From IMG/VR virus record IMGVR_UViG_3300021961_010439, positions 1 to 64,000 of that record: 64,000 nucleotides of DNA; one strand, written 5' to 3'. The first letter of the stretch is position 1. Each line of letters opens with the position of its first letter. Below the pieces are notes generated by a model. The model did no database searches. It was not told the origin of the DNA and saw nothing but the letters and a program-made list of their open reading frames with translations. This document shows positions 1 through 64,000 of this stretch, piece by piece. The position numbers and the translations under genes are program-made. The DNA comes from a virus.

Positions 1-1729
1 AACTTATTCTAATCGTACTACAAATAGTGGATTAACTGGTGGAATAACATATAGACTTGGCGAAACATTAAGTAGCGGTATAGACTATGTAAGATGGAAT
101 AATAGCACAAATACATTATCATTACACAACTGGGATGATCAAGTAACTCCAGGTAATGTTGGGGAGTGGCCGGCAGCATTAATTATGAGAGCAAATTCTG
201 GTATGATGATTAATGCTAATCATTCTTATGATAGTGATACTTTTAATCTAATAGTACGTGGTAGCGGTGATATCAATGACTATCCAATTTTGCTTAGAAC
301 AGATGTTGCTCAAAATAGAGTATATTTACATCATGCACATTTAGTAAGTGGTATATTTTCTAATGGAGTTAGAGTTACTGGTGATTTAGCATTACCAGGC
401 TTAAGTAATAGTGGTACTTTAGTAACATTATCTAGTAATAGAAATTTAATATATCCACAAATATTACCTCAAACATTATTAACCACAACATCAACATATC
501 AACCAACAGGTTATCTGAATTTGAGATGGTTTGAAGATACCAAACGACTTTGCATTGGAAATACCACAACCCATACCGATAATAGTATAGCTTTTGTTGA
601 AAATGAATATAATACTATTATTAGCAATAGTGTTGCTGCTAATGGATCTAATTATACAGTATTTAATAGAGATGGCTTAGGTAGCTGGCCTGGTAGTGGT
701 TTTGTTGTGTTATATTCTGGTGTTAGTGAAAGAGGATTGAGAATAGATTATTTAAATCAAAAAATTGGTATTAATACAACAGCATCAGAATTAGCGGGTA
801 AAAATAATGCATTAGTAGTTAATGGTAGTATTTACGGAACAGCTTTGAGGTTGGGAGAAAGTGCCACATCTGGATATGCTCTAATAGCAGTTGATAATAG
901 TGGAAATTTAGGATACAGAGCAGTAAATCTAGGATTAGCATCAAATACTATACAATATCCATTCATATTAGAAACAGCTAATAATATTACTAAACTTAAA
1001 TTGAGTAGTAGTGATGAAAATGGGGTTGCTTTAGTTAGTGCTGGAAATTATAATGATTTAGGAAGAGTATTATCATGGTATGGAAATTCGGATAGTTGGT
1101 ATGCGCCAGAATTCTTTAGACTATATAAAGGGACTAGTACAAGCCAAAAACATAATATTTTATTTGGACAATATGCATCAAATTATTATTTAACAACACA
1201 AAATATTCATGCTTTTAGTGCTGGAAGTTTTCATACAACCGATAATACTTATGAAGGATCAACACAATATTTACAATATTATTTGAGAGGATCAGGTAAT
1301 GGAGCAGCAACATGTGAGCTTAGTACAGACTTTTCATATGATGATGCCGATAATACTCCGTCGAGCTCCAATGCTAATGTTATTAAATTTCCAAGTACTA
1401 ATCAAGATTACCACTCATGGATGTACGAAGCTATGGTTTCAGTAGTGGGTAGAAATACTAATACTAATGCGTATGCTGCAGGTGCGGTAAAATTAGTAGG
1501 AGCAATAAGACGCTTGGGTGCTGGTAGCGGACTAGCTCATATTGGTAATTACAAACAAGATATTTTTGCCGATTCTGCATTAAATGGCATAGGGGCAGAA
1601 ATGGTATTTAGTCCAGGAACAGCAGGAGCGGGAACAATGACTATTCGTTGTACTGGTGTGGCTGATCATAGAACAGCATGGAGTGCAACAGTTAAGATTA
1701 ATCAATTATCATTACCAGCAGTATTATAG
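1..1729 (+). CDS. Fibre-like virion protein, 5' end outside window
   Basis: The reading frame is open from base 2 to the stop at 1727-1729, so the gene begins left of the window and the ATG at 185 is only an internal methionine. At least 575 residues are visible. The protein is rich in Gly, Ser, Asn and Thr with alternating hydrophobic residues and little charge, as in beta-structured tail fibres and other fibrous virion proteins. It lies directly upstream of a set of large virion-like genes on the same strand. No enzymatic motif was seen. The fibre assignment rests on composition and context only; another surface or appendage protein is equally possible. Confidence 0.6.
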   Translation, partial: TYSNRTTNSGLTGGITYRLGETLSSGIDYVRWNNSTNTLSLHNWDDQVTPGNVGEWPAALIMRANSGMMINANHSYDSDTFNLIVRGSGDINDYPILLRTDVAQNRVYLHHAHLVSGIFSNGVRVTGDLALPGLSNSGTLVTLSSNRNLIYPQILPQTLLTTTSTYQPTGYLNLRWFEDTKRLCIGNTTTHTDNSIAFVENEYNTIISNSVAANGSNYTVFNRDGLGSWPGSGFVVLYSGVSERGLRIDYLNQKIGINTTASELAGKNNALVVNGSIYGTALRLGESATSGYALIAVDNSGNLGYRAVNLGLASNTIQYPFILETANNITKLKLSSSDENGVALVSAGNYNDLGRVLSWYGNSDSWYAPEFFRLYKGTSTSQKHNILFGQYASNYYLTTQNIHAFSAGSFHTTDNTYEGSTQYLQYYLRGSGNGAATCELSTDFSYDDADNTPSSSNANVIKFPSTNQDYHSWMYEAMVSVVGRNTNTNAYAAGAVKLVGAIRRLGAGSGLAHIGNYKQDIFADSALNGIGAEMVFSPGTAGAGTMTIRCTGVADHRTAWSATVKINQLSLPAVL

Positions 1730-1738
1730 GATAATTAA

Positions 1739-3781
1739 ATGGCAAATTGTGTTTGTATAAAATATAATGGTATTCTACTTGCTCCAACGCCCATATTAAG
1801 TTTAACTAGAAGTTATCAAGATGTTGGTGGCAAACATGTTGGATCAACTCTGAGCGTAAAATTAGATGGTAAAGTAGTTGCTGGTACGGTTCCACGAGCA
1901 GATCAGGTAGCTAATTTTATATCAAGATATCCTTGTGGTAGCCATTATAATGTGGCCAATGTTGTGGGACTAGCTGGTACAGGAATACATGAATTATTAA
2001 AAGAAGAAAGAAGAATGAGGGAAGTTTTTGTTGCTACTACAGGAGAACTATATTCAGACGATAGAAATGAGCAAAATTTAGGAATTTCTCCTACTCAAGC
2101 TAAAACCCCAGACACTCAAACCAATAAATTTGAACTTAGTGTTAATGGAGATGTTTTAATAGAAGGATACGGTAGAGTAACAAATTATAATTCTAGTTCT
2201 GAAACCTATATTAATACTATAGATTATAGCGTTGAAATAGATATAGAAGAGCATAAAAGTTTATTCAATAATAATGATACCAGATATTTAATTAGTAGTT
2301 ATACTGATACTATTACTATGGAACCTATCGAAGATAGTAATGCTTTTAATGATAACGATCTTGTTATAAGTAATTATTTTGGAGTTGCTTACGGGGCTCA
2401 AAATACAAATTATATTAATAATCACAGTTTTAATACTCGATATAATGTATCGCGTACTATAGAAGCTGTTGGAAAACATTCTAATAATGTGCAGAATTAT
2501 ACTGCTCAAAGTGCTAGAACTTTCGGTGTTGGATTTGGTAGTGCTTTTAGTAATGCACGATATTATGTATTAGATAGATTAAAACATTTGCCAACAGAAA
2601 AATTTATGGCAAATAGTTATGTTACTGTTAATAGAAGCAAAGTTATTGAATCTAGTGAAAGTAATGGATCTTTTAGTATAAGAGAAACTTGTTTAGCAAT
2701 ACATAGTACATTTCATCCTCCGTGGATAGATGATTGGACAGCAGAGGTTAGTATGGATGGTACTTTTTTACAAACTGTGCGTATCAATGGTACAGTTAAG
2801 GGACTAGAAACCTATGGTATAGATATTAGAAACGAAAATGCTAGCATAATGGACGGATCTCAACCAGGAAGTTGGGGATCCACACAGAACGGAACAAGTC
2901 CTGGCGCTCAAAACTTAATTCATAGCTATGCTTATAGCTTACCAGATATAATTACGCCACAAGATCAGAGTACTGACACGCCAGCCCCATCACAATCAAT
3001 TGCTATAAACGATAATGCTGTTATTCGTAATCCAGCCGGCGGTACTATCCCTACTGTAGTAGCTAATCCAGATCTAGAAAAAAAAATTGGCAAATATCAA
3101 AATGCTATACGTGGTATGTATTGGTTAAAAAATAGTCAAGCAATATATGAGACTCCAATTTTTAAAAGAGCACAATTATTTTCATGGAATACTAATAATT
3201 TTAATTCTCCTAATATTAATCCTTATAAATGGTTAAATAATACACAATATCTTAATGAAAGAATGAACGGAATACCATCAGCACTTAATGCAAATATTCC
3301 ACAACTTAATCCTATACCAATTAGCATGACAGAAAGTCATAGAAAAAATGTTGGTGAAATTGATTATAGTTTTGAGTTTAATAATAGGCCACTAAATTTA
3401 ATACCAGGATCAGTTAGCGAAACATTAAATATTAATGATACTTTTCCATCTCAACAAATAGCGGAAGTATTTGTGTTGGGCCGTAAATTAGGACCAGTTT
3501 TACAAAATTTAGGAACAGTTACTAGTAGCACACGAGATATAACTTTTGAAGTTGTATTACCACGACCAAGACTTCTTTCTCAACGATTTATTTTTCCAGC
3601 AGCACAGTATACCGCTATTACTGGGGTTGTTGAACAACTTAATCCCAAATATACTTTTGGAACAACATCCGCACCAGCATCTAGTATTAAAAGTTATATT
3701 AAAAATGATACTCAAAGTTATGATCCGTTAGAAGGTAGAATACGTATTCAAAAAACATGGGTATGGCAAAGAGCTAAATAA
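1739..3781 (+). CDS. Large virion-associated protein, unknown function (680 aa)
   Basis: This 680-residue protein starts 9 nt after the fibre-like gene. A weak AGGA stands about 5 nt before the ATG. Composition is Asn/Ser/Thr-rich with many short beta-type stretches and few Cys; no catalytic motif, signal peptide or membrane segment was recognised. Position between a fibre-like gene and two giant structural genes on the same strand suggests a tail or baseplate-associated component. I do not recognise the family. The 24-nt gap to the next gene holds only that gene's ribosome binding site. Confidence 0.6.
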   Translation: MANCVCIKYNGILLAPTPILSLTRSYQDVGGKHVGSTLSVKLDGKVVAGTVPRADQVANFISRYPCGSHYNVANVVGLAGTGIHELLKEERRMREVFVATTGELYSDDRNEQNLGISPTQAKTPDTQTNKFELSVNGDVLIEGYGRVTNYNSSSETYINTIDYSVEIDIEEHKSLFNNNDTRYLISSYTDTITMEPIEDSNAFNDNDLVISNYFGVAYGAQNTNYINNHSFNTRYNVSRTIEAVGKHSNNVQNYTAQSARTFGVGFGSAFSNARYYVLDRLKHLPTEKFMANSYVTVNRSKVIESSESNGSFSIRETCLAIHSTFHPPWIDDWTAEVSMDGTFLQTVRINGTVKGLETYGIDIRNENASIMDGSQPGSWGSTQNGTSPGAQNLIHSYAYSLPDIITPQDQSTDTPAPSQSIAINDNAVIRNPAGGTIPTVVANPDLEKKIGKYQNAIRGMYWLKNSQAIYETPIFKRAQLFSWNTNNFNSPNINPYKWLNNTQYLNERMNGIPSALNANIPQLNPIPISMTESHRKNVGEIDYSFEFNNRPLNLIPGSVSETLNINDTFPSQQIAEVFVLGRKLGPVLQNLGTVTSSTRDITFEVVLPRPRLLSQRFIFPAAQYTAITGVVEQLNPKYTFGTTSAPASSIKSYIKNDTQSYDPLEGRIRIQKTWVWQRAK

Positions 3782-3805
3782 TAAGATTTAAATAGGATAT
3801 TAAAT

Positions 3806-6800
3806 ATGAGTGACAACTTAGACTCTGCACCAGTAGAGCGCAGAGAAGGAACAATAACACAAAATATAGCACGAGATACTTCTGTTAGTTTAAGTATAGC
3901 TGACGAATCTTTACTTTATACAGATCAGAGAATATACCAATATGGTCAGTTTGGCCCATATAATCAAACATTGTTTTTAGGATGTAGCATTGTTAATTTT
4001 AACGTTAATCTTGGATGGGGTGCAGAAGCTAGTTCTTTGAGCGTTAGTTTGGTAGAAGATGATAGTCCTCATTGGCTTAGTCCACCATTTATTGCTAATA
4101 ATAATACTATTATTGGTCAGAATAACTTAGCTATTAATCAACCGTTAAATGATATTAATAGTAGACAAACATTTGATGCTACTAATGGTGTACCCATACC
4201 TGATACAAGAACAGATACTTCAAAACCTATTTATCCTGTAGAAGGATTTAGTGGACCTGATGCTAGAATAGGTCAAGATTTACATAGAAATATCTTATTA
4301 AAAGAACAGGAAAAGAACAGAGTTAATACTGAAGAAAATCTTTTATTAAATCTGCCAGCTGTTAATCCTCGTAGACCAGATTTCGGCAAAGTATACTATG
4401 AAATCAAAACAGATGGAACATACTCTAAACAATATTGGACAGGAAAAGATCCTGGATTCGTTGGAGAAAGTTATGATATTTTGGGAACAACTGTAAGATT
4501 TATTTATCATGATTTTGAATTTGTAGGGGTTGTTACTTCGTGGAAAAACAACGGCAGCTCTGGTGGTAAAAACTTATATACTGTAGAAATTAAAAGTTTA
4601 TCTACATTATTAAAAAATACTCAATTAATTATTAGTTATTATCCGGGAACTATTTTTTCTGTGGTGTCACCTACTGATGTTCCACAACCTTTTTCAGAAA
4701 TATCAAACTTTGGATTTCCAAGTAATAATATAGGAAATAGACTTAATACTTTAAATAGTATTGATGCATTAAATTCAAACTTTAGTTCTGGTAATTTTAC
4801 TGGTACTATTGCGGCAGGAAATACGCCGAATGTATTTAATATTTATGGATATTTAGAAAGTCTTAAAGGCTGGGGTAAACATGATATCGATGAACAAGGA
4901 ACAATTGTAAGAGATATTTTGGTTGCTATGGATGACCTTATTAACAAATCAGAACCATTAACAACTCCAGGAGATGATGAAGAAAATCCTCCGCCACCCC
5001 AAGATCAGACTAAATTAATAGATCCTAGATTTAGTCCATATGGTAGAATTATTAGTAAAGCTCCTGCTATTATAAAAGAAAATGCATTATACAAATCACC
5101 ACCATTGGATGCAAATGGTAATCCACGTCCGATAACAATACAATTTTTGAAAGATAAATATACTATAGTATCACCACAAAGTGAATCATTTAAAGCATTA
5201 AAGGAAGAAGATATTGCACAGACCGAATTGCAAAGCGGTAGTGCTACTATTGCTCGACAAGTGCTTGTTCCTCCTGATTATACAAATAATCTTTCTGGAA
5301 ATATTAATTTAACACTAAATAAAATGGGTTTGGTTCCAACATTTATAAGTTCTGATGGAGTTATTCGACAACAATTCACTTTAGACTTTTCTTCTTTACC
5401 TATAGTTCCTTCTGGTTTTAGAATTTCTGGACCTGTTGTTAGTATACTAGACTTAGTAAATCACGTTTGTGAAGCTACTAATCATGACTATTTTGTAGAT
5501 TTTATACCTACTGGGAATCCAATAGGACGTAATACTATCAAAATACGCACGATATCAAGACAAAAACAACCTCCTAATAATTATTTAGTAGAATTAATTA
5601 AAGATACTGAAAATCAAAATATACTAACCAGTTATGACTATGGTTTAGAATTTAATGACGAAGCAACCCTTCGTTCAATGTATATTGGAGCAAAACAAAA
5701 AAGACTATTACAATTAACATCTAACTTTTTATCTCGTAAAAATAATAGCTTATTATTTGATCCAAAAGCTGGTGTGAGACTAACTCATGATACACAAAAT
5801 ATTTTCAATGCTTTAAGAGCCCCTAATCACTTATCTATTAGAAATAGTGGATATACCTATTATTCTTCACTTAATAATATCCCTGGTACTTTAGGCTCTG
5901 GTACTGGTTCTATTGTTTATGATGGACCAACAATATATTCTTCTGGTGATACTACTAACTTATGGAATTATGGCGGCGAAAGAGATCAAAATGTTGGCCG
6001 TGGTAACTATCATAAAACTATAAGATTTTTTAATAATTCTGAATTGGATGACTATAAAAATACATCTGGTGATGTTTTTAAAGATACTGCAAAGGCTATA
6101 TTTAGCGTACCAGATACTCAAACACAAGGAGATATTATAGATGTTGGCACCCCGCAACCAGAAGGTGCCGAAGCATTACAAGACAACTATCCTTTATGGG
6201 ATGATTTTATATGTCCTTATTTTGGATTAGGTATAGATGGCACAGCAAGGCACGTTAGCTTTGATACAAAAATGCAACAACTGCAAGTATTATGTAATGT
6301 TGCTGATATACAAAATATATTGGGCTTTGCCCTTACTAAAGCTTTAAAAATATCTTATAATACCGAGCAACAAACAGACCCTGGAGGAACTCCTGTTCCG
6401 GATCCTACACCACCAACAACATCATCTGTAACATCATATCCTGATAATGAGTTCAAAGGAATAAGCGATCTTAATGATCCCCAAAATGTTAGTAAACAAA
6501 TGTGTGCTAATCTTGATGGACCATCAAGCACAATTAATACATTTCATACAAAATGGAATGTTACTAGTAGAGAATATGCTGATGGAGAAGAAAAGTTTCT
6601 ATTATTAGAAAATGAAATACGTGCTGCTATAGCTGGATTTGATTCCTGGATATACTATACTTTTAATAAAAATTTTACTACAGATCTAGGAGTACTATTA
6701 AGATATGCATTAGTTAGTCAAACTGGTTTAATAGTATCAGAACAAGCTAATGATGACTATAGTAAAACCGTGAATAATGGCGAACCTATTGTTAGTATGG

Positions 6801-9800
6801 TTTTTCATGGTCCTGATCCTCATCTTATAGGAGATAATGTTGCTGAAAGTCCTAATAGTAGCGCCAGCATGATGAACGATAGAGTTAGTGAGATGTTACA
6901 AAAAGTTCATGGTTATGTTAAAAATATTGGAGATACATATTATGGAAAACAATTTATGGTTAAGATTCCTGGAATTACTATATCCAGAGATAAACCATTA
7001 ACATCAGTGAGAGATTTTGATATTATTCATAGTGGAAATACTATACCTATTGAACAATATAATGGTCAAGGTAAGTTATATCCAAATTACAAGCCCGCAA
7101 CAGATGGGGCTTGGGAAGAAGTTGGTAATGTTATTGATGATACTATTATTATTGGATCAATTACTGGAGATTTTTTCACAACGGACGATGGACGTTTTGG
7201 TCCCATATTAGGATATAACGCTAGCTATGAATATCTCAATGATACTATTCCAGATGTAACATTAACAAAGCCAACCAAACCTGATCCAGAAGCTAGTCCT
7301 ACAACAACACCACCTATTAAATTTGTTAGTTTAAATAATAGTCCCAGTAATTATGAATCAGTAAATCTTAGCGACAATACTAAGTCTCCTGGATTCAAAA
7401 ATGTTAATGAGATTTCCCAGGCCACTATTGATACAATTCCTATAGGAGAAGACGCAACGCTTCCATCAAAAAATCCACCAACACTTGCTATGATATTAGC
7501 GTTATCATCTCAACCCGCTACCGGAACAGATATTACTCCTAGTGGATGGTATCCTTCATTAATAACAAGCATGGGAAATAATGAATATTTATTCTATCCA
7601 TATAATTTTCCTGGTTATGGTAATATATCTGAATTATGGCAATTTACTTTTTCTGATGCGGTTTTTATGGGGTTGTCTGCATATGGCAGCGGAGTACCAA
7701 CTAGTACAACAAATTTAGAAGAACATTTACAATATAAATTATATGCTAAGGGATCAATAGAAGATAATTTTGTATTTATTAGACCATACAATGCATCAAC
7801 AGGTTATAGAGAACCTAGAGCAATAATTAATATTAGCTCTCCTGTAGAGTGTAATCCTGTACATTTAGCTAGTAAATATGTTCATCATTGTTTAATGTTG
7901 GATAGTACAATATTTAAGTTGGTTCGTGGTGGTACAGCTCCTAACAGTGTTAAAAGTGTTCGCTCGATACAATGGAGAAAAAATTTATCTGATAATTGTA
8001 CTGGCACAGTTATTGGTGGATTATTTCCTTATAGTGGTGGATTTGGTTTATCTACAAATGTTATTACTAATGCTACAGATCATTTCTTAGATGCATTAAA
8101 TGCTGTTGATAAAGATGCCAATAAGGCTGTAACAATGCCTATTGCTCCAAAAGCTGCTATGCCAGGATTTGCTGCTGTGCCAGTAGAAAGTCAAGCTGCG
8201 GTTTATGGTCCTTGGCTAAATTATCCATGGTTAGTTAGAAAAGAAATTTTTACAAATTCTGATATAAGAGATAATAACTCTTATCTTAATGACTCTATTC
8301 AGAATTTAGTTGGTGGATTAAAGGTTAATATTGTAGAAGAACTTGCTCCTTGGAAATTTGGTGGTATGAAAAATCTAGATATGGAAGCGATTGCTAGAGT
8401 AGAAAACGATAGTAATTATCAAATACAACAAGAATATGGTACTATAAATTTTCCTGGTGCTCCAATATATCGCATTGGCGATTTTGTTGATAAAGTATCT
8501 AGTTTAAATAGTGGACCAATTATTAATTCTATTAGAACCAATATTGGAGAAGGAGGTATTTCCACAGAATATAGTCTAAGAACTTTCACTAGAAGATTCG
8601 GATTATTTAATAAAGAAAATGCTCAAAGAGCTGCTCAGGTTAGTTCGGAAAGACTCGCTAGAAGAAAAGCAATAGCACTACAGGCTGCAGAAGTTTCTAA
8701 TAGAATAATTTCTAATGCAAAAGGTCAAACATTAAATGATGCACCAAAAAGAAATTTTACTAATCCACCATTACCTGAATCGTGGAGAAGTTCTAGCGAA
8801 CTATTAGTAGGACATAATGAATTAAATATTAGATTACCTCTTTTATCTCGTAAAAATCCTGAAGATCAAAAAGATGCTGTAAATAATATTGATCAAATCA
8901 TAAAATATAATTCTAAATGGCCATATAATCCAATATGGGCTAGCGGTCGTCCAGATGGTAGTGGATATAATGTATTAGATTATCCTAAAATATTTAGCAA
9001 TACTCAATTGATGGATAATAGAGAAGCCACATCAATACTAGAAACATCATATGAGAATACTTCTTTTATGAGTTTGGATGGATTATTATCTCCTATATCT
9101 TTTTATCCAACAGAAAATGCTAGAACATATCATATTACTAAATATCCAAGAAAATCATGTAGATATTGTTATGGACAAGGAAAAATAGTATATTCATATG
9201 GATTATCAGGATTAAATAATCTATTGGATGCTCAATCTAGCTCAGATTTTATTCCACAATCTGCTACAAATGGTCCTCAAGCATATGTTGAACAATTTAT
9301 ATCTTGTCCATTCTGTGAACCAGAAAGTAGTAAAGCAGCAGTTTTATTAACCACAAGTAAAAGAGGAAAAGCAAATCCACCTTTTATTGTAACTACCGGA
9401 GTAGACACTATTAGGGCTAATCCAGAAGAAATAAATGGAACTAGAGTATATAAATCTGTTGGGACTGTAATTAATTATTCTACACTCAATCCTGCTATTT
9501 TATCATATGGTGAATTTAGTGCTTTTCAGAACAGACAAAGCGGTGATTATACAAGCAATAGTATAAGAATGTTGGGTATAGGCACAATACCACCAAATAA
9601 GGCTTCTGATAGCTTGAATCAGATGTATACTAGTGATAATAGATTATATAAATCAAATTTAGAGTATGATCAATTATATCTAGATAAAGTTAGCGAGCTG
9701 CATAATATACCGCTTGAAAAAAGAACAGCTAATATAACTCAACTATTAGCCGCGGTGCCGCCAAGTCCAAAACCATTTCGTAATAATGCTAGATTTTTTG

Positions 9801-10654
9801 GATTAAGAGGACCTCTTATGGTTCATGGTTGGGGATATGATACAGAAGGATACCCTGTGCCGAATGCTTCTGGCGAATTACAGTATTTTGGTAATAATGC
9901 AGTATCAGCAACAGGAGTTGATGATCCAAATAATATTTCGTATGTATATAAAAATCAAAAATTTATGTTACTTGATGGTTCTGGTAGGGATATTAATGGA
10001 TTCACTGTAGATGATTTAAAAAATGCTGGTTTTACTATTGTTACCAATCCAACTGGACAGGGTCAAGGATATTATACGGCCCCATATAAAGAACCAACAT
10101 TTGCTCGTGGATGGGCCCAAATTCCATCAACATGGCCAGTTGGTCCAGTAGATCTAAGATGGGACGAAACAGCCAGGGTTTGGACAGCACCAAGTACATA
10201 TAAAAATGTATATGTATTACTAGAAGAAGATTTAAATAATAAGAATATTGCTAGAGGAGAAATAATAGATAATGGCATAGATATAAATAATACTATCTTA
10301 GCTTTAGGATATAGAAAAACCGTTTTTGTTAAAGATAATATGGGCATATACTCTGCTCCTAGATCCTCTATTATTTATTGTTCATATGATCAAGATGGTG
10401 GTTTTTATGAACCAATATCTCAGAGTACTTTTATAACATCTGGAACAATATTATCTAGTAATACTGCTAATTTATATAAACTATTTTATAGACAAGTATC
10501 ATCATTAGGTAATAATACAACAACTAATAATACTCCTAATTTTTATGTTGGTAAATTTATGAATCCTTTAGATTTTAGTATTTCTCCAGGAGACAGGGGT
10601 TTGTTTTTATATACCAAAGACGGATGGGTTATACAGTCTGTTAGGGGTGCATGA
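3806..10654 (+). CDS. Giant virion protein with DnaJ-type CxxC pair (2282 aa)
   Basis: A single 2,282-residue frame with an AGGATA-type ribosome site before the ATG. Most of it looks like repeated beta-rich, Asn/Ser/Pro-rich structural sequence. Near residues 1785-1788 it has CRYCYGQG and near 1834-1837 CPFC, the CxxCxGxG plus CxxC arrangement of a DnaJ-type zinc module, so a small zinc-stabilised fold is likely inside an otherwise structural protein. No protease, lysozyme or membrane motif was seen. Context (giant neighbours, same strand, ATGA overlap with the next gene) supports a tail, baseplate or appendage role; which one cannot be told. Confidence 0.65.
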   Translation: MSDNLDSAPVERREGTITQNIARDTSVSLSIADESLLYTDQRIYQYGQFGPYNQTLFLGCSIVNFNVNLGWGAEASSLSVSLVEDDSPHWLSPPFIANNNTIIGQNNLAINQPLNDINSRQTFDATNGVPIPDTRTDTSKPIYPVEGFSGPDARIGQDLHRNILLKEQEKNRVNTEENLLLNLPAVNPRRPDFGKVYYEIKTDGTYSKQYWTGKDPGFVGESYDILGTTVRFIYHDFEFVGVVTSWKNNGSSGGKNLYTVEIKSLSTLLKNTQLIISYYPGTIFSVVSPTDVPQPFSEISNFGFPSNNIGNRLNTLNSIDALNSNFSSGNFTGTIAAGNTPNVFNIYGYLESLKGWGKHDIDEQGTIVRDILVAMDDLINKSEPLTTPGDDEENPPPPQDQTKLIDPRFSPYGRIISKAPAIIKENALYKSPPLDANGNPRPITIQFLKDKYTIVSPQSESFKALKEEDIAQTELQSGSATIARQVLVPPDYTNNLSGNINLTLNKMGLVPTFISSDGVIRQQFTLDFSSLPIVPSGFRISGPVVSILDLVNHVCEATNHDYFVDFIPTGNPIGRNTIKIRTISRQKQPPNNYLVELIKDTENQNILTSYDYGLEFNDEATLRSMYIGAKQKRLLQLTSNFLSRKNNSLLFDPKAGVRLTHDTQNIFNALRAPNHLSIRNSGYTYYSSLNNIPGTLGSGTGSIVYDGPTIYSSGDTTNLWNYGGERDQNVGRGNYHKTIRFFNNSELDDYKNTSGDVFKDTAKAIFSVPDTQTQGDIIDVGTPQPEGAEALQDNYPLWDDFICPYFGLGIDGTARHVSFDTKMQQLQVLCNVADIQNILGFALTKALKISYNTEQQTDPGGTPVPDPTPPTTSSVTSYPDNEFKGISDLNDPQNVSKQMCANLDGPSSTINTFHTKWNVTSREYADGEEKFLLLENEIRAAIAGFDSWIYYTFNKNFTTDLGVLLRYALVSQTGLIVSEQANDDYSKTVNNGEPIVSMVFHGPDPHLIGDNVAESPNSSASMMNDRVSEMLQKVHGYVKNIGDTYYGKQFMVKIPGITISRDKPLTSVRDFDIIHSGNTIPIEQYNGQGKLYPNYKPATDGAWEEVGNVIDDTIIIGSITGDFFTTDDGRFGPILGYNASYEYLNDTIPDVTLTKPTKPDPEASPTTTPPIKFVSLNNSPSNYESVNLSDNTKSPGFKNVNEISQATIDTIPIGEDATLPSKNPPTLAMILALSSQPATGTDITPSGWYPSLITSMGNNEYLFYPYNFPGYGNISELWQFTFSDAVFMGLSAYGSGVPTSTTNLEEHLQYKLYAKGSIEDNFVFIRPYNASTGYREPRAIINISSPVECNPVHLASKYVHHCLMLDSTIFKLVRGGTAPNSVKSVRSIQWRKNLSDNCTGTVIGGLFPYSGGFGLSTNVITNATDHFLDALNAVDKDANKAVTMPIAPKAAMPGFAAVPVESQAAVYGPWLNYPWLVRKEIFTNSDIRDNNSYLNDSIQNLVGGLKVNIVEELAPWKFGGMKNLDMEAIARVENDSNYQIQQEYGTINFPGAPIYRIGDFVDKVSSLNSGPIINSIRTNIGEGGISTEYSLRTFTRRFGLFNKENAQRAAQVSSERLARRKAIALQAAEVSNRIISNAKGQTLNDAPKRNFTNPPLPESWRSSSELLVGHNELNIRLPLLSRKNPEDQKDAVNNIDQIIKYNSKWPYNPIWASGRPDGSGYNVLDYPKIFSNTQLMDNREATSILETSYENTSFMSLDGLLSPISFYPTENARTYHITKYPRKSCRYCYGQGKIVYSYGLSGLNNLLDAQSSSDFIPQSATNGPQAYVEQFISCPFCEPESSKAAVLLTTSKRGKANPPFIVTTGVDTIRANPEEINGTRVYKSVGTVINYSTLNPAILSYGEFSAFQNRQSGDYTSNSIRMLGIGTIPPNKASDSLNQMYTSDNRLYKSNLEYDQLYLDKVSELHNIPLEKRTANITQLLAAVPPSPKPFRNNARFFGLRGPLMVHGWGYDTEGYPVPNASGELQYFGNNAVSATGVDDPNNISYVYKNQKFMLLDGSGRDINGFTVDDLKNAGFTIVTNPTGQGQGYYTAPYKEPTFARGWAQIPSTWPVGPVDLRWDETARVWTAPSTYKNVYVLLEEDLNNKNIARGEIIDNGIDINNTILALGYRKTVFVKDNMGIYSAPRSSIIYCSYDQDGGFYEPISQSTFITSGTILSSNTANLYKLFYRQVSSLGNNTTTNNTPNFYVGKFMNPLDFSISPGDRGLFLYTKDGWVIQSVRGA

Positions 10655-13600
10655 TGTCTCAATGTGATATTTTTTCTAAGCCATTTTCTGCTACTGCTAC
10701 AGATATTAATAGATGGAATATACAACTAGGTTGGTTACAATCACTAATACCTAGTTTTAATGCTAATACTAGCGGTATATGGCAACCTATTATCTTAAAT
10801 AGACAAAGATCTGGACCAACAGAATACGGAAAATTATTAAGTTTTCCAAAAAATACTAATGATAGTGAAGTAGCTCCATGTGAATGTACTTTAAATCCGA
10901 GTAGAATTTCTAGAAATGTTCAACAAAAACTTGTTGCTTTTAGTGAATATTGGCCTGGTGATCCTGAAGATGGGATTTTTTGTGATTATTGTGAGACTAT
11001 TAGAGTAGAAACTCCAAAATATAATAATTGTATTGTTAATGTAAATTATATACCAAAAAGAGAAGGGGTACAAGCAGGAATAGTTACATGGCCACCGGAG
11101 CCAGAGGCTCAAGGTAATGCAGGAGTTTTTACTCCTACTTGTTGTCAAGGTGGTTGTGATACGAGAGCATTAACAGATGATTTATCTCCTAAAATACCAT
11201 ATTTATATACTAATTATCATACAAAGTTTAGTGACTTTAAATATCATAAACAATTTCCTTCTATTACTAATCCTGGTTTGGGTTATGAAAAATTTGCAAC
11301 ATATAATGGTTCTTTTAATGGTATAGCTCTTAGTAATATGAGTTTGAATATAGATTGGACATTAGAGCCAAGATTGGGAGAGATAGAACCACCAAGTAAT
11401 CATACAGATACATATCATGAGAATATGTATTCTCATAAAAAATCATATAAAAATTATTTGCTATCTAATAAAACATGTGGTAATTTTATACTAACAGAAG
11501 TTAATAGATCTACTAGTATAGCTACTTTACAAGAAGCTAGAATGGTTAAAATTAGTGGTATAAATTTAGGCTCCGGCGTTAGGGATTATTTAAATTCACT
11601 AGATACCGTTATACCACCAACTACAAAATTTACTATACCATATGGCATAAGAGATGATACTCATTGGAACATATTCCTAAAAAAACCCTTCGATAAAGAA
11701 GGAGGGTTCTGGAAATGGAACATATCTTCCGGAGTTATCGGCTGGTATAGATATTATGATAGAGATAGAACCAATGACACAAGACCCATTCCGGGTATAG
11801 ATTTATATATTAGTGATGGAGATGTCTTTTTTGCAACAAATGATGGTCCTGAACCAAATGCTGTTCCTGTAGGCGATGGTAATTGTAATCCTAGAGTATG
11901 TCCATCTGGTTTAAAACTAAGTAATTATACTCTTATTAGTAGTAGCGGACAAATTACGGTAGTTCCTAGTGGATCACAATTCATCTATATATCATCTAAT
12001 TTATATGATAAAGTATTTTCCATTATGGAAAAAATTATTGTTAAATATCGTACAGATTTATCTTTACCCAATCTAAAATATAAAGACATTTTATCCACTG
12101 CGGCCATATTAGCAACCGGTCCAGAATTTGATGGTATTACAGTTGATACTTTTTCTACCGCTCCTCAATATACTAATTTAGATAAAAAAGAATTTGTAAA
12201 TTTAATTAATAACAGATCAGATCGTCCGCAACAACCTATTACAGTTGCACAAATTGATGCATATTTATCAACAAATCCAGTAATCGATATTTATGGTAGA
12301 GATGCAGATGTTGTGAAAAAATTAACCAATAAGCCTATGGTGTCATATAATGGATTAAATATGATAGGCACTACTGGAGATTTGATAGACACATTGATAC
12401 ATAAATATGGGTCATATTTATTTTTACCTAAAAATTCTATCGGCACTGTAGAAATTAATAATACCATATATACCCATGCTGCAATAGATATAAATTTTGA
12501 ACCAATTGTTTTAAAATCTGATACATATAATTCTACAACACTTAATAATCCAAGACTAGATTGTAGTTCAACTATTCGAGGAAATACCAAAATTTTTGGA
12601 TATGATCAAACATTTCAAATAGGCAGTTCTGTTCTGAGAAGTAAGATTATAGATACTAGTCTAGCATATAACACTATCTGCACTGGAAATCCTCCTGTGA
12701 GCACCATTTATAGTGCTGTTAATACTATGAGCGTTTATGCTAATAATGAAAGAATATTTAGTCAAGCAATAGGTGAGTCTATTACTAAATTTACAGATCT
12801 TTATTCTAGATTCCCATCTGTATCATCAGTATTAAGTCCACCAAATATGACATATAATGGTAATGTAACCGCAGGATTTAATTTTCAAGATTTAAATGAG
12901 TACGAAGATGGTTATAATGACGCTGGTGTTTATACATTAGCACCAGATAAACAATTAAGATTAAATAGAGCGTATAATGCTTTAGCGGCACATTCTGCTA
13001 TAGACCTAGTGGCTTTTCATCAAGATGGAGGATTTTTTTATGATAGTACGATGCTAAATAAGTATCCTGGCACAGGAACAGTGGCTTTTATTAAAAATTA
13101 TAGGCCAAATAGAATTAAAAGTAGACCCATAATTACTTTTGAAACATATGATATAGCATTAAAAATATATGATATGGAGATATACAAACTAAGAGATCCT
13201 AATAATTTATCCTGCAAAACTATGCCAACAGATCAAACATGTAAATGTTGGGGCCTTGATATTGTTGAAAATTATCCATATAAATGTAGTAATTCTACAT
13301 TAGAACTAAAAACTCCTGAGTTGTATACTCCATTTTTATCCACAGCTTCTAATCCAGGATTAGCATATGGAGGATATCCATTGGAAAAAGTGCAAGAAAT
13401 ATTAGGAGATTTTAGAATTCCAGGTCATCCAGCGCCTGGCGCCAATTTACCATATACAGATAAATCTATTACATTAAATAATGTTTTAGGTTGTAAATAT
13501 ACTGCTAGTATGAATTTATCTACATATGTAAATGCTAACTGGAAAATTAGGTTACCGGACTGGGATACTACAAATGGTGATATTTGGGTTTATTTCACAG

Positions 13601-16600
13601 ATGCTGATGATTTTACACAATCACGAAATGGCACCAGACTTAGCATAAATGGAATATTAGTTAATGCAAATTCTCAGGTAAATTTAGGCAAGATAGGTAG
13701 AGATTTGAACATTACTGTTACTAATATATTTTTAGATGCTGTATTACCAACTTTAGTAAGTGAAAATAATGGAGAAACAGCAACATCTACTACAAATTTA
13801 TATCATCCTAATATTTTTCCATGTTCTTTTGAAAAGTTTTCTTCCAATGATATTTTGCAACAAACACGAACTATTAGTATCACTTTTGGTTTAGTTCCAG
13901 CACAAACTAAGGTTGTATTCTCGTTGCCTCCGATACAAAGCTTGGGGGTATTTAGGGTTGCTCAATTTGATCCTAATTCTGGGATTATGCCAGGATCTCA
14001 TGGATCAGCATTGGAACTGAAAAATAATGGTATGTTTATTTTTAATTATGATGATAGAGTATTTAATAATAATACTGTTAGATATGACACAAACCACAAA
14101 ACATATAGTGGAGTTATTGATCTAAAACAAGCTTTAAGATACAATAATTTATTAGATTTACTTCTACATAGTAAAAAATCAAGATTATATATTAAAAATA
14201 ATGGATTTTGGTATGAATATGAAGATCATAGATCTTTTGGTTATTATAATTTAAATACGGAAACACAATATTATGGATGGCCAACAGTATTTTCTCAAAA
14301 TAATCATACTTTACTAGAATCAAATATTGGCAATATTATTCCAGCTATTCCAAAAGTGCCTTTAGAATATGTATACATGCCATCAAAAATCATGGCAAGT
14401 AATAAAAATAAGGTTATCAAGCAGAATTTAACGGATAAATGGTATCCAATGCTTGATCTTTTTTTTATTAGAGATCCGATAGATCATAAAATAGTTTATA
14501 TAGAAGGATCTAGGGCTTATTTTGGACTACTAGATCGGAATAATATAGAATATAATAGAGCTACTGGAAGAGATTTTTATGTTCTTAATGAAGATATTAC
14601 ATATTCATATAAAGAAGTAGCTCATGAATTATATGAAATAGCAAAAACACGAACAATAATCCCAGTTATTCTTACCAATAAAAATAGTGTTATAAATAAT
14701 CCTGATGAGGCTTTTGTTCCAGAATTCTATAATACTGTTGATGAAAAATCTATAGTTGTAAATTTAATACTTTTCGCTAGTGGAAATGTTAATTATCCAT
14801 TAATAGATAATAAATACAATAATATCTTTACTAAGTTAAAACTAAATAAAGATGTAGATATACCATTTGGTAATTTATATGTAACAGATAGTGATGCCGA
14901 AGGTGCTTTCAAGTATATTAGTTTAACTGCTTTTGCAACTGTGCCAATAGAAAATTCTACTAATTTAAATAGTTTGATAGATATGAGCAGTTCTAAGGCT
15001 AAAGGAACGGGAGTTTTTGGTAGTATTGGTCCTTATGGTAGTAGCAAATGGTCAGACAAATATTATTATTCTAGTTATGATATACTAAATAGTCAAATTA
15101 TTGAGTATCAAATTAAACAAGCATATAATCCCTATATATATACTAATACTTTATCTCAATTAATAAGTAATAATTTATATAGATCACAATATAGAATATC
15201 TTCCGTTCCTTGGTCTGATGGTGGTACTGCAGATCGAAGAGATGGAATGATTCAGTCAGTATTAGATCCAGTTGGATTTTGGAATGTTACTCTTTATAGT
15301 GGTAACTTAGATCCCGTATCTCATCAAGAAAAAATAAAATTTTCTGGCGTGCCTTTTACTCATTATATACATCGTCCATTTAGTTTAGGGCGTAATGATA
15401 TATATGATAAATCAATTTCTAGATATAATCTATTTAAAAATGAAAATGGTCTTATTGATATTAATTTATTAACTACTCCATTATATAAGAATAGCATAAG
15501 TCAAAATTTAATAGATAAATTAGACTTAAAAGTTGGTAATGATATTTACGATTTTGGTATTTTAAAAATGAGTGGTGTTCATAGGCCAGCATTTAGTATG
15601 CCACCATCTGGGATTACCCACGATGGCATTAATTTAATTTTAGACTTAAATCCTAAATTTAGACTCAAACCTATACCAGTGTCTGTAAATGCATCAGTTA
15701 TTTATTCAGATACTTTTGTTATTAATGATCCATATGATGTATATGCAGGGGTTAGGGTTTCTAGTAATATAGATCCAGGAGTAAATACTAGTGAATGTAC
15801 TAATATTATTTTGCCAAATATTGGTGTTCCAGGAGATGTTGGATCATCACAAACATTTAATTGGGCAAGATTTAATAAAGAAACCACATTTGGCGATCCA
15901 TATATACAATATCCTATATTATGCGATAAGGATACTGGAACAACTTGTTCAAAAGGTACTCTTTCTATAACACCAGTAGGTTCTGTTAAAGCACAATCTA
16001 GATTTCATAATTATATTTATCAATATGATACTATTAGCAGTTTAGGGGATGAAATAGAGCTAGGTATTTCTATAGATGCTGGTTTATATACTAGCTTAGG
16101 AACTACTAGATCAGTACCATATGTTAGTAGAGCAAATTTTTCAGCATACACTCCTTTATTGCCAACTTTTAATTTATTAAACAGTCCTTCTTGCATAGGT
16201 GGAGCTTCTTATGTGCCTTTAGAACATAATCTTAGATCATGGGATGGTCTTTTTCAAACAGAAATAGCTAATAATTTAGTAGATAATCTTAATATAGATA
16301 TATGGGCTAATGAAATTTTATTTAGAACATTGTATGGATCTAGAGAGAAAATAGGCTTTAATAATATATCAAAATCTTATTCAGATAATATTATTGGTAG
16401 AGAAAGTATATTAGATAATCTTGTTAATAAAACATCTAGTAGCTTAGTATCATTATATGACAGCATACCTATGGACTATGACACCGCTGCTGCTCCAAAT
16501 AATTTAAAAATAGCTGGCACAGTAAATATAATTGGTAAGGGAGCCGTAGGAGATAATATTCAGTTTTATTTTAATGACACCTTATATAATATTCGTATCA

Positions 16601-18771
16601 CAGAAAATAGTAATGGAGATATTATTGCTGAGTGTCCTGAGATAAATGCTAAAGGATTATTATGGCAAAATTTTGTTACTTCGACATCTTACTCAATCAG
16701 AGAAATAGATAGTGGAGCTAGTACTGTTATAGGAAATAATGTTACCGAAAATATTATAGGAAGATGTAGAACTGCTGGATCAACTAGTGTTAGTGCGTCT
16801 TGTGTATGTGGTGGTAATGGCGAAGGATATAAACAAAAACTATATTTAGGATGTTTTCCTTATGATACTTGTTATCCAAATGCTGTAGATATTACTAATG
16901 ATTTTTATCCAGAAGGGGTCGGTGGGTCTTGGCCATCCTTTAGCGTGCCATCATGTTCAGCATTTCCTATAAAAGATAAAAATTCTAATAATAGCGCTGG
17001 ACCTATTGATGCTGGATGGACAAGATATGGTATATCTTTTGGTTTTAATGCTCCTGTTGGTGGAGAAAGTATTGGATTAGAATGTGGATCTTGGAGCGCT
17101 AGTTTAGGACAAGGAACATCTTGTTGTCCAGATAGCGAAGTACCCGAGGCCAATCGCTCACCGGGAGCAGGGTTGTTTAATAATGGTAGATCAATTATTA
17201 GCTATAATATTAATAATTGTCATTATAGTTTTACTCTAAAGGGAGTAGTAGAAAATAGTATACATAGAGCCGCAACTTTAAATTTTGTTAATCCGACTCC
17301 TAATCAATGTGTTCAGGGTCCTCCGATATTCGCTTCAGAAGGTAAAGTCGATGGTAGTTTGTGTGACTGTAATAATCCAGATGTCTGCTATGGTGGTGGT
17401 AGTGATAGGTTTGTAAACTGTGAGGCTTATATGCAATACTGTGTGCCAGCAGTAGATGAAGGATTCAGTGACGCATGCAATTTTGCAAATTTTGGTCAAT
17501 GTTGTAAAGATTTTTGTTCAGGTAGTTCTTTTCCTAGAAGACCAGGTTTTTGTTTCGAATATGAAGAATCACAAGGTCCAGAACAATATGAGATATCTTC
17601 AACTTCATCCCCAGGAATACAATATGAGGTTGTAGAAACTATTACAACTAGCGCATCAACAACAGTATATACAGCTAATTGTGATAAATTTATTGCTAGT
17701 ATAATATATGATAATAATCAATTAAAAATTAGTTTAGGAACTAAACATGTTGTAAACAATATTGTAATTTATAATGGTGGAAATTGTACTCCTTTGGGTA
17801 TTTCACAGTGTCCGAGTTTAAGAATAGTATTTCCTGATGGAACATATAGTGCAGATCATTCTCAAGATAATAGTTGTACAAGATGTAAGAATCAAAATAA
17901 TATTATTGAGATTACAGAATCTCCAACTTTTGATTTAATTACAGAAACTAGATATTGTATATTAGGAATATTTAGTTATGTTACTCCTATGGAGGCTAAT
18001 AGAACTGCGGGATTCCCATGTCCTGGAACACCAAGCCAAGTAGAAAGTCTAAATTATAGGATAAGAGAATGTAATAAACCTCTCGAAAGTTATTTAATCG
18101 GCGGAACAGCATATTCTGCATGGCATTATTATTTACCTAGTCCAGCATTGGCCTTAGAAACATTACAGAAACCAGAAAAATCAGCGTGTTCTTTCCAACC
18201 ATATTTATCTGATGCTGTTATGGTCGGAGTTAGTAATGTAATGAGCAATCAAGCTTCCGCATCTGCTACTATAGACGCTTGGAAAAGTAGCATGAACGAG
18301 GCTTTTTTAACAAAAAGTTTTTGTTTTAATGGTGGAGTAGATGCTGATGATATTATAGAAGGGCCAATTCCAGGATCATGTTCTTTAAATTTTGGTGGTG
18401 GAAGTTGGCCGGTTTGGGCAGTAAGAACAAAAAGATCATTAACTGCTGGCATAGATTGGGAATATGATTCCGAAGTTTCTCAAACTTCAGCGAGCGCTTT
18501 GGTGGCCTATGTGTCATACTCATATAAGCGTCCAGTGAGTATAGGTGAACAATTTATTGATAAAGAAATTCGTGGAGAATGCGCAAGCTTTTTCGGACCA
18601 GCTCCTAAAAATGGAGTATGTGCTTCGACATCATATAATATGAAAGAAGTATTTAAGAGCAGAGAAACTATTGATAGTAATTGCGTTAGTAATCCAACAT
18701 GTTATGATAGTACTAAAGGGTGTGCCCCAGATAATTATTGTTGTGGTGGAAATCTTATAAATGGAGGATAG
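10651..18771 (+). CDS. Giant Cys-rich virion protein (2706 aa)
   Basis: This 2,706-residue frame starts at ATG 10651, overlapping the upstream stop as ATGA; the next codon is also ATG (10654). The N-terminal part has spaced Cys pairs (CDYC, CCQGGC). The bulk is Asn/Tyr-rich beta-type sequence, and roughly residues 2050-2706 are strikingly Cys-rich (for example CVCGG, CCPD, CRTAG, CCKDFC, DNYCCGG). Such density suggests zinc knots or disulfides that form after virion release. No transmembrane segment or enzyme motif was found. It is probably a tail or long-appendage component; I do not recognise a family. The gene ends 1 nt before the start chosen for the next gene. Confidence 0.65.
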   Translation: MMSQCDIFSKPFSATATDINRWNIQLGWLQSLIPSFNANTSGIWQPIILNRQRSGPTEYGKLLSFPKNTNDSEVAPCECTLNPSRISRNVQQKLVAFSEYWPGDPEDGIFCDYCETIRVETPKYNNCIVNVNYIPKREGVQAGIVTWPPEPEAQGNAGVFTPTCCQGGCDTRALTDDLSPKIPYLYTNYHTKFSDFKYHKQFPSITNPGLGYEKFATYNGSFNGIALSNMSLNIDWTLEPRLGEIEPPSNHTDTYHENMYSHKKSYKNYLLSNKTCGNFILTEVNRSTSIATLQEARMVKISGINLGSGVRDYLNSLDTVIPPTTKFTIPYGIRDDTHWNIFLKKPFDKEGGFWKWNISSGVIGWYRYYDRDRTNDTRPIPGIDLYISDGDVFFATNDGPEPNAVPVGDGNCNPRVCPSGLKLSNYTLISSSGQITVVPSGSQFIYISSNLYDKVFSIMEKIIVKYRTDLSLPNLKYKDILSTAAILATGPEFDGITVDTFSTAPQYTNLDKKEFVNLINNRSDRPQQPITVAQIDAYLSTNPVIDIYGRDADVVKKLTNKPMVSYNGLNMIGTTGDLIDTLIHKYGSYLFLPKNSIGTVEINNTIYTHAAIDINFEPIVLKSDTYNSTTLNNPRLDCSSTIRGNTKIFGYDQTFQIGSSVLRSKIIDTSLAYNTICTGNPPVSTIYSAVNTMSVYANNERIFSQAIGESITKFTDLYSRFPSVSSVLSPPNMTYNGNVTAGFNFQDLNEYEDGYNDAGVYTLAPDKQLRLNRAYNALAAHSAIDLVAFHQDGGFFYDSTMLNKYPGTGTVAFIKNYRPNRIKSRPIITFETYDIALKIYDMEIYKLRDPNNLSCKTMPTDQTCKCWGLDIVENYPYKCSNSTLELKTPELYTPFLSTASNPGLAYGGYPLEKVQEILGDFRIPGHPAPGANLPYTDKSITLNNVLGCKYTASMNLSTYVNANWKIRLPDWDTTNGDIWVYFTDADDFTQSRNGTRLSINGILVNANSQVNLGKIGRDLNITVTNIFLDAVLPTLVSENNGETATSTTNLYHPNIFPCSFEKFSSNDILQQTRTISITFGLVPAQTKVVFSLPPIQSLGVFRVAQFDPNSGIMPGSHGSALELKNNGMFIFNYDDRVFNNNTVRYDTNHKTYSGVIDLKQALRYNNLLDLLLHSKKSRLYIKNNGFWYEYEDHRSFGYYNLNTETQYYGWPTVFSQNNHTLLESNIGNIIPAIPKVPLEYVYMPSKIMASNKNKVIKQNLTDKWYPMLDLFFIRDPIDHKIVYIEGSRAYFGLLDRNNIEYNRATGRDFYVLNEDITYSYKEVAHELYEIAKTRTIIPVILTNKNSVINNPDEAFVPEFYNTVDEKSIVVNLILFASGNVNYPLIDNKYNNIFTKLKLNKDVDIPFGNLYVTDSDAEGAFKYISLTAFATVPIENSTNLNSLIDMSSSKAKGTGVFGSIGPYGSSKWSDKYYYSSYDILNSQIIEYQIKQAYNPYIYTNTLSQLISNNLYRSQYRISSVPWSDGGTADRRDGMIQSVLDPVGFWNVTLYSGNLDPVSHQEKIKFSGVPFTHYIHRPFSLGRNDIYDKSISRYNLFKNENGLIDINLLTTPLYKNSISQNLIDKLDLKVGNDIYDFGILKMSGVHRPAFSMPPSGITHDGINLILDLNPKFRLKPIPVSVNASVIYSDTFVINDPYDVYAGVRVSSNIDPGVNTSECTNIILPNIGVPGDVGSSQTFNWARFNKETTFGDPYIQYPILCDKDTGTTCSKGTLSITPVGSVKAQSRFHNYIYQYDTISSLGDEIELGISIDAGLYTSLGTTRSVPYVSRANFSAYTPLLPTFNLLNSPSCIGGASYVPLEHNLRSWDGLFQTEIANNLVDNLNIDIWANEILFRTLYGSREKIGFNNISKSYSDNIIGRESILDNLVNKTSSSLVSLYDSIPMDYDTAAAPNNLKIAGTVNIIGKGAVGDNIQFYFNDTLYNIRITENSNGDIIAECPEINAKGLLWQNFVTSTSYSIREIDSGASTVIGNNVTENIIGRCRTAGSTSVSASCVCGGNGEGYKQKLYLGCFPYDTCYPNAVDITNDFYPEGVGGSWPSFSVPSCSAFPIKDKNSNNSAGPIDAGWTRYGISFGFNAPVGGESIGLECGSWSASLGQGTSCCPDSEVPEANRSPGAGLFNNGRSIISYNINNCHYSFTLKGVVENSIHRAATLNFVNPTPNQCVQGPPIFASEGKVDGSLCDCNNPDVCYGGGSDRFVNCEAYMQYCVPAVDEGFSDACNFANFGQCCKDFCSGSSFPRRPGFCFEYEESQGPEQYEISSTSSPGIQYEVVETITTSASTTVYTANCDKFIASIIYDNNQLKISLGTKHVVNNIVIYNGGNCTPLGISQCPSLRIVFPDGTYSADHSQDNSCTRCKNQNNIIEITESPTFDLITETRYCILGIFSYVTPMEANRTAGFPCPGTPSQVESLNYRIRECNKPLESYLIGGTAYSAWHYYLPSPALALETLQKPEKSACSFQPYLSDAVMVGVSNVMSNQASASATIDAWKSSMNEAFLTKSFCFNGGVDADDIIEGPIPGSCSLNFGGGSWPVWAVRTKRSLTAGIDWEYDSEVSQTSASALVAYVSYSYKRPVSIGEQFIDKEIRGECASFFGPAPKNGVCASTSYNMKEVFKSRETIDSNCVSNPTCYDSTKGCAPDNYCCGGNLINGG
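18763..18767 (+). promoter_or_regulatory. Ribosome binding site deciding the 18773 start
   Basis: GGAGG lies 5 nt upstream of ATG 18773 and inside the last codons of the giant Cys-rich gene. The in-frame ATG at 18761 sits before this site and has no comparable signal, so translation most likely begins at 18773. Confidence 0.7.
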
Positions 18772-18772
18772 T

Positions 18773-19249
18773 ATGAATTTTTTTTGTGAGTTCGTTGATA
18801 CAAATACGACATTTAAGGGCAAAAAAATATATGAGTGTAAATATTGTAATATTAAATTAACTCTAGAAAATCCAGATACTAGAGTTTTATGCTTTAAAAA
18901 GCAAAGAGAATTAGAAACATTGTTAAATCCTCATATTGATCCTCCTATTGATAATATTAAAAGTGTTGATGATATAGTGTCGATAGCTCAACAACAACTA
19001 TATGAAAAGGGACCAATAACAGAGGATACTTTTAATCCATCAGCAGAATCAAAAGCTCAATCAGATAATTTATGTTCTAAAGAACAAATAGACCATAGAA
19101 TGTCAATTTGTCAAACATGCGAATATTTCAAAGAAAATTCATGTTTATTATGTGGATGTAATATTGTTAGAGAAAAGAACTATAACAATAAATTAGCACA
19201 GAAAAATCAGCATTGTCCAATATTCAAATGGAAAGAGATAAAGGATTAG
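18773..19249 (+). CDS. Small Cys-rich Zn-binding phage protein (158 aa)
   Basis: The start at 18773 is chosen because GGAGG precedes it by 5 nt; an in-frame ATG at 18761 would add four residues and overlap the previous gene. The N-terminal part has CKYC and a further Cys. The C-terminal part shows a pattern C-x2-C-x6-C-x2-CGC, then a basic stretch and a final CP near the end, followed by FKW. From memory, a very similar R-x3-C-x2-C...C-x2-CGC...CP-x3-W module recurs in small proteins encoded next to structural genes of large marine phages. A metal-binding (Zn or Fe-S) accessory protein is likely; its role is unknown. It is the last gene of the plus-strand block. Confidence 0.65.
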   Translation: MNFFCEFVDTNTTFKGKKIYECKYCNIKLTLENPDTRVLCFKKQRELETLLNPHIDPPIDNIKSVDDIVSIAQQQLYEKGPITEDTFNPSAESKAQSDNLCSKEQIDHRMSICQTCEYFKENSCLLCGCNIVREKNYNNKLAQKNQHCPIFKWKEIKD

Positions 19250-19257
19250 TCTTTATC
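19237..19257. terminator. Weak hairpin across the convergent stop codons
   Basis: GATAAAG (19237-19243) and CTTTATC (19251-19257) form a 7-bp AT-rich stem; the 7-nt loop holds both stop codons (TAG of the plus gene, TAA of the minus gene). It could slow converging polymerases from both sides, but the stem is weak and has no long U-tract. Both proteins end in Lys-Asp, so part of the symmetry follows from codon content. Confidence 0.3.
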
Positions 19258-19572
19258 TTTACCAGTCCATTTATGCCAACCTTTATTTTGTAGCCAATTT
19301 CCTTCGTCATCTTTACGCTTAGGAAATAATGTTCCACCCTTTTTGTGTTGGCCGAAAGCTAGTACCGCGCCGCAATCATTGCATCTTAATTCATAGTAAT
19401 CATTACTATCAACTGTTCTAACAACAAAGCGTAAATTATTTTTGCCACATAACCCACACTTTTCTTCTGCAAAAATTTCTTGAATAATAGCTAGTTCTTT
19501 AAAGATTTCTTTTTGTCCAGACCCTTCTAGTTCAAATTCTAGCTTATCTCCTACGCGGTACTTAACTTTCAT
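19246..19572 (-). CDS. Zinc-ribbon protein (108 aa)
   Basis: A 108-residue protein with CGLCGK (C39, C42) and CNDCG (C64, C67), a clear four-Cys zinc ribbon, preceded by an acidic/basic N-terminal 35 residues and followed by a basic Trp-containing tail. It is the last gene of the minus-strand block, 7 nt after the putative Rad52-like gene, so it may work with single-stranded DNA or recombination; that is inference from position. Its stop codon overlaps the stop of the convergent plus-strand gene. Confidence 0.65.
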   Translation of the reverse strand: MKVKYRVGDKLEFELEGSGQKEIFKELAIIQEIFAEEKCGLCGKNNLRFVVRTVDSNDYYELRCNDCGAVLAFGQHKKGGTLFPKRKDDEGNWLQNKGWHKWTGKDKD

Positions 19573-19579
19573 AGTTCAC

Positions 19580-20287
19580 CTACTTCCAATTTTGATCATA
19601 TATTTTAATATTATCAGGAATACTATCAACACTTTGTTGTAGTTTTGATAACTCTCTAATAATAGAAACAGCATTATCATGAGTCAAGTTTTTAATATTA
19701 TCATGGGGCAGATTCATGGATTCTATCAATTTAACCACATTAACATTAAGTCTTTTAGCAATAACATCCATAAAGCTAACCTGATTAGATGTTATTTTAC
19801 CAACACTATCCCCCATAACATCATCTTCCACATTTGTGGCTAATTCTTCTGCTGCTACAACTTTACGTAGTCTTAAAGCTCTTCGTAGTGCTCGTCCTTC
19901 CGCTCTTGTTTCCGCAACAGCAACGGGATGATTACGATAGATCTTGTCACAGTTACCCCAATAAACGTCCGCAGAGCCATCCACAGTCAAGGTATTAATA
20001 CCGTTTGGGTCGTCAGACTCTGGATTTAAACGATACGTTAACGAATGAACAACAGTTGCTCTTTTTTCGTTGTCTGGACTAGGAGATTGAGTTACCTGAG
20101 ATGTTGACGCTATTAACCTACATTTTAATGCTATTTCAAATATTCTTCGTAATCCATCAGTAGTAGGATTACCACTAATCTTTTCATCGTCTGATAATAA
20201 TCCTAGAACATAATCGTTCCATTCCAGATCATTAGGTGTAACAGTTACTTCTTTATCTTGCACAGGTTCCACACTTTTCTTAACCAT
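19580..20287 (-). CDS. Putative Rad52-like single-strand annealing protein (235 aa)
   Basis: The central part resembles the Rad52-superfamily core: a beta-rich stretch around residues 78-110 (predicted strands with DGSADV) followed by VAVAETRAEGRALRRALRL (residues 122-140), similar to the conserved helix with E-x-R-A-x-x-R-A-L-R in Rad52-type annealing proteins. The C-terminal third is an extra helical segment that may carry protein contacts. Such proteins anneal complementary single strands in phage recombination. Neighbouring zinc-ribbon and nuclease genes fit. The match is by eye and remote; another ssDNA-binding or Hsp-like fold cannot be excluded. Confidence 0.45.
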   Translation of the reverse strand: MVKKSVEPVQDKEVTVTPNDLEWNDYVLGLLSDDEKISGNPTTDGLRRIFEIALKCRLIASTSQVTQSPSPDNEKRATVVHSLTYRLNPESDDPNGINTLTVDGSADVYWGNCDKIYRNHPVAVAETRAEGRALRRALRLRKVVAAEELATNVEDDVMGDSVGKITSNQVSFMDVIAKRLNVNVVKLIESMNLPHDNIKNLTHDNAVSIIRELSKLQQSVDSIPDNIKIYDQNWK

Positions 20288-20288
20288 T

Positions 20289-21089
20289 TTATTCTCCTAT
20301 TAGAATAGTTCTATTATCTATATCTGGAAATTTAATCTTAATTTTTTCTAGAATATCTCTTAGTTCTTGATATAACAACAATGCTCTAGATTTAGAAAAA
20401 TCTTTGCTTTGCTTAACCCTGATTAATACTAATCCTTTCCCCAAAATTAGTCCTGTTTTTTTATTATCGTATTTGATATTCTTTTTCAAAGCATCGTCGC
20501 CCCATACAGGAGCAAAATGAGATGGTCCGTCTACCTCTATCGCTACATTCATAGTAGGCAAAAAGATATCAATCTGCAACTTGGTGTTCAATAGTATTTG
20601 TTCTTTGTGAAACTCTACTTTGTAGCCATCGGCTATTAAATTATTAAGTAGGTATTTCTCTAATTTTGATCCTGTTTTACTAGTTTTTCTAACAGCTTCA
20701 TTTGCTGATTTTAGTATCTGCTCTTTAGTGTCTTCAGATAAGTTATTCCAATTATCTCTAGCAACTTGTTGTCTTTGTTGTTTTATATCATCAGAAAGTT
20801 CTTCCCAACTAATCATTACTGATTGTCCAATTTTTTCTTTGGTTTCTTCGTCTCTGGTTTGTCCTTTTGTGGGGTGTTTGTGTCTACCAGATTTTAGTGC
20901 TGTTTTTTGTGCAATGCTTTTATCTCGTAAAACTATCCCATATTTTTTTGCATCTCGGCGTATTCTATTAGCATATGTTGATAGCTTATCGGCTATGACT
21001 GCTAAGCTTTCTTTTTTATCACTATAAAGCTTTTTAATTATAGACTTTTTTTCTTGATCTGTCATTTTGTCATAAGCTTTGTATAACAT
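20289..21089 (-). CDS. Putative HTH plus PD-(D/E)XK endonuclease (266 aa)
   Basis: The start is set at ATG 21089 because AGGAG stands 7 nt upstream (21097-21101); an ATG at 21116 would put that signal inside the gene. Residues 10-60 look like a helix-turn-helix with a basic stretch, a Lys/Thr-rich linker follows, and the C-terminal half has IDIFLP then IEVDGPSHF and a later LVLIRVK strand, which matches the D-x(n)-(E)xD core of Vsr/DUF559-like PD-(D/E)XK nucleases. Proteins with this layout in phages are often free-standing homing-type or DNA-repair endonucleases. It overlaps the upstream gene by 20 nt. Confidence 0.6.
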   Translation of the reverse strand: MLYKAYDKMTDQEKKSIIKKLYSDKKESLAVIADKLSTYANRIRRDAKKYGIVLRDKSIAQKTALKSGRHKHPTKGQTRDEETKEKIGQSVMISWEELSDDIKQQRQQVARDNWNNLSEDTKEQILKSANEAVRKTSKTGSKLEKYLLNNLIADGYKVEFHKEQILLNTKLQIDIFLPTMNVAIEVDGPSHFAPVWGDDALKKNIKYDNKKTGLILGKGLVLIRVKQSKDFSKSRALLLYQELRDILEKIKIKFPDIDNRTILIGE

Positions 21090-21531
21090 TCTGACACTCC
21101 TGTAAATTAAAACCATCTTGCATATTTAGGATTGGTTGATCAAAACAAATACTATATAAATCATATGTTTTTTTGTTAAGAGTAACTATTTTCGTTTGTG
21201 AATTTAGTAAATTGTTCCATGTTGTAGATGGGAGAAATTTGTTTTGCCAGACAATAGAATCGGCGATAAAAACTTTATGAGATGGTCCAGGAAAAGAGTT
21301 TATAATAGATAAAGAGTCTACGTCAAAACAAAATAGTATCCCATAAAAATAACGAGCATTTACAGACGGCAATAAGCAAAATTTACGATTATTATCTGTT
21401 TGTTCGTAAATAGTATTAAACAATATAGTATTAGTAGAGGACGTTGTTAATCCGTTAAGAACATCCACAATCAAGCGATGATGAGGCATGACTGTGATAT
21501 GGGGGCAATAAAATCCTATTTGATGTTTCAT
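21070..21531 (-). CDS. Unknown protein of the first glycan island (153 aa)
   Basis: No known domain was recognised in this 153-residue protein. It has a short HITVMPHHRL segment near the N-terminus and mixed alpha/beta composition without membrane segments. It overlaps the stop of the upstream glycosyltransferase-like gene by 4 nt (ATGA) and belongs to the same transcript. A role in glycan modification is suggested only by its neighbours. Confidence 0.5.
   Translation of the reverse strand: MKHQIGFYCPHITVMPHHRLIVDVLNGLTTSSTNTILFNTIYEQTDNNRKFCLLPSVNARYFYGILFCFDVDSLSIINSFPGPSHKVFIADSIVWQNKFLPSTTWNNLLNSQTKIVTLNKKTYDLYSICFDQPILNMQDGFNLQECQNVIQSL
21097..21101 (-). promoter_or_regulatory. Ribosome binding site for the 21089 start
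   Basis: The minus strand reads AGGAG here, with a 7-nt spacer to ATG 21089. It lies within the coding end of the upstream gene and excludes the longer start at 21116. Confidence 0.7.
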
Positions 21532-22307
21532 ACTAGACGCTCTGTTATATTTTGAATAAAAGTTGTGATTTGTGTAGTATCTTTATTAAGTATTTGGGGC
21601 TCATTATTTATCCAATTGTCTTCAACAGTATATGCTGGTATACTACATGCAATAATTTCAGCTTCGTAGGATCCAGACAAGTCTAAAACACTACCAAACG
21701 AATTTAAAGCATTATTCATATCAAAATCAAACATTAATCCGATATTTTGGTCATATTCTACTTCTGGATTATTCACCATAACAATAGGCTTATTCGTGTT
21801 CGGGTATAAATATGGCTTGACATAATCAATACAACTAATATCTCTATCTAAAATAACTAGAATCTTATTATTTCTAGTACTATGATTTGTATTAAAAATA
21901 ATGTCGTTATATAGTCTATGATATGGTATCAGCTTATTTTGATCAACTCCACCCTCTACCAATGGAGTATAAAGATCAATTGGTAATATAAGACTCACAT
22001 TTAATAATTCATTTTTATGCAAATCAAGGATTAAATTTTTATATTTGTCAAATAATGAAGGACAGTTATCTACTGTTAGAATAATTTTTTTATCATATAA
22101 TGACTTATCATTAATAAATTGATGAATTTCTTGAGTATATTCTTCTATTTGTAATATTATTGTAGAAGGTCTAGACGATAAACATGTGTCGTAGATATTG
22201 TTGTGTAAATTTTCTAGTCTTACATTTGGAAAAGCATACAAGCATCCTCTTGTAATAATACTATGAGTTTTTGAATAAGAGTTTTTATGTATTAAAATAT
22301 TAGTCAT
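21528..22307 (-). CDS. Unknown alpha/beta protein, possibly degenerate GT-B transferase (259 aa)
   Basis: The 259 residues alternate predicted strands and helices: IILQIEEY, KIILTVDN, VSLILPIDLY, KILVILDRD, KPIVMVNN, then a C-terminal segment with GSYEAEIIACSIP. The last part recalls the acidic C-terminal helix region of GT-B glycosyltransferases, where a family-specific retention loop would read E-x7-E, but no clear E-x7-E is present. It lies between a nucleotidyltransferase-like gene and an unknown gene with short overlaps on each side. Divergent glycosyltransferase is the best guess; it may be inactive. Confidence 0.4.
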   Translation of the reverse strand: MTNILIHKNSYSKTHSIITRGCLYAFPNVRLENLHNNIYDTCLSSRPSTIILQIEEYTQEIHQFINDKSLYDKKIILTVDNCPSLFDKYKNLILDLHKNELLNVSLILPIDLYTPLVEGGVDQNKLIPYHRLYNDIIFNTNHSTRNNKILVILDRDISCIDYVKPYLYPNTNKPIVMVNNPEVEYDQNIGLMFDFDMNNALNSFGSVLDLSGSYEAEIIACSIPAYTVEDNWINNEPQILNKDTTQITTFIQNITERLV

Positions 22308-22998
22308 TATAGACCTTGCTGGATTTTAGTATGTTATTAGATACATACGAATATTGTCTAGGCTTAAGTGGGAAATGATCAAATTTTATACCATTATCGA
22401 TAAGATAGTTAACTATCTCGAATAAAAATAATGGATCAGTAAATTTTAGATTGTTTATATGTTTTAGTAATCTGATAGTCTCGTTATTAAAATAACACAT
22501 TCCATTCCAATAGTTGGTTGATGTTCCATAAGATATATGTTCAACTTTACCTTCCACAACATTGCATGTCATATCTTGATTGTTACCATCTTTAGATACT
22601 GTAAAAATATAATTGTTATTTGGATCAAGATTAATATTCTGAGTAATTAGATAGCTAACATCAGAAATGATAAAAAGACCATCAAATTTAGTTCTATCGT
22701 ACTTGAGTAGTGTATCTTTAATAATCTTACCATGATTAGTATTCTTATAATCTAAAACTATATTATAGCTTAGATTTTTTATATCTTTTAATAGTTTCAG
22801 TGTTTTTTCTGCCTCGAAGCCAACGACAATATGATGCTTAGTATCCTGATCATTAAATAATTTACATACATAATCTATATTATGCTCTATAAGAGATTTT
22901 TTGTGTTTTTGTATGGGTACTATAACTGATGATTTTGGACCAATATATTTCATATTTTTAGTTGGTTGATAACAAAAATATATACTATATATAGACAT
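22300..22998 (-). CDS. Nucleotidyltransferase-like protein (232 aa)
   Basis: After an unusual N-terminal stretch, PIQKHKKSLIEHNIDYV, IVVGFEAEKTLKLL, then TNHGKIIKDTL and DGLFIISDVSYL follow the order seen in sugar-phosphate nucleotidyltransferases of the MobA/GlmU/LicC fold: signature loop with Lys, xVVGY-like strand, the N-x-x-S/T-type helix, and the xxxGD-like metal strand (here SDV). The canonical GxGTRxxPxTK start is not preserved. It would activate a sugar or alcohol phosphate as an NDP- or CDP-derivative for the transferases downstream. A longer ATG is not available; the gene is separated from the next by 15 nt. Confidence 0.5.
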   Translation of the reverse strand: MSIYSIYFCYQPTKNMKYIGPKSSVIVPIQKHKKSLIEHNIDYVCKLFNDQDTKHHIVVGFEAEKTLKLLKDIKNLSYNIVLDYKNTNHGKIIKDTLLKYDRTKFDGLFIISDVSYLITQNINLDPNNNYIFTVSKDGNNQDMTCNVVEGKVEHISYGTSTNYWNGMCYFNNETIRLLKHINNLKFTDPLFLFEIVNYLIDNGIKFDHFPLKPRQYSYVSNNILKSSKVYND

Positions 22999-23013
22999 AC
23001 ATTATTCCTTACA

Positions 23014-23418
23014 TTAATTTTTAACTACATGTAGTTTTAACTTATAGTTATGAGAATATTTCTTTTGTACTTTATATTGTGGAAAATTTCCAATATGTTC
23101 TAATATATCAAATTCATAACTTACCGATACTGTATTTTGTATTAATGATGAGACAGTTTTTGATGATAAAGAACCTGATGATATATCTTTACCAATAGCT
23201 ATCAAATCTAATAGTTCAATTACAAGAATACCATTATATTTCATTTTATTAAGAACATTTGAAATTAATGGCAGTCTTTCGTTATATGAAACATTGTCTA
23301 ATTTAGTAAATAAAATCTCATCTATAGATCCATTAACAATACTATCTATCTGAGATATGCTAATATTTTGATATCCATCTATAACATCTTGATCAGATAA
23401 GCATATATTAATTTTCAT
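23014..23418 (-). CDS. Truncated methyltransferase-like protein (134 aa)
   Basis: Residues 25-70 (IDEILFTKLDNVSYNERLPL, then a helix and NGILVIELLDL) match the region after motif I in class I SAM-dependent methyltransferases: the strand with the substrate-side acidic residues, the helix, and the GGxLxIE-type strand. The N-terminal SAM-binding motif I is missing from this 134-residue frame, so on its own it is unlikely to bind SAM. It may be a degenerate remnant or a regulatory partner. It overlaps its upstream neighbour by 4 nt (ATGA). Confidence 0.45.
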   Translation of the reverse strand: MKINICLSDQDVIDGYQNISISQIDSIVNGSIDEILFTKLDNVSYNERLPLISNVLNKMKYNGILVIELLDLIAIGKDISSGSLSSKTVSSLIQNTVSVSYEFDILEHIGNFPQYKVQKKYSHNYKLKLHVVKN

Positions 23419-24323
23419 AGTACAAAGGCTTTCTTCGAATAAGTTTGAATAATTGATAGAATATTTTCTTTAAAATTATCATGAGATACATAAATACTAG
23501 ACGGAATACTATTGTCCACACGTATCATATCTTGTTGTAATAGTTGTACTAATTCTTGCATAGAATTTGCTATATATAAATTAGGTATGTTTTTGTATTG
23601 ACTTAAGGACTCATTTACATCCATAATAATTGCAATACAACCACAAGCAACAGACCATAGAGCATTTATAATTGATCCTGGGTCTAACTCCACAGTTATT
23701 TTAAACTTATTCAAGGTAGTATTTACATCTTTTATGCACGAAGGTATTTTTTGTAAATTAGTAGAGTCCACTCCGGCGATATTTTTTAGATAATCATTAT
23801 CCATGTGTTTATTATAACACATCATACCTATATCTGTTCTATCTTTCGGGTTGTTGTCAATTTGTAGTTCTTCAGGAATACTGTATTTAATTTTATCTGA
23901 TGTTATCTTTGGACAAGAAAAACTACTCATTTGATCAGAAAAGTAGTATATGGCGTCGTTGGGCTTGATAGTATTACTGCATATTAAAAATATATCTTCC
24001 CTTTTTAAACCTAACATCTTTATGTCATGACATAACATTACATTATTGAGATGCATTGGTGTTGTTATATTATTCTTAATGCTTAATAATGGATTATTAG
24101 TAATATATACTGAATAAGATTTATGATATAAAGATTCTTCGTTATATCTAATCAAAGACGAGTTTTTATCAAAAAAAGTTTTTGCGTTTTCATCAAAAGA
24201 ATAAAGACACAAATCTAAATCGGTCATAGCAACATCAAATAAACTATAGTGCGGCTGATATAGAATATTGGTGTTATCACTAACTGATTCTAAAATATTA
24301 CTTATGCAGAAGCCTGGATACAT
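23415..24323 (-). CDS. Divergent GT-B-like protein (302 aa)
   Basis: A 302-residue protein with alternating strand/helix pattern, including DLDLCLYSFD, IFLICSNTIKPNDAIYYF and a C-terminal half with ALWSVACGCIAIIMDV followed by LYIANSMQELVQLL. The last segment resembles the GT-B C-terminal acceptor region in which E-A-x-x-x-G-x-P-x-I is replaced here by a non-acidic form. It overlaps the GT4 gene downstream by 22 nt. Function as an inactive or very diverged glycosyltransferase is inferred from fold pattern and neighbours. Confidence 0.4.
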   Translation of the reverse strand: MYPGFCISNILESVSDNTNILYQPHYSLFDVAMTDLDLCLYSFDENAKTFFDKNSSLIRYNEESLYHKSYSVYITNNPLLSIKNNITTPMHLNNVMLCHDIKMLGLKREDIFLICSNTIKPNDAIYYFSDQMSSFSCPKITSDKIKYSIPEELQIDNNPKDRTDIGMMCYNKHMDNDYLKNIAGVDSTNLQKIPSCIKDVNTTLNKFKITVELDPGSIINALWSVACGCIAIIMDVNESLSQYKNIPNLYIANSMQELVQLLQQDMIRVDNSIPSSIYVSHDNFKENILSIIQTYSKKAFVL

Positions 24324-25423
24324 AATTTTTTACCTATATTGGAATAACTAAATTGATCTTTTTGAGACATTCCCATTTCGGATTTGGTTTTCCAAGCAGT
24401 ATTGTCTTTTTTGTACATTGTATACGCCGCCTGCAACTGTTTAATTAAGTCATAAATATCTATTTTATACCAATACTGTCTAGCATTATAGTAGTCAGTA
24501 TTACCTGATATGGGGTGATTTTTTAGTATAACTGGTGTTTTATGACTATTAACTAAAAATCCATTTTTATTATCTATATAGTCTTTCATACCACTATTTT
24601 TATTAATTATTGGATTTTTCCCAAGACACAATGCTTCTGCTGCTGGACGACAAAATGCTTCTCCATATGAAGGCATAACAAAACAATCACAACTAGAATG
24701 TAATCTTAGAATATCTTCATACGATACCCTTTGGGTCATCCATACTTCGCTTCTAAAGGGTTTAGACAATTGTAAAGACTGTTTTATCTGATTAGAAAAT
24801 TCTGTTAATTCTCTAATGTCCCCATTTGTTTTGATAATTAGAGACACAGGATCGGTAATATTAAAAGCTAGATTAAAAGCTATAATAAGATCTTCTAGAT
24901 TTTTTCTAAAATTATTTTCACATATAGTATAAAACTTAAACGTGTGAGCTATTGTAGGATTTAGTGATGATGCTGGATATGGCTTTATATTATCAGTATC
25001 TAATGCTTCGCTAATAACCCTAATAGGTTTTTGTAAACCACTAGACACTAGAGAATCTTTTTCTATGGAAGATGGAACCCAAATTTCGTCCATTCTTTTC
25101 ATATTTTCGATAGTTTTGGTTTGACTAAAGTCATTAATTTCTAACGTAAATAATCCAATATTTTTTCCAAATCTTGCATCATAATGAAAATATTCTGGTA
25201 GTGTTTTTTGAATTACATAATCATAATGATCATAGATTTGATTTTCATATCTGATAATTTGATCATCATTAAAATGAGCATCATTATAACCAGGAGCTAA
25301 GTATACTGGTCTAGTAGTAATATTAAGGCTGGGTATTGTTGCGAGAGATCTTATATAGTCTCTTGTGGCTAGTCCCCAACCATCTAGTTGTCTATATGGT
25401 CCAATAAAAAGAATATTTTTCAT
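24302..25423 (-). CDS. GT4-family glycosyltransferase (373 aa)
   Basis: This retaining glycosyltransferase shows an N-terminal GPYRQLDGWGLATRDY glycine-rich loop, a central FKFYTICENNFRKNLEDLI (the Lys/Asn-rich donor-binding start of the C-terminal Rossmann domain) and the E-x7-E motif GEAFCRPAAEAL (E255, E263), followed by P-I and a Gly-rich stretch ending in GFLV. The fold is GT-B, cytoplasmic, and would transfer a sugar from an NDP donor. It overlaps the next gene upstream by 4 nt and sits in the first glycan island. Confidence 0.85.
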   Translation of the reverse strand: MKNILFIGPYRQLDGWGLATRDYIRSLATIPSLNITTRPVYLAPGYNDAHFNDDQIIRYENQIYDHYDYVIQKTLPEYFHYDARFGKNIGLFTLEINDFSQTKTIENMKRMDEIWVPSSIEKDSLVSSGLQKPIRVISEALDTDNIKPYPASSLNPTIAHTFKFYTICENNFRKNLEDLIIAFNLAFNITDPVSLIIKTNGDIRELTEFSNQIKQSLQLSKPFRSEVWMTQRVSYEDILRLHSSCDCFVMPSYGEAFCRPAAEALCLGKNPIINKNSGMKDYIDNKNGFLVNSHKTPVILKNHPISGNTDYYNARQYWYKIDIYDLIKQLQAAYTMYKKDNTAWKTKSEMGMSQKDQFSYSNIGKKLCIQASA

Positions 25424-27093
25424 CGATTGTTTCCTAAACTAGCTTTAAGATGAGCATACTTAATATAGTCATCTGTATTTAGTTTGTCTTGATTAATCAT
25501 TGCTTGTTGAGCAAAGTTGTGGTTTGATATAATTGTCTGAAAGGTATCGAGCACATTTTGTCTAGTAAATGGACTGATCTGCATTCCATTTTGCGTATAG
25601 CCATACTCTAAATCTCTTATCATCTGTAGGGGTATAATACTATTAACTATTGAATGATTTGGTAAAAATTGTCTAAGTATAGTATATACAAAGTTATAGT
25701 GATTAATATCTTTTGTCTGTTCTAAAACAGTAGGCGGTATTGGAGACAAAGGACTAAGAGGCTTATCCCATTGGCCCTGTAATCCAGTTAATTTAGCGCT
25801 ATCAAAATATTTTTCCCATTTTTTAGCTATGTCGTCCCAATTATAATAGATCTCTGTTAATTTTCTAGTTTCTTGTCTTTTTTGTTTTTTAAGTAGTTGG
25901 GGTTGTTGTTCTAGGTTTTCTATAATTTCAATTAGATGATCATTATCCGGATAAACCCTAATAGCCTGAGTTTCTAGTTCCTTAAAAGATCTTTTGACTC
26001 TAATAGGAAAACCTTTTAATTTGTGTACCACATCGTTCATAGCGCTATAATCCACAGCAGCCACGGGAATTCCACAAGCCCCAGCTTCTACTTGAGGCAT
26101 GCCGAACCCTTCACAAATAGCGTATTGAACGTATAAATCAAACATATTGATTATATGTCCTAATTGTTCAGAACGTATTCCGTTATTTACGCTTGGTAAT
26201 TGCATAGATTTATTACCGCATCTTGGACATCCTGCAACAACATGACTAAATAACATAGAACTAATATTACCACAATGTTTACATGCATAAGTAAAAAATA
26301 CTTTATTAGATATATCGTATTCTTTTAATAGTTGTGGTATATCCCATCCAGCATCAGGATAACTAGTATGAATATATAAATATGTTTTTTCGTATAGATT
26401 AGGATTTTTAAATTTGAGTAAACGAATGGTGTCAAATAAATCTGGAATTAATTTTCTTTTCTGATTTCTAACAACAGAGCCAACCACAAACGCATCTTCT
26501 GGAACACCGAATGTTTTCCTAATTTCTTTTTGTTCGTCTATCATTGGTCTAAATGTTAATAAATCAACACCAGGAGATGTTGTGTCTATATAATTAGCAT
26601 GACCATTACTTTGTTTTATGATTACATCTCTACCAAAGTCGGAGTAAGTAAAGATGGCATCTGCGGAAATATATGTATCTATCCATGTTTCTTGTTGAGG
26701 TTCAGAATCTATAGTAGGCATAACTACCCAGTGATAGTATGGTCTAAATGGAGAATATTGCTGATATGAATTCATCCAATAGTCTCTGATATCGAATACA
26801 ATATCAGGTTTAAAATCGAGTAATACTCTATCAAACCTCCACTTGCCAAACTGATTTTCGCTATTAGAATTATATTCTCTACTTCTAGGATCATTATCTG
26901 CTGGAGCATTAGCATATAGCATCCAAGGAATATCACTATCTCTTGGATCATTTACTTTAGCATACGAAGCAAATTCTGCAACCTCATATTTATTAGTCGC
27001 ATATAGTCTTTTCAAGAGTTCACGAGCATATCCAGAGAAGCCGGAACTTAAATAGCTTGCCTCGGAACACATTAAAAGTCTAAGTTTTTTCAT
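25420..27093 (-). CDS. GT4-family glycosyltransferase with embedded zinc ribbon (557 aa)
   Basis: GT-B glycosyltransferase: a glycine-rich N-terminal loop (SYLSSGFSGYARE), acceptor-domain segment DIVFDIRDYW, VVGSVVRNQKRK at the start of the donor domain, and E-x7-E in CEGFGMPQVEAGACG (E328, E336). Between strand FFTYA and the donor helix it carries CKHC (C271, C274) and CPRCG (C289, C292), a four-Cys zinc ribbon that GT4 enzymes normally lack. About 120 residues follow the catalytic core as a helical tail. The gene lies directly downstream of the ssb terminator. Confidence 0.85.
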   Translation of the reverse strand: MKKLRLLMCSEASYLSSGFSGYARELLKRLYATNKYEVAEFASYAKVNDPRDSDIPWMLYANAPADNDPRSREYNSNSENQFGKWRFDRVLLDFKPDIVFDIRDYWMNSYQQYSPFRPYYHWVVMPTIDSEPQQETWIDTYISADAIFTYSDFGRDVIIKQSNGHANYIDTTSPGVDLLTFRPMIDEQKEIRKTFGVPEDAFVVGSVVRNQKRKLIPDLFDTIRLLKFKNPNLYEKTYLYIHTSYPDAGWDIPQLLKEYDISNKVFFTYACKHCGNISSMLFSHVVAGCPRCGNKSMQLPSVNNGIRSEQLGHIINMFDLYVQYAICEGFGMPQVEAGACGIPVAAVDYSAMNDVVHKLKGFPIRVKRSFKELETQAIRVYPDNDHLIEIIENLEQQPQLLKKQKRQETRKLTEIYYNWDDIAKKWEKYFDSAKLTGLQGQWDKPLSPLSPIPPTVLEQTKDINHYNFVYTILRQFLPNHSIVNSIIPLQMIRDLEYGYTQNGMQISPFTRQNVLDTFQTIISNHNFAQQAMINQDKLNTDDYIKYAHLKASLGNNR

Positions 27094-27112
27094 AAAATTC
27101 TACTTTCGTCCC

Positions 27113-27145
27113 AAAAGACACAAGCCCATATGGGCTTGTGCTTTT
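27113..27145. terminator. Bidirectional hairpin terminator after ssb
   Basis: CACAAGCCCA (27119-27128) and TGGGCTTGTG (27131-27140) are perfect inverted copies around a TA centre. They are flanked by AAAAG (27113-27117) and CTTTT (27141-27145), which extend the stem past a one-base bulge. Each strand therefore shows a GC-rich stem followed by a T-rich tail. It lies 19 nt below the ssb stop on the transcript and about 20 nt before the GT4 start, so it probably separates the ssb unit from the first glycan island. Confidence 0.75.
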
Positions 27146-27159
27146 AGGATCGACTAGCA

Positions 27160-27534
27160 TCAGAATGCTACTGTTTCTTCCTGATTAGATTCCTTACCCT
27201 TTTTGGATAAACGAGTAATCTTAGAAAAGTTATTAACTCTTACTTTAAGAGTACTATGCTTAACTCCATCCTTCTCCCAGTTATCGTTCCTTAGAGAACC
27301 TTCAACCATTACTGGATCACCCTTCTTGAAAGATTCTCCGATAACTTCTGCTCCACTATCCCAAGCTTCGCAATTAACAAAAGTTGTAATCTTATCGCGA
27401 TCACCATTTGACTTAGTATATTCCCTAGAAACAGCTACTGTAAAATTAACAACAGCAGTTTCTTTACCACCCGTTGTAATATATCTAAGTTCTGGATCTC
27501 GTGCTAGATTACCCTTTAGTAAAGTGATATTCAT
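27160..27534 (-). CDS. ssb: Single-stranded DNA-binding protein (124 aa)
   Basis: A bacterial-type SSB: MNITLLKGNLARDPELRY, the strand FVNCEAWDSGAEVI and the GDPVMVEGSLRNDNWEKDG segment are the classic OB-fold signatures, and residues 1-105 cover the whole domain. The tail is short and ends EETVAF, an acidic tip with a final Phe like the EEDIPF-type tip that recruits partner proteins. It coats single-stranded DNA during replication and recombination. It has its own promoter (27578-27606) with a 35-40-nt leader and AGGAG 11 nt upstream of the ATG, and a terminator follows. Confidence 0.95.
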   Translation of the reverse strand: MNITLLKGNLARDPELRYITTGGKETAVVNFTVAVSREYTKSNGDRDKITTFVNCEAWDSGAEVIGESFKKGDPVMVEGSLRNDNWEKDGVKHSTLKVRVNNFSKITRLSKKGKESNQEETVAF

Positions 27535-27577
27535 AATTTATGTTACTCCTCGAAAAAAATAAAACTCAATACAACCT

Positions 27578-27606
27578 ATTATAACAGGGCCACGCGGCCA
27601 TGTCAA
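27578..27606 (-). promoter_or_regulatory. Consensus sigma70 promoter of ssb
   Basis: On the minus strand TTGACA (27606-27601) and TATAAT (27583-27578) are separated by exactly 17 bp, an ideal match to the bacterial housekeeping consensus. Transcription should begin near 27571, leaving a leader of about 37 nt before ATG 27534. The -35 hexamer contains the TGA stop codon of the polymerase C-half gene. The spacer holds GGCCGCGTGGCC, a short GC-rich inverted repeat unusual in this AT-rich DNA that could be an operator. Confidence 0.8.
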
Positions 27607-29210
27607 GACGATGGTAGAAAAACCTTTTCAACAATTAATCCATCTTTCGTATTAGATTTTTTACCTTTAATAATAATAACATTACCTTCAAATAGTACGT
27701 GTCTAAACTGTTTATACTGTTCAGAAAAACACACTATTGAATCTGCACAACCAGTACCATCAACAACAGATAAAAAGGCCATATCTTGACCCTTACTTTT
27801 GCCGCTTTTGGTTTTTACAACATGTATTCTATCTATTTCTCCTGCTAGTAGAATATTAGATAAGTTAATATTATTTTTAATATCTCTACATGTTGCATTG
27901 GTCATTGTTATATCATACATATCAATTTTAGAACATGTTATAGGACATCCTAATAGTTCATTTTCTGTATCTGATATCCACTCAGCAGAATCTTCTAAAC
28001 TAAATGGTGGATGTAATACAGTATACATTAATTCTTGTACAATAGCTAGCCTATTTTTAGATAGTTTATTTTGTGCAAGATATTGGAGGCTACTATAAAG
28101 ATTATTATTTATGTTCGACTTGATAATCTCTAGTTCTCTCGCTGTTAGTTGAGATAATATTGATAGGTCGAACAACATACCATTACGACTTTTTCCAAAA
28201 ATATCTAATGCTCCCGACCCTATTAATGCTTTGGCCGCTACACTATTAATTTTTAATAGAACGTCTATCAAGAATAGATACCAGTAATTAGAATCGTATT
28301 TAACATTAGCGGCCTCAATAATTTTAATCATCTTATCAAATACTGATTTACCAACACCCTTAATATCTGTTAGTCCAAAATAAATATTTTCATTATATAA
28401 ACAGAAGAATTCATTTAGTAATCTTATATCTGGTGTTCTTATAGAAATATCCATTTCATTACCATTTTGAACCAATTCTTTAATTTCTTGCTGAGGATCT
28501 ATTTTGTCTTTAGCAAATCTTAGATATGAAGCAAAGAATATTTTTGGAAAATGAGCTTTAGTGTAGGCCGATAAATATGCATTAATAGCATAACTAACAG
28601 CATGACTTTTATTAAAAGAATATCTTTGGCTTTTCTCGATCCATCCGAAAATTTCTTCTGCCTGATCCTGATTAACTATTTGTTGATTTTTCGATCCTTC
28701 AAGGAATTTTAATTTTACTTTTGCCATTTCTTCTGGTTTCTTTTTACCAATAGCTTTTCTTAACATATCGGCCTCTTGAAGATTAAAACCAGCAACAGTT
28801 TGTGCTATTTCCATAGCTTGTTCTTGATAAATCATTTCTCCATAAGTGGTCTTTAGTGCTTTTTCAAGAGACGGATGAAAATAATCTAAACTTTCTTGTC
28901 CATTCTTTTTATCTATATAATGGTTGCTAACACTTTTACCTTCTCTAAAAGCTTCAAGAGATCCTGGTCTCATGATGCTAATTAAAGCAGAAAGTTGTTC
29001 TATATTTTCTGGTTTAAGTTTTTTGGCCATAGTTCGTCCAAGTCTTGATTCTAACTGAAAACATCCTTTGGTATTTCCGGACGAAATCAAGTCCCAAGTT
29101 CTAGAACACTCCAGGTTAATATTATCTATAGAAGCATTAAAATCTATAGATAATGATTCTTCATTTATGACTGGAAATTTACAGCCACAAGGATAAGTAA
29201 AATATTTCAT
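27603..29210 (-). CDS. dnaE: DNA polymerase III alpha, C-terminal half (535 aa)
   Basis: This gene encodes the second part of a DnaE-type replicative polymerase. After an unusual N-terminus (YPCGCKFPV), CFQLESRLGRTM, LSALISIMRPG, MIYQEQAMEIAQ, MLRKAIGKKKPEEMAK and YSFNKSHAVSYA follow in DnaE order (palm/thumb/fingers), then a tandem helix-hairpin-helix region (IYFGLTDIKGVGK) and a C-terminal OB fold (residues about 445-535). The three catalytic Asp residues are not here; they are in the N-half gene (30058-31959). The ATG overlaps the exonuclease stop as ATGA and no strong ribosome site is visible, so translation is probably coupled. Confidence 0.9.
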   Translation of the reverse strand: MKYFTYPCGCKFPVINEESLSIDFNASIDNINLECSRTWDLISSGNTKGCFQLESRLGRTMAKKLKPENIEQLSALISIMRPGSLEAFREGKSVSNHYIDKKNGQESLDYFHPSLEKALKTTYGEMIYQEQAMEIAQTVAGFNLQEADMLRKAIGKKKPEEMAKVKLKFLEGSKNQQIVNQDQAEEIFGWIEKSQRYSFNKSHAVSYAINAYLSAYTKAHFPKIFFASYLRFAKDKIDPQQEIKELVQNGNEMDISIRTPDIRLLNEFFCLYNENIYFGLTDIKGVGKSVFDKMIKIIEAANVKYDSNYWYLFLIDVLLKINSVAAKALIGSGALDIFGKSRNGMLFDLSILSQLTARELEIIKSNINNNLYSSLQYLAQNKLSKNRLAIVQELMYTVLHPPFSLEDSAEWISDTENELLGCPITCSKIDMYDITMTNATCRDIKNNINLSNILLAGEIDRIHVVKTKSGKSKGQDMAFLSVVDGTGCADSIVCFSEQYKQFRHVLFEGNVIIIKGKKSNTKDGLIVEKVFLPSS

Positions 29211-29905
29211 ACTGTTGATGTTGCAAATGAATCTTTAAATAGGATTTTATGAGATAATCTACGATGTAGTTTCATAAATCTAATCAAAATCTCAGCAGTA
29301 TCTTTAACGTCCTTAATAGCATCGTGAGCGCCTTCTTTGGGTATGCCAAAATAATCTCTAACATTATCTAGTGTATAACTAGTTAGGTCTTGGTTGTTTT
29401 CAAACCATAAAAACATTACATTCATAATATCAACAACATCTCTCATAAAAAATAGATTACTTCTACTTTCTTTATTAAGATTATTATACTTCTTACTTAG
29501 TCTTTCGATAATCTGTAGATCAAATCTGTGAATATTGTAGCCTGCGGCAATTGGAGCCGTAAATTGGCTCTTTTTACCTCCTCTACAATGATATTTCATA
29601 AGATAATCTACAAATAAAGACCAAGAGCTTTTTTGAGAAGGATACTGATTCCATTCTGCTAGTACATTCTCTTTTGTTGATCCTTTAACTTTAGCATGAA
29701 AATCTAGGATATCTCCCTCATAAATATAATTAGGATTATCTTCTAGAACCTCTGGCTTAAAATTAATATTGAATTCTGATCCAGGAATAATTGACAACTG
29801 TAATGGATCAACCATAACGGCCGCGATTTGAACAGGACTACAAATAAATGGATCCGAGCCATCTGTTTCAAAATCAAAAACACAAATTTTGTTATAATTA
29901 ATCAT
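29207..29905 (-). CDS. DEDDh 3'-5' exonuclease, DnaQ-like (232 aa)
   Basis: ExoI FDFETDG (D11, E13), ExoII YNIHRFDLQ (D129) and ExoIII GAHDAIKDVKDTA (H194, D199) give a complete DEDDh set, as in DnaQ/epsilon proofreading subunits. DnaE-type polymerases lack their own proofreading active site, so this enzyme is the likely proofreader of the split polymerase. It lies physically between the two polymerase halves, overlapping the 61-codon gene by 8 nt and the C-half by 4 nt. Confidence 0.9.
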   Translation of the reverse strand: MINYNKICVFDFETDGSDPFICSPVQIAAVMVDPLQLSIIPGSEFNINFKPEVLEDNPNYIYEGDILDFHAKVKGSTKENVLAEWNQYPSQKSSWSLFVDYLMKYHCRGGKKSQFTAPIAAGYNIHRFDLQIIERLSKKYNNLNKESRSNLFFMRDVVDIMNVMFLWFENNQDLTSYTLDNVRDYFGIPKEGAHDAIKDVKDTAEILIRFMKLHRRLSHKILFKDSFATSTV

Positions 29906-30083
29906 TTACTTCCACTTGTGCAACTGGTACAATAAATCTTTTATCTTCTGGATTATCTTTTTTAGCAGCGTTAAGTGCTGTGCAGCAACTTACTCTAATT
30001 GTTTCTATCTTAGTATAGTTTTGACCCTCATATACAAATGAAGATCCTACGGCTAATTCATGAAATTGTACACTCTTGGACAT
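29898..30083 (-). CDS. Small phage protein between polymerase halves (61 aa)
   Basis: A 61-residue protein with a very good ribosome site, GGAGG 5 nt before ATG 30083, embedded in the end of the polymerase N-half (26-nt overlap). It reads F-x-E-L-x-x-G-S-x-F-x-x-x-G-x-x-Y-T-K-I with a CCTALNA segment, a pattern I associate with small conserved phage proteins of SH3-like beta-barrel appearance. Function is unknown; position suggests an accessory of the polymerase. Confidence 0.7.
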   Translation of the reverse strand: MSKSVQFHELAVGSSFVYEGQNYTKIETIRVSCCTALNAAKKDNPEDKRFIVPVAQVEVND

Positions 30084-31959
30084 TTTTTCCTCCAGTTTTA
30101 AGTAAATCTTTAATTGTCATAATCTTATCTAACATTGCTATACCCAATATATCGAATTTAATTATACCGATACTTTCTAAATCTTGCATTTCCATTCCCG
30201 CAATAAGTTGTTCGTTTTTTGAATCGTATACCATCGGGCAAATAGTTTCAAGCTGTTTTTCTGCTATAACAACTCCTGCCGCGTGTTTGCTTTGATTCGA
30301 CTTTGTTCCTTCTAATCTAATAGCCTGCTCAAACCTTTTGGCAAGTGGCCCTTTTAATTCTTGTGTGTCTTTATCCAGATAACACCAGTCTTTGAGATTG
30401 TCCGCATTATTTTCTAATGCCCACTGTATAATAGATGCTTCGCCGTATTCTTCTTTCATTTCTTGAAGTTCATCTGCTATTTTGGCTTCATCAGGAATAT
30501 ACTTGGTTATTTTATTCATTTCATCAAACGATATATTACCATATACTCTTAAAACATCTTTTAGGGCTCCTCTACCTTTCATTGTATTAAAAGTTATCAT
30601 TTGAGATACTTTATCGAAACCATACTTTTGTTTAATGTATGTAATAATATTTTCTCTTTTGTTGATTGGTACGTCAACATCTATATCTGGCATTGATACT
30701 CTATCTTTTGTATTTCTTCCAGCATTATAAAATCTATCAAAAATTAGATTATATTTAATTGGATCAATACTTGTTATACCAATAAGATACGAAACTAAAC
30801 ATCCCGCAGCGCTTCCTCTTCCGGGTCCGGGTAACCAATTATTGGCTTTTACATAATTAACTATATCTTGAACAATAAGAAAATAACTAGATAAACCAGC
30901 TCCTTGTAAAACATCTAATTCATATTTAATTCTGTCAACATATTCACTTTGATTTTCTTTTGCAATACTGTTTGCTATTTTTTCTTTCCACCCATCTCTA
31001 CATAATTGTCTTAAATATTCAGCATCATCATAATTGGATGGACACTTAAACATTGGTAGCATTGGTTTGTGTGTAATATCATATTCTTCACATAATGAAT
31101 CTACATATTGAGTATTTTCTATTTCTTCCTCTGTATGTAAATTATTAATCTCTTCTTGTGATAAAATATGAAAATTATCAGAAGTAAAAAAACAACTCAT
31201 ACCAACTTCTTGGTCAGAATCCATTTTAGACTGTATATTCTGAAAAGTTGTTTTCAAATTATTGCATAATAGCACTCTTTGATCAACAGCATCTTCTTTT
31301 CTGCAATAATGAGCATCTGGAGTACATATTACTTTTGTGTTTGATGCTAATCCTAACTCTCTAATTTTTTCTGTAAGAGTTTCTTGTATAGGATTATTAA
31401 TTTTATCCATTAATTGGGCTTCTAAAAATAAATTATCCCCAAATATCTCTTTAAGTTCTGATATGCAATTGAGACCAATTTTTTTCCAGTCATCTATGAT
31501 AGTATCATTTAGTACTATTCTATCAGCTAACACCGATCCAAGATGACCACAAATGCCTATAAGGTCAGGCCCACAAACGTTTTTGAGTCCGTTTAGATCG
31601 ATCCTAGGCTTCCTATAAAAACTTTCCGGGCTGTTGGATACAGAAATTAAACGGATAAGATTTTGCCAACCTCGTAGATTCTTAGCCAATACAAGAAAAT
31701 GAGATAGTTTGCTATTTTCTTTAACTTTATTTTTAGGATCATCTTTGCATACATATATTTCACAACCAAGAATAGGCTTAATATTCTTTTTCTTCATAGA
31801 TGTAAAAAACTGAACAGATCCAGCAATATTACCATGATCCGTCAAGGCACAAGACTTTGCTCCTATCTCGTGACATCTATCAGCAATTTGCTCAGGTTTG
31901 CTTAGTCCGTCTAATAAAGAAAAATGAGAATGTACATGGAGAGGAATATAAGTTTTCAT
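30058..31959 (-). CDS. dnaE: DNA polymerase III alpha, N-terminal half with PHP domain (633 aa)
   Basis: Residues 1-260 are a PHP domain (HVHSHFSLLDG, LTDHGN, a later TPDAHYC). The polymerase part has GPGRGSAAGCLVSYLIGIT and MPDIDVDVP, giving D425 and D427, and IGIIKFDILG, giving D603: these equal E. coli D401, D403 and D555, so the full catalytic triad is in this half. The frame stops 30 residues later, just before the thumb/FQLES region, which begins anew in the C-half gene. The end of the gene contains the ribosome site of the 61-aa gene. Start overlaps the nuclease gene as ATGA. Confidence 0.95.
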   Translation of the reverse strand: MKTYIPLHVHSHFSLLDGLSKPEQIADRCHEIGAKSCALTDHGNIAGSVQFFTSMKKKNIKPILGCEIYVCKDDPKNKVKENSKLSHFLVLAKNLRGWQNLIRLISVSNSPESFYRKPRIDLNGLKNVCGPDLIGICGHLGSVLADRIVLNDTIIDDWKKIGLNCISELKEIFGDNLFLEAQLMDKINNPIQETLTEKIRELGLASNTKVICTPDAHYCRKEDAVDQRVLLCNNLKTTFQNIQSKMDSDQEVGMSCFFTSDNFHILSQEEINNLHTEEEIENTQYVDSLCEEYDITHKPMLPMFKCPSNYDDAEYLRQLCRDGWKEKIANSIAKENQSEYVDRIKYELDVLQGAGLSSYFLIVQDIVNYVKANNWLPGPGRGSAAGCLVSYLIGITSIDPIKYNLIFDRFYNAGRNTKDRVSMPDIDVDVPINKRENIITYIKQKYGFDKVSQMITFNTMKGRGALKDVLRVYGNISFDEMNKITKYIPDEAKIADELQEMKEEYGEASIIQWALENNADNLKDWCYLDKDTQELKGPLAKRFEQAIRLEGTKSNQSKHAAGVVIAEKQLETICPMVYDSKNEQLIAGMEMQDLESIGIIKFDILGIAMLDKIMTIKDLLKTGGKNVQECTIS

Positions 31960-32999
31960 TCAACGCTTCCTGGGGCTTTGTATTTACCAACAGTATAACC
32001 GGGAACCGTGTATTCGTCAACTACCTCTTTCATTCCTTTAAGTTCCAAATCGTGCTTAACTTGTTCACATTTAGTCATTACTTTATTTGTTGGAGTTAAT
32101 TGATTATCCCTATATTCTATAATAGGTAATATATTACTATTTTCAAATGTTGTTTTTCCAAAATGACACAGTTTACTACACATCCAACTTTTGTTTAGTC
32201 TTGGTTTTTTAGTTTGCTTAATATATTCAAATTTATCTCTAATCATACTTTCTGTTGCGTTCATATCTGACTTATTAAAGCAAACAGAAAATGGCCCCCC
32301 ATCATTAATAAAATATATTGTTACAATAATATTTTCTATCTCTGGATATAAATGTCTTAAAGCATAGTGATAGATTCTGAGTTGAGGATCTATTTCTAGT
32401 TTTTCTTGAGTTTTTTCTGCTCCTGTTGCCCAATCTAATCTTCTGCCAGTTTTCCAGTCTATAAGTTCATATGTATTATCGTCTATTTTTGTTATTAGGT
32501 CGATGGTGCCTTTAATTGCTAAATTACCTTGTAATATACCATCAGATGTTTCGTATTTATATGCTGACCATGGTTTTTTGATTTCGATATCAAATCTTTG
32601 TTCCGGACAAACTATGGTGCGGTTTCTTGGATCAAATAATCCATTATGGTAATTTAAAGCTTTATATACCCAATTATAACAATCTTTGTAGTCTTTATTC
32701 TCCCATACATGATGATTAAACTCTCCTATATAATACTTATAAACTTTTTCTATGATAATATCTAAATTATATTTTGTAGTATTAATTTCTCCAATAATAT
32801 CGTCTGTTATAGACTTTTGGTTATTCTGAATACCCTGCTTAATTACTGCTAATATTTCTAATACTTTATGAACTATCGTGCCTTTATCTGCCTTTTTGTT
32901 TGATGGTCCACGCCAACCCAAAACATACTCAAAAAAGTATTGTTGTTCACACATATTATGGGTATTATAACTAGAACTTCTGAAGTATGTAATTATCAT
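31956..32999 (-). CDS. RecB/Cas4-type PD-(D/E)XK nuclease (347 aa)
   Basis: The nuclease core is GTIVHKVLE (H44), then KGTIDLIT (D167) and YELIDWKTGRR (D181, K183), followed by QLRIYHYAL, the RecB-family Q-x-x-x-Y motif. This is the Cas4/AddB/RecB exonuclease fold. C-terminal Cys residues (CSKLCHF and a later Cys) together with Cys17 could bind an Fe-S cluster, as in Cas4-like enzymes; that is inferred. It would process DNA ends for recombination alongside RecA and SSB. It overlaps the neighbours on both sides by 4 nt. Confidence 0.8.
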   Translation of the reverse strand: MIITYFRSSSYNTHNMCEQQYFFEYVLGWRGPSNKKADKGTIVHKVLEILAVIKQGIQNNQKSITDDIIGEINTTKYNLDIIIEKVYKYYIGEFNHHVWENKDYKDCYNWVYKALNYHNGLFDPRNRTIVCPEQRFDIEIKKPWSAYKYETSDGILQGNLAIKGTIDLITKIDDNTYELIDWKTGRRLDWATGAEKTQEKLEIDPQLRIYHYALRHLYPEIENIIVTIYFINDGGPFSVCFNKSDMNATESMIRDKFEYIKQTKKPRLNKSWMCSKLCHFGKTTFENSNILPIIEYRDNQLTPTNKVMTKCEQVKHDLELKGMKEVVDEYTVPGYTVGKYKAPGSVE

Positions 33000-33598
33000 T
33001 TAGGTTGCTCTATTGGTAGAATATTAAAATGAACCATGAGTTTTTTTAATGTTTCGAATTGTTCTCTTACTGTCATATGTTCGTTACTTATAACAGAACT
33101 AAAATTAGTCCAATCGTAGTGAGTAGCATCCAATATTGATTCGCTAATATGATCAGATTTATGAGGATTTCTATTAAGTCTAAATACTAATCCATTATTT
33201 TGTTTGATCGCTTCTATTTCATTGGGAAATCTACAGTCTGAAACTATTACAATTTCATGATTGCTTCTTTTAATTTTATTGATGAGTGCATTTACCCAAA
33301 CATTATTATTGAGTTTTCTAAATATATCAGTACCAACCAATTGCATTAAATCTCTGGCAGTTAATTGCTTACCATCCCAATAAGCATCTACTAATTCATT
33401 TTTATTATCATCTTCTCCATAGCATTGAGCATATGTTAATCCAAACATATTCATACATATATCTTCTTTTAGTGGATCTGCGAAGTTATATATAACAATA
33501 TCTTTATATCCATTAGAAGTTAATAGTTCTCGTAAAAATTCACAACAAACAGTTTTGCCCGACTGTTTGCGACCAGAAAATGCAATAATTTTAGTCAT
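32996..33598 (-). CDS. Deoxynucleoside monophosphate kinase-like (200 aa)
   Basis: A P-loop at residues 9-16 (GRKQSGKT) starts the protein, followed by IYNFADPLKE and LMQLVGTDIFRK, and a Walker-B-like IVIVSDCRFPNEIEAI. This order fits T4 gp1-type deoxynucleotide monophosphate kinases, including the DxRFxNE segment. It would phosphorylate dNMPs from degraded host DNA to dNDPs for replication. It is in the nucleotide/replication operon, with 4-nt overlaps to the neighbours. Confidence 0.8.
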   Translation of the reverse strand: MTKIIAFSGRKQSGKTVCCEFLRELLTSNGYKDIVIYNFADPLKEDICMNMFGLTYAQCYGEDDNKNELVDAYWDGKQLTARDLMQLVGTDIFRKLNNNVWVNALINKIKRSNHEIVIVSDCRFPNEIEAIKQNNGLVFRLNRNPHKSDHISESILDATHYDWTNFSSVISNEHMTVREQFETLKKLMVHFNILPIEQPK

Positions 33599-34752
33599 TT
33601 AACTTGCTCCAGATATGTTTTGATCTCTTTATTTATCTCTTCGGATGTCATATCTCCAACATCATTTTTAGATATTGTTGGTATATATACATTATAGGTT
33701 TTTTCACACTTGACCTTTATTTGTTCTGCTGCTTTTCTTCCAGCATCATCATTGTCTGTGAGTACAATTAGATTCATTGCTCCAGAAGCGTCTAATATGA
33801 ATTTTTGTCTATCGCTCAATGAACAACCAAACATGGCTACGCTATTGTGAATATTATTTTCCTCTAACCTCCAAACATTACCAGGACTTTCAACTAATAT
33901 TGCTGTTTGTGAAGAGAGAATATGCTCTTTTGCATACCAATAGTTGTATAAATAATTTTGTGACTTAAATCCATAACTATGTTTCCATTTGGAATATTTC
34001 CATGAATTATCTGAGGATGGACAAGATGTATTGTGTTCATGAAAACTATCGCATATAGAGCATTTATCAAATATGGATCGGGCAGTACAACCAACAATAA
34101 ATCTGTGATCATTATCATAAATAGGAGCAACAACTCTATTATACATTTCTTTGCCGGGCGTGGAACACAATCCAATATCATATTTTTCTAAAATATCACT
34201 AGAGTATCCTCTTTGAATATAATATTGTGCAGGAATCAATAGTGCTGAGATAACGTATTTCCTATCTATGACTGTGGTATTGGTATCAGTATTTTTATTT
34301 TGTATGTTACTAACAATTTGTGTGAATTTGCTTTTTTCTTGTGCTTTTCTCGAAACCTTGAAATCTTTTATATCTTTATCAAGAAAATTTAGAGCAAAAT
34401 CTACTGCCTCATTAAATGAACACATATTATTATCATTATTTGGCCAGTCATATTTTTCGACAGATAGTAAGCCTCTGATGAATCCTATGATCGATGACTT
34501 AAAAACTTTCTCGCAACTATGTGTTCTACAAGTCCAATTACCTCTATAATTATCTCCAAGATGATAAATATTTAATGCTGACGCATTATCTCCGCCATGT
34601 ATTGGGCATGACATAGTATACATCTTATTGTTCTGTTTATAGTCTATGCGAAAAGTATCTAATAAAGATTCTATATTATCGCACAGATTATCACAAATCA
34701 ATTTTAATTGAGTTTGATTATAGGAACGGGATCGCTTCATTGTCTGATTCAT
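33595..34752 (-). CDS. DnaG-type primase with TOPRIM domain (385 aa)
   Basis: The N-terminus has a CHC2-like zinc module (CPIH, then CRTHSC), with the catalytic TOPRIM signals AILVESPGNVW (Glu) and LIVLTDNDDAGRKAA (D-x-D) in the C-terminal half. A second Cys/His cluster, CSICDSFHEHNTSC, lies between them. It would lay RNA primers with the DnaB-like helicase next door. The frame can be opened at TTG 34761, ATG 34752 or ATG 34740; the AGAAGG at 34764-34769 fits ATG 34752 best (11-nt spacer), giving a 35-nt overlap with the helicase end. Confidence 0.85.
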   Translation of the reverse strand: MNQTMKRSRSYNQTQLKLICDNLCDNIESLLDTFRIDYKQNNKMYTMSCPIHGGDNASALNIYHLGDNYRGNWTCRTHSCEKVFKSSIIGFIRGLLSVEKYDWPNNDNNMCSFNEAVDFALNFLDKDIKDFKVSRKAQEKSKFTQIVSNIQNKNTDTNTTVIDRKYVISALLIPAQYYIQRGYSSDILEKYDIGLCSTPGKEMYNRVVAPIYDNDHRFIVGCTARSIFDKCSICDSFHEHNTSCPSSDNSWKYSKWKHSYGFKSQNYLYNYWYAKEHILSSQTAILVESPGNVWRLEENNIHNSVAMFGCSLSDRQKFILDASGAMNLIVLTDNDDAGRKAAEQIKVKCEKTYNVYIPTISKNDVGDMTSEEINKEIKTYLEQVK

Positions 34753-36172
34753 CTGATACAAAGCCTTCTGTTTTATTATTATTACTACCTAATTCTAGTT
34801 TAGTTTTACCCTCTGTTATCTTGGCGCACCAACCCTTCATACTACAATTTATATAGTCGTTATCATCTAATCCTCCTCCGTGACGACTAATTAAGGGCAC
34901 TAATTTTCTATTACCATTACTAGTTCCGTCTTCTGCTATTTCTTCGTCGCTCTTTCTTTTGAAAATGGTAAAATTACTACATAGCCATATTATGCGGTCA
35001 GAACCACTAGCAGAATCGGTGCTTTCTTTAGTAATACCATCTCTGTTTAATTGTATAAAAGCTAATATTGGAACCTTATATCTTACAGCAAAATTATGTA
35101 ATGATGTCATCATAAAACCAAGAACCTGATATTCTTTGAGATCTTGCGTTAAACCACTAGTATCCATTAGTTTGAGATAGTCATATACTATAACACAATC
35201 TTTGGCGGATCCGTCGTCGTTTAGTCCAACCTCTTGAACTAACCATCTACGCATAATGGCTAATTGTTCATCAAAGCTTTTTCCGGCGATTGATTTGTGA
35301 TACAATGGTGCGTTCTTTAGAATATCAACAGCTTCTGCTATTTTTGTTTTTTGTACAGGAGAGTCCGTGAACTTTCCTGTTTCTATTTTATTGATCTCTA
35401 TTTCGGTTAGCATTGCTAGTATTCTATGGATATGATCTTCTTTATTCATTTCTGTATCCATATTTAATACTGGAATATTTTGTCTAGCTATATGCAGACC
35501 CATATTATCAGAGAGTAATGTTTTACCAACCTTTGGTCTAGCACCAATAACATTAATGGTGCCTTTTCTTAGTCCGCCGCCAATAGCCTGATCGTATACT
35601 GGAAATCCAGTAGAAATACCAACTTGATCTATTTTATTGGTTTGTAGATAATCAATATAGTCATCTATACCAGCAGACATCATTGATGGATTATTATCGC
35701 CATCGTTTCCAAGCTCGGTAGAAAAATTAAATACCGCATCTTCAGCTATGGCTAAAATACTAGTAATAGATTCAGATCCGGAAATATCTAATAATTTATC
35801 TTGAGTATCTTCTAATTGTTTGTGTAAAGATCTAGCAATTTCTAGTTTTCTAATCTTAATAGCAAATTTTCTAACATTATCTTTACTAACTGGAAATTCT
35901 AGTATTGCTCTAAGATGTTGAGCTTCTTCTTTTGATGTTAATAGATGAGAAATACCAATTTCGCTTGCTGCAGAATATATAGATGCTATGTCTATATTTA
36001 GTTTAGCATCTTTATCGTAGATATGTTTTATACATCTAAAAATTAGACCATTACTATCTACTGTAAAACACTTTTCATTAACAAGATCATTAATATCGAT
36101 ATATATTTCTTCACCATAAGAACAGATGCCTGCCAATACTGCTCTTTCTGCTGCTGTATCACTGAGTATCAT
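34718..36172 (-). CDS. dnaB: DnaB-family replicative helicase (484 aa)
   Basis: An N-terminal DnaB helical domain (AERAVLAGI to about residue 150) is followed by the RecA-like core: GISTGFPVYDQAIGGGLRKG, Walker A GARPKVGKT (210-218), NMDTEMN, Walker B CVIVYDYLKLMD, and LAFIQLNRDG plus ASGSDRI arginine-finger region. This hexameric helicase unwinds the fork and contacts the primase encoded immediately downstream. The protein ends DESDNEAIPFL, an acidic tail with IPF like the tip of SSB proteins. Confidence 0.95.
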   Translation of the reverse strand: MILSDTAAERAVLAGICSYGEEIYIDINDLVNEKCFTVDSNGLIFRCIKHIYDKDAKLNIDIASIYSAASEIGISHLLTSKEEAQHLRAILEFPVSKDNVRKFAIKIRKLEIARSLHKQLEDTQDKLLDISGSESITSILAIAEDAVFNFSTELGNDGDNNPSMMSAGIDDYIDYLQTNKIDQVGISTGFPVYDQAIGGGLRKGTINVIGARPKVGKTLLSDNMGLHIARQNIPVLNMDTEMNKEDHIHRILAMLTEIEINKIETGKFTDSPVQKTKIAEAVDILKNAPLYHKSIAGKSFDEQLAIMRRWLVQEVGLNDDGSAKDCVIVYDYLKLMDTSGLTQDLKEYQVLGFMMTSLHNFAVRYKVPILAFIQLNRDGITKESTDSASGSDRIIWLCSNFTIFKRKSDEEIAEDGTSNGNRKLVPLISRHGGGLDDNDYINCSMKGWCAKITEGKTKLELGSNNNKTEGFVSDESDNEAIPFL

Positions 36173-36174
36173 AA

Positions 36175-36672
36175 TTAATTCTTAATAGATGCCTTTGATC
36201 TGTAAACCATTGTTAAAATATCAGCCAAATTTTTAATATTGCCAGATAAATATGACAACCTATCGGACCTTTGTTTGGCATACTTCTTAATTTTATTCAG
36301 TGCGGTCGCCTTGTCATTGTGTTTGATAGCCTGAAGAGATTTTTCCATGAAACCATAACCTTTATAGTTATTGATCTCATCTGCTATAACTTCTTTCATT
36401 GTCTCATCTGCCCAATTGTATCTAGCTAATTCTCTATTGTTTGTTCTTTGTATGTGCAATGATAATTGCGTTAGTCTATATGCTATCTGTAAACAATCTT
36501 CTGGAGTTAATTTTTCTATCTGATCCCTATTCATTGAGAAATATATATTACTCTCTGATTCTGGAAAAAGATCTGACTGATATTTAGCAAGTCCGATAGA
36601 TGATTCATATTCATCTAGTATCTTGTCCCATTCTTCTAATTGTTCTTTTGCTGTTCTAGTCGTTTCTGCCAT
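36175..36672 (-). CDS. Unknown helical protein upstream of helicase (165 aa)
   Basis: No known domain was recognised. The 165 residues are mostly helical and charged, with a conserved-looking LTPEDCLQIAYRLTQLSLHIQ segment and a basic C-terminal helix region. It sits between a putative endonuclease gene (37-nt overlap) and the helicase gene (2-nt gap), so a helicase loader or replication accessory is conceivable but not shown. Confidence 0.55.
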   Translation of the reverse strand: MAETTRTAKEQLEEWDKILDEYESSIGLAKYQSDLFPESESNIYFSMNRDQIEKLTPEDCLQIAYRLTQLSLHIQRTNNRELARYNWADETMKEVIADEINNYKGYGFMEKSLQAIKHNDKATALNKIKKYAKQRSDRLSYLSGNIKNLADILTMVYRSKASIKN

Positions 36673-37049
36673 TGTTCATCGCTTTCATCAAAAGGAAATT
36701 CTATGTAAATAATACCATTTTTATCACACCATTCTTGTTTTTCAAAATCTCTTTTTCTATGTCTAAGAAATCCTAAAGTATTACCATGATAATGAGCAAC
36801 AAATTTATAGTGTTGTTCTCCATGGGTCTCTATGCACATTCTTTTTAATGGTATATAAAAATCCAAATATAATGTATCGCTTTTATGTGTCTTTATGGGA
36901 ACTTCTTCCAATATTTGTAATGTTGGATAAGTAGAAATAATAATGTTTCTAGCTCTTAAATGTAACGAAGATTTTTTAATATTCAGATTTGGTTTATGTC
37001 CAACCAAATTCCAAGCATACATATTATCATCTAAGTCATATACATTCAT
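36636..37049 (-). CDS. Vsr/DUF559-like endonuclease (137 aa)
   Basis: TLYLDFYIPLKRMCIETHGEQHY contains D63 and E74 followed by the H-G-E-Q-H signature, then RKRDFEKQEWCDKNGIIYIEFP. This is the compact PD-(D/E)XK core of very-short-patch-repair/DUF559-type nucleases that recur in phage recombination regions. It overlaps the recA stop by ATGA, so the two are probably translated together and may act in one recombination pathway. Confidence 0.7.
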   Translation of the reverse strand: MNVYDLDDNMYAWNLVGHKPNLNIKKSSLHLRARNIIISTYPTLQILEEVPIKTHKSDTLYLDFYIPLKRMCIETHGEQHYKFVAHYHGNTLGFLRHRKRDFEKQEWCDKNGIIYIEFPFDESDEQWQKRLEQQKNN

Positions 37050-38062
37050 GCTTTGATACCAACTGTGGACTTAATTGCAGTATATAGTTCTTCATATCTG
37101 TTTGGATTATCAACAAGATATTGTCTAACTTTTTCTGCTCCTTGAAATTTCAGTTTTTCATCGGTTACAAAATCAAGAGTATACCAAGCACCACCCTTGT
37201 TGATTAGACCCATGTCTGTAGCTATCATAACCAGTTCTGTGTGTTTATCAATACCCTCTCCATATCTAATATATGATGTTATGGTGCCTCCGGGAGGACC
37301 TAATGCTGAACATAATACTTGCCATTCTACTTCTTGTCCTATTTGAACACCATCTGTTCCTAAAGACCACGCCTTATGAAACTTAGCTCTTAATTTTACA
37401 TCAGTTTGATAAGCAATTGCTTGTCCACTTTTTTCTTTCCATTCGCTCGTTCCATATCCCGGATTACCCATGAGATGCGTAATACCTATCACTATATTTC
37501 TATTAACTGGAATAACATTTGCAACCTTACGACAAAATTTAGCTAAAAGTTTTGCACCATCGGCTCTTTGCATCTTGTCCATATCACTGGTAATCTCTGC
37601 TTCGGTACATAATGCAGAATAAGAGTCTATAATTATTAGTGACCCTGGTTCTTCATTAATAAGTTTTTCAGCTATTTGTAAATACTCTTCAGCGTGTAGA
37701 ATTTTACCTTGCTGTGATCCTATAACATCAAATCTGTCTAGATCTAATCCAGGGATTCCTTCTAGGTCTCTCTTTTTTAATCGACCTTCTATATTTAGAT
37801 AGTATACATGTCTAGGTTTTTTAAGATCTCCTTGGTATTCTTCTTTTTGTGCTGTAGCAGCAAATGCCAGAGATGTTGTTGTTTTCCCGCACTTGGGTTG
37901 GCCCGTAAATACAACGAAACTCCCTTCTGGAATACCACCTTGCAATACCAGATCTAATGCTGGGCTTACAGGAATTACGATAGACTTTCTATCTATAATA
38001 GCATTAGCAGATAGGATAATATCTGATCCATAATCTTTTTTAACATCTTCTTTAACTGCCAT
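37046..38062 (-). CDS. recA: RecA/UvsX-type recombinase (338 aa)
   Basis: Walker A GQPKCGKT (54-61), LIIIDSYSALC (Walker B), and a long ITHLMGNPGYG-loop with SGQAIAYQTDVKLR define a RecA-fold recombinase close to phage UvsX and bacterial RecA. It forms nucleoprotein filaments for strand exchange, recombination-dependent replication and repair. A C-terminal 60-residue domain follows the core, shorter than in bacterial RecA. It overlaps the upstream gene by 11 nt. Confidence 0.9.
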   Translation of the reverse strand: MAVKEDVKKDYGSDIILSANAIIDRKSIVIPVSPALDLVLQGGIPEGSFVVFTGQPKCGKTTTSLAFAATAQKEEYQGDLKKPRHVYYLNIEGRLKKRDLEGIPGLDLDRFDVIGSQQGKILHAEEYLQIAEKLINEEPGSLIIIDSYSALCTEAEITSDMDKMQRADGAKLLAKFCRKVANVIPVNRNIVIGITHLMGNPGYGTSEWKEKSGQAIAYQTDVKLRAKFHKAWSLGTDGVQIGQEVEWQVLCSALGPPGGTITSYIRYGEGIDKHTELVMIATDMGLINKGGAWYTLDFVTDEKLKFQGAEKVRQYLVDNPNRYEELYTAIKSTVGIKA

Positions 38063-38471
38063 TTTCTATATCCTTTATTTTTGAAATGATATTTTTTTTA
38101 TTTTGACCAGATACTCTATGATTTATATTTTCTTTTCTTTCAAAGTTTTGCGTTAACGTTGTATTTGTGGTTTCTAATATTTTTTGTTGTGTAATAATAA
38201 TGTCTTTAAGAAAAGGTGCTCTTAAAGAGTATATTGATTTTGCTTTAGGATCATGTAATGCCTTAATAATTGCTCTCGCATCATAATCTTTGAGTAATTT
38301 ATTTGCTGTTGCTATTTGATCCCTAAAGAATTTTGCCCATTTTTTTAAAGTCCAAAAACGATAGTGTAAATCTGATCCATCTTTTTGGGCCTTTCTTTCA
38401 CAGATAATCTCAGTAATATACTGAGCTGCTGTGACTGACTTATTATTAGAGTATTTAGAGATAAACTGCAT
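38052..38471 (-). CDS. Unknown Lys-rich protein upstream of recA (139 aa)
   Basis: Not recognised. It is basic and mainly helical (WTLKKWAKFFRDQIATANKLL, AIIKALHDPKAK), which suits nucleic-acid contact. The last 25 residues are Lys/Asn-rich and probably flexible. It overlaps recA by 11 nt, hinting at a RecA-mediator or ssDNA-binding role, which is inference. Confidence 0.5.
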   Translation of the reverse strand: MQFISKYSNNKSVTAAQYITEIICERKAQKDGSDLHYRFWTLKKWAKFFRDQIATANKLLKDYDARAIIKALHDPKAKSIYSLRAPFLKDIIITQQKILETTNTTLTQNFERKENINHRVSGQNKKNIISKIKDIENGS

Positions 38472-38472
38472 A

Positions 38473-38799
38473 TCAAATATTTTTTATCGCGTTAACAATA
38501 GATTCAATAATTGGTAATGGTTCTTCACCAATCATTACTTTTTTAGTAAAAGGAAATTCTAATGCTTTAATTAATTCCACCCTTTCTCCTAACTGATTGT
38601 GTCTAAATAATTTTGTATTTAGTACAAGCTCTATCTGATAGGGGTATTTTATATCTTTTTCCTTAATAGTTTCATCTTCTGTCACTATGTCATTGGCTAT
38701 TCTCTGATTTAGAATAGCAAATAAATCAACAAATTTTACATACTCTTCGTTTGTAAAATACTGTTTAGCTAATAGTCCTATTTTTTCTATTGGGTCCAT
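38473..38799 (-). CDS. Unknown protein (108 aa)
   Basis: No domain was recognised in this 108-residue protein. The N-terminal half is helical and the middle has a strand-rich stretch (PYQIELVLNTKLF). It lies in the replication operon between the HNH nuclease gene (4-nt gap) and the Lys-rich gene, so it is coding by context, with function unknown. Confidence 0.5.
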   Translation of the reverse strand: MDPIEKIGLLAKQYFTNEEYVKFVDLFAILNQRIANDIVTEDETIKEKDIKYPYQIELVLNTKLFRHNQLGERVELIKALEFPFTKKVMIGEEPLPIIESIVNAIKNI

Positions 38800-38803
38800 T
38801 TTA

Positions 38804-39385
38804 TTAAGAATATAAGGATAGATAGTTTTTCCATGCTGCTGGCATGTCTATACCTATAGTAGAAAGTTGTCTCGACACTGGCAAGAACCTAGAATCATAT
38901 TTGGGTTTATGTGGGTTTGTTAGTAGTTTCATACTTGCTTGTTCTGGTGTCTTATTATTTTTTCTTCTATTGCATACTGTACATGCTGTTGTTATATTGC
39001 ACCAATTAGTTGCTAATTCTTTGTTTGCTCCAAATTTACTTTTAGGAATAACATGATCATATGTTAGTTCTTGATATGCAAAACTTTTACCACAATATTG
39101 ACAAGTATAATTATCTCTTATAAAGAGATTTTGTCTAGAAAATTTTAATGACCTATTGAATAGATTAAAATACTTTACTGTTTTAGCAACAGACGGTACT
39201 GGGTGTCTTTTATCGTTAGTGCCTTGTATATATTTATCTTGGTAATACTCAACTATTTCTATAGCATAGTTATGATCATATTGATATTTCATAGACCATA
39301 TAATTGCTTTTTGCCAACTAATAATCTTTAATGGTGAATAGTCAGCATTTAATAGTAAGCATGTGCTATTTTCTGCCTTGTTCAT
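38804..39385 (-). CDS. HNH endonuclease (193 aa)
   Basis: CQYCGK (C95, C98), LTYDHVIPKS (D110, H111), NWCNITTAC (Asn) and CTVCNRRK (C135, C138) give the complete zinc-bound HNH motif in the C-terminal half; the N-terminal 80 residues form an additional domain starting LLLNADYSPL, the layout seen in phage and bacterial HNH proteins next to recombination or RuvC-like genes. It probably nicks or cuts DNA during phage replication or acts as a free-standing homing nuclease. It overlaps phoH by 20 nt. Confidence 0.85.
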   Translation of the reverse strand: MNKAENSTCLLLNADYSPLKIISWQKAIIWSMKYQYDHNYAIEIVEYYQDKYIQGTNDKRHPVPSVAKTVKYFNLFNRSLKFSRQNLFIRDNYTCQYCGKSFAYQELTYDHVIPKSKFGANKELATNWCNITTACTVCNRRKNNKTPEQASMKLLTNPHKPKYDSRFLPVSRQLSTIGIDMPAAWKNYLSLYS

Positions 39386-40103
39386 AAATATCTAGTTTTG
39401 CTAAAATTTTGGCAATAATAGGATTACGTACAATATCATTATCTGTTAATGTTGAAATACCTATACCTTCTACATTTGCAAGATTATTCATCATCTCATA
39501 AAAACCACCCTGCAAATGTCTAGCAAGATCTGATTGAGAAACATCGCCAGTTAGAACCATTTTACTGTTTTGTCCGATTCTTGTCAATAACATCTTTAAT
39601 TGCTCATATGACGCATTTTGACATTCATCAGCCACAATAAAACTATCATGAAAATTACGCCCTCTCATAAAACCAAGTGGTACGATTTCTATCTTGTTAT
39701 TAAGCTTTAAAGTAGCATTAAGTGCTTGACCAATAAAATAATTAATTTCATCTTCTATGGGCAATAAATATGGAAATAATTTTTCTTCATATTTACCAGG
39801 TAGATAACCTATCTTTTCTCCTGCTTCAACAACAGGTCTGGTGATAACAATTTTTTTAACCCTATCATCTAATAGATACTCTAAAGCAAGTCCAACTGCA
39901 CAGTGTGTTTTACCACTACCAGCAGATCCTTGACAAAAAGTAATAGTATTTTCTACTATTGATCTTATGTATTCTTTTTGATTTTCTGTTCTTGGTTTTA
40001 ACCTATTTCTATAAGATAATCTTGAATTATCAGCATTAAGGGGCACATTTGTGAGGTCAATAATTTTTTCTTTTCTTGCATTAGCATTTTTTTTCTTTCT
40101 CAA
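39366..40103 (-). CDS. phoH: PhoH-like ATPase, TTG start (245 aa)
   Basis: FCQGSAGSGKTHCAVGLA (Walker A near residues 59-66), KIVITRPVVEAGEKIGYLPG and SFIVADECQNASYEQLKMLLTRIG (Walker B) with MVLTGDVSQSDL are hallmark PhoH motifs. PhoH is a widespread RNA- or nucleotide-linked ATPase in marine phages with uncertain role. No in-frame ATG exists in the N-terminal part, so TTG 40103 is the probable start, preceded by AAGGG. A promoter-like pair at 40113-40140 stands just upstream. Confidence 0.9.
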   Translation of the reverse strand: MRKKKNANARKEKIIDLTNVPLNADNSRLSYRNRLKPRTENQKEYIRSIVENTITFCQGSAGSGKTHCAVGLALEYLLDDRVKKIVITRPVVEAGEKIGYLPGKYEEKLFPYLLPIEDEINYFIGQALNATLKLNNKIEIVPLGFMRGRNFHDSFIVADECQNASYEQLKMLLTRIGQNSKMVLTGDVSQSDLARHLQGGFYEMMNNLANVEGIGISTLTDNDIVRNPIIAKILAKLDIYEQGRK

Positions 40104-40112
40104 GTTATGCCC

Positions 40113-40140
40113 TTTATAATAAGGTAAATACTTTTATCAA
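40113..40140 (-). promoter_or_regulatory. Possible promoter upstream of phoH
   Basis: The minus strand reads TTGATA, 16 bp, TATAAA in the 60-nt gap between the MazG-like and phoH genes. The -10 box lies only 9 nt from the TTG start and overlaps the putative ribosome site, so the transcript would be nearly leaderless. AT-rich DNA gives such matches by chance; low confidence. Confidence 0.3.
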
Positions 40141-40163
40141 TGTATTAATATACACCATAATAT

Positions 40164-40529
40164 TTATATTACAAATGGCTTTAAATTAGGAGGTTGCCAG
40201 TTGTCGGGCTTTAGTACTTTACCATCATCTCTCTTTTTAACCTTACCTGTATGTTCATCTATTTTAGCAAAATTAGTTTTCATAACTTCGTTCCATGCAC
40301 TTTCTCCATTGGCTCCCATACTATTTATAGCTCCAACAGTAACAACAATAATATCTATTAGAGCATCCAGTATTTCTACTCTATCATTAGAATCAAATGC
40401 TTCTTGTAGTTCCTGAGTTTCTTCTTTTATTAAATCATGATACATGTTTAGTTGTTTCTCATTCCATTCACAAACACTTTGATCACAAGCAGTCATAAAT
40501 TTGGTTTGATCTTTAAATACGTTTGACAT
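40164..40529 (-). CDS. MazG-like NTP pyrophosphohydrolase (121 aa)
   Basis: An all-alpha NTP-PPase domain: KEETQELQEAF (E37-x2-E40) and RVEILDALIDIIVV (E52-x2-D55, D59) are the E-x2-E / E-x2-D metal-binding helices of the MazG/dUTPase-like superfamily. Enzymes of this group hydrolyse dNTPs or (p)ppGpp-type nucleotides, and phage versions may condition host metabolism or clean the nucleotide pool. It lies between nrdA and phoH in the nucleotide operon. Confidence 0.8.
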   Translation of the reverse strand: MSNVFKDQTKFMTACDQSVCEWNEKQLNMYHDLIKEETQELQEAFDSNDRVEILDALIDIIVVTVGAINSMGANGESAWNEVMKTNFAKIDEHTGKVKKRDDGKVLKPDNWQPPNLKPFVI

Positions 40530-40543
40530 AATTTTCCTTTTTA

Positions 40544-42196
40544 TTAAGATTCACAATTTGTACAGGATAATATATTTCTAGCTAATTCTTGTGCAGGATT
40601 GGCGCTTCTTTGATAATAGAAAGTTTTGATTCCTAATTGCCATCCTTCTATTAAAAGATCACTAACTTGTTTTGGCGGAATATCTGGACTGATCATTAGA
40701 TTCAAAGATTGTGATTGGTCAATATGTTTTTGTCTTTGCGATGCCTGTATTACAATTTCTTTTTGACTAATCTCTCCGAATGTTTTGAATACTTCTTTCT
40801 CACTATCGGTTAAAAACTTTAAGTGTTGCACAGAGCCGCCTTTAACAAGAATACTCTTCCATGTATTTTCGTCATTTTTATCATACTTCTTGAGTATTTC
40901 TTTTAGATGCGGATTCTTATATGTAAACTTACCCTTCGCCAAGTTTTTAACAAAATAGTTACTATTCAAAGGTTCTATGCTCGGACTAACTTGACCTAGT
41001 ATAAAACTACTACTTGTTGTTGGAGCAACAGCTAATGTTGTTACATTCCTACGACCATAACCTTCTAGTATTGGAGCTTCGCCAAATTTTTCTGATAATT
41101 GTATAGTTGCTATATCTGCTTTTTCTCTAATAGTTTGCCATATATTAGCATTTATTAGTTTAGCTTGCATACTTTCAAAGCTAATCATTTTGCTTTGTAA
41201 GTAAGAATGCCAGCCTAAAACTCCCATACCTAATGCTCTTTGATTTAATGCAAAATTTCTTGCGCCTTTCATAAAGCGTATATTTTCTGTTTTATCAATA
41301 AATTCTTGATTTACGCTGTCTAAAAAGTAAATCATAGTTTCGACAGCATCTGTTTTTTCTATCTCATCCCAATGTAATAGATTTAATGAACTAAGAACAC
41401 AAACAAAACTATTATTCTCATCAGATTGTAAAGTAATTTCTGAACATAGGTTACTAGAATTGACTTTAATATTTTTATCTTGGTATACTTGGGGAGAGTT
41501 CTTATTTACTGTATCAGAGAATAAAAGATATGGATATCCACTCTCGAATCTTTTTTGAATGATCTTTGCCCAAATTTTTCTTTTATTTTTATCCCCTTCT
41601 ATCATACTGTTCATCCAAGAGTCGCTGATAGTAACTCCTATGCTCATATTTTGAATAGGATGACCCTCATTACGAATTTGTAAAAATTCTTCTATATCAG
41701 CATGTTCTACTGGAAGATATGCTGCAAAAGATCCTCTACGAGCAGAACCTTGACTAATTACATCTGCAACCTTATCAAATAATTCCATAAAATGGACTGG
41801 GCCGCTACTTTCTCCGCCTACACTAATGCTAGCCCCTCTTGATCTAAGATCGCCAAAATATCCACTAGTACCTCCTCCTAATTTGCTCATCATACCAACT
41901 TCGGCCACCTTATATAGGATACTATCCATTCTATCGCTAATATGAGAATTAAAGCAACTAACTGGTAATCCTCGGGAGTTGCCGTAATTTGTCCAAACCG
42001 GCGTAGACAATGAGTAATATCCCAAACTCATATAATGCTCAAATTTCTCAGCAAAATTTGGTATATTTAATATCTTTTCTGCATTAATAGCTATATCCCT
42101 TATTCTATCCACAGGATCCTTGTCATTAGGAAGGTATCCTCTTTCTAAGAATAAGCGACTATGAGAATTGAGCCAATAGTAAGGTTTTGGTGTCAT
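40544..42196 (-). CDS. nrdA: Ribonucleotide reductase class I large subunit (550 aa)
   Basis: Active-site residues are present: C81 in PVSCFNSH, N249/C251/E253 in SSNLCSEI, C266 in FVCVLSSLNL, the radical-transfer Tyr pair Y527-Y528 in FYYQRS, and the terminal redox pair in CTNCES (C545, C548). The protein begins close to the catalytic domain with no ATP-cone, so the usual dATP shut-off site is missing. It makes dNDPs from NDPs together with NrdB encoded upstream (28-nt gap with an AGGA ribosome site). Confidence 0.95.
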   Translation of the reverse strand: MTPKPYYWLNSHSRLFLERGYLPNDKDPVDRIRDIAINAEKILNIPNFAEKFEHYMSLGYYSLSTPVWTNYGNSRGLPVSCFNSHISDRMDSILYKVAEVGMMSKLGGGTSGYFGDLRSRGASISVGGESSGPVHFMELFDKVADVISQGSARRGSFAAYLPVEHADIEEFLQIRNEGHPIQNMSIGVTISDSWMNSMIEGDKNKRKIWAKIIQKRFESGYPYLLFSDTVNKNSPQVYQDKNIKVNSSNLCSEITLQSDENNSFVCVLSSLNLLHWDEIEKTDAVETMIYFLDSVNQEFIDKTENIRFMKGARNFALNQRALGMGVLGWHSYLQSKMISFESMQAKLINANIWQTIREKADIATIQLSEKFGEAPILEGYGRRNVTTLAVAPTTSSSFILGQVSPSIEPLNSNYFVKNLAKGKFTYKNPHLKEILKKYDKNDENTWKSILVKGGSVQHLKFLTDSEKEVFKTFGEISQKEIVIQASQRQKHIDQSQSLNLMISPDIPPKQVSDLLIEGWQLGIKTFYYQRSANPAQELARNILSCTNCES

Positions 42197-42225
42197 TTAA
42201 AGTCCTATAATACCACAGAGTTTAA

Positions 42226-43197
42226 TTAAAATAAGGTCTCTATATCGAACGACAGAGCCTTCTTGGAATATTCCACAGGTCTGGAATGAAAGAAATCAGT
42301 CATGTTGTTTCCTAAGATTTGCTCATCAAACCAAGATGTTTGAGACAGCAAATTATCGTCGATTTCAAAAACAGAAGAATATCCTATCTGGTTCAGAGAA
42401 TCATTTAGCCTATATTTAATAAATTCTTTAAGTAACGGAGCGTTAAGGTGTTTATCTTCGTATCCGTTAACTATCCAATCAATAATTTCACATTCATACT
42501 TTACAGCTTCTTTGGACTCGTAAAGAATTTTATCTTCTAGTTCTTTGTCAAATAATTCAGGATATTCTTGTTTTATCGTATTAATAATTTTTATACCTAT
42601 CATAGCATGAAGATTTTCTTCTCTACTAGTATATTCTACTTGTTTGTTAGTGTCCTTTAGCAGGTTCAAAAAACGCCCAAAATAACTAATAGTATAGAAC
42701 TGAGAAAATAATGCTATATTCTCTACAAACAAAGTAAATAAAATTAGTGAGTATATAAATTGCTTCTTATTATTATCATGAAATTTATGAAGATGCTTAC
42801 GTAAATAATTTACGCGACCTTTAATAATATCTAGCTCAAGAATTTTTTCAAAGTTATCATCAATACCTAGTATCTCTAATAGTCTTTCGTATGCATCACC
42901 ATGAATAACTTCAACATGAGCCATAGTATATCCTAGATCATTCAACGATGGATGGGGTAGATTATCTCCTAACTTGGCCCAAAACTTTTTAACACTTATT
43001 TCTAATTGACCTATGGTTGACAATGCGCGAACTATAATTTGTTTTTGTTGTTCTGTTAGATTAACTCTAAAATCTTGTACGTCACTACTAAAAGTAAATT
43101 CTCTATGTGTCCAAAATCCATTGTGCATAGCCTCAATAAAATCTTGTGTCCATGGATAATTGTCTGGTTTGCGAGATACTTGTTCGTTAAAAATCAT
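42226..43197 (-). CDS. nrdB: Ribonucleotide reductase class I small subunit (323 aa)
   Basis: Di-iron and radical residues are in place: E66 in QLEISVKKFW, E96/H99 in HVEVIHGDAY with radical Tyr103, E159 in FVENIALF, and E194/H197 in REENLHAM. The C-terminus ends in a short acidic/aromatic tail (DIETLF) of the type that docks into NrdA. It holds the tyrosyl radical used by NrdA. A GGAG ribosome site precedes ATG 43197 in the end of the upstream small gene. Confidence 0.95.
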   Translation of the reverse strand: MIFNEQVSRKPDNYPWTQDFIEAMHNGFWTHREFTFSSDVQDFRVNLTEQQKQIIVRALSTIGQLEISVKKFWAKLGDNLPHPSLNDLGYTMAHVEVIHGDAYERLLEILGIDDNFEKILELDIIKGRVNYLRKHLHKFHDNNKKQFIYSLILFTLFVENIALFSQFYTISYFGRFLNLLKDTNKQVEYTSREENLHAMIGIKIINTIKQEYPELFDKELEDKILYESKEAVKYECEIIDWIVNGYEDKHLNAPLLKEFIKYRLNDSLNQIGYSSVFEIDDNLLSQTSWFDEQILGNNMTDFFHSRPVEYSKKALSFDIETLF

Positions 43198-43210
43198 TAT
43201 AGTGACTCCG

Positions 43211-43348
43211 TTATTTTTTATTTAGAATGGCTAATAAACCTAAAAATACAACTCCAACAAATTCATTACCGATACTATTAAAATTATCTCTTGTAAAGTA
43301 GTTGAAGTAATAATTACCTATCATTACATAGAAAAGGATACTTGTCAT
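43211..43348 (-). CDS. Small membrane protein between dCMP deaminase and nrdB (45 aa)
   Basis: This 45-codon gene starts at ATG 43348, overlapping the dCMP deaminase stop as ATGA, and ends TAA at 43211-43213, 13 nt before nrdB. It otherwise fills what would be a 147-nt gap. The product has a hydrophobic N-terminus (SILFYVMIGNYYF) and a second hydrophobic stretch (EFVGVVFLGLLAIL) ending NKK, so one or two membrane segments are likely. Function unknown. The ATGA coupling and tight fit are the main support. Confidence 0.65.
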   Translation of the reverse strand: MTSILFYVMIGNYYFNYFTRDNFNSIGNEFVGVVFLGLLAILNKK

Positions 43349-43812
43349 AGTACACCAATCATATCCTTTAACCAATCAAGATTTGGTTGTATATAAAATA
43401 TTTTCATACCACTCATTCTAATAAAATTATCAAACAATGATTTAGCTTGTGTATCAAATAATACTGTGCCGTGAGTATCTGTCATATAGACCGTATTGAC
43501 ACCTTCTTGCCATAGTGCCATAATACAATCGTTACAGCACTGACCAGTAACATATGCTATTCCGTTATCTGGTCTAACAACACAATTTGCTAGAGCATTA
43601 CGTTCAGCATGAATCATCCATTGATATTTATCAGGTCTATTGGTGGGTAATTGAGTATCGTCCAAACCTCTAGGAAACCCATTATAACCAACTCCCAATA
43701 TTCTATTATTGGAATCGGTAATAACGCACCCATGCTGAGTATGTATATCGTGGCTACGTTGCGAAGCAACCTTAGCCAGTCCTAGAAAATAGTTGTGCCA
43801 CGTTGGTCTCAT
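43345..43812 (-). CDS. dCMP/cytidine deaminase (155 aa)
   Basis: Zinc-dependent deaminase of the dCMP family: WMIHAERNAL (H68, E70) and QCCNDC (C93, C96) give the HAE...CxxC zinc set, with GYNGFPRG at the substrate loop as in dCMP deaminases. It would convert dCMP to dUMP, feeding thymidylate synthesis. No thymidylate synthase is in this window. It begins the nucleotide operon that continues with the 45-aa protein, nrdB, nrdA, the MazG-like gene and phoH. Confidence 0.9.
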   Translation of the reverse strand: MRPTWHNYFLGLAKVASQRSHDIHTQHGCVITDSNNRILGVGYNGFPRGLDDTQLPTNRPDKYQWMIHAERNALANCVVRPDNGIAYVTGQCCNDCIMALWQEGVNTVYMTDTHGTVLFDTQAKSLFDNFIRMSGMKIFYIQPNLDWLKDMIGVL

Positions 43813-43819
43813 ATCCTAT

Positions 43820-43847
43820 ATGATACCATGATCAAAGCCAAAGTCAA
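43820..43847 (-). promoter_or_regulatory. Possible promoter of the nucleotide operon
   Basis: The minus strand reads TTGACT, 16 bp, TATCAT in the 37-nt gap after the GT2 gene. The -10 box ends 7 nt before the dCMP deaminase ATG, so a transcript would start at or next to the ATG. Its location between two functional modules is sensible; the short leader lowers confidence. Confidence 0.35.
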
Positions 43848-43849
43848 TG

Positions 43850-45163
43850 TCATGCGAATACAAAAGTTTTTTTATCGAGCAGTAAATCTCTATTATTAAC
43901 TTTTATATACGAATTAGTTAAATCGTTTTTATTTTTAATGTCTATAGTAAAGGGAGGTACTTCGTAAATGCCTTCAGAACGAGAACTTATCCATTGATTT
44001 ATTTGAGAAATAAACTGTTGTCTGTTTTGATTAAAGTTATCTATTAAATCCGAATAATTTATAGATATGTTAATATCGTGAGTGTGAATAAAATTAGATT
44101 GATACTGTATATGATTATCTATTGTAGAGTTATTGAATAGATATTTGACTTTATTCCAATGATCTGTTGAATAATCCCATCTAAGATTTGTATAATACTG
44201 ATATTCAAATAAAATTCTTCTATTTAATTCTGTAGCAACACTTTCATCATTTAGATATAGTGTTTTACAGTAAACTTCTAAAAATTGTAATACATTAAAA
44301 TCTACAAATTGATCAATATTTAAATATATACCAATATCAAAAATAGGTTTAGCATCATGTCCAAAAAATCCCCACTTTCGAGTAAATCTTTTTAATTCTT
44401 GATAATCAGCATATTGTTGTAAAATATTTTTTTGTTGTATTTTTTTATCTGATTCAGCTTTGAACCAATCTTTTCCACGAGAAGAAACACAAGTAAAATG
44501 GTAAACACTAGCATCCCATGTTTGTACTAATTTTAAACCAGCTAATTTCATTCTAATAATCATATCAGAATCTTCTCTAGAACATCTAAATTGTGTATCA
44601 AAACCACCTAAAGTTTCAAGCCATACATTCTTATATAATGCAAATGGCGCAAAATGTCCTTCTGTATTTTGTTTGTTTGATTTTTGTAATTGAGTAGCAA
44701 ATTCTTGAAATTCATCATATTTAAAGATCTCGGGACTAGTTCCAAAGTCTTGAATAATTTTTTCTGGCGATGCTGGATGTAGCGGAGGCTCTATGCGTGT
44801 ACACGTTAAGACTATAGATTCATTGTGTAGATTTTTACTAATATGTTTATCAAAATCCCTACATGCTACCATATCTGATTGTAAATAACATACAATATCG
44901 TTAGATGCCGCATCAAACATTAATGATATGTTTCTTTGTCCCCCTATTTGGGTTGGTAAAGTATTTCTATATATTTTTAAATTTGGGACAGTTTTTTGAA
45001 ATTCTACTATTGCTTCATACGAGTGTTGATTATCACTATCTATAAATATTAGTATTTCATGTTTATCAATTTGTGTATTTTCTTTTAATGATTTCAATAG
45101 TAATAATACATATTCTTTTTCGTTTTTGGCTGTTGGTATACAAAATGTTATTGGTTTTATCAT
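43850..45163 (-). CDS. GT2-family glycosyltransferase (437 aa)
   Basis: Residues 1-240 are a GT-A domain: ITFCIPTAKNEKEYV, ILIFIDSDNQHS, GGQRNISLMFDAASNDIVCYLQSDM (metal-site S-D in place of D-x-D), then GGFDTQFRCSREDSDMIIRMKLAGLKL, where ED provides the catalytic base. The remaining 200 residues are an Asn/Tyr/Phe-rich region of unknown role. It would add a sugar to a growing glycan, on the cytoplasmic side. It overlaps the SDR gene by 4 nt. Confidence 0.85.
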   Translation of the reverse strand: MIKPITFCIPTAKNEKEYVLLLLKSLKENTQIDKHEILIFIDSDNQHSYEAIVEFQKTVPNLKIYRNTLPTQIGGQRNISLMFDAASNDIVCYLQSDMVACRDFDKHISKNLHNESIVLTCTRIEPPLHPASPEKIIQDFGTSPEIFKYDEFQEFATQLQKSNKQNTEGHFAPFALYKNVWLETLGGFDTQFRCSREDSDMIIRMKLAGLKLVQTWDASVYHFTCVSSRGKDWFKAESDKKIQQKNILQQYADYQELKRFTRKWGFFGHDAKPIFDIGIYLNIDQFVDFNVLQFLEVYCKTLYLNDESVATELNRRILFEYQYYTNLRWDYSTDHWNKVKYLFNNSTIDNHIQYQSNFIHTHDINISINYSDLIDNFNQNRQQFISQINQWISSRSEGIYEVPPFTIDIKNKNDLTNSYIKVNNRDLLLDKKTFVFA

Positions 45164-45993
45164 ATTTTTCCTTTATTTTTATATGTATTATACATCAACT
45201 TTATACTATTTTCAAGACCAAGGTACTGAATATGTGTTTCAACATATTGCCCAATATAATCTTTATCTAAAATACTAGATGGATATTCATATTTTATATT
45301 AACTTTATGAGTATCAAGGTTATTTATTATCTGAGCAATATCAGATAGTTTTACCTTTTGCTTATAGCAACAATCAAAAAGCTTTGGTATATTATTTGAA
45401 TCAAGAAAAAAATGTATCAATTGCGCCAAATCACCAACGAAGAAAAAATCCATTTTTCTATCTTTATGAATTATAATGTCTTCATTATTAATATATTTGA
45501 TAATATTACCTCTAATCATCCTATCGGGCTCTTCGTCTAGGCCAAAACAATTGTAAATTCTAAAATTACATAATTTTGGTTCATCAGCAGAGATTTTATC
45601 TATAATGCTTTTTGATAATCCATATGGATCAATAGGATATCTATTAATAGCCTGTGGATTAATATCATATCTTCTATCTAATTCTGCTCCGGACCCGAAA
45701 GATATAATGCATTGGTAGTAATTTTGATTACGTAATAAATTATATAACATTAAGATATTATTATATACTATATCATTGGTATCATGAATATTTCTTCGAC
45801 CACCCTGAATAGCTGTATGAATAACAAGGTCAAAAAATACTTTTTTATTAGCAAAGTAATTATTAACAGAATCGCTATCTAATAGATTAATGTCGTCTCT
45901 TGTTAATGTGTATATATTATACTTATAAGATCTTAATATTTTACAAAGATTTCTTCCTATAAATCCATCTGAACCAGTAATTAGAATATTCAT
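45160..45993 (-). CDS. NAD(P)-dependent epimerase/dehydratase, extended SDR (277 aa)
   Basis: TGSDGFIG (residues 6-13) is the Rossmann cofactor loop; H-T-A at about 59-61 and YGLSK (Y124, K128) give the SDR catalytic pair, with FGSGAELDRRYD before it. Extended SDRs of this length act on NDP-sugars (epimerase, reductase or dehydratase); the exact reaction cannot be read from sequence. It belongs to the second glycan island, 3 nt from the FkbM-like gene. Confidence 0.8.
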   Translation of the reverse strand: MNILITGSDGFIGRNLCKILRSYKYNIYTLTRDDINLLDSDSVNNYFANKKVFFDLVIHTAIQGGRRNIHDTNDIVYNNILMLYNLLRNQNYYQCIISFGSGAELDRRYDINPQAINRYPIDPYGLSKSIIDKISADEPKLCNFRIYNCFGLDEEPDRMIRGNIIKYINNEDIIIHKDRKMDFFFVGDLAQLIHFFLDSNNIPKLFDCCYKQKVKLSDIAQIINNLDTHKVNIKYEYPSSILDKDYIGQYVETHIQYLGLENSIKLMYNTYKNKGKI

Positions 45994-45996
45994 GTA

Positions 45997-46563
45997 TCAC
46001 CTAGAAGCATATACAAGATTACATATATTATATACTCTAGGATAAAATGTACAAACAGTATTTATCTTAAAATCTAGCTTATCAAGCTTTTTAATTATAT
46101 GATTCAACAAATCTTTATTATGGGTCTCTATTGCAACATGTTTTAATGTTGGAAAACTACTATCTGAATTAATAAAATGAATTTCTTCACCTTCTATATC
46201 CATTTTTAATGAAGTTATATTATAAGAATCGATATAGTGATTTACTTTATTTGAAGAGTCTATAGCATCGTGATAAAAGCTATGTAATGGAAATAGTTTT
46301 TTAAACGTTGCGATGTCGTTATATTCAGTATCAACACCAATAATTTTAGCGGCTTGTTTTTTGATAAAATATTTAGGAGTAGAATCCCATCCAGGTTCAA
46401 TCATATGAAATCCACAGCCCAAATCCAAGACTATTTCGTCTTTAACTGGTAATAGATTCCAGTGATGATCTGGGTGTTCTGATTCTATATGAGCATGTTT
46501 TATGTTTGGAAATTGTAAAAATATTTCCGGATATAAAAAATTTTCTAGTACTTTATTTGACAT
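45997..46563 (-). CDS. FkbM-type SAM methyltransferase (188 aa)
   Basis: VLDLGCGFHM (45-54) is the SAM-binding motif I, AKIIGVDTE motif II, and SLKMDIEGEE the FkbM-type motif, followed by LKHVAIETH. FkbM-family enzymes usually O-methylate sugars or polyketide intermediates. It is somewhat shorter than typical family members. Probably it caps or decorates the phage-directed glycan. Confidence 0.75.
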   Translation of the reverse strand: MSNKVLENFLYPEIFLQFPNIKHAHIESEHPDHHWNLLPVKDEIVLDLGCGFHMIEPGWDSTPKYFIKKQAAKIIGVDTEYNDIATFKKLFPLHSFYHDAIDSSNKVNHYIDSYNITSLKMDIEGEEIHFINSDSSFPTLKHVAIETHNKDLLNHIIKKLDKLDFKINTVCTFYPRVYNICNLVYASR

Positions 46564-46565
46564 AA

Positions 46566-47321
46566 TTATTTTTTCCTAAAAACTGCTAGATAGTTAACAT
46601 TATTTTTGTCTAATACCATTTCTATTAATTCAAAATTATTTTGTAAATCTTCATTTTGTCGATCATGTAAAAAGTGAGATTTAATAATGCCATTATGTTC
46701 TGACATCAGTAGATCTTCTGTTAGTAGTGAATTATCATATTTAAATTTACCTCTAGTATATCTAGGATTTTGTAAATCTTCCATAAAATAATATCCACCA
46801 GATCTTATCATGTCTCTAGATTGCCATAAGCTTACTATCATATGATTAGGCCAATGACTACCATCTTCTACAAAAAAATCAAAATCTTTTGGACATTCGT
46901 TTTTAAGTTCATTCCAATCACAAAAATTTCCCTGATCGGCATAAACAAAATTTACTCCCCAACTATTTATCATTTCTATTTCATTAATTCTATCTTTCAG
47001 ATATGTGCCCCAAAAATTATCTACTCCATATAAATCTATATTTTTAAAGTATGATAACCACAATTTAGGAGAAGCATATGGAAACCTTTTATCACAAATA
47101 CCTATTTCAAAAAGCTTAATAGATTTTTCTCTATATTCGTGCATATATTTTTCATATGTTTTGGTATATCCCATACACACATGTTCTGGCCAATCCTTAC
47201 CCCAAGACAATAAATTTTTATCAGCATCTCCCTTGTCTGTTTCTAATAAATTGGCTATTTCTGTTAGACATTTAGTATTATCATAAAAATTATTATTTGA
47301 TGTTTTGGGAAATAGTTTCAT
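46566..47321 (-). CDS. Class I methyltransferase, sugar O-methyltransferase type (251 aa)
   Basis: LLETDKGDADK, YEKYMHEYREKSIKLFEIGI (motif I), LYGVDNFWG (motif II), FVYADQGNF and DFDFFVEDGSHWPNHMI are a sequence of motifs shared with MycE/rhamnosyl O-methyltransferase-like proteins that carry the D-G-S-H metal-linked segment. It most likely O-methylates a sugar. It is downstream of the TPP enzyme gene with an 8-nt gap. Confidence 0.75.
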   Translation of the reverse strand: MKLFPKTSNNNFYDNTKCLTEIANLLETDKGDADKNLLSWGKDWPEHVCMGYTKTYEKYMHEYREKSIKLFEIGICDKRFPYASPKLWLSYFKNIDLYGVDNFWGTYLKDRINEIEMINSWGVNFVYADQGNFCDWNELKNECPKDFDFFVEDGSHWPNHMIVSLWQSRDMIRSGGYYFMEDLQNPRYTRGKFKYDNSLLTEDLLMSEHNGIIKSHFLHDRQNEDLQNNFELIEMVLDKNNVNYLAVFRKK

Positions 47322-47329
47322 AAAAGTCC

Positions 47330-49108
47330 TTAAATATTTAGGTCTATTGGAGAAATTAATAAATTAGCTAAAAATTCTTCTCTGTCTAAAAATGGAGCAA
47401 GATCTTCCATGGGTCTTGTTTCAAAACTACCATCAGCTTTTTTATATACCGAGGCTTTTGGCATAGTTTTATGATTTTGGTCCACTAATAATTCACATAT
47501 AATTGGTCCTTCTGTATTTAAAACATTTTCCAGTTCTTCTGCGAGATTAGCTTGATTCTTAATCAAAACATATGGTATATTATATGCAAATGCATTTTTT
47601 TCTATAGAAGGTAGTGTCAATCCGCTTGCTGGATCGCTTGCTATTACTCTTCCTCCAAAATGAGTATTTTGTGTTGTTCTAATAGATCCGTATCCATTAT
47701 TGTTAAGAACAAAAAATTTGATAGGTAAATTATATCTATGTACTAATTCAAGTTCTTGAATATTCATAAAAAATCCACCATCACCATCAATAGAAATGGT
47801 AGTTTTTTTATTATTAGCTAAACATCCACCAATAGCTGCTGGTATTCCAAATCCCATAGATCCTAAACCTTCGCTATTATATATTCTAGTTTTATTTTTA
47901 ACCCTAAAAGCCTGCATTGTAACTTCACTACAAGCACCAGAACTACCAGGAACTAATAATGATTCTTCTGGTAATAGATCGGATAGATAATGAATAAATG
48001 CATAATTATTAACTCTTGGAAAAGATGGGTCCAAATATTCTGGTAATATTACTGGATATTTATTATATAGATTTTTACAAAATAATAGCCACTCATCTAT
48101 TTCTAGTTTGTTAATTAAATCATTTATGGATGAGAAAAAAACTTTAGCATCCATTGGTACTGGATATTCAATTTCGCAGGTTAGTTTATTTATCTCATTT
48201 GGATCGACATCTACTATACATTTCTTCGCCTCTCTTGCAAAATACTTATGCTGATATGCTAACTGACCATGGTCTAATCTAGCTCCAACACAAATAATAA
48301 AATCAGAATTTTGTTGATTAAAATTAGCTCCTCTTTGACCGACTCCTCCAGGTCTGCCAACAAATTGAGGATGATCATCAGCGAGTAAATCCATCATTTT
48401 CCATGATGTCAAGACTGGTATGTTTGTTTTTTGAATAAATTCCAAACATGATGGTATACTATCGGATAATCTAACTCCATTTCCAACTAGCAGTATTGGA
48501 CGTTTAGCTTTTGTAAGATCTTCTTTTATCTTTGATATAATACTAGTATCATAATTAAGTTTTGGTGGATTGAATCCTAACAGACTATCAACATCAATTT
48601 CTGTTGATTGTATATCCAAAGGGATATCTAATAATACAGGTCCGGGGCGTTCGTGAGTTGCCAACCATATAGCTTTTTCTAAATGATACCTTATATCTTT
48701 GGCATAATCAACCGTTATAGCATATTTAGTTATTGATTTATATATCTTAACAGTATCTATTTCTTGAAATCCTAACTGTCTAATGCCAAGATTTTTGGCC
48801 CTATCTTTATTTTGTACTTGTCCAGATATAATTAAAACAGGTATAGAGTCTAGCCAAGCAGATGCTATTCCTGTAACAGCGTTTGTTGCTCCGGGTCCAG
48901 TAGTTACTAATAGTGCAGAAAGAGAATTGGATTTTTGAGCATATGATTCTGCTGCTATAGACGCAGACTGTTCGTGTAAAACTGGTATTAATTCAATTTT
49001 TGATTTGCTAAAAGAGTCTACTAAATGTATACATCCACCGCCGGGCAAAAGAAATAGATGTTTTATATAACCCTCCAACACCTGAACTATATAGTCTGAT
49101 AATTTCAT
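47330..49108 (-). CDS. TPP-dependent acetolactate synthase-like enzyme (592 aa)
   Basis: The start is ATG 49108, which overlaps the NeuB-cupin stop as ATGA; a TTG two codons upstream is not needed. The three AHAS domains are visible: PYR domain with catalytic-type Glu in VLHEQSASIAAESYA and LLVTTGPGATNAVTGIA; central domain with ILLVGNGVR and GRPGGVGQRG; and PP domain with SIDGDGGFFMNIQEL and FFVLNNNGYGSI, the TPP-Mg site. In sugar clusters this family includes YerE-type enzymes that add a two-carbon branch to 4-ketohexoses, as well as true acetolactate synthases. An RfbH-like gene 4 kb upstream favours sugar chemistry. Confidence 0.8.
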   Translation of the reverse strand: MKLSDYIVQVLEGYIKHLFLLPGGGCIHLVDSFSKSKIELIPVLHEQSASIAAESYAQKSNSLSALLVTTGPGATNAVTGIASAWLDSIPVLIISGQVQNKDRAKNLGIRQLGFQEIDTVKIYKSITKYAITVDYAKDIRYHLEKAIWLATHERPGPVLLDIPLDIQSTEIDVDSLLGFNPPKLNYDTSIISKIKEDLTKAKRPILLVGNGVRLSDSIPSCLEFIQKTNIPVLTSWKMMDLLADDHPQFVGRPGGVGQRGANFNQQNSDFIICVGARLDHGQLAYQHKYFAREAKKCIVDVDPNEINKLTCEIEYPVPMDAKVFFSSINDLINKLEIDEWLLFCKNLYNKYPVILPEYLDPSFPRVNNYAFIHYLSDLLPEESLLVPGSSGACSEVTMQAFRVKNKTRIYNSEGLGSMGFGIPAAIGGCLANNKKTTISIDGDGGFFMNIQELELVHRYNLPIKFFVLNNNGYGSIRTTQNTHFGGRVIASDPASGLTLPSIEKNAFAYNIPYVLIKNQANLAEELENVLNTEGPIICELLVDQNHKTMPKASVYKKADGSFETRPMEDLAPFLDREEFLANLLISPIDLNI

Positions 49109-50619
49109 AGCCAATAGGTCACTAGGGTTTTCCTGTTACAATTTGTATTTATAGACTCATCTGTATAGTATGAATCGGTGGAATCGTGTCTAGTAGAGAC
49201 TTCTTCAATAATACAACCATTAACAGTATAAAAACTATGTCTAACTCCTGGTTCTATAGTTGCATTATCTCCTGTGTACAGAATTTTTTCTACTCCGTTT
49301 AGAGATAATATAACATCTCCATATAATACAATAAAAGTTTCTTCTTTATGTTTATGATATTGTTCTGGATGATTTTGGTTAGGTAATAAGATTAATAATT
49401 TTTTACAATACTCTCTATTAACAACAGTAATCATTGTTAAGCCAGTTTTATCAAATTGATCTATACCATAATGATGTGAAATTTCTAGATCGGCTTGTCC
49501 TGGATAAACAATTTTTGCTTCTGATATAAAACCTTTAATTTTTTGTACTATATTCCATATTTTTTCTCTTGTATTAACTATAGAAATATCAGATTTTAGT
49601 AGTGGCTCATTGGTGTGTATATCTTTTAGACATATAGTATTATTATATTTTGACATATCATTAGCTAATAATTGATTGGCTTCAGATGGCCAAGCAAAAA
49701 ACACATTATTCTTTGATATTGTAGAATTGATAGTTAGATTATTTTTAACAAACACACCTCTTTTGAATTGTAGTAGGTCAGATTTTTCTTTTTCAGAAAT
49801 ATCATGTCTTTGTCCAGAAATACCACAAATTTCTATAGCTTTTTTTGTTTTATTTAACCATTCTATCATTTGCTCTGGATTTAAAGAATATGCGTTAATA
49901 CTATATTTAGCATTATATAGAGCAACGTGTTTTTCTATTACTGACACTCCCTTTGCAACTGCTATCATTACGGCATCTGTTTCGTTAGGCTCTTCGTGTG
50001 TAGAATAACCAATTGGAATATTAATATATCTATTTCTAAGCAAATCTATTTGATTTAATTGCAATCTATCATGACTAGTAGGATACTCTCCCACACAATG
50101 CATTAGTGTAATGTTTTGGTTTCTATGCACCATAAAACTAACAACACTGTCTATATCGCTTAAAGATGAACCAGCTGTAGATAAAATGATTTTTTTATTA
50201 TATCTTACATTTGTTTCTACTATTTTATTTAGTAATGGCCAATCAGTAAAAGAACAACTAGCCACTTTAATAATATCAAAGTTCATATTAAAAACATTAT
50301 CAACAGAAATTTCATCAAATGCTGTACACATTGTTATGAAACCACTGGATTGAGCAATATTTTTTAATTGAGCAAAGTCCGATTGTGGAAGATTGGTTTC
50401 TAAAAATCTTTTAACATATTTATGCTCTAGATTATTTTTATATTTTGGGTGTATAAACGTATCTAAATTTCTAAACTGAAATTTCCATGCAAAATCAAAA
50501 GTATCTTTAAAAGTATTTAGTATTTTTGCATATTCATTGATCATATTTTGAGCATGATTGATATCTCCCATATGATTATTAGCCATCTCAAATATGATTA
50601 AAATTTTGTTAGTATTCAT
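49105..50619 (-). CDS. NeuB-like nonulosonate synthase with C-terminal cupin (504 aa)
   Basis: Residues 1-270 form a NeuB TIM barrel: IFEMANNHMGD, AWKFQFR, TMCTAFDE, IIKVASCSFTDWPLL, IILSTAGSS, LMHCVGEYPT, IGYSTHE and VIEKHVAL. A weakly conserved SAF-like stretch follows (about 280-350). Residues about 380-495 are a cupin: NHPEQYHKHKEETFIVLYGDV, GDNATIEPGVRHSF and EEVSTRHDSTDSYY, resembling D-lyxose-isomerase-like cupins. NeuB enzymes condense PEP with a mannosamine-type sugar to a nine-carbon keto acid. No NeuA-like CMP transferase was clear in the window, so activation may come from host or elsewhere. Confidence 0.8.
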   Translation of the reverse strand: MNTNKILIIFEMANNHMGDINHAQNMINEYAKILNTFKDTFDFAWKFQFRNLDTFIHPKYKNNLEHKYVKRFLETNLPQSDFAQLKNIAQSSGFITMCTAFDEISVDNVFNMNFDIIKVASCSFTDWPLLNKIVETNVRYNKKIILSTAGSSLSDIDSVVSFMVHRNQNITLMHCVGEYPTSHDRLQLNQIDLLRNRYINIPIGYSTHEEPNETDAVMIAVAKGVSVIEKHVALYNAKYSINAYSLNPEQMIEWLNKTKKAIEICGISGQRHDISEKEKSDLLQFKRGVFVKNNLTINSTISKNNVFFAWPSEANQLLANDMSKYNNTICLKDIHTNEPLLKSDISIVNTREKIWNIVQKIKGFISEAKIVYPGQADLEISHHYGIDQFDKTGLTMITVVNREYCKKLLILLPNQNHPEQYHKHKEETFIVLYGDVILSLNGVEKILYTGDNATIEPGVRHSFYTVNGCIIEEVSTRHDSTDSYYTDESINTNCNRKTLVTYWL

Positions 50620-50623
50620 AGTT

Positions 50624-50938
50624 TTAGGTTATTTGTTTAAAAAAGTCATTAAAGTCTAAAACATTTATATTTTTATCATCAATAAACACATCATAGTATG
50701 GCTTGCCAAAAAGAAGATCATGATATTTTACTTCCCACAATCTAAATTGATCTTTTGTTATAGTTGACCAATCTTTACCACTAATAGTACCTCTCGCTGT
50801 CCAATATATAATAGTATGTCCTTGGTCGTATAGGGCATTTGCTTTTTCAATATTTTCTTTTATAGGAGTACTTTTAGTATAATCCGATTTATCTGGGGTT
50901 TTGCAGATTGTGTCGTCTATGTCTATGTATATGATCAT
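50624..50938 (-). CDS. HAD-family phosphatase-like (104 aa)
   Basis: YIDIDDTIC (D6, D8) is the HAD nucleophile motif, IIYWTARG the second motif, and YDVFIDDKNINV the metal-binding third motif. The domain is minimal with no cap, like the small HAD proteins found in capsule and O-antigen clusters that dephosphorylate sugar phosphates. It overlaps the methyltransferase gene by ATGA and lies 4 nt from the NeuB-cupin gene. Confidence 0.75.
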   Translation of the reverse strand: MIIYIDIDDTICKTPDKSDYTKSTPIKENIEKANALYDQGHTIIYWTARGTISGKDWSTITKDQFRLWEVKYHDLLFGKPYYDVFIDDKNINVLDFNDFFKQIT

Positions 50939-51531
50939 ACTTTTTTACAAATTACTTGATAATCTGACCATAAAATTTCATAAAAAGAATTGTATATATG
51001 TATAAAATAGTCTATTGCTATTTTTGGATAAATATGTTCATTTGTATCTTTCCATAAATAATCATCAAAAATTAATAATCCATATTGTTTTAGTAATCTA
51101 TGACAAAGTACAGCATCTTCTAATATATTATGTGCTTTATGAGATCCATCTATATAAATGATATTATATGTGGGTTTTAAATCTAGTTTTCTTAGTATAG
51201 AATGAGATTCTCCAATATAAATATTTACTTTATTTTTGTGCTTATGAATATTATATTTGAATCTATCTAAGAGATTTTCTAAATCTAAAGTCTTCATACC
51301 TAATTCAGAATTAGATCCATTGAATGTATCAATAACATCTATTCGACACGTATCGTGTGTAAGAACATTATCTAATAAATATGTTGTTGCTCTACCTTCA
51401 AAACAGCCTATTTCTAAACATTTTAAATCCGACATTCCTATAAAATTATTATCTCTAAAAAATCTTTCCCATATTGGTATATTATAACTGAACCAATCTG
51501 TAGTGAATATATAATTATCTTTATCTAGCAT
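50935..51531 (-). CDS. Class I SAM-dependent methyltransferase (198 aa)
   Basis: CLEIGCFEGRATTYLL is SAM motif I, VIDTFNGS motif II, IIYIDGSHKAHNILEDA the Methyltransf_24 signature and LLIFDDYLW the following strand. Enzymes of this group methylate small molecules and sugars. The 3-nt gap to the RmlB-like gene and the ATGA overlap with the HAD gene place it in one translation chain. Confidence 0.75.
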   Translation of the reverse strand: MLDKDNYIFTTDWFSYNIPIWERFFRDNNFIGMSDLKCLEIGCFEGRATTYLLDNVLTHDTCRIDVIDTFNGSNSELGMKTLDLENLLDRFKYNIHKHKNKVNIYIGESHSILRKLDLKPTYNIIYIDGSHKAHNILEDAVLCHRLLKQYGLLIFDDYLWKDTNEHIYPKIAIDYFIHIYNSFYEILWSDYQVICKKV

Positions 51532-51534
51532 AAT

Positions 51535-52488
51535 TTACCAAATAAAGTTTTTTGTATAATGATCAACTATAGGACCTATTTCATTTTCAAACTTTTTATA
51601 TGTTTTCCATCCTAATGATTTTAATTTATCATCATTAAGAGCGTATCTGATATCTTGACCTGGACGAGATAAGGAAAAATCTATATACTTCTCATATTCT
51701 GTGACATTTCCATATATATGTCTAATTATAGTTTTTATAGTGTCAATATTTTTTTGTTCAAAACCACCAGCAATATTATATATTTCATTGATTGTGCCAG
51801 ACTCTATAATTCTTATTATTGCTTCTGTCGTATCAGAAACATGCAACCAATTACGAATTGGTTCTCCATAATTATGGACAGGAATTTTTTTTCCTAATAA
51901 CAAATATTTACATGTTTTAGGAATAAGTTTTTCTACATACTGGCCAATCCCATAATTATTTGTTGGTCTAACTATTATATATGGTAAATTATATGTTCGT
52001 GCCCATGCTAGTATTAACATATCTGCAGCAGCTTTTGTAGCAGAATATGGGTTGCTTGGTTTTAATAGATCTTTTTCAGTATGAGCTCCATTATCTATGT
52101 CTCCATATACCTCATCGGTACTAAAATGTAAAAAAATAGGCTTATAAGAAGATTCAGCCCTATAGTTTTTTAATAGTTCTAACAGATTATAGACCCCATC
52201 TATATTAGACTTTGTAAAATCTTTGCTTTTTGTAATAGAATTGCCTACATGCGTCTCTGCTGCAACATTAATAAAATAATCACATTCATATAAAAATTCT
52301 ATATGATTAATGTCTTTATGTTCAAATATAAAATTTGGATATTGATTAAATTCTTTTAACAGTTCTGGATTAGCGGCGTATGTTATTTTATCGATACCCC
52401 TTACATACCATCCTTTTTGTAGAATGGTTCTGGTAATATAAGATCCTATAAATCCTAAACAACCAGTAATATAACAGATTTTTTTCAT
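51535..52488 (-). CDS. rmlB: RmlB-like NDP-glucose 4,6-dehydratase (317 aa)
   Basis: TGCLGFIG (8-15) is the NAD loop; NVAAETHVGNSI, FSTDEVYG (T124, D125, E126) and PYSATKAAAD (Y148, K152) are the RmlB catalytic segments, with NNYGIGQYVEKLIP and RPGQDIRYA later. It would make NDP-4-keto-6-deoxyglucose, the entry point to deoxy- and dideoxysugars such as the RfbH substrate and rhamnose. dTDP is the usual carrier; CDP or GDP use cannot be excluded. No dTDP-glucose pyrophosphorylase was recognised here. Confidence 0.85.
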   Translation of the reverse strand: MKKICYITGCLGFIGSYITRTILQKGWYVRGIDKITYAANPELLKEFNQYPNFIFEHKDINHIEFLYECDYFINVAAETHVGNSITKSKDFTKSNIDGVYNLLELLKNYRAESSYKPIFLHFSTDEVYGDIDNGAHTEKDLLKPSNPYSATKAAADMLILAWARTYNLPYIIVRPTNNYGIGQYVEKLIPKTCKYLLLGKKIPVHNYGEPIRNWLHVSDTTEAIIRIIESGTINEIYNIAGGFEQKNIDTIKTIIRHIYGNVTEYEKYIDFSLSRPGQDIRYALNDDKLKSLGWKTYKKFENEIGPIVDHYTKNFIW

Positions 52489-53309
52489 TACAAAGCTATC
52501 CAGTTTTGAGGATAATAATTACCATTAATAACTGTAGCTAATTCGTGGTTATTTACATAATTTTTTGGACAAATTACTATTTTATTGGGATTTTTATTTA
52601 AATAAGCCGCCCACCAACTAAAAGAACTATTTGCTATTATATTATGATCACATAAACTCATCAAACATAAATCAATATAATCACTATTTTTATCTATATA
52701 TGAAATATTATGATGTAATTGATTTAAATTAGTTTTGCACCACTCTATATCATTCGAAAAGATTAAAAGTTGATAATCTTGCAAGTTACCAATTCTATCC
52801 AACGCTTTGGCATAGTATTCAAAATTAAGCTGAGTATAAAAACTATGTTGAGGTAATAAATAATCTCCTCTGCGAACATGGATACTGATTGTTTTTGTAC
52901 TATTTTTTATTGATGTTATTTGATTGTTTGCTTGTTCTAGTATCTCATCATCAAACTCTATTTTATCCACCATATTTTTGATATGCTGATACCAGTAGTG
53001 ATATAGATCAAATCTAGCCATAAATGCATAATTTGTATCTGTATTAAGATTAAAAACGTTATTATCAACTATAACATAGTTATTGATGCCAACAAAAGTA
53101 AATTTTTCGATATAAGAATCATCTATTATTGAAATATTTGTTTTTAATAGTTTGGCAAATTTGAATCCAAATCCTTTATTTAGAGACGCTTTTGGAAATA
53201 CAAGAGTTTTATTATTGATTTTAGCAATTGATTCTAATGCAAAATATTGTTGAATTTGAGAACCAAGGTTTCCAACTTCTCCTATTAAAGGCATTGTTAT
53301 ATAGCTCAT
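52488..53309 (-). CDS. GT11 alpha-1,2-fucosyltransferase (273 aa)
   Basis: IHVRRGDYL (HVRRGDY at 144-150) is the GDP-fucose-binding motif of family 11 and NSSFSWWAAYL is its second hallmark; GNLGSQIQQYFAL near the N-terminus is the G-N-x-x-x-Q-x-x-x-Y-A segment. It transfers L-fucose from GDP-fucose to a galactose-type acceptor. A GDP-fucose-synthase-like gene is close by (54615-55574). Its stop shares one base with the RmlB-like start. Confidence 0.9.
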   Translation of the reverse strand: MSYITMPLIGEVGNLGSQIQQYFALESIAKINNKTLVFPKASLNKGFGFKFAKLLKTNISIIDDSYIEKFTFVGINNYVIVDNNVFNLNTDTNYAFMARFDLYHYWYQHIKNMVDKIEFDDEILEQANNQITSIKNSTKTISIHVRRGDYLLPQHSFYTQLNFEYYAKALDRIGNLQDYQLLIFSNDIEWCKTNLNQLHHNISYIDKNSDYIDLCLMSLCDHNIIANSSFSWWAAYLNKNPNKIVICPKNYVNNHELATVINGNYYPQNWIAL

Positions 53310-54670
53310 TTATTCTCCAATATAAATTGATCGAGCATATTTTCTATATAATCTAATTGATCACTTGTAATACCAGGATATACTCCTAAAAAGAATGTAT
53401 CTGTTGTAGATTTAGTCGCAATAGGAAATTCTTTTGCTGGGTCATTATATTCTACTGCTAAATCAGCATAAGCAGGATGAAATAAAGCATTACCAGTAAA
53501 GTATGATCTTGTTTGAATTTTTTTACTTTCTAGATAGGATACTATCTTAGCTTTTGTAAATGGACAATTATCTTTCAATGTTACAAGAAATCCGAACCAT
53601 GAAACATCAGCCTTATCAAATTTATTTGGAAGCATAAAGTATTCATTATACTTATTAAATATTGTATATAGCCTATTAAAATTATTTTTTCTTTTAGAAT
53701 GCATAATATCTAATTTTTTAATTTGCTCTAAGCCCATAGCGGCTTGCATCTCTGTTGGTTTTAAATTATATCCTATTTCATCGAACACATAACGATGATC
53801 ATAAATAATATCTGGTCTATATTTAAACCAACTATTAAATCTTGTGCCACATGCTGTGCCACACGTTACATCGCCGGGTTTTTTAGTATTACAATAACAT
53901 GCCCTACCCCAATCTCTTAAACTGGATACAACAATTCTTTCTTTAGGAGAGTTTACTCCAACATATCCTCCTTCTCCCATAGTCATATGATGAGCAGGAA
54001 AAAATGAGCAGCTAGATAAATGTCCAAAAAATCCTAATGGTTTATTGTCCCAAGTAGAACCTAGAGCGTCGCAAGAATCTTCTAAGAATATAAGATCATA
54101 TTTTTTAACTAAATCCATAACTCTATCCATATCGGGCGGATTACCCAATACATGAGCAAATATTAGTCCTTTAATTTTTTTATCTTTATCTTCTCGTAAC
54201 TTTTGTTCAACTTGATCTAAATTTAGATTTAAAGATGGTAATGTAACATCCACAAATACTGGCTTGAAACCATTTTGAATAATAGGATTAATAGTTGTAG
54301 GAAAACACACTACAGACGTTATAAATTCCGATCCCGATGGTAGATTAAAAAGCCTCTTAGACTTGCAGGCGGCGAGCATTAAAAGATTCGCTGAGGAACC
54401 TGAGTTAGTTAAAACTCCATCTGTTTTGCCTAAATAAGGAGCAAAAGTAGTCTCAAACTCCCTAGCCTTTGCTCCTAAGATTAACCACTCATCAAGTAAA
54501 CTATCAATAGCTGCAACATATTCATTATGATCAAAATAAGGTCCAGAGTAATTTACCCAATTTTTGTTCGGAATCCAAATTTTATCATATTTTTTCTTTT
54601 GTTTAATAAAAGACTTAATTAGTTGGAGTATTAGTTGTTTTTTGGTTTTTAGCCAAAATTTGTTGAACAT
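53306..54670 (-). CDS. rfbH: RfbH-like PMP/[2Fe-2S] 3-dehydrase (454 aa)
   Basis: It has the DegT/aminotransferase fold, but SFFPAHHMTMGEGG puts His (H228) in place of the PLP-binding Lys, as in the CDP-4-keto-6-deoxyglucose 3-dehydrase E1 (RfbH/DdhC). C200 in LEDSCDALGS, C258 and C260 in RDWGRACYC, and C270 (with C274) match the C-x57-C-x1-C-x7-9-C [2Fe-2S] ligand pattern. The enzyme removes the 3-hydroxyl to make 3,6-dideoxysugars, normally with an iron-sulfur reductase (E3), which is not in this window. The N-terminal helix overlaps the upstream gene by 56 nt. Confidence 0.85.
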   Translation of the reverse strand: MFNKFWLKTKKQLILQLIKSFIKQKKKYDKIWIPNKNWVNYSGPYFDHNEYVAAIDSLLDEWLILGAKAREFETTFAPYLGKTDGVLTNSGSSANLLMLAACKSKRLFNLPSGSEFITSVVCFPTTINPIIQNGFKPVFVDVTLPSLNLNLDQVEQKLREDKDKKIKGLIFAHVLGNPPDMDRVMDLVKKYDLIFLEDSCDALGSTWDNKPLGFFGHLSSCSFFPAHHMTMGEGGYVGVNSPKERIVVSSLRDWGRACYCNTKKPGDVTCGTACGTRFNSWFKYRPDIIYDHRYVFDEIGYNLKPTEMQAAMGLEQIKKLDIMHSKRKNNFNRLYTIFNKYNEYFMLPNKFDKADVSWFGFLVTLKDNCPFTKAKIVSYLESKKIQTRSYFTGNALFHPAYADLAVEYNDPAKEFPIATKSTTDTFFLGVYPGITSDQLDYIENMLDQFILENK

Positions 54671-55574
54671 AATTATTATATATCCTTGGAATAGTGTCTT
54701 TAAAAGATGAAAAATTAAAAGAACCTATAGATTGTTTCATTAAATCTATTGATACGTCTTTTCTATACTGACCATCTGGTTTTGTAGAATTATACTCGAT
54801 AGTCCAATTATTTTTGCCTAAAATTGATAATATCTCTTTAGCCATATAGTCTATACTAAGATTACTATCATCGGGGGCAACATTAAAACTATGTTGTATA
54901 TTTTTTTCAACCATTAATTTAATAATTTTACTTAAGTCGCCAGCATACATAAACTGTCTCATTGGTTTACCAGTACCGAATAATTCTATAAAACACTTAT
55001 TATTTATTTCAGCTTGAGCAATTTTGTATAATAAGGATGTTATGAAGTGCATTTTTGTAGTGTTGTGTAATATATCGAATTCGCTATATAAATTACATGG
55101 AAAAATATAATTATAACAAGTTCCTAATTGTTTATTTGCAGCATCAATCTGTACACTCATATTTCTTTTTGCATAAGAATATGCAAAATTAGCTTTTGAT
55201 GGTGGGCCATCATGTAAATTATTTTCTTTCATTGGATACTCTGACACTATGTCTGGATATGCGCATGTGCTGGATATCGCAATAAGTCTTGGAATTTTAC
55301 TATTAATAGCTGCTTTAATAATATTAGTATTTATAATAGTATTTTGTTCAAAAAAATCGTATGGAGAAGATAAATTATCTTCTATCCCTCCCACTTTAGC
55401 AGCAGCATGAATGATAAAATCTGGTCTATGTATATTAAGATATGTGTTAATTTCATTAATTTCATAAAGATTAAGTTCTTTGCGTGAAGGAAATAGTGCT
55501 AGTGGAAATTCTTCTTTTAGGTGGCTACCTAGCATACCACTTCCGCCAGTAACTAAAATTTTAGATTGTTTCAT
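54615..55574 (-). CDS. fcl: GDP-L-fucose synthase-like epimerase/reductase (319 aa)
   Basis: ATG 55574 is preferred because it places the Rossmann loop ILVTGGSGMLGSHL at the N-terminus; a longer frame from 55616 adds a Lys-rich leader inside the upstream gene. HAAAKVGGI, SSTCAYP (C104) and AYSYAKRN (Y132, K136) are the Fcl/WcaG signatures. It would convert GDP-4-keto-6-deoxymannose to GDP-L-fucose. GDP-mannose 4,6-dehydratase (Gmd) was not recognised in the window. Confidence 0.85.
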   Translation of the reverse strand: MKQSKILVTGGSGMLGSHLKEEFPLALFPSRKELNLYEINEINTYLNIHRPDFIIHAAAKVGGIEDNLSSPYDFFEQNTIINTNIIKAAINSKIPRLIAISSTCAYPDIVSEYPMKENNLHDGPPSKANFAYSYAKRNMSVQIDAANKQLGTCYNYIFPCNLYSEFDILHNTTKMHFITSLLYKIAQAEINNKCFIELFGTGKPMRQFMYAGDLSKIIKLMVEKNIQHSFNVAPDDSNLSIDYMAKEILSILGKNNWTIEYNSTKPDGQYRKDVSIDLMKQSIGSFNFSSFKDTIPRIYNNYVQQILAKNQKTTNTPTN

Positions 55575-56187
55575 AATATGAATTTTGATTTTCTTGTTTA
55601 CTGATAGTTTTTTCATGTAGTAAACAAAATCTCGGATCCTGTGGTAATGATGCTTGAGCCGTACATCCTATAATAATCTCGTGGACCTTGTTTTGCCACA
55701 TGATGTGAGGTAAATTTTTAAATAATCGGGCCTGATAATCTGGAAAATTAATTCTATTTAGACTATCCAAATTCCAATTCCATTTTTTGATATGATCTGA
55801 GGTAATACCATTTACAAAGTTTTCTCTTGGTATCCAAAATAATTCTATCGATGAATTTTGATCTATTATAGAGTGAATATTTTGTATAAGAAAAGAATTA
55901 GGTATTTCATCTGCATCGATTTGAAATATATAATTTTTGGAACACAAGCTCTTAAGTTTATTTTTCCAGTCAGAAAAATGATTAGTAAAAGAATCTTCAA
56001 AATATTTTATATTACCATAATTAACATGATTATTACAAAATTGTTTGATCTGATCATTAGTTTTAGTAATATCACACAATACTACAATTTCGTCTTTATC
56101 TAAATCTATTAATTTTAGTAAATGAGATATTAGTTTTTCTAATTCTAAATATTCATTACAAACAGTAATAGCATAAGAAATATTCAT
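55561..56187 (-). CDS. GT2-type glycosyltransferase (208 aa)
   Basis: SYAITVCNEYLELEKLISHL is the GT-A N-terminal strand-helix, and FQIDADEIP gives D-x-D for the metal-nucleotide. The later RLFKNLPHIMW and VHEII segments match the compact GT2 proteins often annotated as glycosyltransferase family 2 or WaaE-like. At 208 residues it is short but seems complete. The gene overlaps the papain-like gene by ATGA. Confidence 0.8.
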   Translation of the reverse strand: MNISYAITVCNEYLELEKLISHLLKLIDLDKDEIVVLCDITKTNDQIKQFCNNHVNYGNIKYFEDSFTNHFSDWKNKLKSLCSKNYIFQIDADEIPNSFLIQNIHSIIDQNSSIELFWIPRENFVNGITSDHIKKWNWNLDSLNRINFPDYQARLFKNLPHIMWQNKVHEIIIGCTAQASLPQDPRFCLLHEKTISKQENQNSYYETI

Positions 56188-58373
56188 AAAATATCTTTCA
56201 GATTAAAAGATTGTGTGTAACCACTCTGACCAAAATAAGATCCAAATATTTCTTTTCCTCTTGGACCTATTATTTTAGCTCGTGTATAAGTATTGCAACA
56301 ATTAGTGCCAACTAAGACAGTTTTAATAATAAAACGACAATAGCTATCTATATCTTGTGGAGTAATAGTGACAGGGATTGTTATTTTTGTTTGAGGACAT
56401 GGTTGATTGGTAAGAGAATTTACGCCGCAGCACCCAGGAGGGGTAGATACAAGATCAACTCTCTGAATTAATCTTGTTACTTGAGTTTCTGGATTCTGAA
56501 TAAATATATCGAAAATATCATCCTCACATCTATTTTCATCCAAAAATTCTATAGTTATATTAGCAGGAGTACGGCATGGTGTGTCTCTATCTAAAAAGAA
56601 TTGTTCGTATTTCATGTCTTTTCTTTTAAATGGTGGATTATCTTCAAAAGATAATGCAAAAGCTATTCCCCATGCTTGCTGATTACTACCACACTGTTTA
56701 AAATCACATCCATTAAAATCAAAACAATTATTACCACAATTTTCTGTATCTTTAAGCTCTACTTCCAATGCTCTATTACATGCTCTTTCTGATACATAAT
56801 TAATTCTTACAAATTTACAATTTACTCTTGTCCATACAGTCTTAAATGATCTTTCTAAACGAATATATCCACCTCTGCCTCCAAATCCATCCGATATTGG
56901 AACTCCTACGCCATCAGGTGATGATGTACTTCTCCCTTCTATTTCTAATGGTTGGCATAGGGTTTTGTAAAAAGGATTACAGTCATTAATTTTTTCAACA
57001 TTTGCTGATGTTTGTAATATACAATCTAAATGTGTTCCAGTAATTAAAAATGATCCTTTCGGGATTGGTCCCCAGTCTGGCTCTCCGCCGCTATTCCATT
57101 CGCCCCACGAATTAGCTATAAGAAATAAACTATCTGGATGTAATCTTCTGGTATCATCACACCCAATAATAGCCATTGTATGATACCATAGTCTATCAGG
57201 ATATGATAATCCAATACTATCTCTAACATTAGAAAACCCTACATTGGTGCTAAGAACTATTCCATATCCATTATGTAGAAATGCTCTTGCTTGTACACTA
57301 TCACTAACTCTCATTATGCTTTTTATACGTTTTACTGGTAATACAGTATTAGATGGTAGTCTACGATTTGTTCCATAGTAATGCTCTTCCTCATTTAATA
57401 CATTATATTGTAATCTATTATAGTCAAAACCATTTTGTTGTTGAGCATATCGTATAAAAATTTTAGGATCTCTTGTAGAATTAAAACTATCACTACTTTT
57501 ATTGATAAAATTGCCATATCCTCCATAAGATTTTCTTAAAAAATATCCAGCATGAATATAGTCTGTTATTTTATCAAAAGGAAAACCAGACCCAAGAGGA
57601 GCATTACCACTAGGCCATGATGGATAAGGTTCCTCTGCGCATTCTGCTAATGCTCTGCCAGTTTTTTCAGAACATCCCCAATCTCCACCAGGAATACATT
57701 GTTTTCTTATTGGCGGACAAGCTTGAGCGGGAGGACATGCACATCCGTATTTTCCTCCTAATAGGGTAGGAAAACATTCGATATTAGGTCCTCCAGAATA
57801 TCTTCTATTTGAATATGTTGTTGGTATAACATTAGGGCCACAAGATATTAATCCTTTTATTAAAGAATTTTTAGCAAATTGATATATTGGTTCTGTAGCT
57901 CCTCTAGCCTCCCAGTCATATAGTGGATCGCTAGTATTAGTTTCGTGTGCCTTAAAAAAAAGATCACATGCTCTACTAATATCAGCAGCATTACGTATAG
58001 CATTTGCTATACTATGATATTGACTATCTTGTATTTCTTGAAAACAATCAGGATCTAATATTTGTAAAAATTTATATGGTAAAGATAATCTACCAGCACT
58101 ACTAGCAGCAAAACCATAAAATTTTACTTTCCATTGTTCTAGTATTGGTAAAGAATCAACATTATCAAGATCTTGAGAAATTGATATATTATCAAGTTTA
58201 GATTTATATGAGTTATAACAAGGAAAAGGTAGCATCTTGCTAAGATGAGCCCAACCTTCCATATCATAAACAGCACCTTTGCCCCATTTTAGATTTCTAC
58301 TACCCCATGTATAGCTAGTATCACAGTAATTATATGAAAATTCAAAATAATATTGTTGGGGTGTTAAGGCCAT
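56184..58373 (-). CDS. Large papain-fold protein with Cys-to-Ser active site (729 aa)
   Basis: Residues 85-450 follow the same order as the 309-aa papain-fold protein at 60932-61861: SIANAIRNAADISRA, WEARGATEPIYQ, WYHTMAIIGCDD (H398), LFLIANSWGEWNSGG (N421) and GPIPKGSFLI. In the partner the segment is GDCVSHSTRNAVDI with C78; the equivalent position here is S121, so the nucleophile Cys is replaced. A Cys/Pro-rich insert (about 200-245) and a Cys-rich C-terminal region (about 450-729) are extra. It is probably a non-hydrolytic or Ser-variant virion or cell-wall-binding protein. Confidence 0.75.
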   Translation of the reverse strand: MALTPQQYYFEFSYNYCDTSYTWGSRNLKWGKGAVYDMEGWAHLSKMLPFPCYNSYKSKLDNISISQDLDNVDSLPILEQWKVKFYGFAASSAGRLSLPYKFLQILDPDCFQEIQDSQYHSIANAIRNAADISRACDLFFKAHETNTSDPLYDWEARGATEPIYQFAKNSLIKGLISCGPNVIPTTYSNRRYSGGPNIECFPTLLGGKYGCACPPAQACPPIRKQCIPGGDWGCSEKTGRALAECAEEPYPSWPSGNAPLGSGFPFDKITDYIHAGYFLRKSYGGYGNFINKSSDSFNSTRDPKIFIRYAQQQNGFDYNRLQYNVLNEEEHYYGTNRRLPSNTVLPVKRIKSIMRVSDSVQARAFLHNGYGIVLSTNVGFSNVRDSIGLSYPDRLWYHTMAIIGCDDTRRLHPDSLFLIANSWGEWNSGGEPDWGPIPKGSFLITGTHLDCILQTSANVEKINDCNPFYKTLCQPLEIEGRSTSSPDGVGVPISDGFGGRGGYIRLERSFKTVWTRVNCKFVRINYVSERACNRALEVELKDTENCGNNCFDFNGCDFKQCGSNQQAWGIAFALSFEDNPPFKRKDMKYEQFFLDRDTPCRTPANITIEFLDENRCEDDIFDIFIQNPETQVTRLIQRVDLVSTPPGCCGVNSLTNQPCPQTKITIPVTITPQDIDSYCRFIIKTVLVGTNCCNTYTRAKIIGPRGKEIFGSYFGQSGYTQSFNLKDIL

Positions 58374-58377
58374 AGTC

Positions 58378-58755
58378 TCACCCCGGAGATATAGAACATC
58401 TATTGCATTTATATCTGTCTATTTCTGCGCTAGTAGCAACCTGTGGATTTATTTTCTCTGTTTTACCACAAACTCTGCACTTAACACTTATTGGTTCATA
58501 AGTTCGTGTTCTTGGTACAGGGGGGTGAACTGCTAACTGTTTGTCTATGGCTATATCTTCTTTATGCATATGTTTTTCCATCATTTTATCAAATTTATTC
58601 CATGTATTTGTATTTTTAATACTAGGTTTAATTTGAGTAAATTTTTCTGGATTTTGATCTTCTTCTACTACCGTTGCTGATAAAGACTCTGGGGTTTCCA
58701 GCATACTTTGTAAAATAGATATCATTGCTTGTATTTTATCTGGATCGACATTCAT
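58378..58755 (-). CDS. Zn-ribbon protein (125 aa)
   Basis: A helical, acidic first half is followed by VKCRVCGK and YKCNRCS, a four-Cys zinc ribbon at the C-terminus. The family was not recognised. It lies between the large papain-fold gene (4-nt gap) and the HTH-like gene (4-nt overlap). It could be a late regulator or virion accessory. Confidence 0.6.
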   Translation of the reverse strand: MNVDPDKIQAMISILQSMLETPESLSATVVEEDQNPEKFTQIKPSIKNTNTWNKFDKMMEKHMHKEDIAIDKQLAVHPPVPRTRTYEPISVKCRVCGKTEKINPQVATSAEIDRYKCNRCSISPG

Positions 58756-59078
58756 GATATTTTATGTATGTAAGAAGAGTTACCGGGTTTTTTAGGATAA
58801 TTTTTTCTTGCTTCGTCGTTTATCATAGAAGCCTGTTGTGTCATAATAGATACGCTATTATTATTATTTTGGGAATGTCTAATCATAAAGTCTTTTGAAC
58901 TAGTTTTTGATATGGGCTTATTTTCTGGTTGTGATTGTTGAATCTGAGGTTGTTCTGATAAAATTTTGTCTATCTGTTTTGTTGTAACACCTAGTTCTTT
59001 ACAAATATTTTCAGCACTATTTCCTTGACTATTTAGCCACAGTATAGCATATTTGTTACTTTTACTTAATCTCGCCAT
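58752..59078 (-). CDS. Small HTH-like protein (108 aa)
   Basis: The start is ATG 59078 with GAGAGG 7 nt upstream; a GTG one codon earlier (59081) is less supported. Residues 5-40 (KYAILWLNSQGNSAENICKE, LGVTTKQIDKILSE) look like a helix-turn-helix of the kind used to read DNA, and the rest is Ser/Gln/Asn-rich and probably disordered. Possible late-gene regulator or terminase-associated protein; not assigned. TGATG overlaps the upstream stop. Confidence 0.55.
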   Translation of the reverse strand: MARLSKSNKYAILWLNSQGNSAENICKELGVTTKQIDKILSEQPQIQQSQPENKPISKTSSKDFMIRHSQNNNNSVSIMTQQASMINDEARKNYPKKPGNSSYIHKIS

Positions 59079-59482
59079 CACTCAGCCTCTCTTTCAGCAT
59101 TTGTTAACCAGGATATATTTTTGGTTTGTAAAAATTTTACGTATAGATTAAGAGTTTTTTCGCTAACCTCTTTAAATTTTTCATTTGATCTACATATACG
59201 ATCTAGAAAAGTTTTATTATTTTCTGCACCATAAATAGATACAGGATTATAAAACTTATTATTTGAATCTATTCTGATCATATATTTTTTAGTTCCATCA
59301 TTTCTAGATATTGATTTGGCGCATATCGGTTCGCCATTATGGGTTGTCAAGGTATTATTATTAATATCTTGTTCTTTATACTCATATTGGTCAGATAATG
59401 TATAAACTATAATATTTTCTTGAATTATAGATTGATTATTAAATATGCTATTATTATGAATACATGTAAAGTCTAGTGTCAT
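59078..59482 (-). CDS. Unknown protein (134 aa)
   Basis: No domain was recognised. The N-terminal half is strand-rich and the C-terminal half helical, with a NLYVKFLQTKNISWLTNAERE end. It sits between the FmdB-like and HTH-like genes, sharing a base with the latter, so it is coding by operon context; function unknown. Confidence 0.5.
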   Translation of the reverse strand: MTLDFTCIHNNSIFNNQSIIQENIIVYTLSDQYEYKEQDINNNTLTTHNGEPICAKSISRNDGTKKYMIRIDSNNKFYNPVSIYGAENNKTFLDRICRSNEKFKEVSEKTLNLYVKFLQTKNISWLTNAEREAE

Positions 59483-59483
59483 A

Positions 59484-59831
59484 TTAGTACCACTTATTTT
59501 TAATTTTTTGTTTTTTCATACGACTCATACCAGTTGGCAATGATTTATGGCTTGGTTGATCTTTATAGTCATTATGTTTAGAATATAATTCTACTTTTTG
59601 ATCATTACTCATTCTATCTCGATTACGATTAGCAATATCACCTATAGTTTTTAATTCACTATCAGACTTTTTTACAAAACTAATACTTTGTTGAGCATCA
59701 TCTACATATGATCTAATAGTTTTAGATGATGAGCAATAAGAGCACTTGGGTTGATCAGTATAGTCTTTAAAAAAGAAAAATAGTTCAAATTTTTTGTTGC
59801 ACTTTTGACAACAATATGTATAAGTAGGCAT
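59484..59831 (-). CDS. FmdB-type zinc-ribbon protein (115 aa)
   Basis: PTYTYCCQKCNKKFELF and PKCSYCSSSKTIR form the FmdB/CxxC zinc ribbon (first CxxC near residues 8-11, second near 30-33). The tail is basic and ends KNKWY. In phages FmdB-like proteins are commonly found next to late genes with an unclear regulatory role. AAGGA and AGGA ribosome elements precede ATG 59831, and a possible promoter lies just upstream. Confidence 0.7.
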   Translation of the reverse strand: MPTYTYCCQKCNKKFELFFFFKDYTDQPKCSYCSSSKTIRSYVDDAQQSISFVKKSDSELKTIGDIANRNRDRMSNDQKVELYSKHNDYKDQPSHKSLPTGMSRMKKQKIKNKWY

Positions 59832-59848
59832 AAATCCTTTCCTTTTAG

Positions 59849-59879
59849 ATTATAGTAAGTCCAAATTGCCGAGTATCAA
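59849..59879 (-). promoter_or_regulatory. Possible promoter of the FmdB-like gene
   Basis: The minus strand reads TATAAT (59854-59849) with TTGATA (59879-59874) 19 bp upstream. The -10 box is perfect, but the 19-bp spacer is long. It lies in the 49-nt gap after the GlsB-like gene, the largest gap of this module. Confidence 0.35.
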
Positions 59880-59880
59880 A

Positions 59881-60129
59881 CTACTTTTGCATAAGATTAT
59901 TGTATAATAGAAGAGTTACTATGCCGCCGGTTACTCCCATAAAAATACCAGATGGACTAAGACTATCATATGTTCCGAGCATATATAAAATGGCCCCGCC
60001 CATATAAGAGCCTGCTACTCCAAGAGCAACAGTTTGAAAAAAGCCAAGTCTTAAATTAACAGGAACAATTGCTTTGGCTAATGAGCCAACAAATAAACCA
60101 TAAACTACCCATACTAAAAGACTAAACAT
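59881..60129 (-). CDS. GlsB/YeaQ/YmgE-like membrane protein (82 aa)
   Basis: Three hydrophobic segments (MFSLLVWVVYGLFVGSLA, FFQTVALGVAGSYMGGAILYML, GIFMGVTGGIVTLLLY) with Gly-rich turns match the small transglycosylase-associated GlsB/YeaQ/YmgE family. In a phage, a three-TM protein this size could work as a holin or membrane-stress factor. It overlaps the upstream gene by 8 nt. Confidence 0.65.
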   Translation of the reverse strand: MFSLLVWVVYGLFVGSLAKAIVPVNLRLGFFQTVALGVAGSYMGGAILYMLGTYDSLSPSGIFMGVTGGIVTLLLYNNLMQK

Positions 60130-60511
60130 TGGTTGCCTCCAGAAGTGTTAAAGATTCTTCGTCATTTAGATTCTTACCAACTTCCATGATGGCGTTTTTA
60201 AGACTAACTCCATATTCTTTGTATTGTTGTTTACTAAGGTGTTGTTTAATTATTCTATTTAATCTATAATTATTCAACCAATTGTCTTTGATGGTTAAAT
60301 TAACTATAGTATGACGTAGATCAAGAGCTTCGCTCATTTTATCATTCTTTCTTCTTTTACTTCGGCACTCTTGTATAACGCGAATAAGACTAAGAATAAC
60401 TCCAATAACAATTATGATAGTTATAGGGTCAAATCCATGATTTTCATTTTTAATATTAGCTTTGGTAATAATTTTTTGTGCTAAATTTGATAACTTAGGA
60501 TCTATTGTCAT
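60122..60511 (-). CDS. Single-pass membrane protein (129 aa)
   Basis: After a polar N-terminus, a hydrophobic stretch (PITIIIVIGVILSLIRVI, about residues 29-46) is followed by a strongly basic CRSKRRK segment and a helical cytoplasmic domain. The topology suggests an N-out, C-in inner-membrane protein. Family not recognised; it lies in the membrane-protein run of the presumed lysis/virion-accessory module. Confidence 0.6.
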   Translation of the reverse strand: MTIDPKLSNLAQKIITKANIKNENHGFDPITIIIVIGVILSLIRVIQECRSKRRKNDKMSEALDLRHTIVNLTIKDNWLNNYRLNRIIKQHLSKQQYKEYGVSLKNAIMEVGKNLNDEESLTLLEATNV

Positions 60512-60520
60512 AAAAATCTC

Positions 60521-60757
60521 CTATTTTTCTGGAACACAATATCCACAATCAACCATTTTAATTCCATCTCCACTCAAATATTGACCAGTTCCTTTACATA
60601 CTGGACATTCTTTTCTTTTATACTTTTTACTAGGTTCATTTCCAATATTTTTTACTACCGATCCTGCCACAATTACAGGAGCTAATGATCCTCCATCATA
60701 TCTATGTGAACTAAAAAATAAAGATACTATTAAAAGTGGTAAAATTAATTTATTCAT
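60521..60757 (-). CDS. Exported small protein with DnaJ-type Cys motif (78 aa)
   Basis: A short signal-peptide-like start (MNKLILPLLIVSLFFSS) is followed by a polar middle and CPVCKGTGQYLSGDGIKMVDCGYC at the C-terminus, two CxxC elements in a DnaJ-zinc style. No lipobox Cys follows the hydrophobic stretch, so a simple signal peptide or anchor is more likely than a lipoprotein. The ATG overlaps the stop of a 56-codon upstream gene. Confidence 0.65.
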   Translation of the reverse strand: MNKLILPLLIVSLFFSSHRYDGGSLAPVIVAGSVVKNIGNEPSKKYKRKECPVCKGTGQYLSGDGIKMVDCGYCVPEK

Positions 60758-60924
60758 TTTTTGCCTCTAGGAAATAATTTTTTTCGTTTTAGAGGAGGTG
60801 TAGGAATTATAGGAGTATTATCTGTGTCTGTTTTTATGGGTGTTATCAGTTTTATAACAGATAGGATAAATGAAAGTATAATAGATATTAGTCTATTGAG
60901 CGCTAATTTATCAAGAAATCTCAT
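60754..60924 (-). CDS. Small membrane-associated peptide (56 aa)
   Basis: ATG 60924, 7 nt after the papain-like stop, opens 56 codons that end TGA at 60754-60756 overlapping the next ATG as ATGA. It fills an otherwise empty 174-nt gap. The product has a hydrophobic helix (LISIILSFILSVIKLI, about residues 12-27), a Pro/Thr segment and a basic tail (PPLKRKKLFPRGKK). That suits a small membrane protein, perhaps a holin partner or antiholin. The ribosome site is weak. Confidence 0.6.
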   Translation of the reverse strand: MRFLDKLALNRLISIILSFILSVIKLITPIKTDTDNTPIIPTPPLKRKKLFPRGKK

Positions 60925-60931
60925 AGTTTTC

Positions 60932-61861
60932 TCATCTTTCTAAATAGTCAAAACCATAATTTGGTAATTTTTGTAATGGAAAACCGTCGAAGTCACTGAA
61001 AGCATATGCTCCGTTACCCTTTAACATTCCGGCAGCAACATCTGCTTTAATTAAAAATGACCCGTCAGGAATCGGTCCCCACGCTGGGTGACCGCCATCA
61101 TTCCATTTACCCCAACTATTCTGTACGAGAAAAGCTGGTTCACTACCAGTATCGTCGCAAGCAATCCATGCCATAGCATGAGCCCACGATCCTTGTGGTT
61201 TTGCAAATCCTTTACTATCTCTTTTACTGCTAAATCCATAACTACTACAAACACTAATACCATATCCATTAGCTAAAGCATCTCGTGCTTCTTCTACTGT
61301 TCTAATAAGACTTACTGTTTTAACTTGGTGATCATTAGCTAGATCAATAACTTTATCTGGTAGTCCACGACCTCCCCATCCAGCACCTAACATTCCTTGA
61401 TATTTAGTTAAGTCTACAACTCCTTTATAATTTTTTCTAACTAGTACTCCTCCAAATCTACTAACAAATTCTGCGGCTCTTGCACAACTCATACCTTGAC
61501 CACCATGACCCCTAGCGCCATATATGGCTTCTGTCGCTCCTCTTGCTGTCCAACTTTCTTTATTCGTATGAACATCTATTTCTACTGCTCTTGTAATATC
61601 AACAGCGTTTCGTGTACTATGTGAAACACAGTCTCCAGTAACTTGTCTTTCATTATAAGGATTCTTATCAAACTTTAATACGCTTTTGTATGGAGCTGAT
61701 AATTTACCCTTACCAGTTCCAGTTATTTTTTTTGCACCATCTCCAAAGTAAGCATATTTAGAATTTTCTAATAAACTTTCAAATACATGTTCTTCCCATA
61801 AACATCCTTTAAATCCGTCTTTATAAAGTTTTAATAGCTGATCTGGAGAAAATTTAGACAT
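60932..61861 (-). CDS. Papain-like cysteine peptidase (309 aa)
   Basis: C1A-type peptidase: C78 in GDCVSH, H228 in WAHAMAWIACDD, and N248 in FLVQNSWGKWNDGG give the Cys-His-Asn triad in the standard order, and GPIPDGSFLI ends the core. The RNAVDITRA and WTARGATEAIYG segments recur in the larger paralogue at 56184-58373. There is no signal peptide. It may mature virion or cell-wall proteins, or act in lysis; the position among membrane proteins supports a late role. Confidence 0.8.
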   Translation of the reverse strand: MSKFSPDQLLKLYKDGFKGCLWEEHVFESLLENSKYAYFGDGAKKITGTGKGKLSAPYKSVLKFDKNPYNERQVTGDCVSHSTRNAVDITRAVEIDVHTNKESWTARGATEAIYGARGHGGQGMSCARAAEFVSRFGGVLVRKNYKGVVDLTKYQGMLGAGWGGRGLPDKVIDLANDHQVKTVSLIRTVEEARDALANGYGISVCSSYGFSSKRDSKGFAKPQGSWAHAMAWIACDDTGSEPAFLVQNSWGKWNDGGHPAWGPIPDGSFLIKADVAAGMLKGNGAYAFSDFDGFPLQKLPNYGFDYLER

Positions 61862-62355
61862 TATTTGCTACCTTCATAAAATGCCCATGATAAACCATTA
61901 AAAACTTCAACAGCTTTTTTCCTTAAATTTTGATCTAGTACAACATTATCGTCACCAATATAGTTAATAACAGCGCTATTAGTTACATTAGCTAATTCCG
62001 GATATTTACCTTTAAGGTCCAAATTATATAGTAGTCCTGCGAGTCTATTAGAGTCTCGTATTTCATCTGTATTTTTTATAACTTGATTAGTTTCGTCTAA
62101 ACTAATTAGTTTAGCTAAATCAGAATATAAAGAACTTAATTTAACGCCATCAACAACCCTGTCAGAACTACCATTTTTTAGAACATCTATTATTTTTTCA
62201 CAATCTTTTCTAAGATTAGGATCTAATGGACTTTCTACTACAACAGATGTGATTGGAGTTGGGTTGATTGTTGGTTTAATAACTGGACCAATAACACCAT
62301 ATGCTACCAATAGTCCACCAATAACTAGCAATATTACATTAGTATATTTATTCAC
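61861..62355 (-). CDS. Membrane-anchored protein (164 aa)
   Basis: GTG 62355 is the start: AGGAG (62364-62368) lies 8 nt upstream and GTGA overlaps the upstream stop. A TTG at 62376 gives a longer frame without support. One N-terminal membrane segment (NVILLVIGGLLVAYGVIGPVI, about residues 6-26) is followed by a soluble 135-residue domain that would face the periplasm. No enzymatic motif was recognised. Confidence 0.6.
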   Translation of the reverse strand: MNKYTNVILLVIGGLLVAYGVIGPVIKPTINPTPITSVVVESPLDPNLRKDCEKIIDVLKNGSSDRVVDGVKLSSLYSDLAKLISLDETNQVIKNTDEIRDSNRLAGLLYNLDLKGKYPELANVTNSAVINYIGDDNVVLDQNLRKKAVEVFNGLSWAFYEGSK

Positions 62356-62708
62356 TTGGTTTTCTCCTGTATGCAATTATATGGTCCTAAATGTGGAAAA
62401 ACATTGTCTAGTAATTTTACTGATTCACTACATCCCATTTTTTCTGCTAGATCTCTTGTATTTTTCCAACTACTAACTAGTTTCAAAAAATCAGCATCAT
62501 TTTTAACAACGGAGGGGTTTGTTGTTGTGGTTTCTGTTGATTTAATCTTGTTGGTGATATTATTGACTATATTCATAGCCCATTCTTTAAAAGGTACTAA
62601 CTTATCCTTAAATAAGACAAATAGAACTAGAGCGGCTCCGCCGTAAACCATCAAATCCGTTGAAGATAATCGACTACTAAATTCTTGAAAAGTTTCTGTA
62701 TAATTCAT
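62352..62708 (-). CDS. Single-pass membrane protein (118 aa)
   Basis: One hydrophobic segment (DLMVYGGAALVLFVLF, about residues 18-33) is followed by a basic membrane-proximal region and a Thr-rich linker to a soluble helical domain. N-terminus is short and polar. No family recognised. It belongs to the membrane-protein run and its end encodes the ribosome site of the next gene. Confidence 0.55.
   Translation of the reverse strand: MNYTETFQEFSSRLSSTDLMVYGGAALVLFVLFKDKLVPFKEWAMNIVNNITNKIKSTETTTTNPSVVKNDADFLKLVSSWKNTRDLAEKMGCSESVKLLDNVFPHLGPYNCIQEKTK
62364..62368 (-). promoter_or_regulatory. Ribosome binding site for the GTG 62355 start
   Basis: AGGAG on the minus strand, 8 nt before GTG 62355, within the end of the upstream gene. 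Confidence 0.65.
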
Positions 62709-62719
62709 AACCTATCCTT

Positions 62720-63151
62720 TCAGAGTATATAATTTTGTTGAACAACTAATTTGGGTTTAAAAATTCCTGCCTCTCTAAAAATTTTGACCATACTATCTAT
62801 GGTGGAACCAGCTAATATCATTAAAAAGCTTTTAACATAAGAATGTATGTATCCCTCTATTATGGATGGAACAAAAGGGATGTCAACAACCAAAAATAAG
62901 CTATCATAGAATTTACTAATCATACTCATAGCTAAAGCTTTTTTCTCTGGACTACTTAAATCATTTCCAATAATTTCTATTATTTGTATAATACTAGCTA
63001 TTGCTAGCTGTAAAAGTTTCCATGCTTGATCAACTGCAAATCGTTTAACATCCTTGAAAGACGATTTAGTTGTTTGTATTAGTTTTTCTACTTCTTTTAC
63101 TATTAGTTCTTGGCTTGTTGTTTTTTCTGGCTGGTTGTCGTTTTGGCTCAT
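62720..63151 (-). CDS. Amphipathic-helix protein, possible membrane-associated factor (143 aa)
   Basis: AGGAG (63159-63163) 7 nt before ATG 63151 sets this start; a frame from 63196 would add 15 Lys/Arg/Asn-rich residues inside the upstream gene. Two long amphipathic or hydrophobic helices are visible (AWKLLQLAIASIIQIIEIIG and YVKSFLMILAGSTIDSMVKIF). They could insert into or lie on the membrane. The gene overlaps the basic tail of the upstream protein by 86 nt in another frame. Confidence 0.55.
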   Translation of the reverse strand: MSQNDNQPEKTTSQELIVKEVEKLIQTTKSSFKDVKRFAVDQAWKLLQLAIASIIQIIEIIGNDLSSPEKKALAMSMISKFYDSLFLVVDIPFVPSIIEGYIHSYVKSFLMILAGSTIDSMVKIFREAGIFKPKLVVQQNYIL

Positions 63152-63416
63152 TTTTCTTCTCCTTTTTAACTTCTGGTTCTTTTGATTCTTCCACAATCGT
63201 TGTATTTATTTTAGCAGTTTTTCTAGCATTAATATACTTATATAGTATTACAAATTGTCCACCAATAAGAATACAACTTTCAACAGCATGACTAACTACG
63301 CTGATAAGTTCTTCTTTATTTGAGTGATCATTAATAATACCAGTTAAATATAATCCACTAAATATAAAACTAACTAAAGTAAACCAAAATTCACTTGTTC
63401 TATAACCAGGTTTCAT
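63066..63416 (-). CDS. Holin-like two-TM membrane protein (116 aa)
   Basis: The start ATG 63416 has GGAG 6 nt upstream; a TTG at 63428 is unlikely. It begins KPGYRTSEFWFTLVSF, a phage pattern I associate with small holin-like membrane proteins (GYKTSEFWLTL type). Two membrane segments follow (about residues 12-30 and 44-62), then a strongly basic 40-residue tail (KKEKKNEPKRQPARKNN). Basic tails are typical of holins. Function as holin is inferred. Confidence 0.6.
   Translation of the reverse strand: MKPGYRTSEFWFTLVSFIFSGLYLTGIINDHSNKEELISVVSHAVESCILIGGQFVILYKYINARKTAKINTTIVEESKEPEVKKEKKNEPKRQPARKNNKPRTNSKRSRKTNTNN
63159..63163 (-). promoter_or_regulatory. Ribosome binding site for the 63151 start
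   Basis: AGGAG on the minus strand with a 7-nt spacer to ATG 63151. It lies inside the Lys-rich end of the upstream gene. Confidence 0.7.
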
Positions 63417-63432
63417 ATTTATCTCCAATTAT

Positions 63433-63648
63433 TTATGATATATAGCCAGAACCTTGAACCCCATTACCATAGTAGTAACTAGGATCATCAAATCTGTCTG
63501 TATATTTTGCTTGTATATCTGTTATGACAGGAGTATTTTTTACATAAGTATTTAATGTGTTATAATAACCAGTAAATGTTGTTGTAGTAATAGTTGTACC
63601 ATTTTTTATAGCATTAGCGCTAATAGCTTTTGCAATATCATTTGCCAT
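63433..63648 (-). CDS. Small Thr/Tyr-rich protein (71 aa)
   Basis: A 71-residue protein with an alpha-type N-terminus, then Thr-rich and Tyr/Gly-rich segments (YYNTLNTYVKN, PSYYYGNGVQGSGYIS). It has no Cys and no membrane segment. Composition suggests a small structural or virion-decorating protein. It lies 3 nt after the neighbouring coiled-coil gene; not recognised. Confidence 0.5.
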   Translation of the reverse strand: MANDIAKAISANAIKNGTTITTTTFTGYYNTLNTYVKNTPVITDIQAKYTDRFDDPSYYYGNGVQGSGYIS

Positions 63649-63651
63649 ATA

Positions 63652-63972
63652 CTATGCCCTTTCTATTCTTTCTTCTAGTGCTTCTAGTGTTTTACCCAAT
63701 GTAACTAGTTGTATTTTAAGTTCGTTCATTACTTCTGTATTTCTTTGTAATGCAGAAGCGAATGCTGCTTGACTTTCTTTGTTAGCAGCTAATCTTTCCA
63801 TAATGAATTGTCTATCTTGAGAATATGGACTTTGAGTCTCAATCATGTGTAAGACATCACTTTTGCTAGCCATATTCCGACCAATGGTTACCCAAAATCC
63901 TATCATTGTTACTATAATTCCAACTAATGCAGTAGCCAAACTTTGCCAGAAATGAATGATAGTTTCACCCAT
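63652..63972 (-). CDS. Membrane-anchored coiled-coil protein (106 aa)
   Basis: An N-terminal membrane helix (FWQSLATALVGIIVTMIGFWVTIG, about residues 8-31) is followed by a polar linker and a long heptad-rich segment (ALQRNTEVMNELKIQLVTLG, then KTLEALEERIERA) that should form a coiled coil. Such layouts occur in holin-spanin-like or scaffolding phage proteins. It is the first gene of the module inside the window. A GAGAG-type site precedes the ATG; the transcript may begin beyond the right edge. Confidence 0.6.
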   Translation of the reverse strand: MGETIIHFWQSLATALVGIIVTMIGFWVTIGRNMASKSDVLHMIETQSPYSQDRQFIMERLAANKESQAAFASALQRNTEVMNELKIQLVTLGKTLEALEERIERA

Positions 63973-64000
63973 ATTATTTTTCTCTCATAAGAAATAAAGT

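What the first reader, a model, noticed from the sequence alone, without database searches (positions are those of the whole stretch)
27603..31959. Replicative polymerase split into two genes around its proofreading exonuclease
The DnaE-type polymerase ends just after the third catalytic Asp (D603) and resumes in a separate gene at the FQLES region, with a 61-codon gene and a DEDDh exonuclease in between. Nothing resembling intein ends (no Cys-start intein, no His-Asn at the junction) is visible. The cyanobacterial split-intein site (before the FNKSH motif) is intact within the C-half, so this is a different break point. The active site must be assembled from two chains, possibly with the exonuclease and the 61-aa protein in the same particle. 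Order and overlaps suggest a fixed co-translated cassette.
Basis: partly seen in the sequence, partly recalled or inferred. Interest (0 to 1): 0.78.

Follow-up and report, generated by a model that had tools for sequence, protein, structure and literature searches.

The report
Two-gene phage replicative DNA polymerase
A large group of uncultured phages encodes its bacterial-type replicative DNA polymerase as two separate proteins, cut between palm and fingers with the proofreading nuclease gene in the gap, and there is no sign that the halves are ever joined; the arrangement is stable across at least 164 different viral loci and, as far as I could find, is not described.

Summary
The 633-aa and 535-aa ORFs match positions 1-574 and 579-1021 of one DnaE profile (TIGR00594, 1022 positions), so the break removes almost nothing. 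It lies at the palm/finger boundary, 30 residues after catalytic D603. The catalytic Asp triad and the exonuclease DEDDh residues are invariant in relatives. In 164 non-redundant viral loci palm and fingers are separate ORFs with the exonuclease between. Rescue by intein, intron or frameshift is not supported: the C-half starts in all three frames relative to the N-half end, no Rfam intron is present, and intein profiles hit real split inteins at other sites in a relative but nothing here. Twenty related contigs hold one palm and one finger module, in different ORFs. The 61-aa protein is a predicted small beta-barrel, found in 156 of 164 loci but absent from basal members, so it is not essential. 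A related clade breaks DnaE between PHP and palm, again around an exonuclease; a Bacillaceae phage broke palm/fingers independently. Best explanation: an obligate two-chain Pol III alpha, assembled non-covalently. Assembly itself is inferred.

The parts
30058..31959 (-). N-half of Pol III alpha: PHP domain + complete palm/thumb module with catalytic D425, D427, D603 (633 aa)
   Evidence: Pfam PHP and DNA_pol3_alpha 1-260/260; TIGR00594 positions 1-574; Asp triad invariant in 56 sequences
29898..30083 (-). 61-aa protein, predicted small beta-barrel with invariant F16, C33, C34, V57
   Evidence: 72-sequence family; model pLDDT 95.5; one copy per genome, at the break, in 10 of 10 contigs; absent in basal members
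29207..29905 (-). DEDDh 3'-5' exonuclease (232 aa), probable proofreading enzyme; D11, E13, D129, H194, D199
   Evidence: Pfam RNase_T E 2e-10; PHROG DNA polymerase exonuclease subunit; motif residues invariant in 38 sequences
27603..29210 (-). C-half of Pol III alpha: fingers + HhH + probable OB domain, with an N-terminal CGC extension (535 aa)
   Evidence: Pfam DNA_pol3_finger, HHH_6, OB below cut-off; TIGR00594 positions 579-1021; Foldseek to Taq and E. coli alpha

Best explanation
This is the replicative polymerase of a large uncultured phage lineage: a DnaE-type Pol III alpha that works as two chains. Chain 1 (PHP + palm/thumb) carries the metal-binding Asp triad; chain 2 (fingers + HhH + OB) supplies incoming-nucleotide and template binding. 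They are translated from adjacent, mostly overlapping genes and dock non-covalently through the normal palm/finger interface to make the active site. The exonuclease gene lodged in the break most likely supplies proofreading. Shown: the break and its position, completeness of both halves, invariant catalytic residues, purifying selection, conservation in 164 non-redundant loci, no second copy in 20 related contigs. Inferred: that the two proteins bind each other, that the complex polymerises DNA, that the exonuclease works with it, and that it is the main replicase.
For: Two halves cover profile positions 1-574 and 579-1021 of 1022. Split in 164 non-redundant loci, with palm and fingers never in one ORF in this clade. 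Catalytic residues invariant and dN well below dS. One palm and one finger module per contig in 20 contigs of 56-231 kb, in separate ORFs; no PolA or PolB match in the ten largest. It lies among SSB, primase and DnaB helicase genes. The C-half folds as the corresponding part of Pol III alpha.
Against: No protein data exist. No multimer prediction could be run. The contigs are not known to be complete, so another polymerase cannot be fully excluded. Other phages do well with the same enzyme in one chain.
Confidence: 0.86

Rival explanations
1. The halves are rejoined after transcription or translation (split intein, trans-splicing intron or programmed frameshift) and work as one chain.
For: Split inteins do occur in this lineage at other sites of the same polymerase.
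Against: No intein match at the break, while the same model passes its cut-off twice in L157. No Rfam intron; the N-half directly overlaps the next gene. The C-half start lies in all three frames relative to the N-half end, with varied stop codons and spacing.
Confidence: 0.04
2. The halves are decaying or have separate functions, and the phage replicates with a host polymerase.
For: Split genes are often remnants; the host enzyme would be available.
Against: Asp triad and GRG arginine invariant in 56 sequences and strong purifying selection on both halves; one of each in 20 of 20 contigs.
Confidence: 0.04
3. Origin as a scar: a mobile element (homing endonuclease or intein) or a gene shuffle broke the gene at a tolerant linker and the break was fixed without benefit. 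This concerns origin and is compatible with the two-chain enzyme.
For: An HNH-like ORF sits in the break in L169, other mobile elements invade the polymerase in relatives, contents of the gap vary, and phiT1 broke at the same point independently.
Against: The exonuclease is kept in the gap throughout the clade, and a related clade has an exonuclease in a different break, which hints at selection for the arrangement.
Confidence: 0.5
4. Polymerase halves, exonuclease and 61-aa protein form one stable particle.
For: Gene order and overlap; the 61-aa family occurs once per genome and only at the break.
Against: The 61-aa gene is missing in basal members and other genes occupy the gap. No interaction data.
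Confidence: 0.3

Closest known systems
Split minimal Pol III alpha of jumbo phages, group 2.2 (PMC7824862)
   Same: A phage Pol III alpha catalytic module encoded as two proteins thought to reconstitute an enzyme.
   Different: That one is described as a minimal catalytic module without the other Pol III domains, split between NTP-binding and Mg/DNA-binding subdomains, encoded by distant genes, in phages that also have PolB. Here PHP, HhH and OB regions are kept, the genes are adjacent around an exonuclease, and no PolB was found.
Cyanobacterial split DnaE (DnaE-n / DnaE-c)
   Same: DnaE in two genes.
   Different: From established knowledge those halves are ligated by a split intein just before the FNKSH motif. 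Here that site is intact, the break is at palm/fingers, and no intein is found.
Rossellomorea phage phiT1 gp20/gp18 (PV767480)
   Same: Palm/finger break at the same place, with a 49-aa ORF between.
   Different: No exonuclease between, no CGC extension, and a separate origin by AU test.
Methanothermobacter PolB in two polypeptides (from my own knowledge, not tested)
   Same: Replicative polymerase split into two chains without an intein, active as a complex.
   Different: Family B, unrelated fold.
PolC
   Same: Exonuclease gene sequence placed inside the polymerase region.
   Different: In PolC the exonuclease is fused within the PHP domain of one chain; here it is a separate gene at another position, and P0001 resembles DnaE far more than PolC.

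Membership tests
DnaE-type DNA polymerase III alpha | PHP, palm and finger domains in DnaE order | tested here: met
   Pfam; TIGR00594 covered 1-574 and 579-1021 by the two ORFs
DnaE-type DNA polymerase III alpha | Three catalytic Asp | tested here: met
   D425, D427, D603 invariant in 56 sequences
DnaE-type DNA polymerase III alpha | Single chain through the active site | tested here: not met
   Separate ORFs in 164 non-redundant loci
Split-intein DnaE | Intein sequences at the junction | tested here: not met
   No intein model match in P0001 or P0002; positive control in L157
Jumbo-phage minimal split Pol III alpha | Lacks PHP and other domains; distant genes; accompanied by PolB | tested here: not met
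   PHP and HhH present; adjacent genes; no PolB in ten related contigs
DEDDh exonuclease | D, E, D, H, D active-site residues | tested here: met
   Invariant in 38 sequences; RNase_T match
Two-subunit polymerase | Halves form a stable active complex | not testable with these tools
   Only single-chain folding is available

The most novel reading that the evidence does not exclude
A phage superclade has turned Pol III alpha into a modular multi-gene enzyme: one branch breaks it at palm/fingers, another at PHP/palm, each with the proofreading exonuclease gene in the break, so that the catalytic subunit is assembled from domains as separate, possibly exchangeable, subunits with the exonuclease as partner.
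Probability: 0.35. Interest if true: 0.8.

Novelty: new variant of a known kind. Interest (0 to 1): 0.62.

Why it matters
C-family polymerases copy bacterial chromosomes and are normally one chain through the active site. A long-standing natural break between the metal-binding palm and the nucleotide-binding fingers suggests that this enzyme can be assembled from two chains, gives a natural split C-family polymerase to study, and lets one ask whether fingers and palm can be exchanged or regulated separately. It also warns that gene callers will list these phages as having two partial or broken polymerases.

Tried and rejected
Assembly error: rejected, 164 non-redundant loci. Intein, intron, frameshift: not supported. 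Complete second polymerase: not found in the 79.6-kb record or in 20 relatives. Metal site shared between the 61-aa CC and the C-half CGC: weakened, since L153 and L156 lack the CGC and keep the CC. 61-aa protein as essential subunit: rejected by basal members. Fold of the 61-aa protein: only weak PDB matches (eIF5A-like barrels, best E 0.0098) and unnamed small phage proteins (best E 3.7e-4); Pfam gave nothing convincing; no function assigned. Host: not settled; planctomycete-type DUF1559 genes in 2 of 20 contigs, and MAG contigs of the lineage binned as Chitinophagia and Flavobacteriales, which may be binning errors. Beta clamp: none found in 10 contigs. Literature searches for a phage DnaE split at this site gave none in the open-access library held.

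Full report
WHAT IS THERE. Four minus-strand ORFs run 31959-30058 (633 aa), 30083-29898 (61 aa), 29905-29207 (232 aa) and 29210-27603 (535 aa), overlapping by 26, 8 and 4 bases. The first is PHP plus the whole palm module, the third a DEDDh exonuclease, the fourth fingers plus HhH plus a sub-threshold OB match. Against TIGR00594 (1022 positions) the two polymerase ORFs match 1-574 and 579-1021. Against E. coli Pol III alpha they match residues 6-566 and from 588 on. The gap is the linker between palm and fingers. The neighbours are SSB, a PD-(D/E)XK nuclease, a dNMP kinase, a Toprim primase and a DnaB helicase, so this is the replication cluster. The record is a 79,637-base virus contig.

HOW GENERAL IT IS. 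Scans of IMG/VR gave hundreds of relatives. With HMMs of the two halves, the non-redundant loci fall into: 164 with palm and fingers in different ORFs and the exonuclease between (156 also with the 61-aa family), 60 with PHP separate from a fused palm-finger ORF and an exonuclease between, and 22 with palm and fingers in one ORF, all of those I looked at being other phages or bacterial DnaEs. Four more are split without an exonuclease between: L001 (a fragment of the window itself), L225, L229 and L235. The N-half ends 21-32 residues after the third catalytic Asp in these loci. Catalytic residues are invariant in both enzymes, and dN is well below dS in all four ORFs, though dS is near saturation in the more distant pairs. 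Intergenic spacing: N to small ORF median +2 bases, small ORF to exonuclease -8, exonuclease to C-half -4.

IS IT REJOINED? There is no support for that. The C-half start is in all three frames relative to the N-half end, and the N-half stop codon varies. No Rfam intron is present. Neither half hits an intein model. The control is good: in L157, 99% identical in the exonuclease, the intein N-terminal model passes its cut-off twice, at GPGRG^S in the N-half and at FNK^S in the C-half, and the polymerase there is spread over four ORFs. So this lineage does carry split inteins, but not at the palm/finger break. Twenty related contigs of 56-231 kb hold one palm and one finger module, never in one ORF; in one contig the palm is itself in two ORFs, and in one the finger match is interrupted inside its ORF. 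The ten largest have no Pfam match to PolA, PolB or the bacterial beta clamp.

THE GAP. The exonuclease is the constant passenger. The 61-aa family has invariant F16, C33, C34 and V57, is predicted with high confidence as a small beta-barrel (pLDDT 95.5) and occurs once per genome, at the break, in 10 of 10 contigs. Basal members lack it: L264 has N, exonuclease, C and nothing else; L263 and L284 have a gene of the uracil-DNA glycosylase superfamily and a ~100-aa ORF; L272 has a DUF5658-like and a weakly SNase-like ORF between exonuclease and C-half. L235, the nearest outgroup, has RNase HII and a zinc-ribbon gene in the same break and no exonuclease there. L222 has a DUF1559 pseudopilin-like and a ThyX gene between exonuclease and C-half, and L169 an ORF that looks like an HNH endonuclease between N-half and small ORF (no Pfam match at E 0.001). 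The C-half carries an N-terminal extension with a CxC motif in 157 of 164 loci and a Cys before the TW motif in all; L235 has CTC at the same place.

ORIGIN. In the tree of joined palm and finger sequences the 21 split sequences form one clade (SH-aLRT 100), L235 is their sister (88), and these plus the PHP|exo|palm clade separate from all other DnaEs (98; unrooted). phiT1, a Bacillaceae phage with the same break, does not belong there (AU p 0.0013 with the clade, 0.0115 with the clade plus L235). So the palm/finger break probably arose at least twice. The tree is from a quick search without bootstraps, and L235 and phiT1 are long branches.

MECHANISM. The palm holds the metals and the fingers hold the incoming nucleotide and template, so on established knowledge of C-family enzymes neither half should polymerise alone. 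The best explanation is a non-covalent two-chain enzyme. The single-chain model of the C-half is good overall (pLDDT 85.6), and Foldseek recovers Taq, E. coli and M. tuberculosis alpha; its weakest stretch, residues 81-130, is in the finger region, which would fit a need for the partner but could equally reflect the alignment. Assembly, activity and exonuclease binding are not shown.

NOVELTY. Split replicases are known, including a minimal two-gene Pol III alpha in some jumbo phages (PMC7824862), but that one is described as lacking the other domains, encoded by distant genes and accompanied by PolB. I found no description of this break in the held library, which lacks most subscription papers. 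I therefore call it a new variant of a known kind.

Noticed in passing
L157: 5454-6872, 6985-7848, 8696-9595, 10523-11644: A close relative has two further breaks in the same polymerase, each with split-intein halves (GPGRG^S and FNK^S) and, in the second, a LAGLIDADG gene between, so the polymerase is spread over four ORFs.
   Followed up: partly
L236: 2373-6560 and most of L328-L407: A second phage clade breaks DnaE between PHP and palm, with a DEDDh exonuclease between; 60 non-redundant loci.
   Followed up: partly
L135, L160, L194: C-half near residue 84, at RPG^C: A contiguous insert that looks like an intein with an HNH-type nuclease inside the finger gene.
   Followed up: no
window 20289-21116, 36636-37049, 38804-39385: Three free-standing HNH or homing-endonuclease-like genes in the window.
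   Followed up: no
L222: 9119-10192; also in the contig of L036: A planctomycete-type DUF1559 pseudopilin-like gene inside the polymerase cluster, a possible host hint.
   Followed up: partly
window 43850-55616: A block of sugar epimerase, aminotransferase, glycosyltransferase and methyltransferase genes, possibly for surface glycan synthesis.
   Followed up: no
L225 (Bacillus phage KLEB27-3) 6989-7998; L227 (Bacillus phage Jayan) 6212-6483: DnaE genes interrupted at other sites (after FQIEL, with an HNH gene; near the PDID motif), possibly by introns.
   Followed up: no
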